Of a stretch of DNA of 64,000 nt, positions 1-64,000 are shown piece by piece. This DNA is from Hygrophila difformis (lineage: Eukaryota > Streptophyta > Magnoliopsida > Lamiales > Acanthaceae). A program made the position numbers and the translations under genes. The first letter of the stretch is position 1. Each line of letters starts with the position of its first letter. The notes under the pieces are model-generated. The model did not search any database, was not told the DNA's origin, and worked only from the letters and a program-made list of their open reading frames with translations. Where the stretch lies: assembly GCA_030278955.1 (NCBI GenBank), contig JAOANR010000014.1:30641453-30705452 (forward strand), read 5' to 3'.

Positions 1-551
1 GTTTAGCTTAGATCTTTGGATGAACTTCGAACTTAGGGTTTAGGGACAAAATTTGGGGATTTGTTGTTTTTAGACTTAATTTGTGCAACTAGCGAGTTTA
101 TGCGATACTTGGTGTTATTTTTGTTGATTAGGAAGTATTTGTGCAATAATGTATGCCTAGTTGGAGGAAGTTTTTACTAGATTCCATACTTTAGGGAGAG
201 TATGAATTTCCCGATTTGTGTTGGTATTGTGGGCATGCGGATGAGTTCGTTGTCGTTGTTTTGTGCCCTATTATGACGATGAGTTATTGCCTAGGCAATT
301 GTTTTGATTTGGGGACGTTTCCCATGTGTTTACAAGTAAACTTTGAACTTGATTTATTGCGCACACAACGTGTTTGACTAAATGTCCCAAAGAGTTTTGG
401 GATTTGTTTAGACATAGTCTTGGTTTGGTTATCCTCTTGATCGCTCGTGTTAGAGCCTACACTTCATGTTCTCGTGTTTTCTAGCCTATACTTGATGTAA
501 TCGCTGTGTAGGATTTATCCTTACATTTGGTATTGGTTGGGTATCTGCAGG
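1..551. other. Non-coding flank of a decayed retroelement ORF
   Basis: No convincing coding region is visible. From position 202 onward the sequence is repeated almost exactly at 8343, on the far side of the gag-only element. Positions 1-201 have no second copy in the window, so this side reads through the insertion point as an unoccupied site. Confidence 0.6.
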
Positions 552-980
552 ATGCTGCTCTTTTTATGGGTTGTTTTGGCATCACTCATGTGTCCCCCGA
601 GGACCAGGAGACGGGTTGCTCAGCGCGATGAGGCTGGCCCTAGCACTGCCGCTCCGGCGATGCCTGATTTCGACGGGAGCGAGTCAGAGGAGGACGAAGA
701 GCAGCGGGGCCCTAAGCTCAGGGGTCTTCCCGACGAGGTGCGTCCCCATCGACACGATAGGTATCGGTTTGCTACTATGGCCTCTCAGGAGTTCTATTTC
801 GACGAGCTTCGTCGGAACAGGTCTTATGTTCCGGAGAGAGGCATGGATCCTCGCTATATGAACGACGACAGGGTTAGTCCAGTTTTGGGCCTTCTTCAGT
901 GGACTGGACTTGCGCGCCATCCCGACAGGGTTAGTCCAGTTTTGGGCCTTCTTCAGTGCTCGGGCGATCAACGTCTACTT
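552..980 (+). pseudogene. Fragment of plant retroelement ORF1-like protein, copy A
   Basis: The reading frame starts at the ATG at 552 and encodes a hydrophobic start, an RTRRR basic stretch, an acidic stretch (SESEEDEE), and then a block of the form RYRFATMASQEFYFDEL...YVPERGMDP. That block resembles the start of the 'putative plant transposon protein' domain found in Athila-like ORF1 products, where an ERG motif follows an aromatic-rich helix. This is family recognition by eye. The copy carries a 57-bp local tandem duplication near 869-957 and is cut at 980, where the sequence switches to the interior of a gag-only retrotransposon. The function of these proteins is not known. It is certainly broken here. 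Confidence 0.5.
869..957 (+). repeat. 57-bp local tandem duplication
   Basis: A 31-bp block beginning CAGGGTTAGTCCAG occurs twice, separated by 26 bp. The matching locus at 9010 has only one block, so the duplication arose in this copy or was lost in the other. Confidence 0.8.
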
Positions 981-1065
981 AGAAGCGTTAACTTGAGACT
1001 AACTTTGCCTTAGTCCTAGATCTTGATCACTTAGAAACTCACCTTCGCGTGCTTGATAACAGAAA

Positions 1066-2109
1066 ATGGCACCTAAGGGAAAATCGAGGAAAGTAAGTCC
1101 AAACGGCACTGACACTGACCTCCCAAGCGCACCTAACAACAATGAGATTCCTCCGAACATAGGAGATCGAGCGCCTCATCTTCCCAACAACATGGATGAA
1201 CGTTTAAGGATGGTAGAAGCAGTACTCAAAGCTTTGGGAAACGCTGAGGTACGAAGGACACCAGTGGGTGTACCACCGCCGGCAGCCCGACTCAATTACC
1301 TAGCGTTAGTGAACCCTTACCAGCCAACCCACTATGATGGCCAAGAAGATCCGGCCAAACTGGAAGATTGGATCCGCACATTTGATAAACTCCTTAGCGC
1401 TGTCAAATGTCCTGAGGACGAGAAGGTCCAAGTGGCGACCTACTATCTTGGCGGAGAGGCAGACGAATGGTGGCATAACCTCCAAGGAAATTTAACTAAA
1501 GCCTTCCTATGGGGAGAATTTAAGGAGGTCTTGAGGGAAAGGTTTTACCCAATGAGCATTAAGGCCGCAAAGTATGAAGAATTTGTCCATTTAAGACAAG
1601 GTGGGCAAACGGTACAAGAGTACTATGCCAAGTTTAAGGAGCTGATTAGATTTGCTCCTGCAATGGTGCCAACTGACTTCGACAAGGCGCAGAAGTTCGA
1701 GATGGGTTTGAATCTTGATATTCGAGAGATATTGGTGGGAGGACAATGCACGACTTTGCAGGCGGTATATGACCGGGCAGTAACAGTCGCTCGTGTCCAA
1801 CAATTAAAGCGAAAGGACAGTGACGAATCGAGCAAAAACTCGCAAGGATTTGAGAAGAAGAATCGTAATAAGAACAAGAATAATAACTTTAGGAGGGGCA
1901 ATGAACAAGCTAGATTCGATGGGTCTAGAGGGAATGATAACTGTGGTGGACTCATACCAAAATGCCCGTGGTGCAATCGACCGCATCTGGTGCGCCGGTG
2001 CCCGAAGCCTGGAGCCTGCTATAAGTGCGGCAAGTTTGGTTACATGGCTAAGGGATGTCGAACGCCGGAGGAGGCGATCGAAAGGAGAATGGATCTGGTG
2101 AACCTCTAG
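1066..2109 (+). CDS. gag: Retrotransposon Gag, 347 aa, gag-only Gypsy element copy A
   Basis: Gag forms the virus-like particle that packages element RNA. The start is fixed by the ATG of MAPKGKSRK, shared with the second copy at 5906. The N-terminal third is low complexity. Residues ~85-235 match the retrotransposon gag domain, with landmarks YDGQEDPAKLEDWI, ATYYLGGEADEWW, RERFYPMS and YYAKFKELIRFAP. A basic, Asn/Lys-rich linker follows. Two zinc-knuckle-like motifs close the protein: CPWCNRPHLVRRC and CYKCGKFGYMAKGC, the second with Tyr where the canonical CCHC knuckle has His. The frame ends in a stop and no protease, reverse transcriptase or integrase follows before the LTR, so the element would depend on pol supplied in trans. 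The ORF is intact. The family call is firm; mobility is inferred to be weak or absent. Confidence 0.9.
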   Translation: MAPKGKSRKVSPNGTDTDLPSAPNNNEIPPNIGDRAPHLPNNMDERLRMVEAVLKALGNAEVRRTPVGVPPPAARLNYLALVNPYQPTHYDGQEDPAKLEDWIRTFDKLLSAVKCPEDEKVQVATYYLGGEADEWWHNLQGNLTKAFLWGEFKEVLRERFYPMSIKAAKYEEFVHLRQGGQTVQEYYAKFKELIRFAPAMVPTDFDKAQKFEMGLNLDIREILVGGQCTTLQAVYDRAVTVARVQQLKRKDSDESSKNSQGFEKKNRNKNKNNNFRRGNEQARFDGSRGNDNCGGLIPKCPWCNRPHLVRRCPKPGACYKCGKFGYMAKGCRTPEEAIERRMDLVNL

Positions 2110-2195
2110 CAGGGAGAAGCTGAAAAAGGAAACAAGGTCAAAACTCGAACATCCTTGAGAATAATGCATAGGCAGTTATGGGGACATAACTGTAA

Positions 2196-2219
2196 TCTTA
2201 AGGGGGGAGGATGTAACCA
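2196..2219 (+). promoter_or_regulatory. Internal second polypurine tract with LTR-start mimic
   Basis: CTTAAGGGGGGAGGATGTAAC lies ~230 bp upstream of the true tract-LTR junction at 2425-2440. It repeats the same layout, a purine run followed by TGTAA. The equivalent positions in the other copies (7036-7059; minus strand 32915-32942) keep it. Confidence 0.55.
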
Positions 2220-4287
2220 CCCGAATATTATGTATCCCAAATCAATAAAATAAACAAATTCAAATTTTTTTTGAACTACGTAATGGCTTGATCCCTTAAC
2301 ATGGTACGTAGGCAACTTGGAAATTTCAATTCTGAGTTCAGTCACAAAATAATAAAATAAACAAAAGGACCCTAACTCTTAGCGCGAGAAAAGCCGAAAC
2401 GCAACTTCGAGGACGGAGTTGATTCTTAAGGGGGTAGACTGTAATACCCGAGATTTTTATCGGCGTCCAAAGAAGTAAAATTAGTTCCTTAATCCGATCA
2501 AGGTCAAATTATCCCCGAGAAGAAGAAAATAATTTATCACAATAAATTATTGCTCGGAAATGAAACGCCGATAGAGTCAAAAAATCAAAAAGGAATAAAA
2601 AGAGGGAAAAGGAAGCCCGAAGATATTCCATGGATTGATCCCAAAAGAAATGGAATTAAATTCAAGATCAAGAAGAATTTTAATTCCAAAAACCCGTAAA
2701 GTCGGAAATAATTTAATTATTTTTGATGAATTATTAACAAGTGGTCAACAAGTCAATGCTTCACACTATTTATGGTAAGTGTATTTGGATATAATTGATT
2801 GATTTTGGGAGGGGTGGTGGACGTCCCTTGTATAGAAATTAAGTAGGAAAAATTTGTTTGGTTACAAATAAGTGCAAAAAGGGTAAGGAGATCACCCATG
2901 GCAAAATAATTTTTCCTTGAGCAATATTTTAGAAAAGTTGGATTTTGTGCACCATTTTGATATTTGCAATGATCTTAAATGATTTTTGCAGCCACCTTAC
3001 CCTTTTAGTCGAAACCCTAGACCCCAAAACCCTATAAGTTCAGCCCCAACAACCTCTCTTCTCCCTTTCGAAAAATCTTCGGCAAACGAGAGTTCTTTGT
3101 GAGTGTAGTATTCTTCGTGCGGAGGCAATTTCGGACTGATTTCTCTTTGTTTCTACCTCAAGCTTAGAAGGTATACTTCATCCTTACACTTTTCCCTACC
3201 TCAGGTCGAATTTAGAGTCCTAACTTTTAGTTTTTCGCTCTTGTATTCACAAATCGGGACCGAAGAGAAAGAGACGAGTAGATTGGACGCGTTCACGGAC
3301 TCCGGAGGCCATCCCGATGAAATCTAAGACTTTAGATCTTAGATACTGTAAGTTGATTCTTCTCATAACCGTTTTGGTGTCCTAAAATCGAACGGAATGC
3401 AAGTTATAGTCAACGTACGAAAATCTTTCCCAAAAACGCTCCCTACGCGCGCTTTCTGAAATCCAACTTTTAAGCCCTTTTGGAGATTTCAAACGGAGAA
3501 ACTTAAAACTACAAACTTGTTCCTAATGAGTTAAAGTATATCGTGTTAAATTTTCAGAATTTTTCGTCGATGTTTGGTCTGTCAAATCCGATCTGGTATT
3601 TTCTGAGTAATTCTTCAAACCCGAAAAAGCTGACAGAATTTCATGTCCGACTTCTTTGACGTTTTTCTAATGGATCCCATCGAAACTAATCTTTGATGTA
3701 AAAATGAAAGTTGTAGACAACAATCTCTAGAATGTGTCTGTAAAATTTCGTAAATTTTCGTTAACGTTTGGACCCTCGAACTCGACCTGAATATTCTGTG
3801 TTTTAAAAAGAAAATAGGAACAGATTTCCTAACTGAACTTGATGCGTGGATCTGATCTGATCCGGAGTGTTTTCGGACAAAATACCTCTAATAGAACTTG
3901 TTCATTTTTGTGTCATGTACGTGCCCGTATATTTTCATAATTTTTGGAGTTCGTTTACTAGGTAGAAAACGTGTTTTAAAAACATTGCGCTGTTACTGGA
4001 AGAATTGGCAGATTATGCGTTTTATGAAGATTGCAAAATTTGACTTGTTTCCTTACCTGATTTGGAGAAACCTAAAACACGAAAGTTGTTCGTTAGGGTG
4101 TCGTTGGTACACTGAGTAAATTTCATAGTGATCGCCTTAAGAATTAATTTTTGAAACCAAAAGGCGTAATCTGCGACGTGTGTGCTTACTAAACCTTGAG
4201 ATTTATGGAAAACTTTCCTTGCGACACTTTCAACAATTTTGAAAACATTATGATTTATGATCGAATTGGGAACTATGAAATCTTGAT

Positions 4288-4637
4288 TATGTGGCTTGTG
4301 GACATAAGAGCCCAAGCGTACGACTAGCGGACATAAGAGCCCTAGTGAAACATAAATTATGAGGCTTGTGGACATAAGAGCCCAAGCGTACGACTAGCGG
4401 ACATAAGAGCCCTAGTGAAGCATTAATTATGAGGCTTGTGGTCATAAGAGCCCAAGCGTACGACTAGCGGACATAAGAGCCCTAGTGAAATATTGATTGA
4501 GGCTTGTGGACATAAGAGCCCAAGCGTTCGACTAGAGGACATAAGAGCCCTAGTGAAATATCGACCATGAGGCTTGTGGACATAAGAGCCCTAGCGAATG
4601 GTGATTTGTAAGACTTGTGGACATAAGTGCCCAAGTG
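4288..4637 (+). repeat. ~70-bp tandem repeats inside the LTR
   Basis: About four full and two partial units, each made of two ~35-bp half-units sharing GGACATAAGAGCCC. The block lies roughly 650-1000 bp from the LTR 3' end. The other family member in this window has an unrelated tandem repeat at the corresponding place. Confidence 0.9.
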
Positions 4638-4914
4638 GAAACAAAAGTAGAAGAATGAAATATTAGCTATGCGAGAACATATAATCTATCCCATGAATTA
4701 TGAAACCCTTTGACTTATAGTTTAAATTTCAAAAAAAATTTATATACTTAGTATTTGTGTACGTCTCTTTACGTTTAGAATCATGCAGTTAAATTCTTAT
4801 TATTAATGTTGACAAAATACATTTTTATATTATAAAATGTGCATGAGTAAAAAGGAGAATTTTTATTATGTATATTTTAAAACCCATTATTGTTATGTTA
4901 AGAATTAACTTACT

Positions 4915-4931
4915 CAGTATTTTATATACTG
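4915..4931 (+). promoter_or_regulatory. Conserved LTR stem-loop (CAGTAT / ATACTG)
   Basis: A 6-bp stem with a 5-nt loop, between TTAACTTACT and an AAACCG block. The same position in related LTRs has CAGCAC/GTGCTG or CAGCA/TGCTG, so pairing is kept while sequence changes. The role is unknown. Confidence 0.6.
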
Positions 4932-5288
4932 ATAAAACCGTTGTTTCATTTTTTTACAGAGTATGAAGAAATGGCATGAGCATGCACGCATATTGGGGGC
5001 TCGGGAATTAAATTAATAGTTGTGAATGTTATATCTTGTTAGACTTAAATTACCCGCTGCGTTTTGGCCATGTCGGCCCATATTTAAATTTTCCGCTGCG
5101 ACTTATTTTATTTTGTGTGGATTATACTATGTAACTTTAAAATAAATCTTTTTGGGCTTGCTTTTAAATTATTTTGAAATACCTTTAGCCTTGCATCTCT
5201 CAAGCGAGCTCGAATGAACTCGTGTCTTGCTTGGAAGGTGTGGCGGTGGCATCCCGGCCTGGGTTATCAAATCCGGGGTGTTACAAAG

Positions 5289-5301
5289 TGGTATCAGAGC
5301 C
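5289..5301 (+). promoter_or_regulatory. Primer-binding site, initiator Met tRNA
   Basis: TGGTATCAGAGCC starts 3 nt after the LTR ends and complements the 3' end of plant initiator tRNA-Met. This site primes minus-strand DNA synthesis. Confidence 0.92.
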
Positions 5302-5905
5302 CGGACTATTTTTAAAACTAGTATTATTATTTTCAAACTATTACGAGTATTATTTTTAAACTAGTATTATATTTAAAAATCCATTATTATTTTTAAACTA
5401 ACATTTTTGAGCCCAAATTTTTTTTCTAAGCCCTAACTTTTAGCCCAAATTTATTATTTTAAATCCCAAACCTTTTGAGCCTAAAATTATTTTTCCTAGC
5501 CCAAATCCTTAGCCCAATATTTAATTACTATGTTGGCCCAATTATTTTGGCCCAATAACCTTGTTTTTACTTAAAGCCCAAATAATTTATTTACTTCGGC
5601 CCAATATAGTGGCCCAAACCTTTTATCCTTATTTTAATCTATCCATGGAATAAATTTATTTTTAAAACCCATGGATAAATAAATGCATGCATTAAATTTT
5701 TATTGGGAGGATTACATATGCATATGCATACATAAATATCTGTACTAACCTCTTATGTGAATTATATGTGATACCTAAACTTCTCACTCCAGTGTTCGAC
5801 ATGACCTTGAGACTTGACTTAGAAGCGTTAACTTGAGACTAACTTTGCCTTAGTCCTAGATCTTGATCACTTAGAAACTCACCTTCGCGTGCTTGATAAC
5901 AGAAA
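5302..5905 (+). other. Untranslated leader of gag-only element
   Basis: AT-rich leader with many repeats of a GCCCAA motif (about 5410-5620). I see no ORF. The final ~88 bp match the sequence just before the first gag copy. Confidence 0.6.
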
Positions 5906-6949
5906 ATGGCACCTAAGGGAAAATCGAGGAAAGTAAGTCCAAACGGCACTGACACTGACCTCCCAAGCGCACCTAACAACAATGAGATTTCTCCGAACAT
6001 AGGAGATCGAGCGCCTCATCTTCCCAACAACATGGATGAACGTTTAAGGATGGTAGAAGCAGTACTCAAAGCTTTGGGAAACGCTGAGGTACGAAGGACA
6101 CCAGTGGGTGTACCACCGCCGGCAGCCCGACTCAATTACCTAGCGTTAGTGAACCCTTACCAGCCAACCCACTATGATGGCCAAGAAGATCCGGCCAAAC
6201 TGGAAGATTGGATCCGCACATTTGATAAGCTCCGTAGCGCTGTCAAATGTCCCGCGGACGAGAATTTCCAAGTGGCGACCTACTATCTTGGCGGAGAGGC
6301 AGACGAATGGTGGCATAACCTCCAAGGAAATTTAACTAAAGCCTTCCTATGGGAAGAATTTAAGGAGGTCTTGAGGGAAAGGTTTTACCCAATGAGCATT
6401 AAGGCCGCAAAGTATGAAGAATTTGTCCATTTAAGACAAGGTGGGCAAACGGTACAAGAGAACTATGCCAAGTTTAAGGAGCTGATTAGATTTGCTCCTG
6501 CAATGGTGCCAACTGACTTCGACAAGGCGCAGAAGTTCGAGATGGGTTTGAATCTTGATATTCGAGAGATATTGGTGGGAGGACAATGCACGACTTTGCA
6601 GGCGGTATATGACCGGGCAGTAACAGTCGCTCGTGTCCAACAATTAAAGCGAAAGGACAGTGACGAATCGAGCAAAAACTCGCAAGGATTTGAGAAGAAG
6701 AATCGTAATAAGAACAAGAATAATAACTTTAGGAGGGGCAATGACCAAGCTAGATTCGATGGGTCTAGAGGGAATGATAACTGTGGTGCACTCATACCAA
6801 AATGCCCGCGGTGCAATCGACCGCATCTGGTGCGCCGGTGCCCGAAGCCTGGAGCCTGCTATAAGTGCGGCAAGTTTGGTTACATGGCTAAGGGATGTCG
6901 AACGCCGGAGGAGGCGATCGAAAGGAGAATGGATCTGGTGAACCTCTAG
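5906..6949 (+). CDS. gag: Retrotransposon Gag, 347 aa, gag-only Gypsy element copy B
   Basis: Same protein as the copy at 1066 with a handful of substitutions, for example CPRCN instead of CPWCN in the first knuckle and ENYAKF instead of EYYAKF in the gag domain. It keeps the gag core (YYLGGEADEWW, RERFYPMS), the Asn/Lys-rich basic linker, and the second zinc knuckle with Tyr in the His position (CYKCGKFGYMAKGC). The shared Tyr suggests the change predates the duplication of the two interiors. It is flanked by a primer-binding site and leader upstream and two polypurine tracts downstream, so its element (2440-8342) is structurally complete for a gag-only, non-autonomous type. No pol is present. 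Confidence 0.9.
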   Translation: MAPKGKSRKVSPNGTDTDLPSAPNNNEISPNIGDRAPHLPNNMDERLRMVEAVLKALGNAEVRRTPVGVPPPAARLNYLALVNPYQPTHYDGQEDPAKLEDWIRTFDKLRSAVKCPADENFQVATYYLGGEADEWWHNLQGNLTKAFLWEEFKEVLRERFYPMSIKAAKYEEFVHLRQGGQTVQENYAKFKELIRFAPAMVPTDFDKAQKFEMGLNLDIREILVGGQCTTLQAVYDRAVTVARVQQLKRKDSDESSKNSQGFEKKNRNKNKNNNFRRGNDQARFDGSRGNDNCGALIPKCPRCNRPHLVRRCPKPGACYKCGKFGYMAKGCRTPEEAIERRMDLVNL

Positions 6950-7035
6950 CAGGGAAAAGCTGAAAAAGGGAACAAGGTCAAAACTCGAACATCCTTGAGA
7001 ATAATGCATAGGCAGTTATGGGGACATAACTGTAA

Positions 7036-7059
7036 TCTTAAGGGGGGAGGATGTAACCA
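7036..7059 (+). promoter_or_regulatory. Internal second polypurine tract (copy B)
   Basis: Purine run followed by GGATGTAAC, ~230 bp before the true 3' LTR. It is the same arrangement as at 2196. Confidence 0.5.
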
Positions 7060-7265
7060 CCCGAATATTATGTGTCCCAAATCAATAAAATAAACAAATT
7101 CAAATTTTTTTTAAACTACGTAATGGCTTGATCCCTTAACAGGGTACGTAGGCAACTTGGAAATTTCAATTCTGAGTTCAGTCACAAAATAATAAAATAA
7201 ACAAAAGGACCATAACTCTTAGCGCGAGAAAAGCCGAAACGCAACTTCGAGGACGAAGTTGATTC

Positions 7266-7280
7266 ATAAGGGGGGTAGAC
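7266..7280 (+). promoter_or_regulatory. Polypurine tract
   Basis: ATAAGGGGGGTAGAC directly abuts the TGTAATACCC start of the 3' LTR and would prime plus-strand synthesis. Confidence 0.75.
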
Positions 7281-8342
7281 TGTAATACCCGAGATTTTTA
7301 TGATCGAATTGGGAACTATGAAATCTTGATTATGTGGCTTGTGGACATAAGAGCCCAAGAGTACGACTAGCGGACATAAGAGCCCTAGTGAAACATAAAT
7401 TATGAGGCTTGTGGACATAAGAGCCCAAGCGTACGACTAGCGGACATAAGAGCCCTAGTGAAGCATTAATTATGAGGCTTGTGGATATAAGAGTCCAAGC
7501 GTACGACTAGCGGACATAAGAGCCCTAGTGAAATATTGATTTGAGGCTTGTGGACATAAGAGCCCAAGCGTTCGACTAGAGGACATAAGAGCCCTAGTGA
7601 AATATCGACCATGAGGCTTGTGGACATAAGAGCCCTAGCGAATGGTGATTTGTAAGACTTGTGGACATAAGTGCCCAAGTGGAAACAAAAGTAGAAGAAT
7701 GAAATATTAGCTATGCGAGAACATATAATCTATCCCATGAATTATGAAACCCTTTGACTTATAGTAAATTCCTTTTGTTAAATTTCAAAAAAAATTTATA
7801 TACTTAGTATTTGTGTACGTCTCTTTACGTTTAGAATCATGCAGTTAAATTCTTATTATTAATGTTGACAAAATACATTTTTATATTATAAAATGTGCAT
7901 GAGTAAAAAGGAGAATTTTTATTATGTATATTTTAAAACCCATTATTGTTATGTTAAGAATTAACTTACTCAGTATTTTATATACTGATAAAACCGTTGT
8001 TTCATTTTTTTTACAGAGTATGAAGAAATGGCATGAGCATGCACGCATATTGGGGGCTCGGGAATTAAATTAATAGTTGTGAATGTTATATCTTGTTAGA
8101 CTTAAATTACCCGCTGCGTTTTGGCCATGTCGGCCCATATTTAAATTTTCCGCTGCGACTTATTTTATTTTGTGTGGATTATACTATGTAACTTTAAAAT
8201 AAATCTTTTTGGGCTTGCTTTTAAATTATTTTGAAATACCTTTAGCCTTGCATCTCTCAAGCGAGCTCGAATGAACTCGTGTCTTGCTTGGAAGGTGTGG
8301 CGGTGGCATCCCGGCCTGGGTTATAAAATTCGGGGTGTTACA
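7281..8342 (+). mobile_element. 3' LTR of gag-only element, internally deleted (1062 bp)
   Basis: It has the same ends as the LTR at 2440 but lacks about 1.8 kb corresponding to 2461-4258. The breakpoints share a GATTT(TT)AT microhomology. The tandem repeat block (7330-7682), the stem-loop (7971-7987) and the terminal region are retained. The deleted part would include the U3 promoter. Confidence 0.9.
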
Positions 8343-8692
8343 ATGAATTTCCCGATTTGTGTTGGTATTGTGGGCATGCGGATGAGTTCGTTGTCGTTGT
8401 TTTGTGCCCTATTATGACGATGAGTTATTGCCTAGGCAATTGTTTTGATTTGGGGACGTTTCCCATGTGTTTACAAGTAAACTTTGAACTTGATTTATTG
8501 CGCACACAACGTGTTTGACTAAATGTCCCAAAGAGTTTTGGGATTTGTTTAGACATAGTCTTGGTTTGGTTATCCTCTTGATCGCTCGTGTTAGAGCCTA
8601 CACTTCATGTTCTCGTGTTTTCTAGCCTATACTTGATGTAATCGCTGTGTAGGATTTATCCTTACATTTGGTATTGGTTGGGTATCTGCAGG
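8343..8692. other. Non-coding flank, second copy of 202-551
   Basis: Nearly identical to the leader of the ORF1-like fragment near the start of the window. ATGAA at its left edge is the candidate target site of the element that ends at 8342. Confidence 0.7.
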
Positions 8693-9338
8693 ATGCTGCT
8701 CTTTTTATGGGTTGTTTTGGCATCACTCATGTGTCCCCCGAGGACCAGGAGACGGGTTGCTCAGCGCGATGAGGCTGGCCCTAGCACTGCCGCTCCGGCG
8801 ATGCCTGATTTCGACGGGAGCGAGTCAGAGGAGGACGAAGAGCAGCGGGGCCCTAAGCTCAGGGGTCTTCCCGACGAGGTGCGCCCCCATCGACACGATA
8901 GGTATCGGTTTGCTACTATGGCCTCTCAGGAGTTCTATTTCGACGAGCTTCGTCGGAACAGGTCTTATGTTCCGGAGAGAGGCATGGATCCTCGCTATAT
9001 GGACGAAGACAGGGTTAGTCCAGTTTTGGGCCTTCTTCAGTGCTCGGGCGATCAACGTCTACTTCGGCCTTCCTGACAACGGCGTATTCCGGCCACAACC
9101 TGAGGGTCGTATACCCCCGCCTGCGTGGGGCGTTTTATGCACCTTGATGGCTCCCCAGCTCGAGCACGATCATGAGCTGCGGTTGACGACGATGGACTCT
9201 CCGTGGCGCGAGCTTGCTCAGATATGGTTAGACCGTGTCCGGCTGATTACCCGGAGCCATATTGTTATAGACCACGTCTCATGCCGTTTTGGCAATATAT
9301 CTCAAGTATTTCGCGCGGGGTCACCATCGTCCATATAG
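8693..9338 (+). pseudogene. Plant retroelement ORF1-like fragment, copy B, frameshifted
   Basis: It repeats the reading frame seen at 552 through MDPRYM and then continues further. After a frameshift near 9005-9020, a second frame gives FFSARAINVYFGLPDNGVF, the AIN-Y-GLPD signature common in plant ORF1/'putative plant transposon protein' domains, and runs to a stop at 9336-9338. Key parts are in two frames, so no full product is made. The tail from 9196 onward reappears after the gap at 51688, with small indels. I infer a relic of an Athila-like or related element. Confidence 0.5.
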
Positions 9339-9393
9339 GCACGAAGTGAATCGTTAGGAGGGCACCCTGCAGAGCACTCACCCCCTAATTTTA

Positions 9394-11061
9394 AAGATCA
9401 AGTTTGTAAAGGGGATTTCCTAATTTCCAGATTTCATATAATTATTTCAAAGAGTCTTCTACTCGTTTCAACCTTAAAGGCTAGTTTCACCGTTTCAACA
9501 ATATTTCAAAATTTGACTCGGTCAACCACAGTTTACTCAAATATTCAGTAAAAATCGAATTTAATTCCAAAAATTCTGAGATTTCACCACTGACTCAGAA
9601 ACATCGAGATGAACAACTTTTATGTTTTAACTTTTTCAATCCGAGTTACCGAAATAGGTCAAATACATCAATTTTCGTCATAACCTGAATCTGTCCGAAA
9701 TTCGTATACAGCAGTTCAATATTATCAAGATCTACCATAGCAAATCAACTCCAAATTTAATGAAATTTTACAGAGACCTTCTTAAGACATTTATCTACAA
9801 CTTTCATGTTCGGCCAAAGATCTAAATCGGTCTAGAACTAATGTCAAAAATGTGATCAAGATCGGACCTAAGTTCTGTCAAGAATTTCAAGATCCAATTT
9901 CAAGCAGTTCGGTTTCAGTTGGTTTTCACATATCAAATCGTCTCTAAAAATTCTAAAACTTTTACAGTAGATATATCTAAGCCTTAGGAACGTTTTTCGT
10001 GTTAAGTTTTTCCGTTTGAAGAAGTTTTAAGGTTCGGAAAAATTCGTCAAAACTGTTGCGCCGGTAGAAAACATTCAATGACAGATTTTCGCAAGATTCG
10101 ATTAAGCTTTTAGGTTTCATGTTTTAATTACTCCCAAAACCATGTAAGTATTAACTTACAGATTTGTAGATATTCGGGATCGTCTATTTCGAAGGCGTGG
10201 CTTCTAGTCCTCCGTCTATCCTCTCCGTTCGTCGGGTTCTACGTTCTAGATCCGATTCGAGGCGTAGAAAGAAAAATAAAAAGATTAGGATTTTTTTTCG
10301 AATCAAAACGTAAGAGACGAATGGATCGGAACTTACCACGACATCTAGGAGACTCTGATTTTCGTCCAAATCAGTCTCGCCTTGGTCTCGTGCCTCCGAC
10401 GACTCCGGAATTAGGGTTTTCGGACGTATAGAGAGTTGTAGGGTTTTGGAAAAGTATTCAGAGCTTTTAAGAGGGCTTATTTATAGTTAAACAAGCCCTA
10501 GGGACGCCCAAGGTCTGCCTCTAGGAGTCTTGAGCCGAATGATGTTCAACCGAAGTCGGAAAATCCGGATTCGGGCGAGAAAATCTCGCACGGGCGAATC
10601 TGTCCGACGGCGCGGTCGTGGCGCGCTCTCCTCCCTTTGACAGCGGGGCCACCGCGCGGCACTCGCCTGGACTTCGGTCCGGGCGGGTCGTGCGATCCGT
10701 CGTGCATTTCCTCCTCTCTTTCGGATTTCTATCCCTCCATGCTCCCGTTTTCCGATTTCCGGGGTATCTTCGGGTTTCTACTTTCTCTCTAAATTTTTAC
10801 TCGGGTCCAATTGGATGTTTGGACTCGAATCCTCGAGTTTAGCGATGCCTGTTTCGGTGTACAATTTATTCACCTTTAATAATTCTTTTTATTTAATTAC
10901 ATTCCTTTAATTCCTTTTTAAGTTAAATCTCATTTCTCATTTCCTTATCTTTATTTATTTATTTATTTGCTGGATTTATTTATTTATGGTATTTATTGTA
11001 TTTATTGTTTATTTATTTAATTATTGTTTTATTTTATGTTGGAAAATTCTCGGGTATTACA
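9394..11061 (-). mobile_element. LTR fragment of gag-only family, minus orientation
   Basis: Read on the minus strand it starts TGTAATACCCGAG at 11061 and follows the same course as the minus-strand LTR at 30096-32690: the TTTA-rich run, the GGTCCGG region, the CGAAGGCGTGG block, then the stretch with CATAGCAAAT. It stops near 9394 before reaching the tandem repeat region, so the LTR 3' part is missing. Short ORFs in it (for example 10184, 10618) are incidental. Confidence 0.75.
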
Positions 11062-11802
11062 CTGGGTATGGCAGATACGGCTGCGGCCGCCGGTTTCCGG
11101 CTAAACTTGTTGATATCGCGATGCAATCGTGAAATACTTGAAATACTAAATCTTGGGTGTAATGGGGATAGTTAAATGTTTAATTATTGTCCTTTTAAAT
11201 TATTAAATGCTTTATTTGAATTAATTATGGCTTTTATTTAAATTATGCTAAATGTACTATTGGTTAGTGCCATAATTTAATTATGCGAATTGGTTATATT
11301 ATTAAATTAAATTATTTATGATTATTATCATGCTTTATGTAATTATTTAATTAATGGCTTTTAAACCCTACGATCATGAATGTGTTAACTTACTCAGCAA
11401 GTTGTGCTGACCAAACCGTGTATTTTTCATTTTTCCTTACAGAGTATGTGGAACAGACATGAGCACGTTCATGCATGGGGGGACTTATATTTTGCAAAAC
11501 TTATTATTTTAAATTCTTGCATAAGACGATAGAATAAACGGGCCTGTTTAACCCGTGTTTTGACCATGTCGGTCTTATTTACATTTCCGCTGCAATATTA
11601 TACTTAAATACTATTTCCGCTGTATTATGATATTATTATTTTCGAGACTATATTGTATGGGCTGTTTGCAAATGTTTTAAATATTTTTAATTACTGAAAT
11701 ACCTAGCCTTGCATCTCTTTAGTAAGCCGGAGAAACCGTGTCTTACTATGGAGGTGTGGCGGTGACATCCCGACCTGGGTGACAAAAAACCGGGGTGTTA
11801 CA
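11062..11802 (+). mobile_element. LTR 3' fragment of gag-only family, plus orientation
   Basis: This piece carries the LTR 3' part: TTAACTTACT, stem CAGCA/TGCTG (11395-11409), a pyrimidine tract ending TTACAG, the GCATGGGGGGAC block, and the terminus GGGGTGTTACA at 11802. It lies head to head with the minus-strand fragment on its left. Its right end abuts the Ulp1 gene, cutting off that gene's 5' part. Confidence 0.75.
11395..11409 (+). promoter_or_regulatory. Conserved LTR stem-loop (CAGCA / TGCTG)
   Basis: A 5-bp stem with 5-nt loop at the position equivalent to 4915-4931. Confidence 0.5.
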
Positions 11803-14800
11803 ACAGCACGAGGGCATGCACGTGCACACAAGATGTGTGCCAAAATCTCCGTTCAGGCAAAAGTATTTCAATGCGAGCGGGGCACTAAAAAGACAGGAGA
11901 TACTGGATCTCATGTGTAGCTTGGCTGGCACCGAGAACTGCCTTGATTTCGCAAGGGCGTTCCTATTGGCGGTATTCTGCTGCATCCTCTTCCCGGTGTC
12001 GGCTTACACGCTTCCTGATTTTCTGGTCCACCACGTGGACAGGTTGAAGATGCTTAGTGAGTACGCCAAGGGCCTTGCGGTGTACGAATTTGTCGTAGAC
12101 TCGATGCGGCGGATCAATGAGGAAAACAAGACTTATATCGATGGCTGCACCCTCGGCGTAGTGGTAAGTTTTCAATATTTATCTTGTAATACCAGTGTCA
12201 TGCATACAAAACACCAATATCAACTTCATATTACGCCTCTCCTCATGTGACGCTGAACGATGGTGTTATTTTGTAGGGCTGGTTCTACGAGCGATTCCCT
12301 CACATGGCTGAACCACTCCTTGAACCAGTGATACCCAGGTTCGTGCGGTGGAACGAATCATACGGGAAACTGAACGAGTGTCGTGCGGATCTCACAGGCT
12401 TAGGAAACATCATTGTCGGCCTCTGAAAATAAGCTCAAGGGAGAGGAAATTTCTGGTCCCTGTGACGACCGTCCCCCAAAAATATGCTGTTGAAGAAGAT
12501 GATGAAACCGAGGTCGAGGATGAGATTCCCCTCAGGATCAAGAAAAAGAAGAGGAGGCCAAAGAAGAAGGATGATGAGAAGGATGAGGAGGATGTTCAGC
12601 GGGGGGAGGTGAACGCGGAGAAAATGGAAAACAAGGTGGGCTTTGAAAAGCGAACGGTTCAGGTAAATACGCAGTATTATATGTTAGTAATAATGATTAT
12701 GACACTGCACTGGTATTGAATGCATGTTACACTGGTATGCATTGATCGAATGATTGTATTTTCTGGTACACGCGAAGAATGAGGAAGAGGCTGCGAGTGA
12801 GGAGACAAGCAGCAGTGACGAGGAGGGCGAGGATTCTGTGTCCGAGGCTGATAGTAATTTGGCCATGCATAAGAAGTTGAAGGTGGTCGTGCAGAAGAAG
12901 CCCGCCACGAAGGGAGCTAGCAGTGACCATTCAGAGTATGTGGCTGATTCTTCTGAGAGCACCGACGACAGCGAAGACTACGTGAGCGAGAAGGTTGCCC
13001 AAGCAGTGGCATATGGGAATGATGAATCAATGGCGAAACTGAAAAAAGGTAAGGTTGATGGGAGAAATATTGGCAAGACGATGAAAATTTATGAGCCATT
13101 TCATGACGAGGTGGCAGTGGCAATCGAGGCCATGTTAATTCTCTCTAAATCTAAATCATCACATGTCGATCCGCTTACACTTTATCCGTTGGCCACAGCT
13201 ACACAACGGGGAAAGCGTAAAGCGGATCCCCCACTTTATTCACCGGAGACTCGCAGTAAGAAAAAGCTTGTTAACAGAAAGTTGGAACTTGACGCCCCTC
13301 CTCCTCTTCCCAAAAAATATGCTTCGCGAAGGGACTTGGAGGAGGAATTGTGCTATCGGTATTCGAACCGAAGGGGATACGCCGGTGTGAATAGTCTCTC
13401 GGAGGAAGAAAGAATAATGCTGGAACAGTTCATCGATGCACCTGGCAAGAGGTATTTACTTTCTGTGTAGAACTTGCATTTTTTAACTACCTGAATGGTA
13501 TTGTTTAGTATGCTGACTGGTATTATTTTGTTCATGAATTGTTGTTCTGGCAGTGGTCACATATGGAGCGAGGGCATCTTCGCCGTCCTATCATCAAGTA
13601 TTCTTCTGCTTCTGTTTGACGAAGCGGTATGCAACGACCTAGTTTCGGCATACATTTCTCTGTTGTGCAGCTATCGATTTCGCCAAGCCAATGATATACG
13701 CACGAAAGTCGGGTTTATCAGTGCGTATACAGCGATAAACATTAATAATTTTATACAGTTGAACAGAAGCATATTTGTAGATTTAATTCTGAAAATTGAA
13801 TTACTGCACAGACCAGCATACTGGAGTTGTATCCAAAAACGATGAAGGGCGAACTAACGGATGCAGAGTATGAGAAACGGTTTAAATCACATCTTTGGTC
13901 AACAGGGCATGATGAGTTTGAGAGGCTGAGCATGTTGATGACGGGAGGGCTGGACTATATCCTGGTGCCCGTGAATACTCAATACCACTGGCTCTTGGTA
14001 GTTCTGGACCCCAAGGTCTTGGAAATTGTAGTCTACAATTCTCAATGGCATCCAGACTACGTTTCCCCCACAACCAAAATTGTAAGTAACCGTGTTCATA
14101 TATCTGGTACATAGTGAAACCACTTCTTGGTAGTATTCGTTTAAATGATTGGTATTATGTTGTATGGATGAATTGAATGTATCTTGTAATCTATCTGTAT
14201 TGAAACAGGTAAATTTCCTACGATGGTACATGAAGCAGACCCAGGAATGGATTCCAAGATCGGGTTGGGTATAGAAGGGCGTGCCGGCAGCAGGGGGACA
14301 CGTCCGTGGACTGTGGGGTCCACGTCATGTGGTGGGCAGAGGCGTTCGTTCGGAACGATGATGACTACTGGGGCATGGAGAAAAAAGTTGATATTAAGGC
14401 GTACCGGGCTAGGGTCGCGCTTCGCCTCCTGAAAGATGCTAAATCGGCCCAGACCATTGTTCAGACCGATGAGAGGCGTACTACGGAGCCGACGGGCATC
14501 GATGAGGGGTGGACGACGGATCCCATGGTTGAGGAGCAAGATCGGGGACTTGAGGTCGAGCCCACTGACATCGATGAGGGGCGCACGACACTTCCCAATG
14601 TTGAGGAGCCGACTGGCATGGAGGAGACTCATACGACGGAGGAGGAGCCCATTGACATAGAGCAGGGGACGGACGCCACTAATGAGGAGCACGCACAGAC
14701 GATGGAGGAGGAGCCGACTGCTGTGGAGCAGGCTATGACGATGGGTGAGCATGCTGGGATGGAGCAGGCTTGGACGGAGCCCATGGAGGAGGAGACAACA

Positions 14801-14974
14801 GTCCAGGTGCCGCCTAGGATGACGGTTGCGGATCCCATTGATCATGCTAGGGCAGATCGTGAGAGTGCTCTATCTCCTGTTCCACTAGCTACATATGCTC
14901 CGGTCGTCCTAGCCTTGACCGTACCGTCTAGATTCCCTGCATGGCCCCGTGCCAAGCGAAAAGTCGTCAAATAA
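11803..14974 (+). pseudogene. MULE-borne DUF1985/Ulp1 (C48) protease gene, copy 1
   Basis: Ulp1 proteases cleave SUMO from targets; plant Mutator-like elements of the Kaonashi type carry such genes. Inferred exons: ~11803-12163, 12277-12662, ~12777-13451, 13554-?, 13812-14081, 14209-14974. The first holds a DUF1985-like block (FARAFLLAVFCCILFP, AVYEFVVDSM) continued by GWFYERFP in the second. The middle is acidic and Lys-rich. The catalytic part shows VPVNTQYHWLLVV (His) and QQGDTSVDCGVHV (Gln, Cys), but the usual Asp after the His strand is Asn (VVYNSQ). The tail is an acidic repeat ending KRKVVK. The 5' end is lost to an LTR at 11802. Exon 6 in the splice phase I infer hits a stop before the Cys motif, which lies in another frame, so the gene looks dead. 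Confidence 0.75.
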
Positions 14975-17561
14975 GTTCCCGCACCCATGTCGGATGCTCC
15001 AGTAGTTTTCCACACATGTGGCAGGTGTTCTTGCCCGATTGAACCTGCGATGGGATTCGCTGTTTCCTTCTCCGGCCAGGCTACATCCGAACGTCCGGTG
15101 GGAGTATAAAGTCATCATCATTCTCATCTGCGACGTTATCACCACTCATCATCAAAGGATATATCGCTCCTTCGTATGTCGCCCTGTAATAGTCAGTGGT
15201 GTAGTAAGCATCGCAGTAGTCATAAATATTGCACTGCATTTTCTCGATCGCAGCACACCCATGCTTACAGGGCAGCCTAAATAATTGCCAGTAGCCACAC
15301 GTGCATGTCCAGTTTTCCACATCACGGGTGTGTAGAGTGGCCCTCTCACGGACTTTAAACAAGGAGCCCGTTGCGCCCTGCAGCTCTAGTTCGCTGGATG
15401 CTAGGTAATTACCGTTCAATATCTTCTTCGGCACTGTAGCCAATCTTCCTTCCATTTTAGCACCTTCCTCCCTTTTATCGTTCATCATCTTCATAACCTG
15501 TTTTCGAATTTCATCGAGCATTGCATACGGACCGTAGCCCCTCGCTTTCACAATCCAATTATTCCAACTCTCCACGAGGTTTGTGTTCATGACACCCTAT
15601 TTTTTGCCCGTGAACAGCGCATTCACCCAATTTTGGGGTTCTGAATTTTTAAGGAATGTACCAGATGAGGGCATTGCCTCAAGGATGGTATTGAGGTGCT
15701 TGAACATTTCGTCATATGTCGGAGCGTACGCTGCAGCCTTCAGGACCCCTGTCCAGTGATCCTTATTCTTGTAAGGGTACTTACAAAGCACCTGTCATCA
15801 TAGTTTATTTATACCAGTCACTTAAAAGGATAGAACCAATTTCATATAACAACATGTATTATTCTAGTATCTTAGTTATATGGTACAGCACTAGTAAAAC
15901 TCACGTCCTTTTTAAAGTTATCAACGAGGTGTCGAAGGCATACGCCAATGTGACTCCCATTAAAAATGGTTGGAATAGCTTTCATGAGACCTGAGTGCCG
16001 GTCAGTGTAAAAAGTGTATTCGGACCAGTTCTCTTCATTCGCATCGTCTAGTAAAGACCTCAGCCGCAGACAAAACCACTCCCAGTTCTCACCCGTCTCT
16101 CCGTCAACAACAGTAAAAAGAAAAAGAAAAAAACAACACGGTGATGAGACCACAATTTCCAAACGACAGCCCTTCTCTTCAAACACAACAATCACATTAA
16201 ATATACGTACCTGCGAATGTCAGCGTATGAACCCAGCATTTGCATCTTTACCCACAGCGGCCTGTATTGCGCCTTTCCACTTTAATTTTATATGGGTCCC
16301 ATCAAGCTCAATAAGCGGACGACAGTCCCTCTTGAACCCTTCAATGCAAGCTGCTATTGAAATGAAAACCCTTCGGAACTTTCCCGATTCTGGAAACACC
16401 TCCCAGTCACCCACGCTCCCGGGGTTGGATGCTGTCAAGCGGTTGAAAAATAGCCGGAGCTTGTCAAAGGAATCTTTATCGTCTCCATGTAACTCCTTAA
16501 TCGCAAACTTGCATGCGTTCCACGATGTGCGATAGCTAATGTCCACTTTGAATGCGGCGTGAATGTCCGCGATAGCCATGTTCGGATTGTAATTCGGGTT
16601 CCGCTGCACTTTATCTTTTATGAATGCCGCTACCCATATCGCATTCGCATTTGGGTGAATCCTCGGTTGCAGATTATTAACGCCGCAACGGTGAGTCAAC
16701 GTGCATGTGCAGATCACAAACGAGTTGTCAGACTTGTGTAATGATGCATGTATGCGCCAGCCACAACCTTCTGTGGTGCATTTTACGTATATTCTGCTTT
16801 TGTTGTTGTGAACGAATTTATATCCACGCCGAAGAGCTATACAATGATTGCCACGACCTTCCGGAAATGATCTTGATTCCTAAACCTTTGTCCTACTCCC
16901 TTTATTGCATTGACCCATATAACCCTCTGATCCTTCTCGTCCTCGGTATCTTCGTCGTCCAGGTCATCCTGTGCTAACGTGTGTTCCCTGAAGTACAAGT
17001 TACTTCCAAGTTAAAAACTAGTTACATTCAGTAGCCTTACCAGTGATGTGCACGTCTAACATTATTCATATGCGTAAACTATACTAGTGTTGTGTACAGA
17101 AAACACCGATGTTGTTAACCACTTCCATGTTTCAAGAATCATGGTCCTATTTCGCAGATTGACAGATACTATTAAAAGATATAGCTATGATCGTAACTAG
17201 GCATCATTAATGCAAATAATATCATTCATACGCTCTTATTTAACCAAATATTAAAAAGTAAGCAGCTCAATGCAATTTCATAAAAGCCTTACATGATCGT
17301 GTTTCTTACTTCCCGGTCCATCACTGTCATCTTCCCAAATGCCAGTCCCTTTGCTCGATTCAAGTTCGACATCCGTCTCAAATCATCATCATTCATTATC
17401 TCCATTGTGTAACCCCCGTCGGGTTCATCGTAGTGAAGCGTGTGTGTTGTTGAACATACATTAACCCATTTCTCCGTCACCTTTCCATTCACATCCGCAA
17501 GGGCATCGTCATCCCTTATTCGCTCGAGATGGGCTTGTCCATTGTAATGGCAAAATAACAT
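14967..17561 (-). pseudogene. MULE (Mutator-like) transposase, copy 1, disabled
   Basis: Likely start is the ATG of MLFCHYNGQAH at 17561. Inferred exons on the minus strand: 17561-17293 (N-terminal domain), 16987-16211, ~16110-15905, 15791-14967. In order: an acidic stretch, a GCM1/WRKY-type zinc-binding region (KCTTEGCGWRIHA...LTHRCG), the DDE core with LIELDGTHIKLKW (first Asp) and FYTDRHSGLMKAI (second Asp), and a SWIM zinc finger (CTCGYWQLFRLPCKHGC). The C-terminus has RRRKRR and a CHMCGK knuckle. Defects seen: TAG at 15597-15599 (Trp in copy 2), TAG at 15081-15083 (Gln in copy 2), a 1-bp loss near 16225, and a frameshift near 16850 shared with copy 2. The stop overlaps the Ulp1 stop region by 8 bp, tail to tail. 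Confidence 0.85.
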
Positions 17562-18376
17562 GACATCTCGCCCACCCCTTGCTCCCTTTCCATCTTCCTC
17601 ACCCCTACTCACTTTCAAAAACCATGTAGAAAACCCTAAATAACAGCCTCTCCAAACCCTAACCTTCTTCCAGCCCTAAACCCTCTTAAAGCCTTCTCCT
17701 TCCACCCACCAAGCACGCGAATCTAATCTCCCGCCGCTTGCCCCCCGTTATGCGCGCTTTCGGCCGCTCTTGAGAGCTTCTTCAATAAGCTTCCCACCCC
17801 GAAATATTGGAAAACGAAGCCAGACCGCTTGCTGCACTCTTCCGCCCAAGAACTACGAAAATGGAGGTCGCCACCTTCGTTCCCACCCTTCTGCCGTCGT
17901 TCTGGATCTTCTCACTGCAATAAAGAGAATAATTGCGTTCGACGGGTCCGAGGAAGAAGAAGAAACCGAGAGTTTGAATCCCCCAATGGAAAATTCATTT
18001 TGTCTCACTCACTCCACCTTTCACATCATGTATTCAGAAAAGTACAAAAGGCAAGGGTATTCTTGTCTATTCACAACTGATTTACATTATTCATTTAAAA
18101 TAAATGGTGAGGTCCTGATTTTGAATGTATTTCGTATATTGGTGTTAATACGTAATGTATTTGGTATGCTGGTCTCATATTGGTAGTATTTTGTGATTGT
18201 GGTATTTTTTAATAAAAAGCCCTTTTTTTAAAGAATAACTATAGTTGATTAACATTTATAAATTTAATTATAAAGTATATCCATTTAATGAATTAATCTT
18301 TTAATATAATTATTATTCATTTACTAGTATTATCCATACCATTAAATAACTTATATTATTAGATTTTAATTACATA
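17562..18376. other. MULE transposase leader with telo-box cluster; right end of element
   Basis: Several AAACCCTAA-type telo-boxes lie at about 17630-17695, just upstream of the transposase start. An open frame at 17770-18186 (+) has no family I recognise. The terminal inverted repeat of the MULE should lie in or just beyond this stretch, but with the left end missing I cannot fix it. Confidence 0.5.
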
Positions 18377-18634
18377 TTTCATCCGTTTTTTTAAAGGTTA
18401 CACTTCTCATTTGTACATATGCCATTGCACATTTGCAACAATTAATAACTCAAATTCGAAACAAGTAAAAATTACAGAAATTTGATATTTAAAAACTATA
18501 AGATGAGACGAATCCAACAAGATCTCGCTTGGCTATATTTTGTCTTCTATAACTATAAAAAAAAATAGAAGTCAAAGTGCTACAATTAACAGTAAAATAA
18601 GTCAAAACGTAACCTTTAAAAAAAACGGAGGGAG
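18377..18634. mobile_element. Stowaway-like MITE, 258 bp
   Basis: Terminal inverted repeats (left TTTCATCCGTTTTTTTAAAG; right, reversed, CTCCCTCCGTTTTTTTTAAA) are flanked by TA on both sides. No ORF. The CTCCCTCCGT start and TA duplication are typical of Stowaway (Tc1/mariner) MITEs. Confidence 0.85.
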
Positions 18635-18636
18635 TA

Positions 18637-18863
18637 TATGTAAGAATATCATCTGGAGTATACTTAATATTAGTTTAACATATTCACCTAACAAAAAATA
18701 TTAGGTTAACTTGTTTGAATTTATATTTTTTCAAACAATATTAATTTAGGTTATTACTTTAGGGCTAAATTTTAATATAATTAACATAATATTTATTTGA
18801 TAAATTATATATAATATTTACTAAATATCAAATATAATAGTATAATTTATTTTCAATTTATAT
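18637..18863. other. AT-rich spacer
   Basis: AT-rich sequence without an ORF or clear repeat. Confidence 0.6.
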
Positions 18864-19710
18864 TGACAGGCCCAATCAGAATACGTAAACCCTGTAAGAG
18901 TTGTTTGAGCGATATCTCAACAACCAGCAAAACACAACCAGAGGCAAACACAAGAAACAGAGTGCGGAATGAAAATAAGAACACAAGGAATTTGATCACC
19001 CAGTTCGATCCACTGATCTACATCTGGGGGCACCAAGCCAGGGATTCCTTTAGATCTCCACCAAACTGATTGAACAAGAGTCAACCACACCTTACATACC
19101 CTTACATTCAAATGAACTCTCCTATCTACCCAAATAGACTAGAAGAACACAAGGGAGCATCAACTATCTACCCAAATGCAAGCAATTCACCGGCAGGTAT
19201 TAAGGTGGTGTTTGAGGAACCTAGCTAATCAATCAAATTAAGCTCAAAGGTGCTAAGACACCTACAATACACACCGATTGTGTTTAAAAATCAATGATCT
19301 AAGAAATGCCTAAACACAATCCCAATTACCCCATAAAGAATGTAGAAGACACAACAGGTAAAGATATACCAGCAGCAGGATGGTTGTTGGTGCCTTCTGC
19401 AAACAACGTAAACCAGGGGTTTCTTCAGCAGCTCTCAATTCGCCATAATCACAGCTCTTGAAGCTGTTAATTCTCTGTAAAGTATACTGTGATTGCGGCT
19501 ACACACTCTCATACACCCTCAAGGACGAAGACATGTATTTATATGGGTTTAAGGCCCATCTAAAACCCTCTAAGGCCTGCTAGGGGAAATGCCACGTCAC
19601 TGTACTATCCTGTGCTTTTTCCAGTGAAGATAATAAAGCGTTGTTGACACGATGTTGCAACAACGACCAAAATGACGAACATCTTCACAATACTAAAAAT
19701 ATCCCTAAAA
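18864..19710 (-). mobile_element. Copia-type 3' LTR, minus orientation, ~847 bp
   Basis: On the minus strand the LTR starts at 19710 just after a polypurine tract (CACAAAGGGGGAGAT) and ends CTGTCA at 18864. In copy 2 the start reads TGTTAGGGATA, whereas here it is mutated to TTTTAGGG. The AAAGGGGGAGAT junction is typical of plant Copia elements. No matching 5' LTR is in the window. Confidence 0.65.
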
Positions 19711-20100
19711 ATCTCCCCCTTTGTGGAGATGATCGGGCCAAATAGTCAAAACAGTGGAGAAAGCACAGAGAGTCATAATAAGAGCAGAGAGCAGAAGAAT
19801 CTCAACAAGTGATCAGCCACAAACAATATGAGCTGAAGAAGAACAGGCATAGACAAAACATCCATTCATAAAAGATAATCCAATACCAATATCCATGAGA
19901 GTATTCAGCAATAACAGACCAGAGAAATATCCAAAATATCCACCAATTACAGAAAACCAGAATATCCATAGTCTGAAAACCAGAAATACAAAAGTTGTTC
20001 CAACATCAGTGAAACAATCAGCAATCCTGCAATCCTATCCACTGTCAATAGATTTATTATCTAAATATATATTAATAAATAGATTTATTATCTAAATAAA
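19711..20100 (-). mobile_element. Truncated 3' interior of the Copia element
   Basis: This is the sequence before the polypurine tract on the minus strand. It has no recognisable pol motif, so only the untranslated 3' part seems to remain. The far end near 20060-20100 shows an imperfect duplication of AATAGATTTATTATCTAAAT. Confidence 0.5.
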
Positions 20101-20172
20101 ACAGGTGATATGCCTATAGGAATTTTGAGAAGTGGACACTTATGATATGTCAATGTGAATAATGTTGATATA

Positions 20173-20432
20173 CTACCTCCGTTCTTGAATGTTTATTATG
20201 TTTTGTAATATGATATTATTCACATACAGACTTTCACTTAAAGTTTTATTATAGTTATAAAAATTAAAATATAGCCAAGTGATATTTTGTTAGAGTCGCC
20301 TCGTTGTGTAGTTTTAAAATATCAAACTTTTAGAATTTTTACTTGTACCGAACTTGAGTTATTAATGATTTAAAATATGCATTGGACTGCGTGAAAAGTA
20401 GGAGTGTAAAACATATTTGAATTCGGAGGAAG
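20173..20432. mobile_element. Stowaway-like MITE, 260 bp
   Basis: Ends CTACCTCCGTTCTTGAATG and (reversed) CTTCCTCCGAATTCAAATAT, flanked by TA. The interior contains a block also present, inverted, in the MITE at 38357, so both are members of one family. Confidence 0.85.
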
Positions 20433-21229
20433 TATTTTAGTAGTATTCGGTTAATTTACACATTAAACCCTGAGTACTTCTTAGTTAGGGAAGAAAATGG
20501 TACGGACATGGTCGGATAATATCCGATGCATATATTATTTTATATATTTTTCCTCGGATTCAGATTGAATACGAGTATGTATGCCTGATACAAATACGGA
20601 TTTGAATGTTTTAGGGATATAAATAGGGGTCGAATATTGGTCAGCTACCTGATGGATATGTGACGGATACGGATACTTTTATAATTTTTTTATAAAAAAT
20701 AATTTGATAATTTTTATAAGAACTATAGGATAATTTGATAAATTTTTATAATTATTGATAATTTTTAAATTATTTTTAATTTTTAATTAAAAATAATAAT
20801 AGTATATTAATATCTTCGGATATCCGGATAATATCATAGCAATATCCCACTTAATTCGGATATAGTAAGATATTTTTAGATACGAATACAAAAATGGATA
20901 TTAAATTTTGGATTTGATTCGAAAATGGATATTTATTTTACCGCTTTCAATTCATGTATATTCATAGTACTATATAATTGGAATTATTATTGTTGGATGA
21001 GAATTTGCAGTGCAATTCAAACTTTTCTACCTCAAGCGGCCCATGAAATTTGAGAAATACTACTATTTATACTGGCCGAACTATTAATTTATCAAGCCCT
21101 GGCTGAAAGTTTAAGTCCGGCACGGAGTAGAATATAAGTTTGGCCCATTCCAGCCCATTAATTTATCTGGCTGAACTATTTATTTATACTAGTAGTTGCG
21201 TGAACTAGGGTATTTGATTACCAAGCCCC
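20433..21229. other. AT-rich non-coding region
   Basis: Contains GGATA/TATCC-rich sequence with short inverted matches (TCGGATAATATCCGA near 20513). No ORF. The right part may be the upstream region of the exon-like segment that follows. Confidence 0.5.
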
Positions 21230-21359
21230 TGCTGCTCTCCTCAGCTATTTCCTTCGCCTTATAGTCGAAGCGCCGCCTTGCTGCTCTCCTTAATTCCTTT
21301 AGCTATTTCCTCCGCCTTCTAGTCGAAGCGCCGCTGCCTCAGCCTGCAGCGGTAACGCC
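21230..21359 (+). other. Possible 5' UTR exon of an unidentified gene
   Basis: A GC- and CT-rich stretch made of two imperfect ~50-bp units (GCTGCTCTCC...GTCGAAGCGCCGC). It ends at a good splice donor (GTGAGT at 21360), after which the base composition turns T-rich. No coding exon downstream is recognised. Confidence 0.35.
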
Positions 21360-23191
21360 GTGAGTAATTGCGATTATTGGTAGAGCTGATTTTGTTAAAT
21401 CTGATAATTCGATTTTGTTTCGTCATTTAAGCGCTATGGCGATTATCTCGTGATTGGTCTCATTCGTCGTAATGGCATTCATTTTAATTCCTTTTACTTT
21501 TTTGTTTATTTTATTTTATTTTATTAATAAACTCTATATTTACTATCCATGAGAATTTACATGATTGCAATAACCTGCTTATGCCTTTCTGCTGAGGGTA
21601 TTGTTTTTGAATAATGTGAATTGATTTCTGATATCTTTGTTTCCCAAGTGCTTCGTATTCATTCCTCAAGGTATCTTCATTTAGTTTGCTTCAGATATGA
21701 AGGATGTGTTCAAGTGATGATTAGAAGCATAGTTCAAATGATCCGTTGTGATTAAAAATCATGTCTTTCGCTCCTATCTGATGATTCCTTCGGTTATTAA
21801 AAGAGTTGTCTAAATCGACTTTCAAAAGTTAGTTGGGAAGCCAGCGGCACCTTGTTTTGTGTTGGTCTTGTTTCTTGAAACTGTTTTGGGGCAATGGCAA
21901 ATAGTATCATTGCTCTATTTTGTCTTAATGGTTTCTATTTGGGCCATGACAACTCCTGAGTATCCTGATATTATATCACAAGTCACCCTAGATTTTTTTC
22001 TTTGTATTTCTTCGCATTTTCTTTTCTATCTGGCTAATGATTATACTCCTTAATGACAAGCATATGGCTGAATAACTGTATGTTGACAGCCTAATCTTCT
22101 CAATGAGGCCAATTTTGTTTTTGTTAATGTTTGGTTAAGTATATATTGTGTAGAATATCAGGCAACTACCTTCTTTTGTTGAAGTTGGGAATGCTAGTGT
22201 TAATCTGCTCATAGATCAATCACCTTTTGCCCTTCAGACTTGCTGATTATATTTGAAGTGGGTCTAGTATGCTCAAGGACAATTTCTCTCCTTGTTACAA
22301 CAAATCAACAATGCATATATGAAATCTTGACTCAACACTTTATAATTTTCATGTAATTTCTTAGTTGTGCTTTTTTTGGCGCCATTTATTTTGACTTCTA
22401 ATACTCTATAAATGTTAACTTTCTCAAGATAATGGAACTTGAGGCTTCTTCATTTGGTTGCTGGGGTTTAATTTCAATTTTCTTTTGACTTGTTCCCTCG
22501 ATGCAAAAATAATTACGTGAAAAATATTCATTGAAAAAAATATTTTATTGAAAAATATATTACTTTGTGCATCGATAAGAGAACATTGGGGTGACATTCA
22601 TTTTCTAAATGCTGATCATGAGTGCAAGTTTTATATTTTTATTGAAAAATATCAACAATGATGAGTTCTACAGACCTGTAATGATTGCAGATATGATTGC
22701 AATTATTATGAACATCTAAGGGACTGAGTTTTGTATTATTTGCAGTTTGCAACACACTTTTAAAATTGCCATAACTTCCACTTTAAAATTGATATGTGGT
22801 GGTCGAAGATGTCGGGGCTAGTGTTCTTTTGAATAGGAGTAATTAAATGTTTTTTCTTGGAATTAAATTTGGTAGTACTCCTATTATCTTTTGAATAATT
22901 GAGATTTTGCTTTGCTGGTTCTTGTATCTTGTCTTACATGTTGATTACATTGTATGACAAAATGTTTAAGCGAAGCTACAAATATGTTCCTCTCGCTATC
23001 CAGTGTTACTCTTGTGGTGCATTAGGACGTTGGGGAACCAAATGTTTTTATTACTTATTTTATTTTATCACTCAAAGTCTTGGGGATGTGTTGTTCATGT
23101 TTCGGTGTTTCACCTATTTCTTCTTTAGAAATCATATCAAATTTCATTAGTAAATCATTTACTCCAAGTGCTTTAATATTTTGGGTAGAAG
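21360..23191. other. Non-coding, intron-like AT-rich region
   Basis: T-rich with scattered short frames. One frame (22899-23150, +) contains CYSCGALGRWGTKC, spaced like a CCHC zinc knuckle with Arg for His, perhaps a gene or retroelement relic. Nothing else is recognised. Confidence 0.4.
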
Positions 23192-23752
23192 CAAGGTTTT
23201 AAATATTGGTATCAGTGTCTATATCGGAGATTTAAATTTACGGAAATTTTGAAGATATTTGAATTTTTTTTAGAAAATCACATCGAGATTCTGAGAGGAT
23301 GAAAATAAAGATATTTCAAAATTCATTCTTTTTGTTGCTATATAATTAGTAATATGCTAACAATACTAATTCAATGATATACTATGCTGATAATATTATT
23401 GATAATAATTTGATGTCATGCACCATGTTATTGAGAAGATTTTGACTTAAATTAATGAAAACAAGTTAATTGGATGACACAATCAATATGTGTCCAAACA
23501 TAAATTTTAATTTTTAGTTTTTTTAAAAAAATATATTTTTAAAATTTAGAAAAAAAATATTTTTTTAAAAAAATAAAATTTTGCGAAATTTTCTAAAAAT
23601 TTCGGTCAAATTTCGGGAAATATCGAGTTTTGGACGAAATTTTGATGGAAATTTTGCAAAAAAATATTGTAGGTGAAATTTCGCTCGAGGTGTTCCGAAA
23701 CCCAAAATTTCGGTCGAAATTTTGAAAATTTCAAGGATATTTAAAACATTGG
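23192..23752. mobile_element. Possible MITE-like element with inverted ends
   Basis: Starts AGGTTTTAAATATTGG and ends GGATATTTAAAACATT, which are inverted and imperfect. The interior is full of AAATTTCG/CGAAATTT half-sites that could fold. There is no ORF and no clear target duplication. Confidence 0.4.
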
Positions 23753-23965
23753 GTAGAAATTTAAAGAATTAAATTAAAACTTCTATGAAAAACAAAGTTT
23801 CAAGTTTTTTGCACTAATTTCACACTAATATTCTAGTACATTAGTATATTAGGCTGGTATGTAATCAAATACTTATCTTTTTCAAGTGATGATTGGTAGG
23901 AAGTCATAACAAGGGTGTTTGTTAAGGGGGTGTGGCATGAGAATTAGGGCTGATTAGGAGTTTAA

Positions 23966-23966
<1 letters not shown>

Positions 23967-24023
<57 letters not shown>
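23967..24023. repeat. (AAT)n microsatellite
   Basis: About 18-19 uninterrupted ATA/TAA triplets. Confidence 0.95.
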
Positions 24024-25958
24024 TTGGATTTAATATCTTGAAGTAAGCATTGTATTCATTTTTTAGTCAGACTAATGATTTTGATTCCATTGTTGGAGAG
24101 GGGCATATCAAAATTTTGTACTCCATAATTGATGCTCTGCCACTAAGTACTGGGTTTCCTGTAATCTGAGTAACCTTGATGGTAAAACATCAATTATACT
24201 GAGTAACCTTGATGGTAAATGTTTGTGCAATCTGACAGAATCATGGAACATGAATGGGTTGTGCAACCTAATTTCATACTTCATGGCCGTGTCCGAATGA
24301 CAAACCCATGTCCTGATATCCAATTCCAATGCTCTACCGGACACAGATGGAATTATCAGATTCTCCACCGTTAGATAGCATAGCACGTGCACAAGCCACA
24401 ATACAAAAACAAGAAAACATCATGAATTTGTATGTGTCTAATTAAACCAGTAAGCACGTACTGATTCAGTGGCAGCCATCAGCTTTCTGCACATTCCTCT
24501 ACAACTAAATGTCTCATTTGTTGCAGTAAATGGCATCTAAGCAAGCTTTGTTCATGAACCCGTACAAGAATTACCAACTCTCATTTAACTAATACATGTT
24601 CGAATGTCGTAAACATGCACATAATTTCCAATTGTACCTTAAGGATGCCACTCACCATGGGCTCATACTTGAAATCCTGGCTATGGTTTAACTACAGGAG
24701 AAAGAAACAGAATTCAAACTTATTCGTCGAATTCTGGACATCGAGCAACAGCCAGAAAAAAAAAAAAAAACCAAAAAGTACTCGATCTGAAACATATTGG
24801 TATGCATTAAGAAGGAAAAAGAACCAGTTGGGTTAATAAATGGATAAAAGGGTGGGGAATGGCTTAACAACTCACCTTGTGCAACACAATGTCAAAAGGC
24901 CCTTGATTGGAGCAGAGAGAGGGGTCTGCTTGGATCAATATCCGCAAGCTGAATTTCAATTTAGTCTTCTCCCAACGTCAATCTAACAGCAGATAATGAA
25001 GAGAGAAAAGAGAAAAATGAAAAGAAAAATAAAGGGATAACCAAATCTACCGAAAAATGGGTTTCAATGCGAGGTATCCCCCACGATCGAACACACCCCC
25101 TCTTTGGAGAAACCCGCAGATGGTCGCAATTGTGAAGGATTCGACTTTACACCCGGTGATTTTCGTCAATGGAAACTCACAAAAGGAAATTGAGAGATGG
25201 CTCTCGGCGGTCGTAAATTCGGCAAGATTTCTAGTGAACTTTGAAGGTGATGAACAGGTTCAAGTCAAAGGAATATATTCAACCAAAAATATAATCAAAG
25301 TTATTACATGACTAAGTGGAGATGGCCAATAAAGAGAACAACATATTACAAAAATAACATTAACTGAGGTGCGGCAACTTTATTGGCATGGCGCAATAAC
25401 TTGAGTGAGGCGTGCAATATGTCTATCAATGACTTTTGAATAAGTTTCGACAAAGGTTTTGATTCCTGCCAAAAACTAGGGGTTCTTGCTTTCCTTGTAG
25501 GAAAGGTCTTACGGGATCCTTATCCACCAAAATTTTTACTTGAGTGAGACGCCCAATAATTGAAGGATGTGCAACAACTTGGAGGTTATGGCGTTGTGTG
25601 AGGCGCATCAATATTGCGGCGCACTAACATCTTTAGAATTTGGCTAAGTATTGAAAGAAGTTGTCTTCTGCTTTGCTTTTATTCTTCCTTGCTCCTCTTG
25701 ATTTTATTCTTTCGCCAATGACTCCCAACATTTCCGACGGACCTCCGATCAACCTCCAACAAGTTTTCCGACAACTTCCGGCAAGCTTTTGGCAATTCTC
25801 CGACCATACTCCGGCAACTTTTCAGGCATATACTCTTCGACAGTGGCCTGGATTCTGCCCGTTTTAACTTTTGTCTGTCCTAAAACATCCGGTTTTGCTT
25901 CATCTGTCAGTTTTAGCTTCCCCACATATTTTGGACTGCAGTTCTGCTTACTCCAAGT
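24024..25958. other. Non-coding region, nothing recognised
   Basis: A short duplicated block TGAGTAACCTTGATGGTAAA occurs near 24166 and 24199. The longest frame here (25057-25311, +, 84 aa) matches no family I know. A GTGAGGCG-like motif recurs at 25400-25620. No gene can be supported. Confidence 0.4.
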
Positions 25959-26101
25959 GCTCGGATCGATCCATGTATTCCTGAAAAATATTGGAGATAA
26001 TCAGAATGTGCAAAATGAATGATCATGGCGCTCGGATTGATCCATGTATTCCTGCAAAAATATTGGAGATAATCAGAATGTGCAAAATGAATTATCATGG
26101 C
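25959..26101 (+). repeat. 71-bp tandem duplication
   Basis: Two units starting GCTCGGAT(C/T)GATCCATG and ending GAT/TATCATGGC, differing by a few substitutions and one base. Confidence 0.9.
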
Positions 26102-26822
26102 GTGAACGTGCGAGCATTTTCATGCCATCTCCTCCTACTTGGAAAAGCTTTGGAATCCAAAGCTTGAATTTTGCATATGCGTCAAAGCACGAGTAAAGAA
26201 GTTTCCTTGTGTAAGAATAAATGATGTTTATGCAATCTTGTCTTAATATGCTTCTCCTTATCAGATAACGGATATGACACGAGGGGAATTGGCTGCGGTG
26301 TGTGGTTGGAGAGAGTTCGTAAAATTCTGAAGCTCAAAAGACCCAGCAACAAGTCGGTCAAACCTAATTTATCAAATTTGGTGTTTAATTTTACTTAGGG
26401 AAGCATGTTGGGCATTTATTTGATTTACGGATTAATAAAAGTAAAAGATCAAGGTTTTGAAGATGAAATGAAATAAATTGAAAATTTAAGGGTAAATTTA
26501 ATATAATTATGACTGAATTGGAATTGAAAAATTAGGCATTTATTTTTTTATTTTGTCCAATTACATAATTTTTTGCCCCATATATTCCTGTAATTTTACT
26601 AATTAAATTCAAATTCATATATGTTTTTTTTTTCTTTTCAAAAAGGATGAATTTGGATTTAGTTAGCAAAGATAAAGGACTATTGTATTTTATTTTAAAT
26701 TTGGACTATTACATAATAATTTTTTTATAATATAGAATATTTTATTTTATGTGTAAACATTTATTATATTTTATTTATTTTTATTGTTAATCTTATCGAA
26801 GTAATATTAGTTAAAATATCAT
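26102..26822. other. AT-rich non-coding region
   Basis: I see no coding or repeat signal beyond AT-rich composition. Confidence 0.5.
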
Positions 26823-27100
26823 ATCTATATAATAAATCCTGAATATTTTTTGGCATGTTCAGACTATATTGCCCTTATTGAATTTTATATTTTTATCTTA
26901 ATTTTTATTAAAAAAAGATAAACTTAAGGTTACATCTGTAAATCATTACAAAACATCATAAAACATATATACGGTTATTATCACGACACCTCATAAACGC
27001 CACGCAATCCTCTCAAAAATAGCAGATGCTGACATGTGGCATCTATAAAATACTCTTAAATCAATTTAATCTATTTTAAATATTCTTCAAAAATATCTTT
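26823..27100 (+). repeat. Dispersed ~275-bp repeat, copy 1
   Basis: Starts ATCTATATAATAAAT and continues through CACGACACCTCATAAACG and TGCTGACATGTGG. A diverged direct copy lies at 27590. The TCTATATAATAAA start resembles the 5' ends of plant Helitrons, but no 3' hairpin-CTRR end was found. Confidence 0.6.
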
Positions 27101-27589
27101 CTAAGATTTCATCTATATTTAGAAAATAAATCTATATATTAATATAAAAGATCTTGAGAAAATCTTTCTGTGTATTTTAAAAAGATATAAATTAGAAATA
27201 AATTAAATTACATAATTATATTTTATATCTTTTAAATATATAATTAAAATTATATATTATAAATTATTTAACTTTATATATAATATTATTAAATGAATTT
27301 TTATTATAATTATATTAAACTTTGAATCTTAAATATTAATTAAACTTTGAATCTTAAATATTAACAAAAAAATAAATAAACTAAAAAAATCTTAATTAGT
27401 AATAATCAGTCAATTTATCAAAAAGTATATATATATATATTTAATATGAAATATAAATTTATAGGTGTTACACAATATAATATTATGCAAAATAAAACAT
27501 GTTTCTTTCTAAAAAAAAAAACAGGGCCAAAATAAAAACTTTGAAAAGTCGATGAGTGTTAAAATGATATTTCCAAGGAAAATGTGGAA

Positions 27590-27869
27590 ATCTATATAAT
27601 AAATTCTGAATATTTTTTGGTATATTCAGAGTTTCAGACTGTGTTGCCCTTATTGAACTTATATTTTTATCTTAATTTTTATTAAAAAGATAAACTTAAT
27701 ATTACATCTGTAAATCACTACAAAACATCATGAAATATATTACAGTTATTATCACGACACCTCATAAACGTCACGTCATCCTCTCAAAAGTACCAGATGC
27801 TGACATGTGGATCTATAAAATAATCTTGAATTAATTTAATCTATCTTAAATATTCTTCAAAAAAATCTG
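27590..27869 (+). repeat. Dispersed ~275-bp repeat, copy 2
   Basis: Diverged direct copy of 26823-27100, with the same start and the same ending AAATATTCTTCAAAAA. The 490 bp between the copies is AT-rich with an (AT)n run near 27427. Confidence 0.6.
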
Positions 27870-28200
27870 ATAATGGCCATTGTCCATTATTTCCAATCCA
27901 TTTCCGCGTCTGAGACGGACATTTTGATCGTAATTCCATCTTATTTTAATAAGATAGCAGTTGAATTCGACAGATTAATGCAAGTTTATAAGAAAAATAA
28001 GCTGGTAATGAAAAACACAAAAATATGCAATTTTAATTGTATTTGTGTTAGAAAAATCCAAAAACATGAAAAATGAAGGAAAAAGAAAAGAAAAAGGAAT
28101 GAAAAGATGGGCAAAAGAATAAAATAGCCCACAAAAATAAAAAAAGATAGGAAAAAGAATGAAAATCCCACAAACTAAATTTTTGGCTAAGTGTGGAAAT
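27870..28200. other. Purine-rich non-coding stretch
   Basis: A-rich run of AAAAGAAAAAGAAT-like sequence. It ends GGCTAAGTGTGG just before the palindrome array, which faintly recalls an Athila-type polypurine tract. Confidence 0.4.
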
Positions 28201-28630
28201 CAATTCGGTCTACGCAATTCGGTCTAAACCGAATTGCTCATTAGACCGAATTGCTGAAGAGAAGAAGAAGAAAAATGGACAAGTGTTGAAGAAGAGAAGC
28301 AGATTAACCAATTCGGTCTGTGGCAATTCGGTCTAAACCGAATTGACCCCTAGACCAAATTGCACTATGGAAAGAAGAAGACCCTGAAGATAAAGGAGAG
28401 ATGCGATTCGATCTATGCAATTCGGTCTAGACCGAATTGATCGCATAGACCGAATTGCCTCAAAAGAAAGCCAAACAGGAGCCATCATCAATTCGAAAAG
28501 GCCAATTCGGTCTACACATAGACCGATGAATGAATACCACATTCCAGCTAAAGATCAAGAAGGAAGATCTCATGCAATTCGAATTGCACCAATTCGGTCT
28601 AAACCGAATTGCATGAGGAGACCGAATTAC
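28201..28630. repeat. Compound dyad array 1
   Basis: Five modules at about 28201, 28310, 28403, 28490 and 28574. The central palindrome is CAATTCGGTCT joined to AGACCGAATTG (perfect at 28418-28439), flanked on each side by a further half-site in inverted orientation. A shorter CAATTCGAATTG palindrome also occurs. Spacers between modules differ in sequence. Confidence 0.9.
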
Positions 28631-29607
28631 ATTCAAAATTGAATCCAAATGAAGCTTTGGAGCACGTGGGAAATACATGACACTGTTGATGGGCCCTGAT
28701 GGGCCTAGGGTTTCGAGTAAGAAGTATAAAAGCTGATCTTCCTCAACACATGAAGATATACTACACTTTACAAAGATTCGGCTTGGGACAAAAAGAAGTA
28801 GCAGGAGCTGTTCTTCACCCCTTAAGGGTTAGGTAGGTAGTTTAGTTTAGTTAGTTTATTTTTATGCATGTAGCTCAGTTTTTGATGTTTTAATCTTAGT
28901 TTATTTTTGTAGAAGCTTGTTACTACCTTTAGAGTAGCCATTTCCATACATTTTACATGCTTCGTAGTTTGAATAAACCCTACCTTCAAGTTAATGATGG
29001 TTTTGGGTTATTTACCTTGCTTTCAAGTGCCAATACAAGAAGAAATTCCAGAAATGGGTTTTATTTCATGTGTTTGACACTCCTTAAATGCTTTCCTAGC
29101 AATAAATGTTAGAATGTTTGTTTGTTTCAACTAGGTTACATTTATTATGTCCTAGTTGACTTACATTCTCAATAAATGCATGTTTAGTGGGTTTTGGTAT
29201 GTTTTTATGCCTTAGAGCTTCAAATGAGTGTTCTTAGGTTTTAGATAATTTTAGGGTTGTTAGAATTAATTTTAATGCTTTATTTTGCTGTTTTTGTTCT
29301 TTACATTTTAGTTTATTGTTGTCTTAGATAATGTAAGTGTTCTTATTTTATGCATGTAGTTCTTAATTTCTAAGTGTTTTAGGTTCTTAGATCTTTGAAT
29401 TTCTTGTTTGTAGAATTCGGGTTTGATTCATACCACTGCCTACTGAACATGTACCAAGCTATTTCCCTTAAATTGCTCACTTGTGTGGCTGTGAGGTGAC
29501 ACTGATGTGAAATGAAGGATTTGGTAAATCTCATCCATCATAAACTGCACAGTGGAAACCGAACTTGTACTTGTGAGCACAAAATACACTTATGTGAAAA
29601 ATGGCAT
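28631..29607 (+). other. Non-coding transcript-like or LTR-like region with TATA box
   Basis: TATAAAAG at 28725-28732 follows the dyad array by ~95 bp. Downstream is T-rich, ORF-poor DNA (GTTTAGTTTAGTTAGTTTA, repeated TTTATGCATGTAG) like Athila/Tat LTR U5 or leader sequence. I infer an old LTR, but I found no paired copy. Confidence 0.35.
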
Positions 29608-30054
29608 GCAATTCGATTTAAGGCAATTCGGTCTAAACCGAATTGCCCATGAAAATGGAAGTGCATGGTAAAAAATGTTTGTTAGATTCCTTATATAAAA
29701 ATCTATATGCAATTCGGTCTAGGCGCCCTTGAGACCGAATTACATAGCAAAAATTGTTCTCACATGGTGCACAAGCAATTCGGTCTATGCAATTCGGTTT
29801 AGACCGAATTGCTCCCATAGACCGAATTGAACTTGTATACCATATTGTATGCATTCCATCTCCTCATGCATTAGTTTATTTTCTTTGTCTTACCAATTCG
29901 AATTGCCAATTCGATCTAGACCGAATTGACTTGGCAATTCGAATTACCCTCATTTTGGAGTAAATGCCTTGTCCAAATTTGAGTAAGGGAATGACTTCAT
30001 CAATTCGAATTGTCGAATTCGGTTCAGATCCAATTGCTTCGACAATTCGAATTA
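29608..30054. repeat. Compound dyad array 2
   Basis: Modules at about 29608, 29710, 29776, 29894 and 30000, built from the same AATTCGGTCT half-sites plus several CAATTCGAATT short dyads. The gag-only element at 30096 is inserted into this array; the next half-sites resume at 37299. Confidence 0.9.
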
Positions 30055-30090
30055 GATGATGTTTCATATCTTTGCAAGGATTAATTGGGT

Positions 30091-30095
30091 AAGGC
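30091..30095 (+). repeat. Target site duplication AAGGC, left
   Basis: AAGGC directly precedes TGTAACACC of the inserted element and is repeated at 37270-37274. Confidence 0.95.
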
Positions 30096-30475
30096 TGTAA
30101 CACCCTGGTTTTTGGTCACCCAGGTCGGGGTGTCACCGCCACACCTCCTTAGCGAGACACGGTTTCTCCGAGCTCACTAAAGAGATGCAAGGCTATGGTT
30201 TTTCAGAATTTAAAACGTTCAAACAGCCCATTCATATATAATTTAAAAATAATACATCAAAGTTGCAGCGGAAAATAATAATTACATATGTATAATGCAG
30301 CGGAATTTAAATATAGGGCCAACATGGCCTAATCACGGGTTAAACAGGCCCGTTCATGCAAGATCTAGTCTAATACAAAAGTTCAAAATAATATATCATC
30401 CCAAGCTTCCCGTGTATGCATATGACGATGCATAATTCTCAACTCTAGAAGAAAAAGAAATAAAATTGGTTTGGT

Positions 30476-30490
30476 CAGCACTACGTGCTG
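30476..30490 (-). promoter_or_regulatory. Conserved LTR stem-loop (CAGCAC / GTGCTG)
   Basis: Perfect 6-bp stem with 3-nt loop, flanked by TTAACTTACT and ACCAAACC as in the other LTRs. The second LTR has it at 35059-35073. Confidence 0.6.
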
Positions 30491-30764
30491 AGTAAGTTAA
30501 CACAAACATGACTATGAGGTTTCAAAGCCTTTAATTAAATTTAGTAAAAACATGCTTATAGGTAATATACAATTTAGTTCATTCATCCACTAATAATTAA
30601 ATGGCATGATTCTAAACACGGATTTCCACATGAGCGTAATTCAAATTCCATGGTAAGGTAATCGCAAGACATAATTTAAAGGCATAATTTAAATAAGGAA
30701 AATATTCAAGTATTTCAGAATTTCACTCTTCCTCTTTTATTCGATATAATCTAGTATAATTTAT

Positions 30765-30930
30765 CCCTGGGGAATCGAACCCGCAAGGTTTGACACAGAC
30801 ATCCTGGGGAATCGAACCCGCAGGAAAACATACACCCTGGGGAATCGAACCCGCAAGGTTTGACACAGACATCCTGGGGAATCGAACCCGCAGGGACACA
30901 GACGCCCTTGGGGAATCGAACCCGCAAGGT
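30765..30930 (-). repeat. Five tandem ~35-bp repeats, each with a Pol III B-box match
   Basis: On the element's sense strand each unit contains GGTTCGATTCC, an exact match to the tRNA B-box/T-loop consensus GGTTCGANTCC, within TGCGGGTTCGATTCCCC. No A-box, acceptor stem or anticodon arm is seen, so these are not tRNA genes. Confidence 0.85.
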
Positions 30931-32690
30931 CAAAACAAGTTTCACAAATCTCCCAAGTTTCAACATATAATTTCACTAGTCGCTGTTTTGCTCCAAAAAT
31001 ATTTAAAAATTCATCTTAAGTCGGATCATTCTGAAAATTTATTGGTAACTCCGAAACACAGAGATGAACAAGTTTCATGTTTTACGTTTTTCAATCCGAG
31101 ATACGGAAGTAGGTGAAAAATGTCAACCTTTAACAAGATATTAATCTGTCCGAAAATTCTGACATCAGTTTCAACGTTTCAAGATCTACCATAGCAAACT
31201 AACTCCAAATTTGATGACATTTTACAGAGAGATACCTAAGACATATACCTACAACTTTTATGTTCGGCTAAAGTTCCAAATCGGTTTAGATCTAATGTCA
31301 AAACGTCATCAAGTTCGAAACTAATTTTGTTCAAGTTTCTTGATTTCGGTACGAACGCAGATCGGATCGGCTCAGGTTCGGAGGTTCAAATCTTAACGAA
31401 AAATTCTAAAATTTTACAGAGATGTTCTAAGCTCATAGATCTACAATTCTTATGTTCAACGCCAAACCTAGATCGGTCTAGATCTAAGGTAAAACTCAAC
31501 CTCAAGTTCGGATAAAAAATCTAGCACCGTTTCAAGATCTAGATCGAAGGCAGGTCTGTTCACGGTTGTTTTCGGATATCAAAACACGATGAAAAATTAT
31601 GAAAGTTTTACAGTAGATAGATCTATGTCTTAGGAACGTTTTTTGTGTTTTAAGTTTTCTCGTTTGAACAGATTTAAGGGTTCGGAAAAATTATGCAAAA
31701 ACGTTGCGCCGTTAAAGATTTCGTTTGACAGATTTTTAAGTTCTTGATTTAAATCTTTAGATTAGATGTATTTTAACTTACCCAAAACCATAGTAAGGTT
31801 AAATTACAGATTTACGGATGTCTCGGCTCGATGATTCGGAGGCGTGGCTTCCACGTTCTTCGTTCTCCCTCCGAGATCCTTCGTTTCCCCTCAACGCGTC
31901 CGGATCGGGGTTTAGAATAGAAAAGAGGTTTAATTAGGATTCACTTTCGAATTGTATATGGAACAAGGATTGATCGAGGCTTACCACAACGCTGGAGATC
32001 TTGCAATTTTCGTCCAACAGTCCAAGCCTTGGTTTCGTGCCTCCGACGACTCCGGATTTAGAGTTTCGAATGTATAGAGAGATTTCGTAGGGTTTCGTCA
32101 AGATTTTGGGGCTTCCAAGAGGGTTTATTTATAGATAGCTAAGACCTAGGGCGTCCAAGATCTGACTCTAAGAGTCTAGAGTCGAAAGATGTTCAACCGA
32201 AAGTCGAAAAATCCGCGTTCGGGCGAGAGATTCACGCAACGGGCGAATCTGTCGCTTGGCGCGGGGTTGGCGCGGTTTTCTCACAATTAGCGCGCGGCCA
32301 GCGCGCCAGACACGCCTGGACTCCGGTCCGGGCGGGTCGTGCGATCCGTCGTGCTTTTCCTCCTTTCTTTCGGGTTTCTATCCCTCTATGCTCTCGGATT
32401 CCAATTTCCGGACTCTCTTCGGGTTCCTATTTCGTGTCGTTATTTCTTTCGGATCAAATGTTACGTTTTGGTTTCGAATTCTCGAGTTCATTTATATCGG
32501 ATACCCGTGTAACGACTTATTTAACTTTATTTAATTTCTTTTGTTTAATTAAGTCTCTTTTAATTAATTTCATTTCTCCCTTCTTCTATATTTATTTATT
32601 TAATGTATTTACTGATTTATTTGTTTATTTATTTATTTATTTATTGTATTTATTATATTTATTTATGTTGTAAAATTCTCGGGTATTACA

Positions 32691-32705
32691 GTCTACCCTC
32701 CTTAA
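32691..32705 (-). promoter_or_regulatory. Polypurine tract
   Basis: On the minus strand CTTAAGGAGGGTAGAC abuts the TGTAATACCC start of the 3' LTR. Confidence 0.7.
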
Positions 32706-32914
32706 GAATCAACTTCGTCCTCGAAGTTGTGTTTCGGCTTTTCTCGTGCAAAGGTCTTTTGTTTATTTTATTATTTTGTGACTGAACTTAGAATTAAGAC
32801 TTCTAAGCTGCCTACGTACCCGGTGAAGGGATCAAGCCATAACGTAGTTCAAAACAATTTGAATATGTTTATTTATTCATTCGGAATACATATCGTCAAT
32901 AAATGTCTATTTTA

Positions 32915-32942
32915 CGGGGTATTACATCCTCTCCCCCTTAGG
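32915..32942 (-). promoter_or_regulatory. Internal second polypurine tract with LTR-start mimic
   Basis: The minus strand reads AAGGGGGAGAGGATG, then TAATACCCCGT: a purine tract followed by a near copy of the LTR start, ~225 bp before the true junction. Confidence 0.6.
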
Positions 32943-32974
32943 ACTTCAGTTATGTCCCCATAACTGCCTACTTA

Positions 32975-34039
32975 TTATTCTCTTCCTTGATCTCCTTGTT
33001 GAGGGTTTACCAATTCTATCCTCTTCTCAATCTCCTCCTCACGAACATTACATTCTCTAATCATGTGGTCTTCCCCACCACATCTATAACAAGTCCCGCG
33101 CCTTGGGCACTCGCGCACCAGATGGGCTTGGTGGCACTGTGGGCAACGGGGTACGACTGTACGACGTATGCCATTTCTCCCATTATAGAAATCCTTATTC
33201 TCGTTCCTATCTTGTCCACCGTTATTGCTCCGATTCTTCTTCTCAACTTCTTGCGAGTCCTTGCTCGACTCCCCATTTTCCTTACGCTTCAGTTGTTGGA
33301 CTCGATCAATTGCTACAGCTCGATCATAAACCGTCTGCAGGTTCGGGAATTGTCCTACTGCAAGTATCTCCCGGATACTAAAGGTCAGACCCATCTCGAA
33401 TTTCTGAGCCTTGTCAGAGTCGGTTGGTACTATTCTCGTAGCAAATCGTACTAACTCCTTAAACCGGGTGTAATACTCCTGCACCGTCCGTCCCTCTTGC
33501 TTTAGTGATAAAAACTCTTCGTACATTGCCGCCTTGGTGCTCATGGGGTAGAAGCGGTCCCTTAGATCCTCCTTCAGTTTAGTCCACGAATAAGCTTCTT
33601 CAGCTTCCTCTAAATTCCTCTGGAGGTCTTGCCACCACTCATCGGCTTCGCCTCCTAAGTAGTAGGTTGCTACTCGTGTCTTTGCCTCATCAGGACATTT
33701 GATAGCATCCAAGAGCTTATCAAATGTACGGATCCACCCCTCTAGTTTGGCGGGATCCTCCTGCCCATCATAGCGTGGTGGTTAATAGGGATTCACCAAC
33801 GCTAGATAGTTGGTTTGAGCTACGGGCGGAGGTACTGCTGCAGGTGTCCTATGCACCTCCGCATTTCCTAATGCTACTAGGATTCCCTCTATCGTTTTTA
33901 AACGTGCTTCCATATTATTGGGCGCTTGAGGCACTTGCTCTCCTAGGTTCTGAGGACTTTCACTGTTGTTGGGCGTGTTGGAAAGGTTAGCGTCAGTGCC
34001 GTTTGGACTCACCTTCCTTGGTTTTCTCCTAGGCGCCAT
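32975..34039 (-). pseudogene. gag: Retrotransposon Gag with one nonsense codon
   Basis: The frame opens at the ATG of MAPRRKPRKVSPNGT (34039) and is the counterpart of the intact gags at 1066 and 5906. A TAA at 33782-33784 interrupts it after LALVNPY, where the other copies have CAG for Gln. The same frame then continues for the rest of the protein: ATYYLGGEADEWW, RDRFYPMSTKAA, a basic linker, and two complete knuckles, CPQCHQAHLVREC and CYRCGGEDHMIREC. Unlike the copies at 1066 and 5906, the second knuckle keeps its His. Without the stop it would be 354 residues. It is the only coding region of the element. Confidence 0.9.
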
Positions 34040-34662
34040 TTTCTGTTATAACTTGTATAGAGATTAGTTTATCTTGGTTTAGATAGATCGCTCGAACAAG
34101 ACGTTTCGTAATTTCTAATTTCAAATTTTCGGATTTGTTGTTTGGAAATCCAAACAAGATTTTTGGGAATAAAGAGTGTTTTAATAAACCTTGATTTTTT
34201 TTATTGTTCCTCATGAGGAAGTTTTCTATTTCGTACTAGGATAGGAATGGCTAAAGCCGAGATTTGTTATGCTTAGGCGTGCGCTTAGATGAACGCGATC
34301 TAGAACTAAGGCAAGATCAGTCTCTAGTGAGCGTTTCTAATTCGATGTCAAGTCTCTATGTTATCCGGTGGAAGCAAAAGACCTAGGTTAAACTTCGCCA
34401 AGATTCTAGGTTAAAATTCGCCAAGATTCTAAGTTCGAATTCGCCAAGATTCTAAGTTCATAGAAGAGATGCAATATGCAAATGCAAATGATGATTTACC
34501 CCCAAAAATAATTTAATGCACTATGTATATATATATATTTTTTTCCATGGGTTTTAAAATAAAAATTTCTTCCATGAAATCAATGCTTTAAAATAATAGT
34601 CAAAGTATTAATAATAGTTTAAAAATAATAATGGTTTAAAAATAATAGTTTAAAAATAGCCG
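34040..34662 (-). other. Untranslated leader of the minus-strand element
   Basis: Lies between primer site and gag. It has three imperfect AAATTCGCCAAGATTCTA-like repeats near 34385-34460 and AT-rich sequence. No ORF of note. Confidence 0.6.
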
Positions 34663-34675
34663 GGCTCTGATACCA
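34663..34675 (-). promoter_or_regulatory. Primer-binding site, initiator Met tRNA
   Basis: The minus strand reads TGGTATCAGAGCC three bases after the 5' LTR ends. Confidence 0.92.
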
Positions 34676-34678
34676 ACT

Positions 34679-37269
34679 TGTAACACCTCGGTTTTTTGTC
34701 ACCCAGGTCGGGGTGTCACCGCCACACCTCCCTAGCGAGACACGGTTTCTCCGAGCTCACTAAAGAGATGCAAGGCTATGGTTTTTCAGAATTTAAAACG
34801 TTCAAACAGCCCATTCATATATAATTTAAAAATAATACATCAAAGTTGCAGCGGAAAATAATAATTACATATGTATAATGCAGCGGAATTTAAATATAGG
34901 GCCAAAATGGCCTAATCACGGGTTAAACAGGCCCGTTCATGCAAGATCTAGTCTAATACAAAAGTTCAAAATAATATATCATCCCAAGCTTCCCGTGTAT
35001 GCATATGACGATGCATAATTCTCAACTCTGGAAGAAAAAGAAATAAAAATGGTTTGGTCAGCACTACGTGCTGAGTAAGTTAACACAAACTTGACTATGA
35101 GGTTTCAAAGCCTTTAATTAAATTTAGTAAAAACATGCTTATAGGTAATATACAATTTAGTTCATTCATCCACTAATAATTAAATGGCATGATTCTAAAC
35201 ACGGATTTCCACATGAGCGTAATTCAAATTCCATGGTAAGGTAATCGCAAGACATAATTTAAAGGCATAATTTAAATAAGGAAAATATTCAAGTATTTCA
35301 GGATTTCACTCTTCCTCTTTTATTCGATATAATCTAGTATAATTTATCCCTGGGGAATCGAACCCGCAAGGTTTGACACAGACATCCTGGGGAATCGAAC
35401 CCGCAGGAAAACATACACCCTGGGGAATCGAACTCGCAAGGTTTGACACAGACATCCTGGGGAATCGAACCCGCAGGGACACAGACGCCCTTGGGGAATC
35501 GAACCCGCAAGGTCAAAACAAGTTTCACAAATCTCCCAAGTTTCAACATATAATTTCACTAGTCGCTGTTTTGCTCCAAAAATATTTAAAAATTCATCTT
35601 AAGTCGGATCATTCTGAAAATTTACCGGTAACTCTGAAACACAGAGATGAACAAGTTTCATGTTTTACGTTTTTCAATACGAGATACGGAAGTAGGTGAA
35701 AAATGTCAACCTTTAACAGGATACTAATCTGTCCGAAAATTCTGACATCAGTTTCAACGTTTCAAGATCTACCATAGCAAACTAACTCCAAATTTGATGA
35801 AATTTTACAGAGAGATACCTAAGACATATACCTACAACTTTCATGTTCGGCTAAAGTTCCAAATCAGTTTAGATCTAATGTCAAAACGTCATCAAGTTCG
35901 AAACTAATTTTGTTCAAGTTTCTTGATTTCGGTACGAACGCAGATTGGATCGGCTCAGGTTCAGAGGTTCAAATCTTAACGAAAAATTCTAAAAGTTTAC
36001 AAAGATGTTCTAAGCTCATAGATCTACAATTCTTATGTTCAACGCCAAACCTAGATCGGTCTAGATCTAAGGTAAAACTCAACCTCAAGTTCGGATAAAG
36101 AATCTATCACCGTTTCAAGATCTAAATCGAAGGCAGGTCTGTTCACGGTCATTTTCGGATAACAAAACACGATGAAAAATTATGAAATTTTTATAGTAGA
36201 TAGATCTATGTCTTAGTAACATTTTTCGTGTTTTAAGTTTTCTCGTTTGAACAGATTTAAGGGTTCGAAAAAATTATGCAAAAACGTTTCGCCATTAAAG
36301 ATTTCGTTTGACAGATTTTTAAGTTCTTGATTTAAATCTTTAGATTAGATGTATTTTAACTCACCCAAAACCATAGTAAGGTTAACTTACAGATTTACGG
36401 ATGTCTCGGCTCGATGATTCGGAGGCGTGGCTTCCACGTTCTTCGTTCTCCCTCCGAGATCCTTCGTTTCCCCTCAACGCGTCCGGATCGGGGTTTAGAA
36501 TAGAAAAGAGGTTTAATTTAGGATTCACTTTCGAATTGTATATGGAACAAGGATTGATCGAGGCTTACCACAACGCTGGAGATCTTGCAATTTTCGTCCA
36601 ACAGTCCAAGCCTTGGTTTCGTGCCTCCGACGACTCCGGATTTAGAGTTTCGAATGTATAGAGAGATTTCGTAGGGTTTCGTCAAGAGTTTGGGGCTTCC
36701 AAGAGGGTTTATTTATAGATAGCTAAGACCTAGGGCGTCCAAGATCTGACTCTAAGAGTCTAGAGTCGAAAGATGTTCAACCCAAAGTCGAAAAATCCGC
36801 GTTCGGGCGAGAGATTCACGCAACGGGCGAATCTGTCGCTTGGCGCGGGGTTGGCGCGGTTTTCTCACAATTAGCGCGCAGCCTGCGCGCCAGACACGCC
36901 TGGACTCCGGTCCGGGCGGGTCGTGCGATCCGTCGTGCTTTTCCTCCTTTCTTTCGGGTTTCTATCCCTCTATGCTCTCGGATTCCAATTTCCGGACTCT
37001 CTTCGGGTTCCTATTTCGTGTCGTTATTTCTTTCGGATCAAATGTTACGTTTTGGTTTCGAATTCTCGAGTTCATTTATATCGGATACCCGTGTATCGAC
37101 TTATTTAACTTTATTTAATTTCTTTTGTTTAATTAAGTCTCTTTTAATTAATTTCATTTCTCCCTTCTTCTATATTTATTTATTTAATGTATTACTGATT
37201 TATTTGTTTATTTATTTATTTATTTTATTTATTTTATTTATTTATGTTGTATAATTCTCGGGTATTACA
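34679..37269 (-). mobile_element. 5' LTR of the minus-strand gag-only element
   Basis: In minus-strand sense it runs from 37269 (TGTAATACCCGAG) to 34679 (GTGTTACA). It is collinear with the LTR at 30096. It carries its own B-box repeat block (35348-35513, one unit with a C-to-T change in the box) and stem-loop (35059-35073). Confidence 0.95.
35348..35513 (-). repeat. Five tandem ~35-bp B-box-like repeats, second LTR
   Basis: Same arrangement as 30765-30930. The third unit is altered (AACTCG), breaking its GGTTCGATTCC match. Confidence 0.85.
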
Positions 37270-37274
37270 AAGGC
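37270..37274 (+). repeat. Target site duplication AAGGC, right
   Basis: Identical to 30091-30095 and directly after TATTACA of the element. Confidence 0.95.
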
Positions 37275-37298
37275 AATACTTCATCCTTCATGCATCCT

Positions 37299-37340
37299 CA
37301 ATTCGGTCTATTATGCACCTTACCTAGTAGACCAAATTGA
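37299..37340. repeat. Continuation of dyad array 2
   Basis: CAATTCGGTCTA and an inverted TAGACCAAATTG half-site 18 bp apart, continuing the array interrupted at 30096. Confidence 0.8.
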
Positions 37341-38356
37341 CATCCTCCTTCTATTTTAAAATTTTAAAAATATTTTATTTCTTGATTTGTGTAAGTTGCA
37401 TGGATGTATTGGGCTTAGGCCCATTACATCTAATTTTATCCATTACACATCTCAACCCGTTAGTGTCTCAATTATTGTGTGATTAATACTCACACAGTAC
37501 CAAAAATATTTTGTTAAATTCATCTTTTCTGTTTATTGTGTGTATGAATGGGTAATAAGGAATATCACAGATCAATGTTGGAAAAAAGGTCCCTTCACCG
37601 GGATAACGATTAGCTCGTCTTCTGTGTATTAATTATTACTCGTTATTTTGCATGGTCTGATTAGTGGTTGGTGAAGCTACGGCAAAAAGGTCCCTTCACG
37701 GGGATAACGATTAGCCACTCAGCCAACTCCTAATTAGATACAGTTTTCTTTTCTTTATCTTAATTTCAAACCTGAATTTCAAACTGTGGTAATATTAGGC
37801 AGTGTCGATCAACACTGTTATAGTAATACTATAGTAAGAAAACATGTGGGTTTATCCTTATTCATGGATAGTAGGACTCTCAATGATAGCGATCACTGTC
37901 ATTAAGGGATCCTTACTGTCTAAAAATCATTCCATCTGGAATAATCGGGAACTGGATGGCAGATGTTTGCAGTCCAAATAACCCCAGTTATTTCTGGCAC
38001 TCTTTTAGCCAATTCTTCTTTTCTCATGGCTAATCCATCTTTATGTACCAAATTCTGTCTAACCCCACCATATATTTTGGGGTATTTTATTTTACTTCTC
38101 ATATACATGTATGCATAATAAATTTCCACAAAAATCACTATCAAATACGGATCTGAGTAAGGGATAAATTCGACAGTTATGACTAACTCATATTCCACTA
38201 GGGGTTGATTTTGAGAACTTAGAAGCAGATTCAGCGATTAGGTCTCTCCTAGACTGAAAAGATCTGTGTTTTAATTAAGAGTTTAGTACCTGTTTAGGGA
38301 ATGATTTTCAAATATCTATTGTTTTCTCAAAATTACTGTGTGTTGGAAATCTTCTA
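37341..38356. other. Non-coding, probably upstream LTR/flank of Athila-type element
   Basis: Contains a ~33-bp direct repeat (AAGGTCCCTTCAC(C/G)GGGATAA at about 37582 and 37683). A 92-aa frame on the minus strand (37920-38198) has no recognised relatives and is probably chance. Confidence 0.4.
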
Positions 38357-38615
38357 CTTCCTCCGTTTTCAAATCTTTTTTACATACCCACTTTTCACGC
38401 AGTCCAATGCACATTTTAAACCATTAATAACTCAAGTTCGGTACAAGTAAAAATCTAAAAGTTCAATATTTAAAAACTACTCGACGAGACGAATCTAACA
38501 AGATCCCACTTGACTATATTTTAACCTGTATAACTATGATAAAACTTTAAGTAAAAGTCTGTGGGTGAATAGTAACACATTAATAAACGTCAAGAACATA
38601 TGAAAACGGAGGAAG
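38357..38615. mobile_element. Stowaway-like MITE, 259 bp
   Basis: Ends CTTCCTCCGTTTTCAAAT and (reversed) CTTCCTCCGTTTTCATAT, flanked by TA on both sides. The interior (GCAGTCCAATGCA...GAGACGAATCTAACAAG) is shared with the MITE at 20173 in inverted orientation. Confidence 0.9.
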
Positions 38616-39892
38616 TATTAAGTATTGCATCGAATTAGTGTCCACTTGGACTCGGATAAGATGTGATAAATAATACTAGAGGAACAACATATAGACCTTG
38701 GTTAATTTCTAAGGTAGGGTTGAGTATTCTTTCAACTACTGTCTTCTCCCGCCAAAGCCTAGAATTGAGTCTTGAGTGAGTACATTCAGAATAGATCTTC
38801 AAAGGTCTGTTCCACTCAGTTTGTATCTCATAACTAACCGGATGTTATAAGTCCTGTGGCTTACTGATATCTGGGAAGTTCTAAATCTGCATCTGGTCAC
38901 CAAGACCAGGGGCTCTTTTATACTAACGGAATGAGATAGCTTTTAAAACTTCCGATGATAGGTTTTTAAATGCTTTCCTTACTGCTTCCTTTACCGCTTT
39001 CTTTAAAATGCTTTCATAGAGGTCACTCGGAAGAATTAGAGGTTGGCCGCCGGTTGTAAGGTTTAAGAGTTATGGATTAGTTCGGGAATTAATTTGGACT
39101 TTGGGTGTGACAAGGGAGATGATAGGAGTACTTGGCATGTCAACTAATGATGTGTTAGGTGTTGCTTATCCACCATGGAGGAATAACATACCTCGGCAGG
39201 GGCAGTTATTAATCTGTGGTATCTTAGAAGTTGAGGTCTCAAGAACATGTAAATTCTGACTGTAAGTACCTGTCTGTTAAAGGGTACATAGTCCAGAAAG
39301 CATGAGAGTTAGCTAACTGATGAATTAGCCCAACCAAAGATCTGTGTAATAAAAATGGAAGTTTACTTGTGTCTCATCTGAAATCTTGTCCAATCTTTAT
39401 TATTTCCTTCCCGTCCCTTCTGTCACATTTTAAATCTGCTTTCATAGAATAATTTTATCCGCTTTCTTAGCATAATTCTTATTACTTCCTTAGAATAAAT
39501 TTAATTGCTTTATAGCGTAATTTTATTGTGCTTTGTAGAATAACTTTAATTGCTTCTATAGTATAGTTTAAATTAATGTCAAGTAGTTGTTAAAAACCAA
39601 TGCAAAGCTTGAATCGAGTAACCGAGTGGAAAATCTTAGTAAACGACGTGGGCCCTGCTTCTATCGCACGTCCTCCAGTGAACGATCCGGTCTTACTATA
39701 AATACTGCAATTTTTGACTCCGTGCGCTTTCGGGGGCACAGTTTCCTACATGAGTATATAAAAACGTGACAACCTATATACATATCCCTAATCCCAACTC
39801 CATCTTCATAATTGGTTTCATTGAATAAAATTAAACCGGGATTATTATTTTTCAGAAAATACTCATATAGTGGGAAATTGTCAAAAGTTTCA
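38616..39892 (+). mobile_element. Probable 5' LTR portion of Athila-type element
   Basis: Ends AAAAGTTTCA immediately before a tRNA primer site. The segment CCGGTCTTACTATAAATACTGCA...CCGTGCGCTTTCGGGG resembles the U5 region of Athila/Tat LTRs. The left LTR boundary is not identified and no matching 3' LTR is found. Confidence 0.5.
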
Positions 39893-40088
39893 TGGCGCCG
39901 TTGCCGGGGATTTTCATGGCGCCATTTGAAATCAAAGTTTCCGACATGAGTAATAAAAAGTGAAACATATCCTTAAACCCCTTCCCATAAATCATAACTC
40001 TTTTCATTTAATAAATTCAAACTTGATATTTTAGAAAATACTCGTGTGTGGAAATTGTCAAAAGTTTCATGGCGCCATTGCCGGGGAG
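39739..40088 (+). repeat. Tandem duplication of LTR end plus primer site
   Basis: Two diverged ~160-175-bp units (39739-39911 and 39929-40088) both contain AGTTTCC(T/G)ACATGAGTA, an AAATTGTCAAAAGTTTCA stretch and the primer site. The second site (40070-40087) reads TGGCGCCATTGCCGGGGA. Confidence 0.85.
39893..39910 (+). promoter_or_regulatory. Primer-binding site 1 (Athila/Tat type)
   Basis: TGGCGCCGTTGCCGGGGA, the usual Athila/Tat primer site, directly after the LTR CA end. Confidence 0.85.
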
Positions 40089-40215
40089 GATGCAGCGCCG
40101 TTTATTAAGAGAATTACACTCCTGATTTACTCATAGATAGTTTTTGTATATATTCTTGAACCGTTACTAACCTGGGGGTTGTGCAGGTGCTGTCAAATCG
40201 TGATACAAACTGCTT

Positions 40216-42084
40216 ATGCAACGGAGAAAGGACACATTGCCTGAGCTACCGTTCGATCTAGAAATAGAAAGGACCGCTCGCCAACTGAGGGCACAAGCCA
40301 GATGAAGGAAAGAGCAAGAAGCACGGACTCGTACCTCACCCGAAACTACAAGCAGTGAACTATCTGACATGGCAGAAAACCAGGACATTCCCCCGATCTT
40401 ACCAATAGACCAACCACCCAATAACCCTGGTAATGGAGCTGATGGGGGTATAGTAGAACATCCGAATCACGCCAACGAGGAGGAGAATCTACCTAACCTA
40501 AATCAGCAACAGTATCAGCAATTCCACCAACAACCGCCACCACCTCTTAACCAATATAACCACCAAAATCTGTTCCAATACCAGAATCAAGCCTTCAATC
40601 AAGATCAGTTTCAAAACAACCCTCATGATCCTGAAAATCTGTTCCAACAGAATCCCAACTACCATCAGCAATACCAAAACCAAGCTGAACATGGAAATCA
40701 ACAACAGCAGGCAGCTGATTTCATGCAGCCAATCGTGGAGCCTTATCTGGATAGGCCTGGAAGAGCACAATTTCCTGCACGCAACTTTGAGCTCAAACTG
40801 GCACTCATTAATTTGGTGCAAAACAACCAATTCTACGGTGCAAATCATGAGGATCCCCATGATCATCTCTAAACCTTTCTGGAGCTCTGCGATACAATAA
40901 AAAATCAGGGAGTCTCACCTGATGCTATAAGACTGATGTTGTTTCCTTTTTCTTTGTTTAGTGGTGCCAAGGATTGATATAAATCATTGCCTATAAATCA
41001 GAGGAGCACCTGGGCAGATTTGGTAAGGAGTTTTCTGTTGAAGTATTTTCTTGAATCAAAGATAGAAGAAGGACGAGCCAAGATTGGAGAGTTCAAGATG
41101 AAGCCGGACGAGTCATTGTATGACGCAAAAGAGAGGTTCTCCAGCCTCTTGAGGCGATGCCCCCAACACGGATATCAGCCATAGGAGCAACTAAGGAAAT
41201 TCTACGGAGGGCTCACCCATCCATGGAGAACGATGTTAGACGCTGCAGGAGGACGACATTTGCTTCATTTGCCCATGGACCAAGCCTGGGAAAAGATTGA
41301 AACTATGTCTGTAAACATATCTGTTTTGAACACTGATGAGAGGAAAGTGGACCCTCATAGAAAAGTTTTTGCTGTAAGTGAAGGAAAGATAGATTTCGAA
41401 AAATTGCAGGAACAGGTGGCTACGATACAGCTAGGTCAGGAAAAAGGAAAGGGAGCAGGCACTTCTCAGGCAGGAGCTTCATCTAGCCAAGTGCAAACAC
41501 AGCAATCGGGAGTAATTTGTGGGCTATGTCAGGGACCACATCCAACTGACACGTGCCAACAAATAGCTACCGAAAGCTGCAACTACGCAGGGAACTACCA
41601 GAATCGCCACCCCAACCTCTCCTATTCCAACAACAATGCACTTATTGCGCATTTGTTGTCGCAGCCAAATCAGCCTACCCAGTTTGCAAACCAAAATCCT
41701 CAGCAGAACTTCAGACCTCATAACCAAGGATTCGTTCACCAGAGAGTACAAAACTTCCAAAATCAGAATCAGAACTTTCAACCCCATATCCAACAGAGGC
41801 CTAACCAAAACCAAGGCAAAAATTTCCAAAACTTCCAAGCCCAACCTGACCAGAATCAGCAATACAACCAAAAGCCACCATCCCGCCTGGAGAATTTGAT
41901 GACCGAGTTTATTTCCAATCAAAGGGAGATAAACCAGCAGTTGCAGTCATCGATCAAAAATGTGGAGACGCAGGTCACCCAGTTGGCTAAGGAGTGCAGA
42001 ACAGGGGGAAGGGAAAACTACCAAGCAGCACTGAAACCAACCCGCAATGCAAAGCAATCACATTGCGGGGAGGCAAGACTCTGA
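40216..42084 (+). pseudogene. gag: Athila-type Gag with in-frame stops
   Basis: Start taken at the ATG of MQRRKDTLPELPFD, which precedes the usual Athila EIERT motif. One frame then runs through a Pro/Gln/Asn-rich stretch, HEDPHDHL, ELCDTIKNQGVSPDAIRLML, the ESLYDAKERFSSLLRRCPQHG block, and a CGLCQGPHPTDTC knuckle, followed by a long Gln/Asn-rich tail and RLENLMTEF. Stops interrupt it at 40303-40305 (TGA), 40870-40872 (TAA), 40975-40977 (TGA, at the usual Trp) and 41182-41184 (TAG). The 5' half of gag therefore cannot be made whole. It shifts frame near 41990 into the protease region. Confidence 0.9.
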
Positions 42085-42989
42085 AAGGAAACGTTGGATC
42101 CGGGAAGAAGAAAGCTGTGAAAGGAAAAGAATCAGTGGAGATTGAGAGGGAACAGGAAAAGATTGAAGGAGATAGAAGTGTTGAACTGGTAAAGGACAAA
42201 TCAGATGCAGCTAATCCGCAGGCTGAAGCTGCAATTGAAGCTGAAAAGGGTATGGGTGAAGGTACAACTTCCTTCTCTTTACCACCAAAAATTGATAATA
42301 ATAAGTACATGCCAAGGGTGCCACACCCTGCACGTCTTAAAAATAAGGAACATGACCTTAAATTCAAGAAATTTCTGGAACGATTAAAGTCTGTAGAGAT
42401 AACCATTCCTCTCGTGGAAATGATTTCAGAAATGCCCACATATGCTAAGTTCTTGAAAGAATTGATTTCAGGGAAAAGGCAGGTAGAGCAGGAGGAGGTG
42501 ATTATTCTCAACAGCACATACAGTGCCATAGTTCAGAGGAAACTGCCCGAAAAGAAAGAGGACCCTGGATGTTGCACGCTGCCAGTACAAATTGGAAAGG
42601 CCAAAGTGAGCATGGGGTTATGTAATTTAGGATCCAACATCAATGTGATGCCTCTAGCCATGGCAATTCGCCTAAGGCTCGGAGAGATTGAACCAATCAA
42701 GATGAAACTGCAACTGGCTGATAGATCAATCACCAAACCCGTAGGAATCCTCAAGGATGTGGTAGTCAAAACCGGCCAAATTCTTTTCCCGGTTGACTTC
42801 ATCATCCTTGACATTGAAGATGACTCTGAAATGCCACTTATCTTGGGACGCCCGTTTCTGGCCACTGGCGGTGCATTGATCGATGCTACATCTGGAAGAG
42901 TCACATTGAGGGTCGACGACAGAGAAATATCCTTTGACATGGAGCAGCTGCAGAAGTTCCCGAATGAGGGATCTTGTTGTTTGATGTAA
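41994..42989 (+). pseudogene. pol: Athila-type protease region of pol
   Basis: It holds the AITLRGGK motif that opens the pol part in Athila elements, a conserved linker (MPTYAKFLKELISGKR), then a pepsin-like retroelement protease: LCNLGSNINVMPLAM, LQLADRSI, FIILDIEDDSEMPLILGRPFLATGGALID split across the fold. The active-site motif, normally D-L-G-A-S, reads NLGSN, so the catalytic Asp is Asn. The frame ends SCCLM-stop, one base out of register with the downstream reverse transcriptase frame. The family call is firm, and activity is very unlikely. Confidence 0.9.
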
Positions 42990-44734
42990 TAGAAGGTAGG
43001 TGTGAGGATGAGAGCATAGACTCTATGACTGTGATGACGGACAAAGTTTCAAAACAGGTACTGACACCTGAAGGTGCCGAGCAACGAAAAAGCTGCAACG
43101 CTGTCCACTTCGAGGACCCTATCACTGGGGATCTTGAAGAATTCGACGGTGTTGAATTCACTCCGGAGGAGGAGGAGAGCACCACGGAAGAGGAAGTGGA
43201 CCCTGTACTGACACAGGGTCCTGAAGGTAAATATGGTCGTTCACCCCCATCCATTTCTCGCAAATTACTGCCTTCTGTTGAATGTCCGCCAGAGCTTGAA
43301 CTTAAAATACTTCTGGATCATCTGAAGTACGTTTTTCTCGCTGAATATAAAAGATTACCGGTAATTGTGTCAGCCAAGCTAACACAAGAACAAGAAAAAG
43401 CTCTGGTAGACATTCTAAAGAAATATGTACATGCAATTGGATGGACCATTTCTGATATAAAAGGAATAAGCCCCTCTGTTTGCATGCACAGAATTTTAAT
43501 GGAAGAGGAGTACAAGCCCTCTAGGCAACCACAAAGGCGTCTGAACCCCCACATGCAAGAAGTGGTAAGGAAAGAAGTTATCAAGCTCTTAGATGCTGGT
43601 ATCATCTATCTTATATCTGACAGTGCAGGTAGTACCTAAGCGTGGGGGATGTGCATAACGACTAATGAGCAAGGAGAAGAAGTGGCGACACGTCCAGTGA
43701 CCGGTTGGAGAGTTTGCATCGACTACCGGAAGCTTAACACCGCTACGCGGAAGGATCACTTTCCCTTGCCATTCATTGATCAGATGCTGGAGAGGTTGGC
43801 CGGGAGGGAGTATTACTGCTTTTTGGATGGGTACTCAGGCTACAATCAAATTGTAATAGCTAGTGAAGATCATGATAAGACCACTTTCACGTGCCCATAT
43901 GGAACTTTTGCGTACAGGCGCATGCCTTTTGGACTTTGCAATGCGCCTGCCACTTTTCAGCGATGCATGATGTCTATCTTCTCAAAATTTATCAAAAAAT
44001 GCATTGAAGTTTTCATGGATGACTTCTCTGTGTATGGAGATACTTTTTATGAATGTTTGACTAATCTTGCAAAAATTTTAAAAAGATGCGAGGACACTAA
44101 CCTAGTTTTGAACTGGGAGAAGTGCCATTTCATGGTCACCGAAGGAATAGTGTTGGGTCAACGCATCTCGCGCGCAGGCATCGAAGTCGATAGGGCCAAA
44201 GTCTCAGTCATATCCAACCTTCCATTACCAAACTCAATAAAAGCAGTTAGGAGCTTCTTAGGGCATGCCGGTTTTTACCGGAGATTCATTAAAGATTTTT
44301 CTAAAATTGCCAAGCCGCTCACTAATTTGCTTTGTAAAGAAAATTCTTTCGTAATAAATGAAGCGTGTGTTCAAGCCTTTGACACGCTCAAGAAGATGTT
44401 GATTTCTGCTCCAATAGTGCAACCACCCGATTGGTCAATACCTTTCGAGGTAATGTGCGATGCAAGTGATCTTGCCGTGGGTGCAGTTCTTGGGCAACAT
44501 AAGGAAGGGAGACACATCGTGATTCATTACGCAAGTCATGCCCTGACTGAAGCTCAAGTCAATTACACCACCACGGAGAAAGAGATGTATGCTGTGGTTT
44601 TTGCGTTTGACAAATTCATACAATACCTCATTGGTACGAAAAACATAGTATACACAGATCACTCTGCACTGAGATACTTGTTCAGCAAACAAGATGCCAA
44701 ACCTCGATTAATCAGGTGGGTACTTTTGTTGTAG
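42974..44734 (+). pseudogene. pol: Athila-type reverse transcriptase and RNase H
   Basis: The first part (42974-43639) leads into the RT fingers: PVIVSAKLTQEQEKAL, AIGWTISDIKGISPSVCMH, EVIKLLDAGIIYLISDS. Around 43625-43650 a small deletion with frame change removes the usual WVSPVQ segment; VQVVPKRGG is visible in another frame. The frame resumes at [12 protein letters not shown], with [23 protein letters not shown] and the catalytic box [10 protein letters not shown] intact, then the connection domain and RNase H ([39 protein letters not shown]). A TAG at 44732-44734 replaces a Gln before EFDI. Domains are recognisable but the polyprotein is broken. Confidence 0.92.
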
Positions 44735-46081
44735 GAATTTGATATCATAATAAAAGATAGAAAAGGCAGAGACAATGGTGCTGCTGACCATTTGTCTCGA
44801 ATAGAAAATGATAAAAATGAGATAGCCGTCAATGAAAATTTTCCGGACGAGCAACTGTTTGCCTTGCACCTTCATGATCAAGCTTGTCCATGGTTTTCCG
44901 ACATTGCTAACTTTTTAGCATGTGGAATAATCCCACCATTCCAGCACAAGAGCCAAAAAGTAAGGTTCAACCGAGATGTAGTTGACTACTTCTGGGAAGA
45001 TCCTTATCTCTTCAAGCATTGTGCAGATTCGATTATTAGACGATGTGTAACTGAGCACGAGGCTTATCAAATCGCTAAAAAATGTCATGAATCGGAATAT
45101 GGAGGTCACCATGGCCCCACTCGAACAGCTCATAAGGTGCTCGAGTGTGGTTTCTATTGGCCTACCATTTACGAGGATTGCAGGACGTTTGTTAAGGCTT
45201 GCGACAGATGCCAAAGATTAGGGAATATCTCCAAGAGCGATGAAATGCCTTAAAAAGGAATTCTCACCCTTGAGATTTTCGATGTATAGGGTATTGACTT
45301 CATGGGGCCATTCCCGACATCTGATGGGAATCACTACATCTTGGTAGCTGTCGATTACGTGTCCAAGTGGGTAGAGGCGGTTGCGCTGCCAACCAATGAT
45401 GGTAACCAAGTCATCAAATTTTTGGAAAATAACATTTTCCACAAGATAGGCACCCCTTATCATCCTCAAACCAGTGGCCAAGTCGAGGTATCAAACCGCG
45501 AAATCAAACATATACTCGAGGCCACTGTGGGGATACACCGCAAAGACTGGTCACGTAAGCTCAATGATGCTCTATGGGCATATCGCACTGCATTCAAGAC
45601 TCCCATCGGGATGTCTCCATACAGGCTTGTCTTTGGAAAAGCCTGTCATTTACCCGTAGAACTAGAGCACAAGGCTTACTGGGCCGTAAAAACGCTTAAT
45701 TTTGACCCACGAGTTGCTCAGAGTAAGCGCAAGTTGGACCTCAATAAAATTGAGGAAATACGTGCGCAAGCTTATGAAAGCTCGAGGATTTACAAAGAGC
45801 GGACCCAGAAGTTATACGATCGTCGTATAAAGTCTAAACACTTCTATATTGGCCAAAATGTCTTGTTATTCAATTCTAGGTTAAAGCTGTTCCCCGGAAA
45901 GCTTACATCCAGATGGGAAGGGCCATACGAAGTGGTGCACGTGTTTGAAAGTGGAGCTGTCAGGATTCGAACTGACAAGGGAGAGCTGGTGGTGAATGGA
46001 CAAAGACTGAAGGAGTACCTCGGGCAGTTCGACCCCGAAAAAGAAGTTCAAACGATATCAGAGCCGACCTATGTTCATTAA
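44735..46081 (+). pseudogene. pol: Athila-type integrase with core deletion
   Basis: After RNase H the same frame gives DHLSRIE, the HHCC zinc region (CHESEYGGHHGP...CDRCQ), then stops at 45251-45253 (TAA) and 45287-45289 (TAG, at the usual Trp before GIDFMGPF). The first catalytic Asp (GIDFMGPF) and the Glu (VSNREIK) are present. Between [13 protein letters not shown] and [10 protein letters not shown] about 30 residues normally carrying the second Asp (in an SDxGxHF motif) are missing in frame. The C-terminal part ([38 protein letters not shown]) is intact. A transposition-competent integrase is excluded. Confidence 0.9.
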
Positions 46082-46162
46082 AAAAATATATACACTTATA
46101 TAATTATTTATTGCATAACATATTCATTTTTCTCGGGCAATAAGTATCCAAAAATCAATTAA

Positions 46163-46190
46163 ACATTTAGAGTACTAAGACTCTAAATGT
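46163..46190 (+). other. Perfect 11-bp hairpin before a polypurine-like tract
   Basis: ACATTTAGAGT and ACTCTAAATGT flank a 6-nt loop, followed directly by GAGGATGTTGAT. The same GTGAGGATGTTGAT after a TCACATTT/AAATGTGA hairpin occurs at 48721. It probably marks the 3' polypurine tract and LTR start of the Athila-type element. Confidence 0.6.
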
Positions 46191-46558
46191 GAGGATGTTG
46201 ATATTTGGAGAAAATCTAATAATTTTCTTATGTTTGCCTTGCAGGAATTAATGGAACCAACAAAAAGAAAGATAAAGCTTCAAAAACCAGGTTCCCGGTT
46301 GGATTAATACTAAATTTAATGGAAATTAATTTCGGAATTTAGAGAAATTTAAAATCCGGAATAAATCCATAAAATAAGGGTGTTAATCCAACCTAATTTA
46401 TGCAAGCAATTTATTATAGAGTAATATTTCTGTTTAAATATGCTTATTCATTATGTTATTTTTTTTTAAAGAAAATGCATAATTTCAGAAATGGTAAAAA
46501 CTGGAAAATTTCAAAAATTTCTCTAAGTATTGAATGCGGTCTAATTTGCATTTCAAAT
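46191..46558. other. Possible 3' LTR start, non-coding
   Basis: TGTTGATATTTGG at ~46196 could be an LTR start. An 11-bp inverted repeat GGTTGGATTAA / TTAATCCAACC (about 46294 and 46382) encloses 77 bp. No counterpart is found upstream of the element. Confidence 0.35.
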
Positions 46559-47156
46559 CAATTCGGTCTAAATCGAATTGTTTGAAACAGATCGCATCGG
46601 AGGTGTTGCCTTGGTAATTTTTAACAAATCGGTCTCCAAGCCAATTTGGTCTAGACCGAATTGGCCTAAGAGACCGAATTGATCTTGCAAGGCACATGCT
46701 TCATTCTTTGCGTAAATATGGCCAAGTAGCAATTCGGTCTATGGCAAATCGGTCTAGACCGAATTGATTTTGAATAGACTAAATTGATCTACAAAAGGCA
46801 TTGCATCATTCTTATTTTCGCAAGTGAGCAATTCGATCTACAAGGCAATTCGGTCTAGATCGAATTGCCCACATAGATTGAATTGACTCACAAAAGCACC
46901 CCCCCATTATTTTCCTAAGTACTCAATTCGGTCTTCTTACTGCAATTCGGTCTCTAGATCAATTCGGTCTAGACCGAATTGATTTTAAAAGACCGCATTG
47001 CAGTAAGTTATTTGTTTGTCCTTCCCTCAATTCGGTCTCCACATCAATTCGGTCTAGACCGAATTGATGTATAGACCGAATCCCTCACAAACATTGGAGA
47101 CCACATCAATTCGATCTACATCGAATTGATGATTCGGTCTCCAATAGACCGAATTA
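46559..47156. repeat. Compound dyad array 3
   Basis: About seven modules (near 46559, 46635, 46729, 46829, 46923, 47030, 47106). The module at 47041-47070 contains a perfect 30-bp palindrome: ACATCAATTCGGTCT joined to its reverse complement. Another perfect 22-bp dyad is at 46960-46981. It ends ~18 bp before a TATA-like site and 170 bp before the F-box start codon. Confidence 0.92.
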
Positions 47157-47173
47157 CCCCCTTGTCCCACACC

Positions 47174-47182
47174 CTATATACT
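47174..47182 (+). promoter_or_regulatory. TATA box of the F-box gene (putative)
   Basis: CTATATACT, followed by a CT-rich leader typical of plant 5' UTRs, ~150 bp before the ATG at 47326. Confidence 0.5.
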
Positions 47183-47325
47183 TTTTCCCCCTCTTTTCCC
47201 TCACTTTCACTTTCCCACACTTAGAAAATTTCCCGATTCCCTCCATTCGCAAACCCTTCTTCCTTGCGAAACCAGAGCTCTGAGCCAGTGTCTTTACTCC
47301 TTCCGATCATTTCAAGCTTTCTAAA

Positions 47326-49261
47326 ATGGCGTCTTCATCATCCAATCCTAGTGGGAGTAAAGGGTAAGTTCTCTGATTTTGATTTCGCACCCTGTTTTTC
47401 GCGAGTTCCAGTTTGGTATTTTCTTCGTTTTTGCGAAATCGGTGATGGGAGGGGAATGGGAGTCTGTCTTTGTGTTAGGGATGGTCGGAATGTGGTCGGA
47501 ATGGGTTGGGCATGATCGGAATAGGCTTAGAACATAGTGGTGCGAACTAGGGCTTTTCCACTGTCTAAGTTCGGACTGCCATTGTTATTGTTATTGTTTG
47601 AGCTTACTGTGTTTTAGGGATGATGCTTATTTAAAAAAAAAAAAATTGGTTTCAAAACCCTAAAAAATCTTATCTTTCTCCATTATGTAGATATTTGTTG
47701 CCATTTTCATATCTGTGTGCATATTCTGTTATCTGTGTATGTATTGTGAAAAATGTGGAAATGGGTGAACACAGAGGTATTTTTCCTTAAACCACTGTGT
47801 TATTTGGTTGTTGAACTTGTTGCTATTGATTGAATATGCATGTTGATGATGCCTGTGAATCTGTGTTTTTGAAGCATGAATTTGTGGCAAATTTTGAGAA
47901 TAGTGGTGTGAATGGACTGTGTTTTTATGTTTGTTTTGTGTTTGCATGCTACTGTGTTGTGGGAACCTTACTAATAAATGCTTTTGTGGGGTACCTGTTT
48001 ACCACACCTTGCAAACTCAAATGAAAAGTTGATGTTTGTATACATTGGAAACATGGTATTACAGACGAAACCATGCCAAAATTTTTCCTGACATGTGTTT
48101 TTTCAAACACTGTTGGCATGGCACTTATGTTTAAAAAGACAAAAAGTGATAGAATATTTGCTTTCTTAAGTGTTTGACATGCTCATTATTGGGATATGTG
48201 GGGAATTAACAAGTGTAGCAACTTTGCTCACTCATTAATACCCATTTCCCAAAACAAAAATCCAAATGAGGGACCACTCACACCCCCAACTTTATTAAAT
48301 AAACAAGTCAACACTTTACATAAAATCCAAAAATAGCCTTTGTGTGTGTGTGCACGCTTATTTCTTATTTTTATTTTCCTTAGTCCATCACCTTGTGCTA
48401 GTAATTGCATAACTCATCATATGTGTTGATTCTTCATTATTGAACATCCATCTTCCCATTTCATATGATTTCAATCACTTTTATAGTGATCAAAATAAAA
48501 TTTTTCTTTTGTAGGCTCAATAGCCTATAAAAATTCTATCTTTTGGTCCCTTGACCATTCAAAAATCTTTAGACTATTTTTAGTCTAAGAAAAAAAAGTA
48601 AGAGTCCAAGACCCTTATTTTCCTCACTTTTTAGTTGCAATAATTGTTAGATTCAATAATCTAACCTCTCGTCATATAGTATGTAGTATGGCTCAATAAA
48701 TTCAAGTAAAACCAATTAACTCACATTTAGAGCTTAGCCAAAATGTGAGGATGTTGATTTTCCACTTGAATATTACTATCAGAAAACCGTTAAAAACACT
48801 TCCCCCATTTTTGCAGAGGCATCATCCTTCCGGACCCAGTTCCAGAACAAGAAAGAACCGAACTACTGGACCTGCCGGTAGAACTTCTAGGAGAAATCCT
48901 CTCCCGTATAGGAGAGGACGACATCAAGAAAGTATTCACTGCCAAGAAAGCATGCAGGAAATTCAGGGCAGCAGGTAGGTCTCCCCATTGTCTACAAGAG
49001 ATGCGAATTGGGACCACAATCGTAAAGATGTGGCAAGTAGGAATCCAAGGGCAGAAGGAGGAACTCATGCAAAAGTGTGTCGAAGCAGGCAATTATTACC
49101 TCCAGTTCGTACCAGCTCTGCAAGCATTTGGCGCAGGGGATGAAGAGAGAGCTTGCAAATTGCTGAAACCAGGGATTGATGATAATCGCAAAGCATCAAT
49201 CTTTGTCAGGGGATTCATGCTACTCAGCAAGCTGGATAATGGACAGGTCGTCAGGGGATAG
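47326..49261 (+). CDS. F-box protein, two exons, probably truncated (160 aa)
   Basis: F-box proteins link SKP1 to substrates in SCF ubiquitin ligases. Exon 1 (47326-47363) encodes MASSSSNPSGSK and ends at GTAAGT; exon 2 (48817-49261) follows a TTTTGCAG acceptor, and the phases match across the 1453-bp intron. The F-box is LLDLPVELLGEILSRIGEDD through KKACRKFRAAG, residues ~28-65. The rest (EAGNYYLQFVPALQAFGAGDE, FVRGFMLLSKLDNG) recalls the plant F-box family with C-terminal Sel1-like repeats, of which At2g35280 is an example. The frame stops at 49259-49261, shorter than that family usually is. A shifted frame continues with IAMIDKMVTDMSVM, so a frameshift may have truncated it. It lies between Athila relics, directly downstream of dyad array 3. 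Expression is unknown. Confidence 0.65.
47364..48816 (+). other. F-box gene intron containing retroelement-like 3' sequence
   Basis: GT...AG intron, T-rich. Its last 300 bp hold the hairpin ladder and a GTGAGGATGTTGAT tract matching the 3' end of the Athila-type element at 46180-46200. Confidence 0.55.
48512..48748 (+). other. Ladder of five perfect hairpins
   Basis: TAGGCT-CAAT-AGCCTA (48512-48527), TGGTC-CCTT-GACCA (48544-48557), TTAGACTA-TTTT-TAGTCTAA (48569-48588), GTTAGATT-CAAT-AATCTAAC (48646-48665), and TCACATTT with AAATGTGA around a 12-nt loop (48721-48748). All have perfect stems and unrelated sequences; four have tetraloops. Confidence 0.85.
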
Positions 49262-51187
49262 CGATGATAGACAAGATGGTGACAGACATGTCAGTCATGA
49301 CGTATGTGGGGCACCAATGTCTTTGCATGGTTGTCGGATAGCCTGGAGACTCCTGATCTGTTTGGTGACCAAGGACCCAGAGTCTATTGCCAAAGAGTGC
49401 TAGAGAACCAGGATGACTTGGGTGATTACTGCTTGCGCCTGCAGCCTGACAAATTTCGTCCATTGGAGCAGGCTCTTCTTCCAAGGATAGGAGAAGAAGG
49501 ATGCGGAAGACAGACTCATCTTATAAGGAGTCACTTTTGAGTAAGATAAACTGAAACTTCAATTAGGAGATCTTTTGATTTTTGTGCAAACTCGATCCGA
49601 GTACATAGCATCTCCTGTAACTAATATATTGATGGATTTCTGTAATCAAGGTCGTAGCTATAAGCCGAACCTTGGAACTACTTGATGTGATTGTCAGAAA
49701 TTGTAATTTGGAATTAATCCTCCATGTCTTCCGCAAGAGAATTTCGTTTTGAGTTCTCAAAAATATTTTGAAAAAAGATGTGTGGCAGTCCAAGATGAAT
49801 AAGTGACTGTCATGCCAAAAACAAAACTGTGACATGCTTGCATGTTTACAATATCTTTTACTGCTTTCAATTAAATAACCGGCATATAAACGAGCATAAA
49901 ATCTGTCACCTAAATTCACATGTTGAATTTAGGCTAAGGATGAAATTTTCAAACTATTAAATTGGGATAAAAACAATAAAAATATGCATGATATAAATTT
50001 TTGAGGTTTGAGCTATAAAAATCCAATGATATGATCACTTGGAAGAAAAACAAAATTTTCATGTTGAGAATTTGATTGAATAAAATGCAAGAATTTTTCA
50101 AAGGCTAAATTTAAGAATAAAGGTATGACATGATCAAACCATACCATGTGAGATCTGAGTCGAGTCACTTTTACTCATTATTTCTTTGTTGTGTGAAAAT
50201 CAATTCGATTAAAGGACACTAGAACTTGCAATTGGGATCGATTCAAGACCATGTCATATTCCCGAAATTGAGCATATGATCGAAGCACTTAGAAAAAACC
50301 AAATTTTTGGCCTTCGTTTGAAATCCAAACCCAAAAATAGTTTCCCTTAGGATTAACCACTCTGAGCCTATAAGCCTAATTTTTTCTTTGAAGCCACTAT
50401 ATTATTCCTAACTTTATAAAAAGACCAAGAAAATCAAACCCAAGTGTACACGAACCAATTCCATCAAGCATTACAGTTTATGATCATAAAAAATATCAAA
50501 CGGTATCCATAAATCGATCAAAAAAAAAGAAAGAAAGAAAAGAAAAAGAAAAGGAGAAAAATGTTGAGATTCATTCAACAGAAATAAATTGCAATTGACA
50601 AAGCAAATTAGACAAAGTCTTAATGTCAAGCAATAGAAAAGAAAAATAAAGAAAGAAATGGTGATGATCATAGACTTTAATAAATAAAAATATGCCAAGT
50701 CATGGTGGAATGGATTCGTGTCATTTTTTAGCCCAATAATGTCATTCCTTACCAAACGTTACAACCGTATGCCCGTTATAACCTTAAATAAGACCTCGGG
50801 ATCTCAATTTGAAGAAATGAGTGGGTGGCGAGTTGGTCTAATTGCAAAGCTTATGGGAGAATTTAATTGAACTTGATTATGAGTGTTAAATGATAAAAAG
50901 CCAACTTTGAGAGTGAGTGAGACTTTCCGATTCTACTTATGTGAGGCTCTATTCTAATTGATCAATGTTCATGCCATGCTTGAATTCAAGAATTAAACCA
51001 ATGAAATTTTCTATACATATATTCAAGAAAAATTAACAATAATGATTGGTTTGTATGCCTATTCAAGTGAGAAGTATCATTTGATTAAACACTGCAATCA
51101 AGAGAATTTAATACTTGTAATTTTGATTGTCTTATCCCAATATAAAAAGAATGAAATTTTTGAAGCCACGCAAATGGATTGAATGTG
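49262..51187. other. Non-coding region up to the gap
   Basis: The first ~280 bp may be frameshifted remainder of the F-box gene (a frame at 49304-49540 includes WLSDSLETPDLFGDQG). The rest is AT-rich with an AAAGAAAGAAA run near 50520-50560 and no ORF I can support. Confidence 0.45.
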
Positions 51188-51687
51188 NNNNNNNNNNNNN
51201 NNNNNNNNNNNNNNNNNNNNNNNNNNNNNNNNNNNNNNNNNNNNNNNNNNNNNNNNNNNNNNNNNNNNNNNNNNNNNNNNNNNNNNNNNNNNNNNNNNNN
51301 NNNNNNNNNNNNNNNNNNNNNNNNNNNNNNNNNNNNNNNNNNNNNNNNNNNNNNNNNNNNNNNNNNNNNNNNNNNNNNNNNNNNNNNNNNNNNNNNNNNN
51401 NNNNNNNNNNNNNNNNNNNNNNNNNNNNNNNNNNNNNNNNNNNNNNNNNNNNNNNNNNNNNNNNNNNNNNNNNNNNNNNNNNNNNNNNNNNNNNNNNNNN
51501 NNNNNNNNNNNNNNNNNNNNNNNNNNNNNNNNNNNNNNNNNNNNNNNNNNNNNNNNNNNNNNNNNNNNNNNNNNNNNNNNNNNNNNNNNNNNNNNNNNNN
51601 NNNNNNNNNNNNNNNNNNNNNNNNNNNNNNNNNNNNNNNNNNNNNNNNNNNNNNNNNNNNNNNNNNNNNNNNNNNNNNNNNNNNNNN
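51188..51687. other. Assembly gap, 500 N
   Basis: Exactly 500 unknown bases, a conventional placeholder for a gap of unknown size. Reading frames spanning it are meaningless. Confidence 1.
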
Positions 51688-51831
51688 ACTCTCCGTGGCG
51701 CGAGCTTGCTCAGATATGGTTAGACCGTGTCCGGCTGATTACCCGGAGCCATATTGGTATAGGACCACGTCTCATGCCGTTTTGGCAATATATCTCAAGT
51801 ATTTCGCGCGGGGGTCACCATCGTCCATATA
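51688..51831 (+). pseudogene. Tail of ORF1-like fragment (second copy of 9196-9338)
   Basis: Matches the end of the fragment at 8693-9338 but with several single-base indels, which change the frame. It starts at the gap edge. Confidence 0.6.
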
Positions 51832-51884
51832 GGCACGAAGTGAATCGTTAGGAGGGCACCCTGCAGAGCACTCACCCCCCTAAT

Positions 51885-53559
51885 TTAAAGATCAAGTTTG
51901 TAAAGGGGATTTCCTAATTTCCAGATTCTCATATAATTATTTCAAAGAGTCTTCTACTGCGTTTCAACCTTAAAGGCTAGTTTCACCGTTTCACACAATA
52001 TTTCAAAATTTGACTCGCGTCAACCACAGTTTACTCAATATTCAGTAAAAAATCGAATTAATTCCAAAAATTCTGAGATTTCACCACTGACTCAGAAACA
52101 TCGAGATGAACAACTTTTATGTTTTAACTTTTTCAATCCGAGTTACCGAAAATAGGTCAAATACATCAATTTTCGTCATAACCTGAATCTGTCCGAAATT
52201 CGTATACAGCAGTTCAATATTATCAAGATCTACCATAGCAAATCAACTCCAAATTTAATGAAATTTTACAGAGACCTTCTTAAGACATTTATCTACAACT
52301 TTCATGTTCGGCCAAAGATCTAAATCGGTCTAGAACTAATGTCAAAAATGTGATCAAGATCGGACCTAAGTTCTGTCAAGAATTTCAAGATCCAATTTCA
52401 AGCAGTTCGGTTTCAGTTGGTTTTCACATATCAAATCGTCTCTAAAAATTCTAAAACTTTTACAGTAGATATATCTAAGCCTTAGGAACGTTTTTCGTGT
52501 TAAGTTTTTCCGTTTGAAGAAGTTTTAAGGTTCGGAAAAATTTGTCAAAACTGTTGCGCCGGTAGAAAACATTCAATGACAGATTTTCGCAAGATTCGAT
52601 TAAGCTTTTAGGTTTCGTGTTTTAATTACTCCCAAAACCATGTAAGTATTAACTTACAGATGTGTAGATATTCGGGATCGTCTATTTCGAAGGCGTGGCT
52701 TCTAGTCCTCCGTCTATCCTCTCCGTTCGTCGGGTTCTACGTTCTAGATCCGATTCGAGGCGTAGAAAGAAAAATAAGAAGATTAGGATTTTTTTCGAAT
52801 CAAAACGTAAGAGACGAATGGATCGGAACTTACCACGACGTCTAGGAGACTCTGATTTTCGTCCAAATCAGTCTCGCCTTGGTCTCGTGCCTCCGACGAC
52901 TCCGGAATTAGGGTTTTCGGACGTATAGAGAGTTGTAGGGTTTTGGAAAAGTATTTGGAGCTTTTAAGAGGGCTTATTTATAGTTAAACAAGCCCTAGGG
53001 ACGCCCAAGGTCTGCCCCTAGGAGTCTTGAGCCGAATGATGTTCAACCGAAGTCGGAAAATCCGGATTCGGGCGAGAAAATCTCGCACGGGCGAATCTGT
53101 CCGACGGCGCGGTCGTGGCGCGCTCTCCTCCCTTTGACAGCGGGGGCCACCGCGCGGCACTCGCCTGGACTTCGGTCCGGGCGGGTCGTGCGATCCGTCG
53201 TGCATTTCCTCCTCTCTTTCGGATTTCTATCCCTCCATGCTCCCGTTTTCCCGATTTCCGGGGTATCTTCGGGTTTCTACTTTCTCTCTAAATTTTTACT
53301 CGGGTCCAATTGGATGTTTGGACTCGAATCCTCGAGTTTAGCGATGCCTGTTTCGGTGTACAATTTATTCACCTTTAATAATTCTTTTTATTTAATTACA
53401 TTCCTTTAATTCCTTTTTAAGTTAAATCTCATTTCTCATTTCCTTATCTTTATTTATTTATTTATTTGCTGGATTTATTTATTTATGGTATTTATTGTAT
53501 TTATTGTTTATTTATTTAATTATTGTTTTATTTTATGTTGGAAATTCTCGGGTATTACA
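51885..53559 (-). mobile_element. LTR fragment, minus orientation (second copy)
   Basis: Near-identical to 9394-11061, with many small indels in the first ~400 bp and few after that. Ends in GGTATTACA at 53559. Confidence 0.75.
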
Positions 53560-54300
53560 CTGGGTATGGCAGATACGGCTGCGGCCGCCGGTTTCCGGCT
53601 AAACTTGTTGATATCGCGATGCAATCGTGAAATACTTGAAATACTAAATCTTGGGTGTAATGGGGATAGTTAAATGTTTAATTATTGTCCTTTTAAATTA
53701 TTAAATGCTTTATTTGAATTAATTATGGCTTTTATTTAAATTATGCTAAATGTACTATTGGTTAGTGCCATAATTTAATTATGCGAATTGGTTATATTAT
53801 TAAATTAAATTATTTATGATTATTATCATGCTTTATGTAATTATTTAATTAATGGCTTTTAAACCCTACGATCATGAATGTGTTAACTTACTCAGCAAGT
53901 TGTGCTGACCAAACCGTGTATTTTTCATTTTTCCTTACAGAGTATGTGGAACAGACATGAGCACGTTCATGCATGGGGGGACTTATATTTTGCAAAACTT
54001 ATTATTTTAAATTCTTGCATAAGACGATAGAATAAACGGGCCTGTTTAACCCGTGTTTTGACCATGTCGGTCTTATTTACATTTCCGCTGCAATATTATA
54101 CTTAAATACTATTTCCGCTGTATTATGATATTATTATTTTCGAGACTATATTGTATGGGCTGTTTGCAAATGTTTTAAATATTTTTAATTACTGAAATAC
54201 CTAGCCTTGCATCTCTTTAGTAAGCCGGAGAAACCGTGTCTTACTATGGAGGTGTGGCGGTGACATCCCGACCTGGGTGACAAAAAACCGGGGTGTTACA
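53560..54300 (+). mobile_element. LTR 3' fragment, plus orientation (second copy)
   Basis: Second copy of 11062-11802, including the CAGCA/TGCTG stem-loop at 53893-53907 and the GGGGTGTTACA end at 54300. Confidence 0.75.
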
Positions 54301-57300
54301 ACAGCACGAGGGCATGCACGTGCACACAAGATGTGTGCCAAAATCTCCGTTCAGGCAAAAGTATTTCAATGCGAGCGGGGCACTAAAAAGACAGGAGATA
54401 CTGGATCTCATGTGTAGCTTGGCTGGCACCGAGAACTGCCTTGATTTCGCAAGGGCGTTCCTATTGGCGGTATTCTGCTGCATCCTCTTCCCGGTGTCGG
54501 CTTACACGCTTCCTGATTTTCTGGTCCACCACGTGGACAGGTTGAAGATGCTTAGTGAGTACGCCAAGGGCCTTGCGGTGTACGAATTTGTCGTAGACTC
54601 GATGCGGCGGATCAATGAGGAAAACAAGACTTATATCGATGGCTGCACCCTCGGCGTAGTGGTAAGTTTTCAATATTTATCTTGTAATACCAGTGTCATG
54701 CATACAAAACACCAATATCAACTTCATATTACGCCTCTCCTCATGTGACGCTGAACGATGGTGTTATTTTGTAGGGCTGGTTCTACGAGCGATTCCCTCA
54801 CATGGCTGAACCACTCCTTGAACCAGTGATACCCAGGTTCGTGCGGTGGAACGAATCATACGGGAAACTGAACGAGTGTCGTGCGGATCTCACAGGCTTA
54901 GGAAACATCATTGTCGGCCTCTGAAAATAAGCTCAAGGGAGAGGAAATTTCTGGTCCCTGTGACGACCGTCCCCCAAAAATATGCTGTTGAAGAAGATGA
55001 TGAAACCGAGGTCGAGGATGAGATTCCCCTCAGGATCAAGAAAAAGAAGAGGAGGCCAAAGAAGAAGGATGATGAGAAGGATGAGGAGGATGTTCAGCGG
55101 GGGGAGGTGAACGCGGAGAAAATGGAAAACAAGGTGGGCTTTGAAAAGCGAACGGTTCAGGTAAATACGCAGTATTATATGTTAGTAATAATGATTATGA
55201 CACTGCACTGGTATTGAATGCATGTTACACTGGTATGCATTGATCGAATGATTGTATTTTCTGGTACACGCGAAGAATGAGGAAGAGGCTGCGAGTGAGG
55301 AGACAAGCAGCAGTGACGAGGAGGGCGAGGATTCTGTGTCCGAGGCTGATAGTAATTTGGCCATGCATAAGAAGTTGAAGGTGGTCGTGCAGAAGAAGCC
55401 CGCCACGAAGGGAGCTAGCAGTGACCATTCAGAGTATGTGGCTGATTCTTCTGAGAGCACCGACGACAGCGAAGACTACGTGAGCGAGAAGGTTGCCCAA
55501 GCAGTGGCATATGGGAATGATGAATCAATGGCAAAACTGAAAAAAGGTAAGGTTGATGGGAGAAATATTGGCAAGACGATGAAAATTTATGAGCCATTTC
55601 ATGACGAGGTGGCAGTGGCAATCGAGGCCATGTTAATTCTCTCTAAATCTAAATCATCACATGTTGATCCGCTTACACTTTATCCGTTGGCCACAGCTAC
55701 ACAACGGGGAAAGCGTAAAGCGGATCCCCCACTTTATTCACCGGAGACTCGCAGTAAGAAAAAGCTTGTTAACAGAAAGTTGGAACTTGACGCCCCTCCT
55801 CCTCTTCCCAAAAAATATGCTTCGCGAAGGGACTTGGAGGAGGAATTGTGCTATCGGTATTCGAACCGAAGGGGATACGCCGGTGTGAATTGTCTCTCGG
55901 AGGAAGAAAGAATAATGCTGGAACAGTTCATCGATGCACCTGGCAAGAGGTATTTACTTTCTGTGTAGAACTTGCATTTTTTAACTACCTGAATGGTATT
56001 GTTTAGTATGTTGACTGGTATTATTTTGTTCATGGATTGTTGTTCTGGCAGTGGTCACATATGGAGCGAGGGCATCTTCGCCGTCCTATCATCAAGTATT
56101 CTTCTGCTTCTGTTTGACGAAGCGGTATGCAACGACCTAGTTTCGACATACATTTCTCTGTTGTGCAGCGATCGATTTCGCCAAGCCAATGATATACCCA
56201 CGAAAGTCGGGTTTATCAGTGCGTATACAGCGATAAACATTAATAATTTTATACAGTTGAACAGAAGCATATTTGTAGATTTAATTCTGAAAATTGAATT
56301 ACTGCACAGACCAGCATACTGGAGTTGTATCCAAAAACGATGAAGGGCGAACTAACGGATGCAGAGTATGAGAAACGGTTTAAATCACATCTTTGGTCAA
56401 CAGGGCATGATGAGTTTGAGAGGCTGAGCATGTTGATGACGGGAGGGCTGGACTATATCCTGGTGCCCGTGAATACTCAATACCACTGGCTCTTGGTAGT
56501 TCTGGACCCCAAGGTCTTGGAAATTGTAGTCTACAATTCTCAATGGCATCCAGACTACGTTTCCCCCACAACCAAAATTGTAAGTAACCGTGTTCATATA
56601 TCTGGTACATAGTGAAACCACTTCTTGGTAGTATTCGTTTAAATGATTGGTATTATGTTGTATGGATGAATTGAATGTATCTTGTAATCTATCTGTATTG
56701 AAACAGGCAAATTTCCTACGATGGTACATGAAGCAGACCCATGGAATGGATTCCAAGATCGGGTTGGGTATAGAAGGGCGTGCCGGCAGCAGGGGGACAC
56801 GTCCGTGGACTGTGGGGTCCACGTCATGTGGTGGGTAGAGGCGTTCGTTCGGAACGATGATGACTACTGGGGCATGGAGAAAAAAGTTGATATTAAGGCG
56901 TACAGGGCTAGGGTCGCGCTTCGCCTCCTGAATGATGCTAAATCGGCCCAGACCATTGTTCAGACCGATGAGGGGCGTACTACGGAGCCGACGGGCATCG
57001 ATGAGGGGTGGACGACGGATCCCATGGTTGAGGAGCAAGATCGGGGACTGGAGGTCGAGCCCACTGACATCGATGAGAGGCGCACGACACTTCCCAATGT
57101 TGAGGAGCCGACTGGCATGGAGGAGACTCATACGACGGAGGAGGAGCCCATTGACATAGAGCAGGGGACGGACGCCACTAATGAGGAGCACGCACAGACG
57201 ATGGAGGAGGAGCCGACTGCTGTGGAGCAGGCTATGACGATGGGGGAGCATGCTGGGATGGAGCAGGCTCGGACGGAGCCCATGGAGGAGGAGACAACAG

Positions 57301-57473
57301 TCCAGGTGCCGCCTAGGATGACGGTTGCGGATCCCATTGATCATGCTAGGGCAGATCGTGAGAGTGCTCTATCTCCTGTTCCACTAGCTACATATGCTCC
57401 GGCCGTCCTAGCCTTGACCGTACCGTCTAGATTCCCTGCATGGCCCCGTGCCAAGCGAAAAGTCGTCAAATAA
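54301..57473 (+). pseudogene. MULE-borne DUF1985/Ulp1 (C48) protease gene, copy 2
   Basis: Collinear with 11803-14974 and truncated at the same LTR junction, so the LTR piece was present before the two copies separated. The DUF1985-like block, His motif (TQYHWLLVV), Asn in the Asp position (VVYNSQ), and QQGDTSVDCGVHV are the same. The last exon differs: one extra T in ACCCATGG (copy 1 has ACCCAGG) and GCAAAT for GTAAAT at the exon start. This gives a long frame (56721-57473) that includes the Cys motif, but that frame still does not follow in phase from the previous exon as I model it. The tail is the same Glu/Pro/Thr acidic repeat ending KRKVVK. Confidence 0.75.
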
Positions 57474-60061
57474 GTTCCCGCACCCATGTCGGATGCTCCA
57501 GTAGTTTTCCACACATGTGGCAGGTGTTCTTGCCCGATTGAACCTGCGATGGGATTCGCCGTTTCCTTCTCCGGCCAGGCTGCATCCGAAAGTCCGGTGG
57601 GAGTATAAAGTCATCATCATTCTCATCTGCGACGTTATCACCACTCATCATCAAAGGATATATCGCTCCTTCGTATGTCGCCCTGTAATACTCAGTGGTG
57701 TAGTAAGCATCGCAGTAGTCATAAATATTGCACTGCATTTTCTCGATCGCAGCACACCCATGCTTACAGGGCAGCCTAAATAATTGCCAGTAGCCACACG
57801 TGCATGTCCAGTTTTCCACATCAAGGGTGTGTAGAGTGGCCCTCTCACGGACTTCAAACAAGGAGCCCGTTGCGCCCTGCAGCTCTAGTTCGCTGGATGC
57901 TAGGTAATTATCGTTCAATATCTTCTTCGGCTCCGTAGCCAATCTTCCTTCCATTTTAGCACCTTCCTCCCTTTTATCGTTCATCATCTTCATAACCTGT
58001 TTTCGAATTTCATCGAGCATTGCATACGGACCGTAGCCCCTCGCTTTCACAATCCAATTATTCCAACTCTCCACGAGGTTTGTGTTCATGACACCCCATT
58101 TTTTGCCCGTGAACAGCGCATTCACCCAATTTCGGGGTTCTGAATTTTTAAGGAATGTACCAGATGAGGGCATTGCCTCAAGGATGGTATTGAGGTGCTT
58201 GAACATTTCGTCATATGTCGGAGCGTACGCTGCAGCCTTCAGGACCCCTGTCCAGTGATCCTTATTCTTGTAAGGGTACTTACAAAGCACCTGTCATCAT
58301 AGTTTATTTATACCAGTCACTGAAAAGGATAGAATCAATTTCATATAACAACATGTATTATTCTAGTATTTTAGTTATATGGTACAGCACTAGTAAAACT
58401 CACGTCCTTTTTAAAGTTATCAACGAGGTTTCGAAGGCATACGCCATGGTGACTCCCATTAAAAATGGTTGGAATAGCTTTCATGAGACCTGAGTGCTGG
58501 TCAGTGTAAAAAGTGTATTCGGACCAGTTCTCTTCATTCGCATCGTCTAGTAAAGACCTCAGCCGCAGACAAAACCACTCCCAGTTCTCACCCGTCTCTC
58601 CGTCAACAACAGTAAAAAGAAAAAGAAAAAAACAACACGGTGATGAGACCACAATTTCCAAACGACAGCCCTTCTCTTCAAACACAACAATCACATTAAA
58701 TATACGTACCTGCGAATGTCAGCGTTATGAACCTAGCATTTGCATCTTTACCCACAGCGGCCTGTATTGCGCCTTTCCACTTTAATTTTATATGGGTCCC
58801 ATCAAGCTCAATAAGCGGACGACAGTCCCTCTTGAACCCTTCAATGCAAGCTGCTATTGAAATGAAAACCCTTCGGAACTTTCCCGATTCTGGAAACACC
58901 TCCCAGTCACCCACGCTCCCGGGGTTGGATGCTGTCAAGCGGTTGAAAAATAGCCGGAGCTTGTCAAAGGAATCTTTATCGTCTCCATGTAACTCCTTAA
59001 TCGCAATCTTGCATGCGTTCCACGATGTGCGATAGCTAATGTCCACTTTGAATGCGGCGTGAATGTCCGCGATAGCCATGTTCGGATTGTAATTCGGGTT
59101 CCGCTGCACTTTATCTTTTATGAATGCCGCTACCCATGTCGCATTCGCATTTGGGTGAATCCTCGGTTGCAGATTATTAACGCCGCAACGGTGAGTCAAC
59201 GTGCATGTGCGGATCACAAACGAGTTGTCAGACTTGTGTAATGATGCATATATGCGCCAGCCACAACCTTCCGTGGTGCATTTTACGTATATTCTGCTTT
59301 TGTTGTTGTGAACGAATTCATATCCACGCCGAAGAGCTATACAATGATTGCCACGACCTTCCGGAAATGATCCTGATTCCTAAACCTTTGTCCTACTCCC
59401 TTTATTGCATTGACCCATATAACCCTCTGATCCTTCTCGTCCTCGGTATCTTCGTCGTCCAGGTCATCCTGTGCTAACGTGTGTTCCCTGAAGTACAAGT
59501 TACTTCCAAGTTAAAAACTAGTTACATTTAGTAGCCTTACCAGTGATGTGCACGTCTAACATTATTCATATGCGTAAACTATACTAGTGTTGTGTACAGA
59601 AAACACCGATGTTGTTAACCACTTCCCTGTTTCAAGAATCATGGTCCTATTTCGCAGATTGCCAGATACTATTAAAAGATATAGCTATGATCGTAACTAG
59701 GCATCATTAATGCAAATAATATCATTCATACGCTCTTATTTAGCCAAATATTAAAAAGTAAGCAGCTCAATGCAATTTCATAAAAGCCTTACATGATCGT
59801 GTTTCTTACTTCCCGCTCCATCACTGTCATCTTCCCAAATGCCAGTCCTTTTGCTCGATTCAAGTTCGACATTCGTCTCAAATCGTCATCATTCATTATC
59901 TCCATTGTGTAACCCCCGTCGGGTTCATCGTAGTGAAGCGTGTGTGTTGTTGAACGTACATTAACCCATTTCTCCGTCACCTTTCCATTCACATCCGCAA
60001 GGGCATCGTCATCCCTTATTCGCTCGAGATGGGCTTGTCCATTGTAATGGCAAAATAACAT
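57466..60061 (-). pseudogene. MULE transposase, copy 2, less damaged
   Basis: The same gene as 14967-17561. The last exon (58290-57466) is open for 274 residues: LFTGKKWGVMNTN reads through where copy 1 has a stop, the SWIM finger (CTCGYWQLFRLPCKHGC) is intact, and PPDFRMQPGRRRKRR continues to the CHMCGK knuckle and the stop. The core exon reads DANARFITLTFAG to a GTACGT donor, so copy 1's 1-bp loss is absent. DDE-core motifs LIELDGTHIKLKW and FYTDQHSGLMKAI are present. The frame break near 59350, between HFRKVVA and RRGYKFVHNN, is shared with copy 1, so this copy is probably also inactive. N-terminal start ATG at 60061. Confidence 0.82.
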
Positions 60062-60876
60062 GACATCTCGCCCACCCCTTGCTCCCTTTCCATCTTCCTC
60101 ACCCCTACTCACTTTCGAAAACCATGTAGAAAACCCTAAATAACAGCCTCTCCAAACCCTAACCTTCTTCCAGCCCTAAACCCTCTTAAAGCCTTCTCCT
60201 TCCACCCACCAAGCACGCGAATCTACTCTCCCGCCGCTTGCCCCCCGTTATGCGCGCTTTCGGCCGCTCTTGAGAGCTTCTTCAACAAGCTTCCCACCCC
60301 GAAATATTGGAAAACGAAGCCAGACCGCTTGCTGCGCTCTTCCGCCCAAGAACTACGAAAATGGAGGTCGCCACCTTCGTTCCCACCCTTCTGCCGTCGT
60401 TCTGGATCTTCTCATTGCAATAAAGGGAATAATTGCGTTCGACGGGTCCGAGGAAGAAGAAGAAACCGAGAGTTTGAATCCCCCAATGGAAAATTCATTT
60501 TGTCTCACTCACTCCATCTTTCACATCATGTATTCAGAAAAGTACAAAAGGCAAGGGTATTCTTGTCTATTCACAACTGATTTACATTATTCATTTAAAA
60601 TAAATGGTGAGGTCCTGATTTTGAATGTATTTCGTATATTGGTGTTAATACGTAATGTATTTGGTATGCTGGTCTCATATTGGTAGTATTTTGTGATTGT
60701 GGTATTTTTTAATAAAAAGCCCTTTTTTTAAAGAATAACTATAGTTGATTAACATTTATAAATTTAATTATAAAGTATATCCATTTAATGAATTAATCTT
60801 TTAATATAATTATTATTCATTTACTAGTATTATCCATACCATTAAATAACTTATATTATTAGATTTTAATTACATA
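60062..60876. other. MULE leader with telo-boxes (second copy)
   Basis: Second copy of 17562-18376, AAACCCTAA motifs included. Confidence 0.6.
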
Positions 60877-61135
60877 TTTCATCCGTTTTTTTAAAGGTTA
60901 CACTTCTCATTTGTACATATGCCATTGCACATTTGCAACAATTAATAACTCAAATTCGGAACAAGTAAAAATTACAGAAATTTGATATTTAAAAACTATA
61001 AGATGAGACGAATCCAACAAGATCTCGCTTGGCTATATTTTGTCTTCTATAACTATAAAAAAAAAATAGAAGTCAAAGTGCTACAATTAACAGTAAAATA
61101 AGTCAAAACGTAACCTTTAAAAAAAACGGAGGGAG
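60877..61135. mobile_element. Stowaway-like MITE (second copy of 18377-18634)
   Basis: Same TA-flanked element with one extra A in an A-run. Confidence 0.85.
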
Positions 61136-61364
61136 TATATGTAAGAATATCATCTGGAGTATACTTAATATTAGTTTAACATATTCACCTAACAAAAAAT
61201 ATTAGGTTAACTTGTTTGAATTTATATTTTTTCAAACAATATTAATTTAGGTTATTACTTTAGGGCTAAATTTTAATATAATTAACATAATATTTATTTG
61301 ATAAATTATATATAATATTTACTAAATATCAAATATAATAGTATAATTTATTTTCAATTTATAT

Positions 61365-62211
61365 TGACAGGCCCAATCAGAATACGTAAACCCTGTAAGA
61401 GTTGTTTGAGCGATGTCTCAACAACCAGCAAAACACAACCAGAGGCAAACACAAGAAACAGAGTGCGGAATGAAAATAAGAACACAAGGAATTTGATCAC
61501 CCAGTTCGATCCACTGATCTACATCTGGGGGCACCAAGCCAGGGATTCCACTAGATCTCCACCAAACTGATTGAACAAGAGTCAACCACACCTTACATAC
61601 CCTTACATTCCAATGAACTCTCCTATCTATCCAAATAGACTAGAAGAACACAAGGGAGCATCAACTATCTACCCAAATGCAAGCAATTCACCGGCAGGTA
61701 TTAAGGTGGTGTTTGAGGAACCTAGCTAATCAATCAAATTAAGCTCAAAGGTGCGAAGACACCTACAATACACACCGATTGTGTTTACAAATCAATGATC
61801 TAAGAAATGCCTAAACACAATCCCAATTACCCCATAAAGAATGTAGAAGACACAACAGGTAAAGATATACCAGCAGCAGGATGGTTGTTGGTGCCTTCTG
61901 CAAACAACGTAAACCAGGGGTTTCTTCAGCAGCTCTCAATTCGCCATAATCACAGCTCTTGAAGCTGTTAATTCTCTGTAAAGTATACTGTGATTGCGGC
62001 TACACACTCTCATACACCCTCAAGGATGAAGACATGTATTTATATGGGTTTAAGGCCCATCTAAAACCCTCTAAGGCCTGCTAGGGGAAATGCCACGTCA
62101 CTGTACTATCCTGTGCTTTTTCCAGTGAAGATAATAAAGCGTTGTTGACACGATGTTGCAACAACGGCCAAAATGACGAACATCTTCACAATACTAAAAA
62201 TATCCCTAACA
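61365..62211 (-). mobile_element. Copia-type 3' LTR (second copy)
   Basis: Here the minus strand reads AAAGGGGGAGAT then TGTTAGGGATA, an intact LTR start, unlike copy 1. Confidence 0.7.
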
Positions 62212-62601
62212 ATCTCCCCCTTTGTGGAGATGATCGGGCCAAGTAGTCAAAACAGTGGAGAAAGCACAGAGAGTCATAATAAGAGCAGAGAGCAGAAGAA
62301 TCTCAACAAGTAATCAGCCACAAACAATATGAGCTGAAGAAGAACAGGCATAGACAACACATCCATTCATAAAAGATAATCCAATACCAATATCCATGAG
62401 AGTATTCAGCAATAACAGACCAGAAAAATATCCAAAATATCCACCAATTACAGAAAACCAGAATATCCATAGTCTGAAAACCAGAAATACAAAAGTTGTT
62501 CCAACATCAGTGAAACAATCAACAATCCTGCAATCCTATCCATTGTCAATAGATTTATTATCTAAATATACATTAATAAATAGATTTATTATCTAAATAA
62601 A
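62212..62601 (-). mobile_element. Truncated Copia interior (second copy)
   Basis: Second copy of 19711-20100. Confidence 0.5.
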
Positions 62602-62673
62602 ACAGGTGATATGCCTATAGGAATTTTGAGAAGTGGACACTTATGATATGTCAATGTGAATAATGTTGATATA

Positions 62674-62933
62674 CTACCTCCGTTCTTGAATGTTTATTAT
62701 GTTTTGTAATATGATATTATTCACATACAGACTTTCACTTAAAGTTTTATTATAGTTATACAAATTAAAATATAGCCAAGTGATATTTTGTTAGAGTCGC
62801 CTCGTTGTGTAGTTTTAAAATATCAAACTTTTAGAATTTTTACTTGTACCGAACTTGAGTTATTAATGATTTAAAATATGCATTGGACTGCGTGAAAAGT
62901 AGGAGTGTAAAACATATTTGAATTCGGAGGAAG
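62674..62933. mobile_element. Stowaway-like MITE (second copy of 20173-20432)
   Basis: Same ends and TA flanks. Confidence 0.85.
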
Positions 62934-64000
62934 TATTTTAGTAGTATTCGGTTAATTTACACATTAAACCATGAGTACTTCTTAGTTAGGGAAGAAAATG
63001 GTACGGACATGGTCGGATAATATCCGATGCATATATTATTTTATATATTTTTCCTCGGATTCGGATTGAATACGAGTATGTATGCCTGATACAAATACGG
63101 ATTTGAATGTTTTAGGGATATAAATAGGGGTCGAATATTGGTCAGCTACCTGATGGATATGTGACGGATACGGATACTTTTATAATTTTTTTATAAAAAA
63201 TAATTTGATAATTTTTATAAGAACTATAGGATAATTTGATAAATTTTTATAATTATTGATAATTTTTAAATTATTTTTAATTTTTAATTAAAAATAATAA
63301 TAGTATATTAATATCTTCGGATATCCGGATAATATCATAGCAATATCCCACTTAATTCGGATATAGTAAGATATTTTTAGATACGAATACAAAAATGGAT
63401 ATTAAATTTTGGATTTGATTCGAAAATGGATATTTATTTTACCGCTTTCAATTCATGTATATTCATAGTACTATATAATTGGAATTATTATTGTTGGATG
63501 AGAATTTGCAGTGCAATTCAAACTTTTCTACCTCAAGCGGCCCATGAAATTTGAGAAATACTACTATTTATACTGGCCGAACTATTAATTTATCAAGCCC
63601 TGGCTGAAAGTTTAAGTCCGGCACGGAGTAGAATATAAGTTTGGCCCATTCCAGCCCATTAATTTATCTGGCTGAACTATTTATTTATACTAGTAGTTGC
63701 GTGAACTAGGGTATTTGATTACCAAGCCCCTGCTGCTCTCCTCAGCTATTTCCTTCGCCTTATAGTCGAAGCGCCGCCTTGCTGCTCTCCTTAATTCCTT
63801 TAGCTATTTCCTCCGCCTTCTAGTCGAAGCGCCGCTGCCTCAGCCTGCAGCGGTAACGCCGTGAGTAATTGCGATTATTGGTAGAGCTGATTTTGTTAAA
63901 TCTGATAATTCGATTTTGTTTCGTCATTTAAGCGCTATGGCGATTATCTCGTGATTGGTCTCATTCGTCGTAATGGCATTCATTTTAATTCCTTTTACTT
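62934..64000. other. AT-rich region and UTR-like exon (second copy)
   Basis: Matches 20433-21499, including the duplicated exon-like unit at about 63731-63860 and its GTGAGT donor. The window ends inside the duplication. Confidence 0.6.

Follow-up and report, generated by a model that had tools for sequence, protein, structure and literature searches.

Arrays of a nested palindromic module in mobile-element-rich DNA of Hygrophila difformis as candidate protein-binding arrays

Three clusters of palindromes lie in a 64,000-nt (64-kb) stretch of Hygrophila difformis DNA (the window), in noncoding DNA rich in mobile elements, and they raise the question of what keeps one compound motif recognizable there. 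An earlier note had described the clusters as built from a single module, an inner dyad set inside an outer inverted pair of the same half-sites. This was borne out by the count of AATTCGGTCT (at most one mismatch), which reached 54 copies in the window vs. 4.95 ± 2.15 in shuffles, with 0 of 100 shuffles as high, and by the 13 complete modules that could be laid out with an outer inverted pair enclosing an inner dyad. Of these copies, 51 fell within 28201-28629, 29609-30054, 37299-37339, and 46532-47156, and the remaining three lay outside the arrays at 9824, 38051, and 52322. The three arrays share one sharply bounded 12-bp half-site, CAATTCGGTCTA, with 56 sites at no more than two mismatches. 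The layout was as follows, no strand being assigned to the arrays.

28201-28629, no strand: array 1, four full modules with inner dyads at 28215, 28324, 28418, and 28590, a lone half-site at 28503, and the short form at 28575.
28201-28253, no strand: example module of array 1, with outer H at 28201, inner dyad at 28215-28236, and outer H' at 28242-28253.
29609-30054, no strand: array 2, first part, with inner dyads at 29624, 29790, 29907, and 30015, and a pair without inner dyad at 29710-29742.
30096-37269, minus strand: nested Ty3/gypsy LTR element splitting array 2, with LTRs at 30096-32690 and 34679-37269 (98.0% identical).
37299-37339, no strand: last pair of array 2, past the nested LTR insertion.
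46532-47156, no strand: array 3, with inner dyads at 46559, 46642, 46745, 46846, 46960, 47045, and 47107, the first six of which have outer pairs.

The nested Ty3/gypsy element is flanked by AAGGC on both sides and carries a gag-type ORF at 32975-33781 on the minus strand. The module geometry was broadly as the note had claimed: the left outer site started 13-17 bp ahead of the inner dyad (27 bp in the module at 46532), and 17-20 bp separated the start of the inner right half from that of the right outer site. Inner dyads without a clear outer pair were found at 29624 and 47107, and pairs without an inner dyad at 29710 and 37299. Two figures needed correction, since array 3 starts at 46532 rather than 46559, and dyad starts inside the arrays are 62-172 bp apart rather than recurring every ~65-130 bp; no helical phasing of this spacing was evident by eye. 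The short form was also recovered, with exact copies of CAATTCGAATTG at 28575, 29894, and 30001 only, and a variant, CAATTCGAATTA, at 29935 and 30043. In array 2, the modules at 29894 and 30001 carry the short form on both outer arms, as an exact copy in the left arm and with one mismatch in the right.

When the 56 half-sites were aligned, the 12 half-site columns held 1.17-2.00 bits, and columns 3, 9, and 11 were invariant (56/56), values that are inflated because the sites were picked by similarity, at most two mismatches being admitted. The ten columns to the left held no more than 0.44 bits; to the right, column 13 fell to 0.11 bits, and the later rise to as much as 0.77 bits is due to the dyad partner located there. 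Linkers between modules were at shuffle level in array 1 (mean z -0.21) and array 2 (mean z -0.11; six pairs each), and in array 3 one linker pair was related (maximum z 5.3; by eye, 46682-46729 vs. 46787-46828). The sequence between modules is thus unrelated for most linkers, as had been noted, with the exception of this pair. Inside the arrays, Tandem Repeats Finder reported only 46923-46970. In the three main array stretches (a total taken without 37299-37339), 59 of 69 CpGs fell in half-sites, and outside half-sites the observed/expected ratio was 0.28. The window-wide ratio was 0.89, so CpG decay was not uniform. Among half-sites with at most one mismatch outside the CpG itself, 41 of 46 retained their CpG.

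The two arms of a module matched each other within modules and not between them. The arm score was 9.4 within modules vs. 5.4 between modules (15 modules), a value reached by 0 of 20000 free permutations and by 5e-5 of within-array permutations. With half-sites excluded, the matching persisted (p 2e-5 and 2.6e-4; 13 modules), and when arms were swapped among 13 modules, 0 of 300 swapped sets folded as stably as the real set on either strand. The component test gave 0/50000 and 8e-5 for spacers, 0.004 and 0.014 for outer half-site identity, and 0.02 and 0.04 for flanks, after four module coordinates had been corrected and the better of two spacer anchorings had been chosen following a first run. 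Four modules were in the wrong register in that first run, and its p values were weaker: 0.02 and 0.23 over all (two anchorings) and 0.06 and 0.08 within arrays for the spacers, 0.09 and 0.008 for the identity of outer half-sites, and 0.09 and 0.07 for flanks. The 15-module permutation and the arm-swap folding rest on the inner dyad and depend little on the choice of register or anchoring. The pairs at 29710 and 37299 were set aside in all three analyses (arm-score permutation, component test, and arm-swap folding), and the dyads at 29624 and 47107 in the latter two. When all core pairs were compared under less strict conditions, the signal was mild (score of at least 4 in 4/57 near pairs vs. 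5/251 and 11/700). Matching was weak in the modules at 28215, 28324, 28590, and 46745 (ranks 5-12 of 15 in both directions) and, in one direction, at 28418 (rank 7) and 46559 (rank 5). The complementary spacers pointed out earlier are supported by the permutation, half-site-excluded, and arm-swap tests. Two modules illustrate the pairing.

28575-28629, no strand: register-shifted module, in which CTCATGCAATTCG (starting 6 bp ahead of the module) pairs with CGAATTGCATGAG.
46936-47007, no strand: most stable module, in which pairing extends beyond the outer half-sites (CTTACTGC ... GCAGTAAG).

In the former, the inner right half-site and the spacer on the right together make up CGAATTGCATGAG, and the shifted pair is 28575/28605.

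We consider it about an even chance that these are protein-binding arrays, the half-sites of which are kept by selection while the arms are matched by hairpin template switching. A putative sequence-specific DNA-binding protein would read CAATTCGGTCTA as a dimer at the inner dyad, and the outer half-sites would permit a second dimer or a tetramer. Selection on recognition by this protein would maintain the half-sites, and template switching in hairpins, primed by the half-sites, would repeatedly equalize both arms of each module. Matching spacers are not needed by a pure binding model, and so this mutational mechanism must be added. Template switching between short imperfect inverted repeats reportedly homogenizes arms and makes multi-nucleotide changes (PMC8604942). 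The short form on both outer sites of two modules and the shifted-register pairing fit such templated copying. The same half-site occurs in arrays 1 and 3 although the comparison of their surroundings found only A- or AT-rich similarity (best 87 bp, 71%, E 3e-6), which counts for the binding model. TATA words follow the ends of array 1 and array 3 at distances of 95 and 18 bp, respectively.

28725-28732, plus strand: TATA word TATAAAAG, 95 bp past array 1.
47175-47180, plus strand: TATATA, 18 bp past the end of array 3.
47326-47363, plus strand: predicted exon 1 of 12 codons and 2 further bases, with GTAAGT after it.
48817-49258, plus strand: predicted exon 2, which keeps the reading frame of exon 1, with a stop at 49259.

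Ahead of TATAAAAG, TGGGCC and AGGGTTT words occur at 28690-28713, which we take to be promoter motifs. For array 2, no TATA[AT]A word was present in the 560 bp searched (37340-37900). A predicted spliced gene of F-box type follows array 3: exon 2 matched an F-box just below the cut-off and, weakly, a plant TPR, and after its stop and a stop-containing stretch the same frame is open again at 49301-49537. Since two of the three arrays lie directly upstream of a TATA word, the likely output would be control of adjacent promoters, or of the silencing of elements that carry promoters.

The same arm matching would be expected if the half-sites were functionless, that is, if palindrome-rich, recombinogenic element DNA were decaying neutrally while hairpin template switching and local conversion spread and homogenized them. 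We regard this as unlikely. Arms alike within modules and unlike between them are what arm homogenization predicts, and the related linker pair of array 3 indicates that some unit duplication probably happened. However, copying tracts should bring flanks with them, whereas what is conserved between modules ends abruptly after 12 bp; linkers score no better than shuffles in arrays 1 and 2, and CpGs persist in half-sites and are depleted between them. Selection or repeated gene conversion had been proposed to explain the kept half-sites, and these sharp bounds, retained CpGs, and linkers favor selection on the half-sites; the arms, which match within and not between modules, support a conversion-like process inside modules.

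Less likely still, arrays 1 and 2 would be the borders of a short CACTA-kind element of ~2 kb (nested insert excluded), and array 3 would mark the 5' border of another element, followed by its internal promoter and gene. The comparison is with soybean Tgmt*, a CACTA element in which the last 159 bp at one end contain 4 subterminal repeats and the last 732 bp at the other contain 24; in its subterminal regions a two-part motif recurs in direct and inverted orientation and forms 14 stem-loops, all with a 7-bp part and some with the 10-bp part missing or incomplete (PMC2613891). The arrays likewise show a repeated direct and inverted motif forming stem-loops across several hundred bp (429-625 bp per array), with a short core, CAATTCG, that occurs with and without its extension, a make-up comparable to the 7-bp/10-bp repeats; two of them stand ahead of TATA words. 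Against this, no CACTA/TAGTG was found within 150 bp at five of the six array edges, and the sole TAGTG, at 37461 beyond array 2, had no CACTA partner on the left. A search for CACTA[CT]/[AG]TAGTG in four wider stretches returned only 27716 and 50395, although decayed ends may be present. None of 18 weak inverted-repeat candidates (duplications of at least 3 bases, 3-4 mismatches/13) was convincing. No transposase match was obtained with Pfam in 24 ORF stretches of at least 70 aa, TNP2/TNPA-like genes not being required in defective copies; apart from the F-box stretch, only sub-cut-off matches to DUF2145, MATH, HJURP_C, DUF5408, and FYVE_CARP1-2 appeared. Because CACTA ends were not found, the arrays are not assigned to CACTA.

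In architecture, the Tgmt* subterminal region nevertheless appears to us the nearest described case, and the remark that no plant element is described this way was too strong, as Tgmt* has been given a similar description, with a direct and inverted two-part motif, many stem-loops, and a short core with optional extension over several hundred bp (PMC2613891). Its subterminal repeats are bound by TNPA-like proteins. The present arrays differ from what is described there in their lack of detected CACTA termini or transposase and in the 12-bp half-site set in modules of four sites; that each module here has its own matching pair of arms may be a further difference. In logic, the nearest case would be the target arrays of VANC21 and VANC6 in Arabidopsis VANDAL elements, where a short motif is likewise multiplied in noncoding mobile-element DNA and is read by a sequence-specific protein. 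The VANC motifs, however, are tandem repeats of 8-9 bases, and the main text of the VANC paper contains neither "palindrom" nor "inverted". The heat-responsive elements in LTRs of ONSEN and other COPIA families are also multiplied within an element promoter, where they serve a multimeric host factor, and the ONSEN proto-element is an inverted pair (PMC5059998). Their nGAAn motifs, however, lie next to each other in one or two clusters, in contrast to the repeated nested modules of 12-bp half-sites seen here. Quasi-palindrome correction by template switching resembles the arm matching in that imperfect inverted-repeat arms become identical in multi-base steps (PMC8604942); in the papers considered it is described as a way in which mutations arise, in yeast and E. 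coli, and not as an array architecture. Among the matches listed in the open-licence literature, no plant element with this motif was found; the half-site words turned up in 95 papers, and the 30 among the matches listed looked unrelated from their titles.

A role as structured RNA, in which the modules would be nested hairpins in a transcript for processing, packaging, or small-RNA supply, seems improbable to us. The arrays folded with z of -9.6, -12.1, and -15.6 relative to shuffles; two control stretches also folded better than shuffles, though far less (z -2.0 and -4.0). Two-sided changes that preserve pairing were seen in the inner stem at 47107 and, by eye, in the outer pairs at 46829, 46532, and 46625. 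Mispairs were nevertheless balanced in 291 half-site pairs, with 10 G.U on plus RNA vs. 12 A.C (wobbles on minus RNA), mean energies were alike on both strands (-30.0 and -30.6), and arrays 1 and 3 sit upstream of TATA words. No strand preference being present, nothing favors an RNA role. All four Rfam matches were at 21705-23045, outside the arrays, and a known RNA family was rejected. The earlier interpretation is supported in part, for half-site selection and for a conversion-like process within modules; of the three roles it had offered (a dimeric or tetrameric binding array, hairpin small RNAs, or replication/recombination sites), that of hairpin small RNAs is not favored.

We would give no better chance to a very long Athila-type retroelement with the same modules in an upstream control region and at an internal promoter driving an acquired F-box gene that lies after pol. 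In that case the element and an F-box protein, one that could counteract silencing by the host, would be activated by one factor, which would make this the equivalent of the VANC system among retroelements. Array 3 lies downstream of an Athila-like pol.

39893-39909, plus strand: primer-binding-site-like TGGCGCCGTTGCCGGGG, with a one-mismatch copy at 40070.
40306-46081, plus strand: decayed gag-pol region upstream of array 3.

The word TGGCGCCGTTGCCGGGG presumably belongs to an Athila-type element. The gag-pol region includes reverse transcriptase and RNase H (43640-44734), an integrase zinc domain (44735-45253), and an integrase core match below its cut-off (45290-46081). Comparison of 21500-40400, without the nested insert, with 46000-51187 revealed no LTR pair, and a gap of N lies at 51188-51687, beyond array 3 and the F-box stretch. 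An LTR common to the surroundings of arrays 1 and 3 was not found when both regions were compared.

Within the window, the modules do not look like one ordinary tandem satellite or one MITE, the former being ruled out by shuffle-level linkers in arrays 1 and 2 with a single related pair in array 3, and MITE-like insertion appearing unlikely as no direct duplications were evident by eye in the module flanks and spacers vary between modules. The perfect 22-mer dyad had 0 matches in viral contigs, and the gapped form had one locus there and 18 in bacterial/archaeal contigs, with one matching position each; the 18 loci were judged mostly chance (rough uniform-base expectation ~7), and a bacterial or viral motif was set aside.

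If the arrays do bind a protein, they point to a plant factor whose half-site is long (12 bp) and to an architecture of control common to otherwise unrelated sequences. Because most modules have their own matching arm pair around a common word, hairpin template switching would also have left a natural record in the arrays, separating the product of selection from that of mutation. Should the Athila-type reading be true, a single factor would activate both a retroelement and an F-box protein.

In 64 kb there were 54 occurrences of the half-site AATTCGGTCT with at most one mismatch, where about 5 would be expected, and 51 of the 54 lay inside three arrays, which bears out the enrichment in three clusters described in an earlier note. 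The limits of the arrays come from a scan for the 12-bp word that tolerated 3 mismatches at most.

Arrays and adjoining features (window positions)
28201-28629: array 1 (12-bp scan)
29609-30054, then 37299-37339: array 2 (12-bp scan)
30096-37269: LTR element splitting array 2 (LTRs 98.0% identical over 2.6 kb)
46532-47156: array 3 (12-bp scan)
47326-47363: predicted exon 1 (in-frame join with exon 2)
48817 to the stop at 49259: predicted exon 2 (in-frame join with exon 1)

The nested layout proposed earlier was recovered in 13 complete modules, each ordered as outer half-site H, inner dyad HH' and outer inverted half-site H'. At 29624 and 47107 an inner dyad had no clear outer pair, at 29710 and 37299 a half-site pair had no inner dyad, and a lone half-site lay at 28503. 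The left outer site started 13-17 bp ahead of the dyad (27 in one module) and the right one 17-20 bp past the first base of the inner right half-site, with narrower offsets in arrays 1 and 2 (13-15 and 17-18, respectively). The modules recurred as previously noted, although the distance between dyad starts within an array was 62-172 bp rather than ~65-130 bp. The array feature is real, unusual and well ordered.

Column conservation was computed on 56 half-sites with up to 2 mismatches. Each of the 12 half-site columns carried 1.17-2.00 bits, a level inflated because the sites were selected by similarity; such selection does not account for the sharp half-site edges. On the left, 0.44 bits were found at the adjoining column and at most 0.20 beyond, while column 13, on the right, carried 0.11 bits and was followed by higher values because the dyad partner comes next at many sites. 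Summed over the 56 sites, mismatches occupied 43 of 672 positions, and 25 of these 43 were C>T or G>A. When 14 linkers (the sequences between modules) were compared pairwise against dinucleotide shuffles, the view that they are unrelated held for arrays 1 and 2 (mean z -0.21 and -0.11, 6 pairs each) but not for one pair of array 3, which reached 5.3 (array mean 0.75, 15 pairs); between arrays, the means were -0.07, 0.00 and 0.43 (16, 24 and 24 pairs). CpG was concentrated within half-sites (59 of 69) and scarce between them; its observed/expected ratio was 0.28 between half-sites, 0.52 in pooled noncoding neighbours and 0.89 in the whole window.

The arms of the modules were then compared outward from 15 inner dyads, the left arm being aligned with the right arm in reverse complement. 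The mean alignment was 9.4 within the same module versus 5.4 across modules, a score reached by none of 20000 free permutations and by 5e-5 of within-array permutations. With the half-sites excluded and 13 modules used, four of them after correction of their coordinates, the spacers and 12-bp flanks still matched (p 2e-5 free, 2.6e-4 within arrays), in agreement with the complementarity first noticed in the spacers. Exchange of right arms between modules made folding less favourable: mean energies were -30.0 kcal/mol before and -24.3 kcal/mol after the swaps on the plus strand, and -30.6 and -25.4 kcal/mol on the minus strand, and none of 300 swaps was as stable as the real set. Arm matching was weak at 28215, 28324, 28590 and 46745 (rank 5-12 of 15, both directions). 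Module 28575 showed out-of-register pairing of the left flank and outer site with the right spacer and inner half-site, and modules 29894 and 30001 carried the short form, in which the dyad centre is missing, on both outer sites, the right one with one mismatch. Multi-base, arm-matching states are reported as products of template switching at imperfect inverted repeats (PMC8604942); the states seen here fit this mechanism, which we infer.

Among 291 half-site pairs, 259 were Watson-Crick, 10 would be G.U on plus RNA, 12 would be G.U on minus RNA and 10 were other; the folding energies of both strands were similar, and neither measure gave a sign of one RNA strand being decisive. Whole-array folding z values were -9.6, -12.1 and -15.6 versus -2.0 and -4.0 in two control stretches, an outcome that must arise for any palindrome array.

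The setting of the arrays may be one retroelement, separate elements or host genes. The word TATAAAAG was located at 28725, 95 bp past the end of array 1, with TGGGCC and AGGGTTT words, known as promoter motifs, in between. TATATA occurred at 47175, 18 bp past the end of array 3, and no TATA[AT]A word was found after array 2 in 37340-37900. Predicted exon 2 matched the F-box with E 6e-4 and 20.0 bits, slightly below the 20.5 cut-off, and had a weak match to a plant TPR family (E 0.03). Beyond the stop at 49259, about 40 bp with several stops preceded a same-frame open stretch (49301-49537) for which Pfam gave no match; given this stop and reopening, the F-box-type gene may be disrupted in this copy, or its model may lack a part. 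A short direct repeat (46100-46222 / 48640-48779; alignment score 80 vs 37.6 +/- 6.4, maximum 62, in 500 single-base shuffles) brackets array 3, the TATA word, exon 1 and the intron, and TGAGGATGTTGAT lies near the end of both copies.

Upstream of the predicted F-box-type gene, a decayed Ty3/gypsy gag-pol was recognised by matches to reverse transcriptase, RNase H and the integrase zinc domain. The primer-binding word there, TGGCGCCGTTGCCGGGG at 39893, is assigned to the Athila type, and a TATAAATA word precedes it by 196 bp; the promoter beside array 1 may therefore not be this element's LTR promoter. The primer-binding word and preceding bases are duplicated (39873-39909 and 40050-40086, 177 bp apart). 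No LTR pair joining the two sides was found, similarity beyond the arrays being solely A- or AT-rich, and the sequence enters a gap at 51188. A 12.3-kb stretch occurs twice with 99.1% identity (9196-21499 and 51688-64000), the second copy beginning directly after the 500-N gap (51188-51687); this may reflect a haplotype left unmerged or a misjoin, which makes the order past 51188 doubtful. Inside it are Mutator-type transposase pieces (MuDR DNA-binding domain, SWIM zinc finger; 15081-16879 and 57466-59376). Just upstream of array 1, a repeat pair (26823-27098 / 27590-27868, 88%) starting with TCTATATAATAAA or similar is Helitron-like.

The LTR element in array 2 has AAGGC at either side, a primer-binding word on the minus strand and a gag domain. 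Array 2 predates this insertion, since a single element was inserted within it. According to PMC6911290, LTR-element insertions in 12 plant genomes show a weak palindrome preference and little nesting in LTRs; the nested insertion agrees with that preference and proves nothing.

The closest described architecture found was that of the subterminal regions of the soybean CACTA element Tgmt*, for which PMC2613891 gives a 17-bp motif repeated in direct and inverted orientation, with 4 repeats in the 159 bp at one end and 24 in the 732 bp at the other, the 7-bp part of the motif being in all 14 stem-loops and its 10-bp part absent or incomplete in some. No CACTA termini were found within 150 bp around six array edges or in four wider stretches, and none of the 24 ORF stretches of at least 70 aa around the arrays, all scanned against Pfam, gave a transposase match. 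Functional parallels are the VANC target arrays (PMC5735166) and the heat-responsive elements in ONSEN and related families (PMC3907296, PMC5059998). Judged from the sequence of one window, the arrays are most likely protein-binding arrays, which selection would keep and hairpin template switching would smooth. On this one window, they are grouped with the known 'motif arrays in mobile-element control regions', as a new form.
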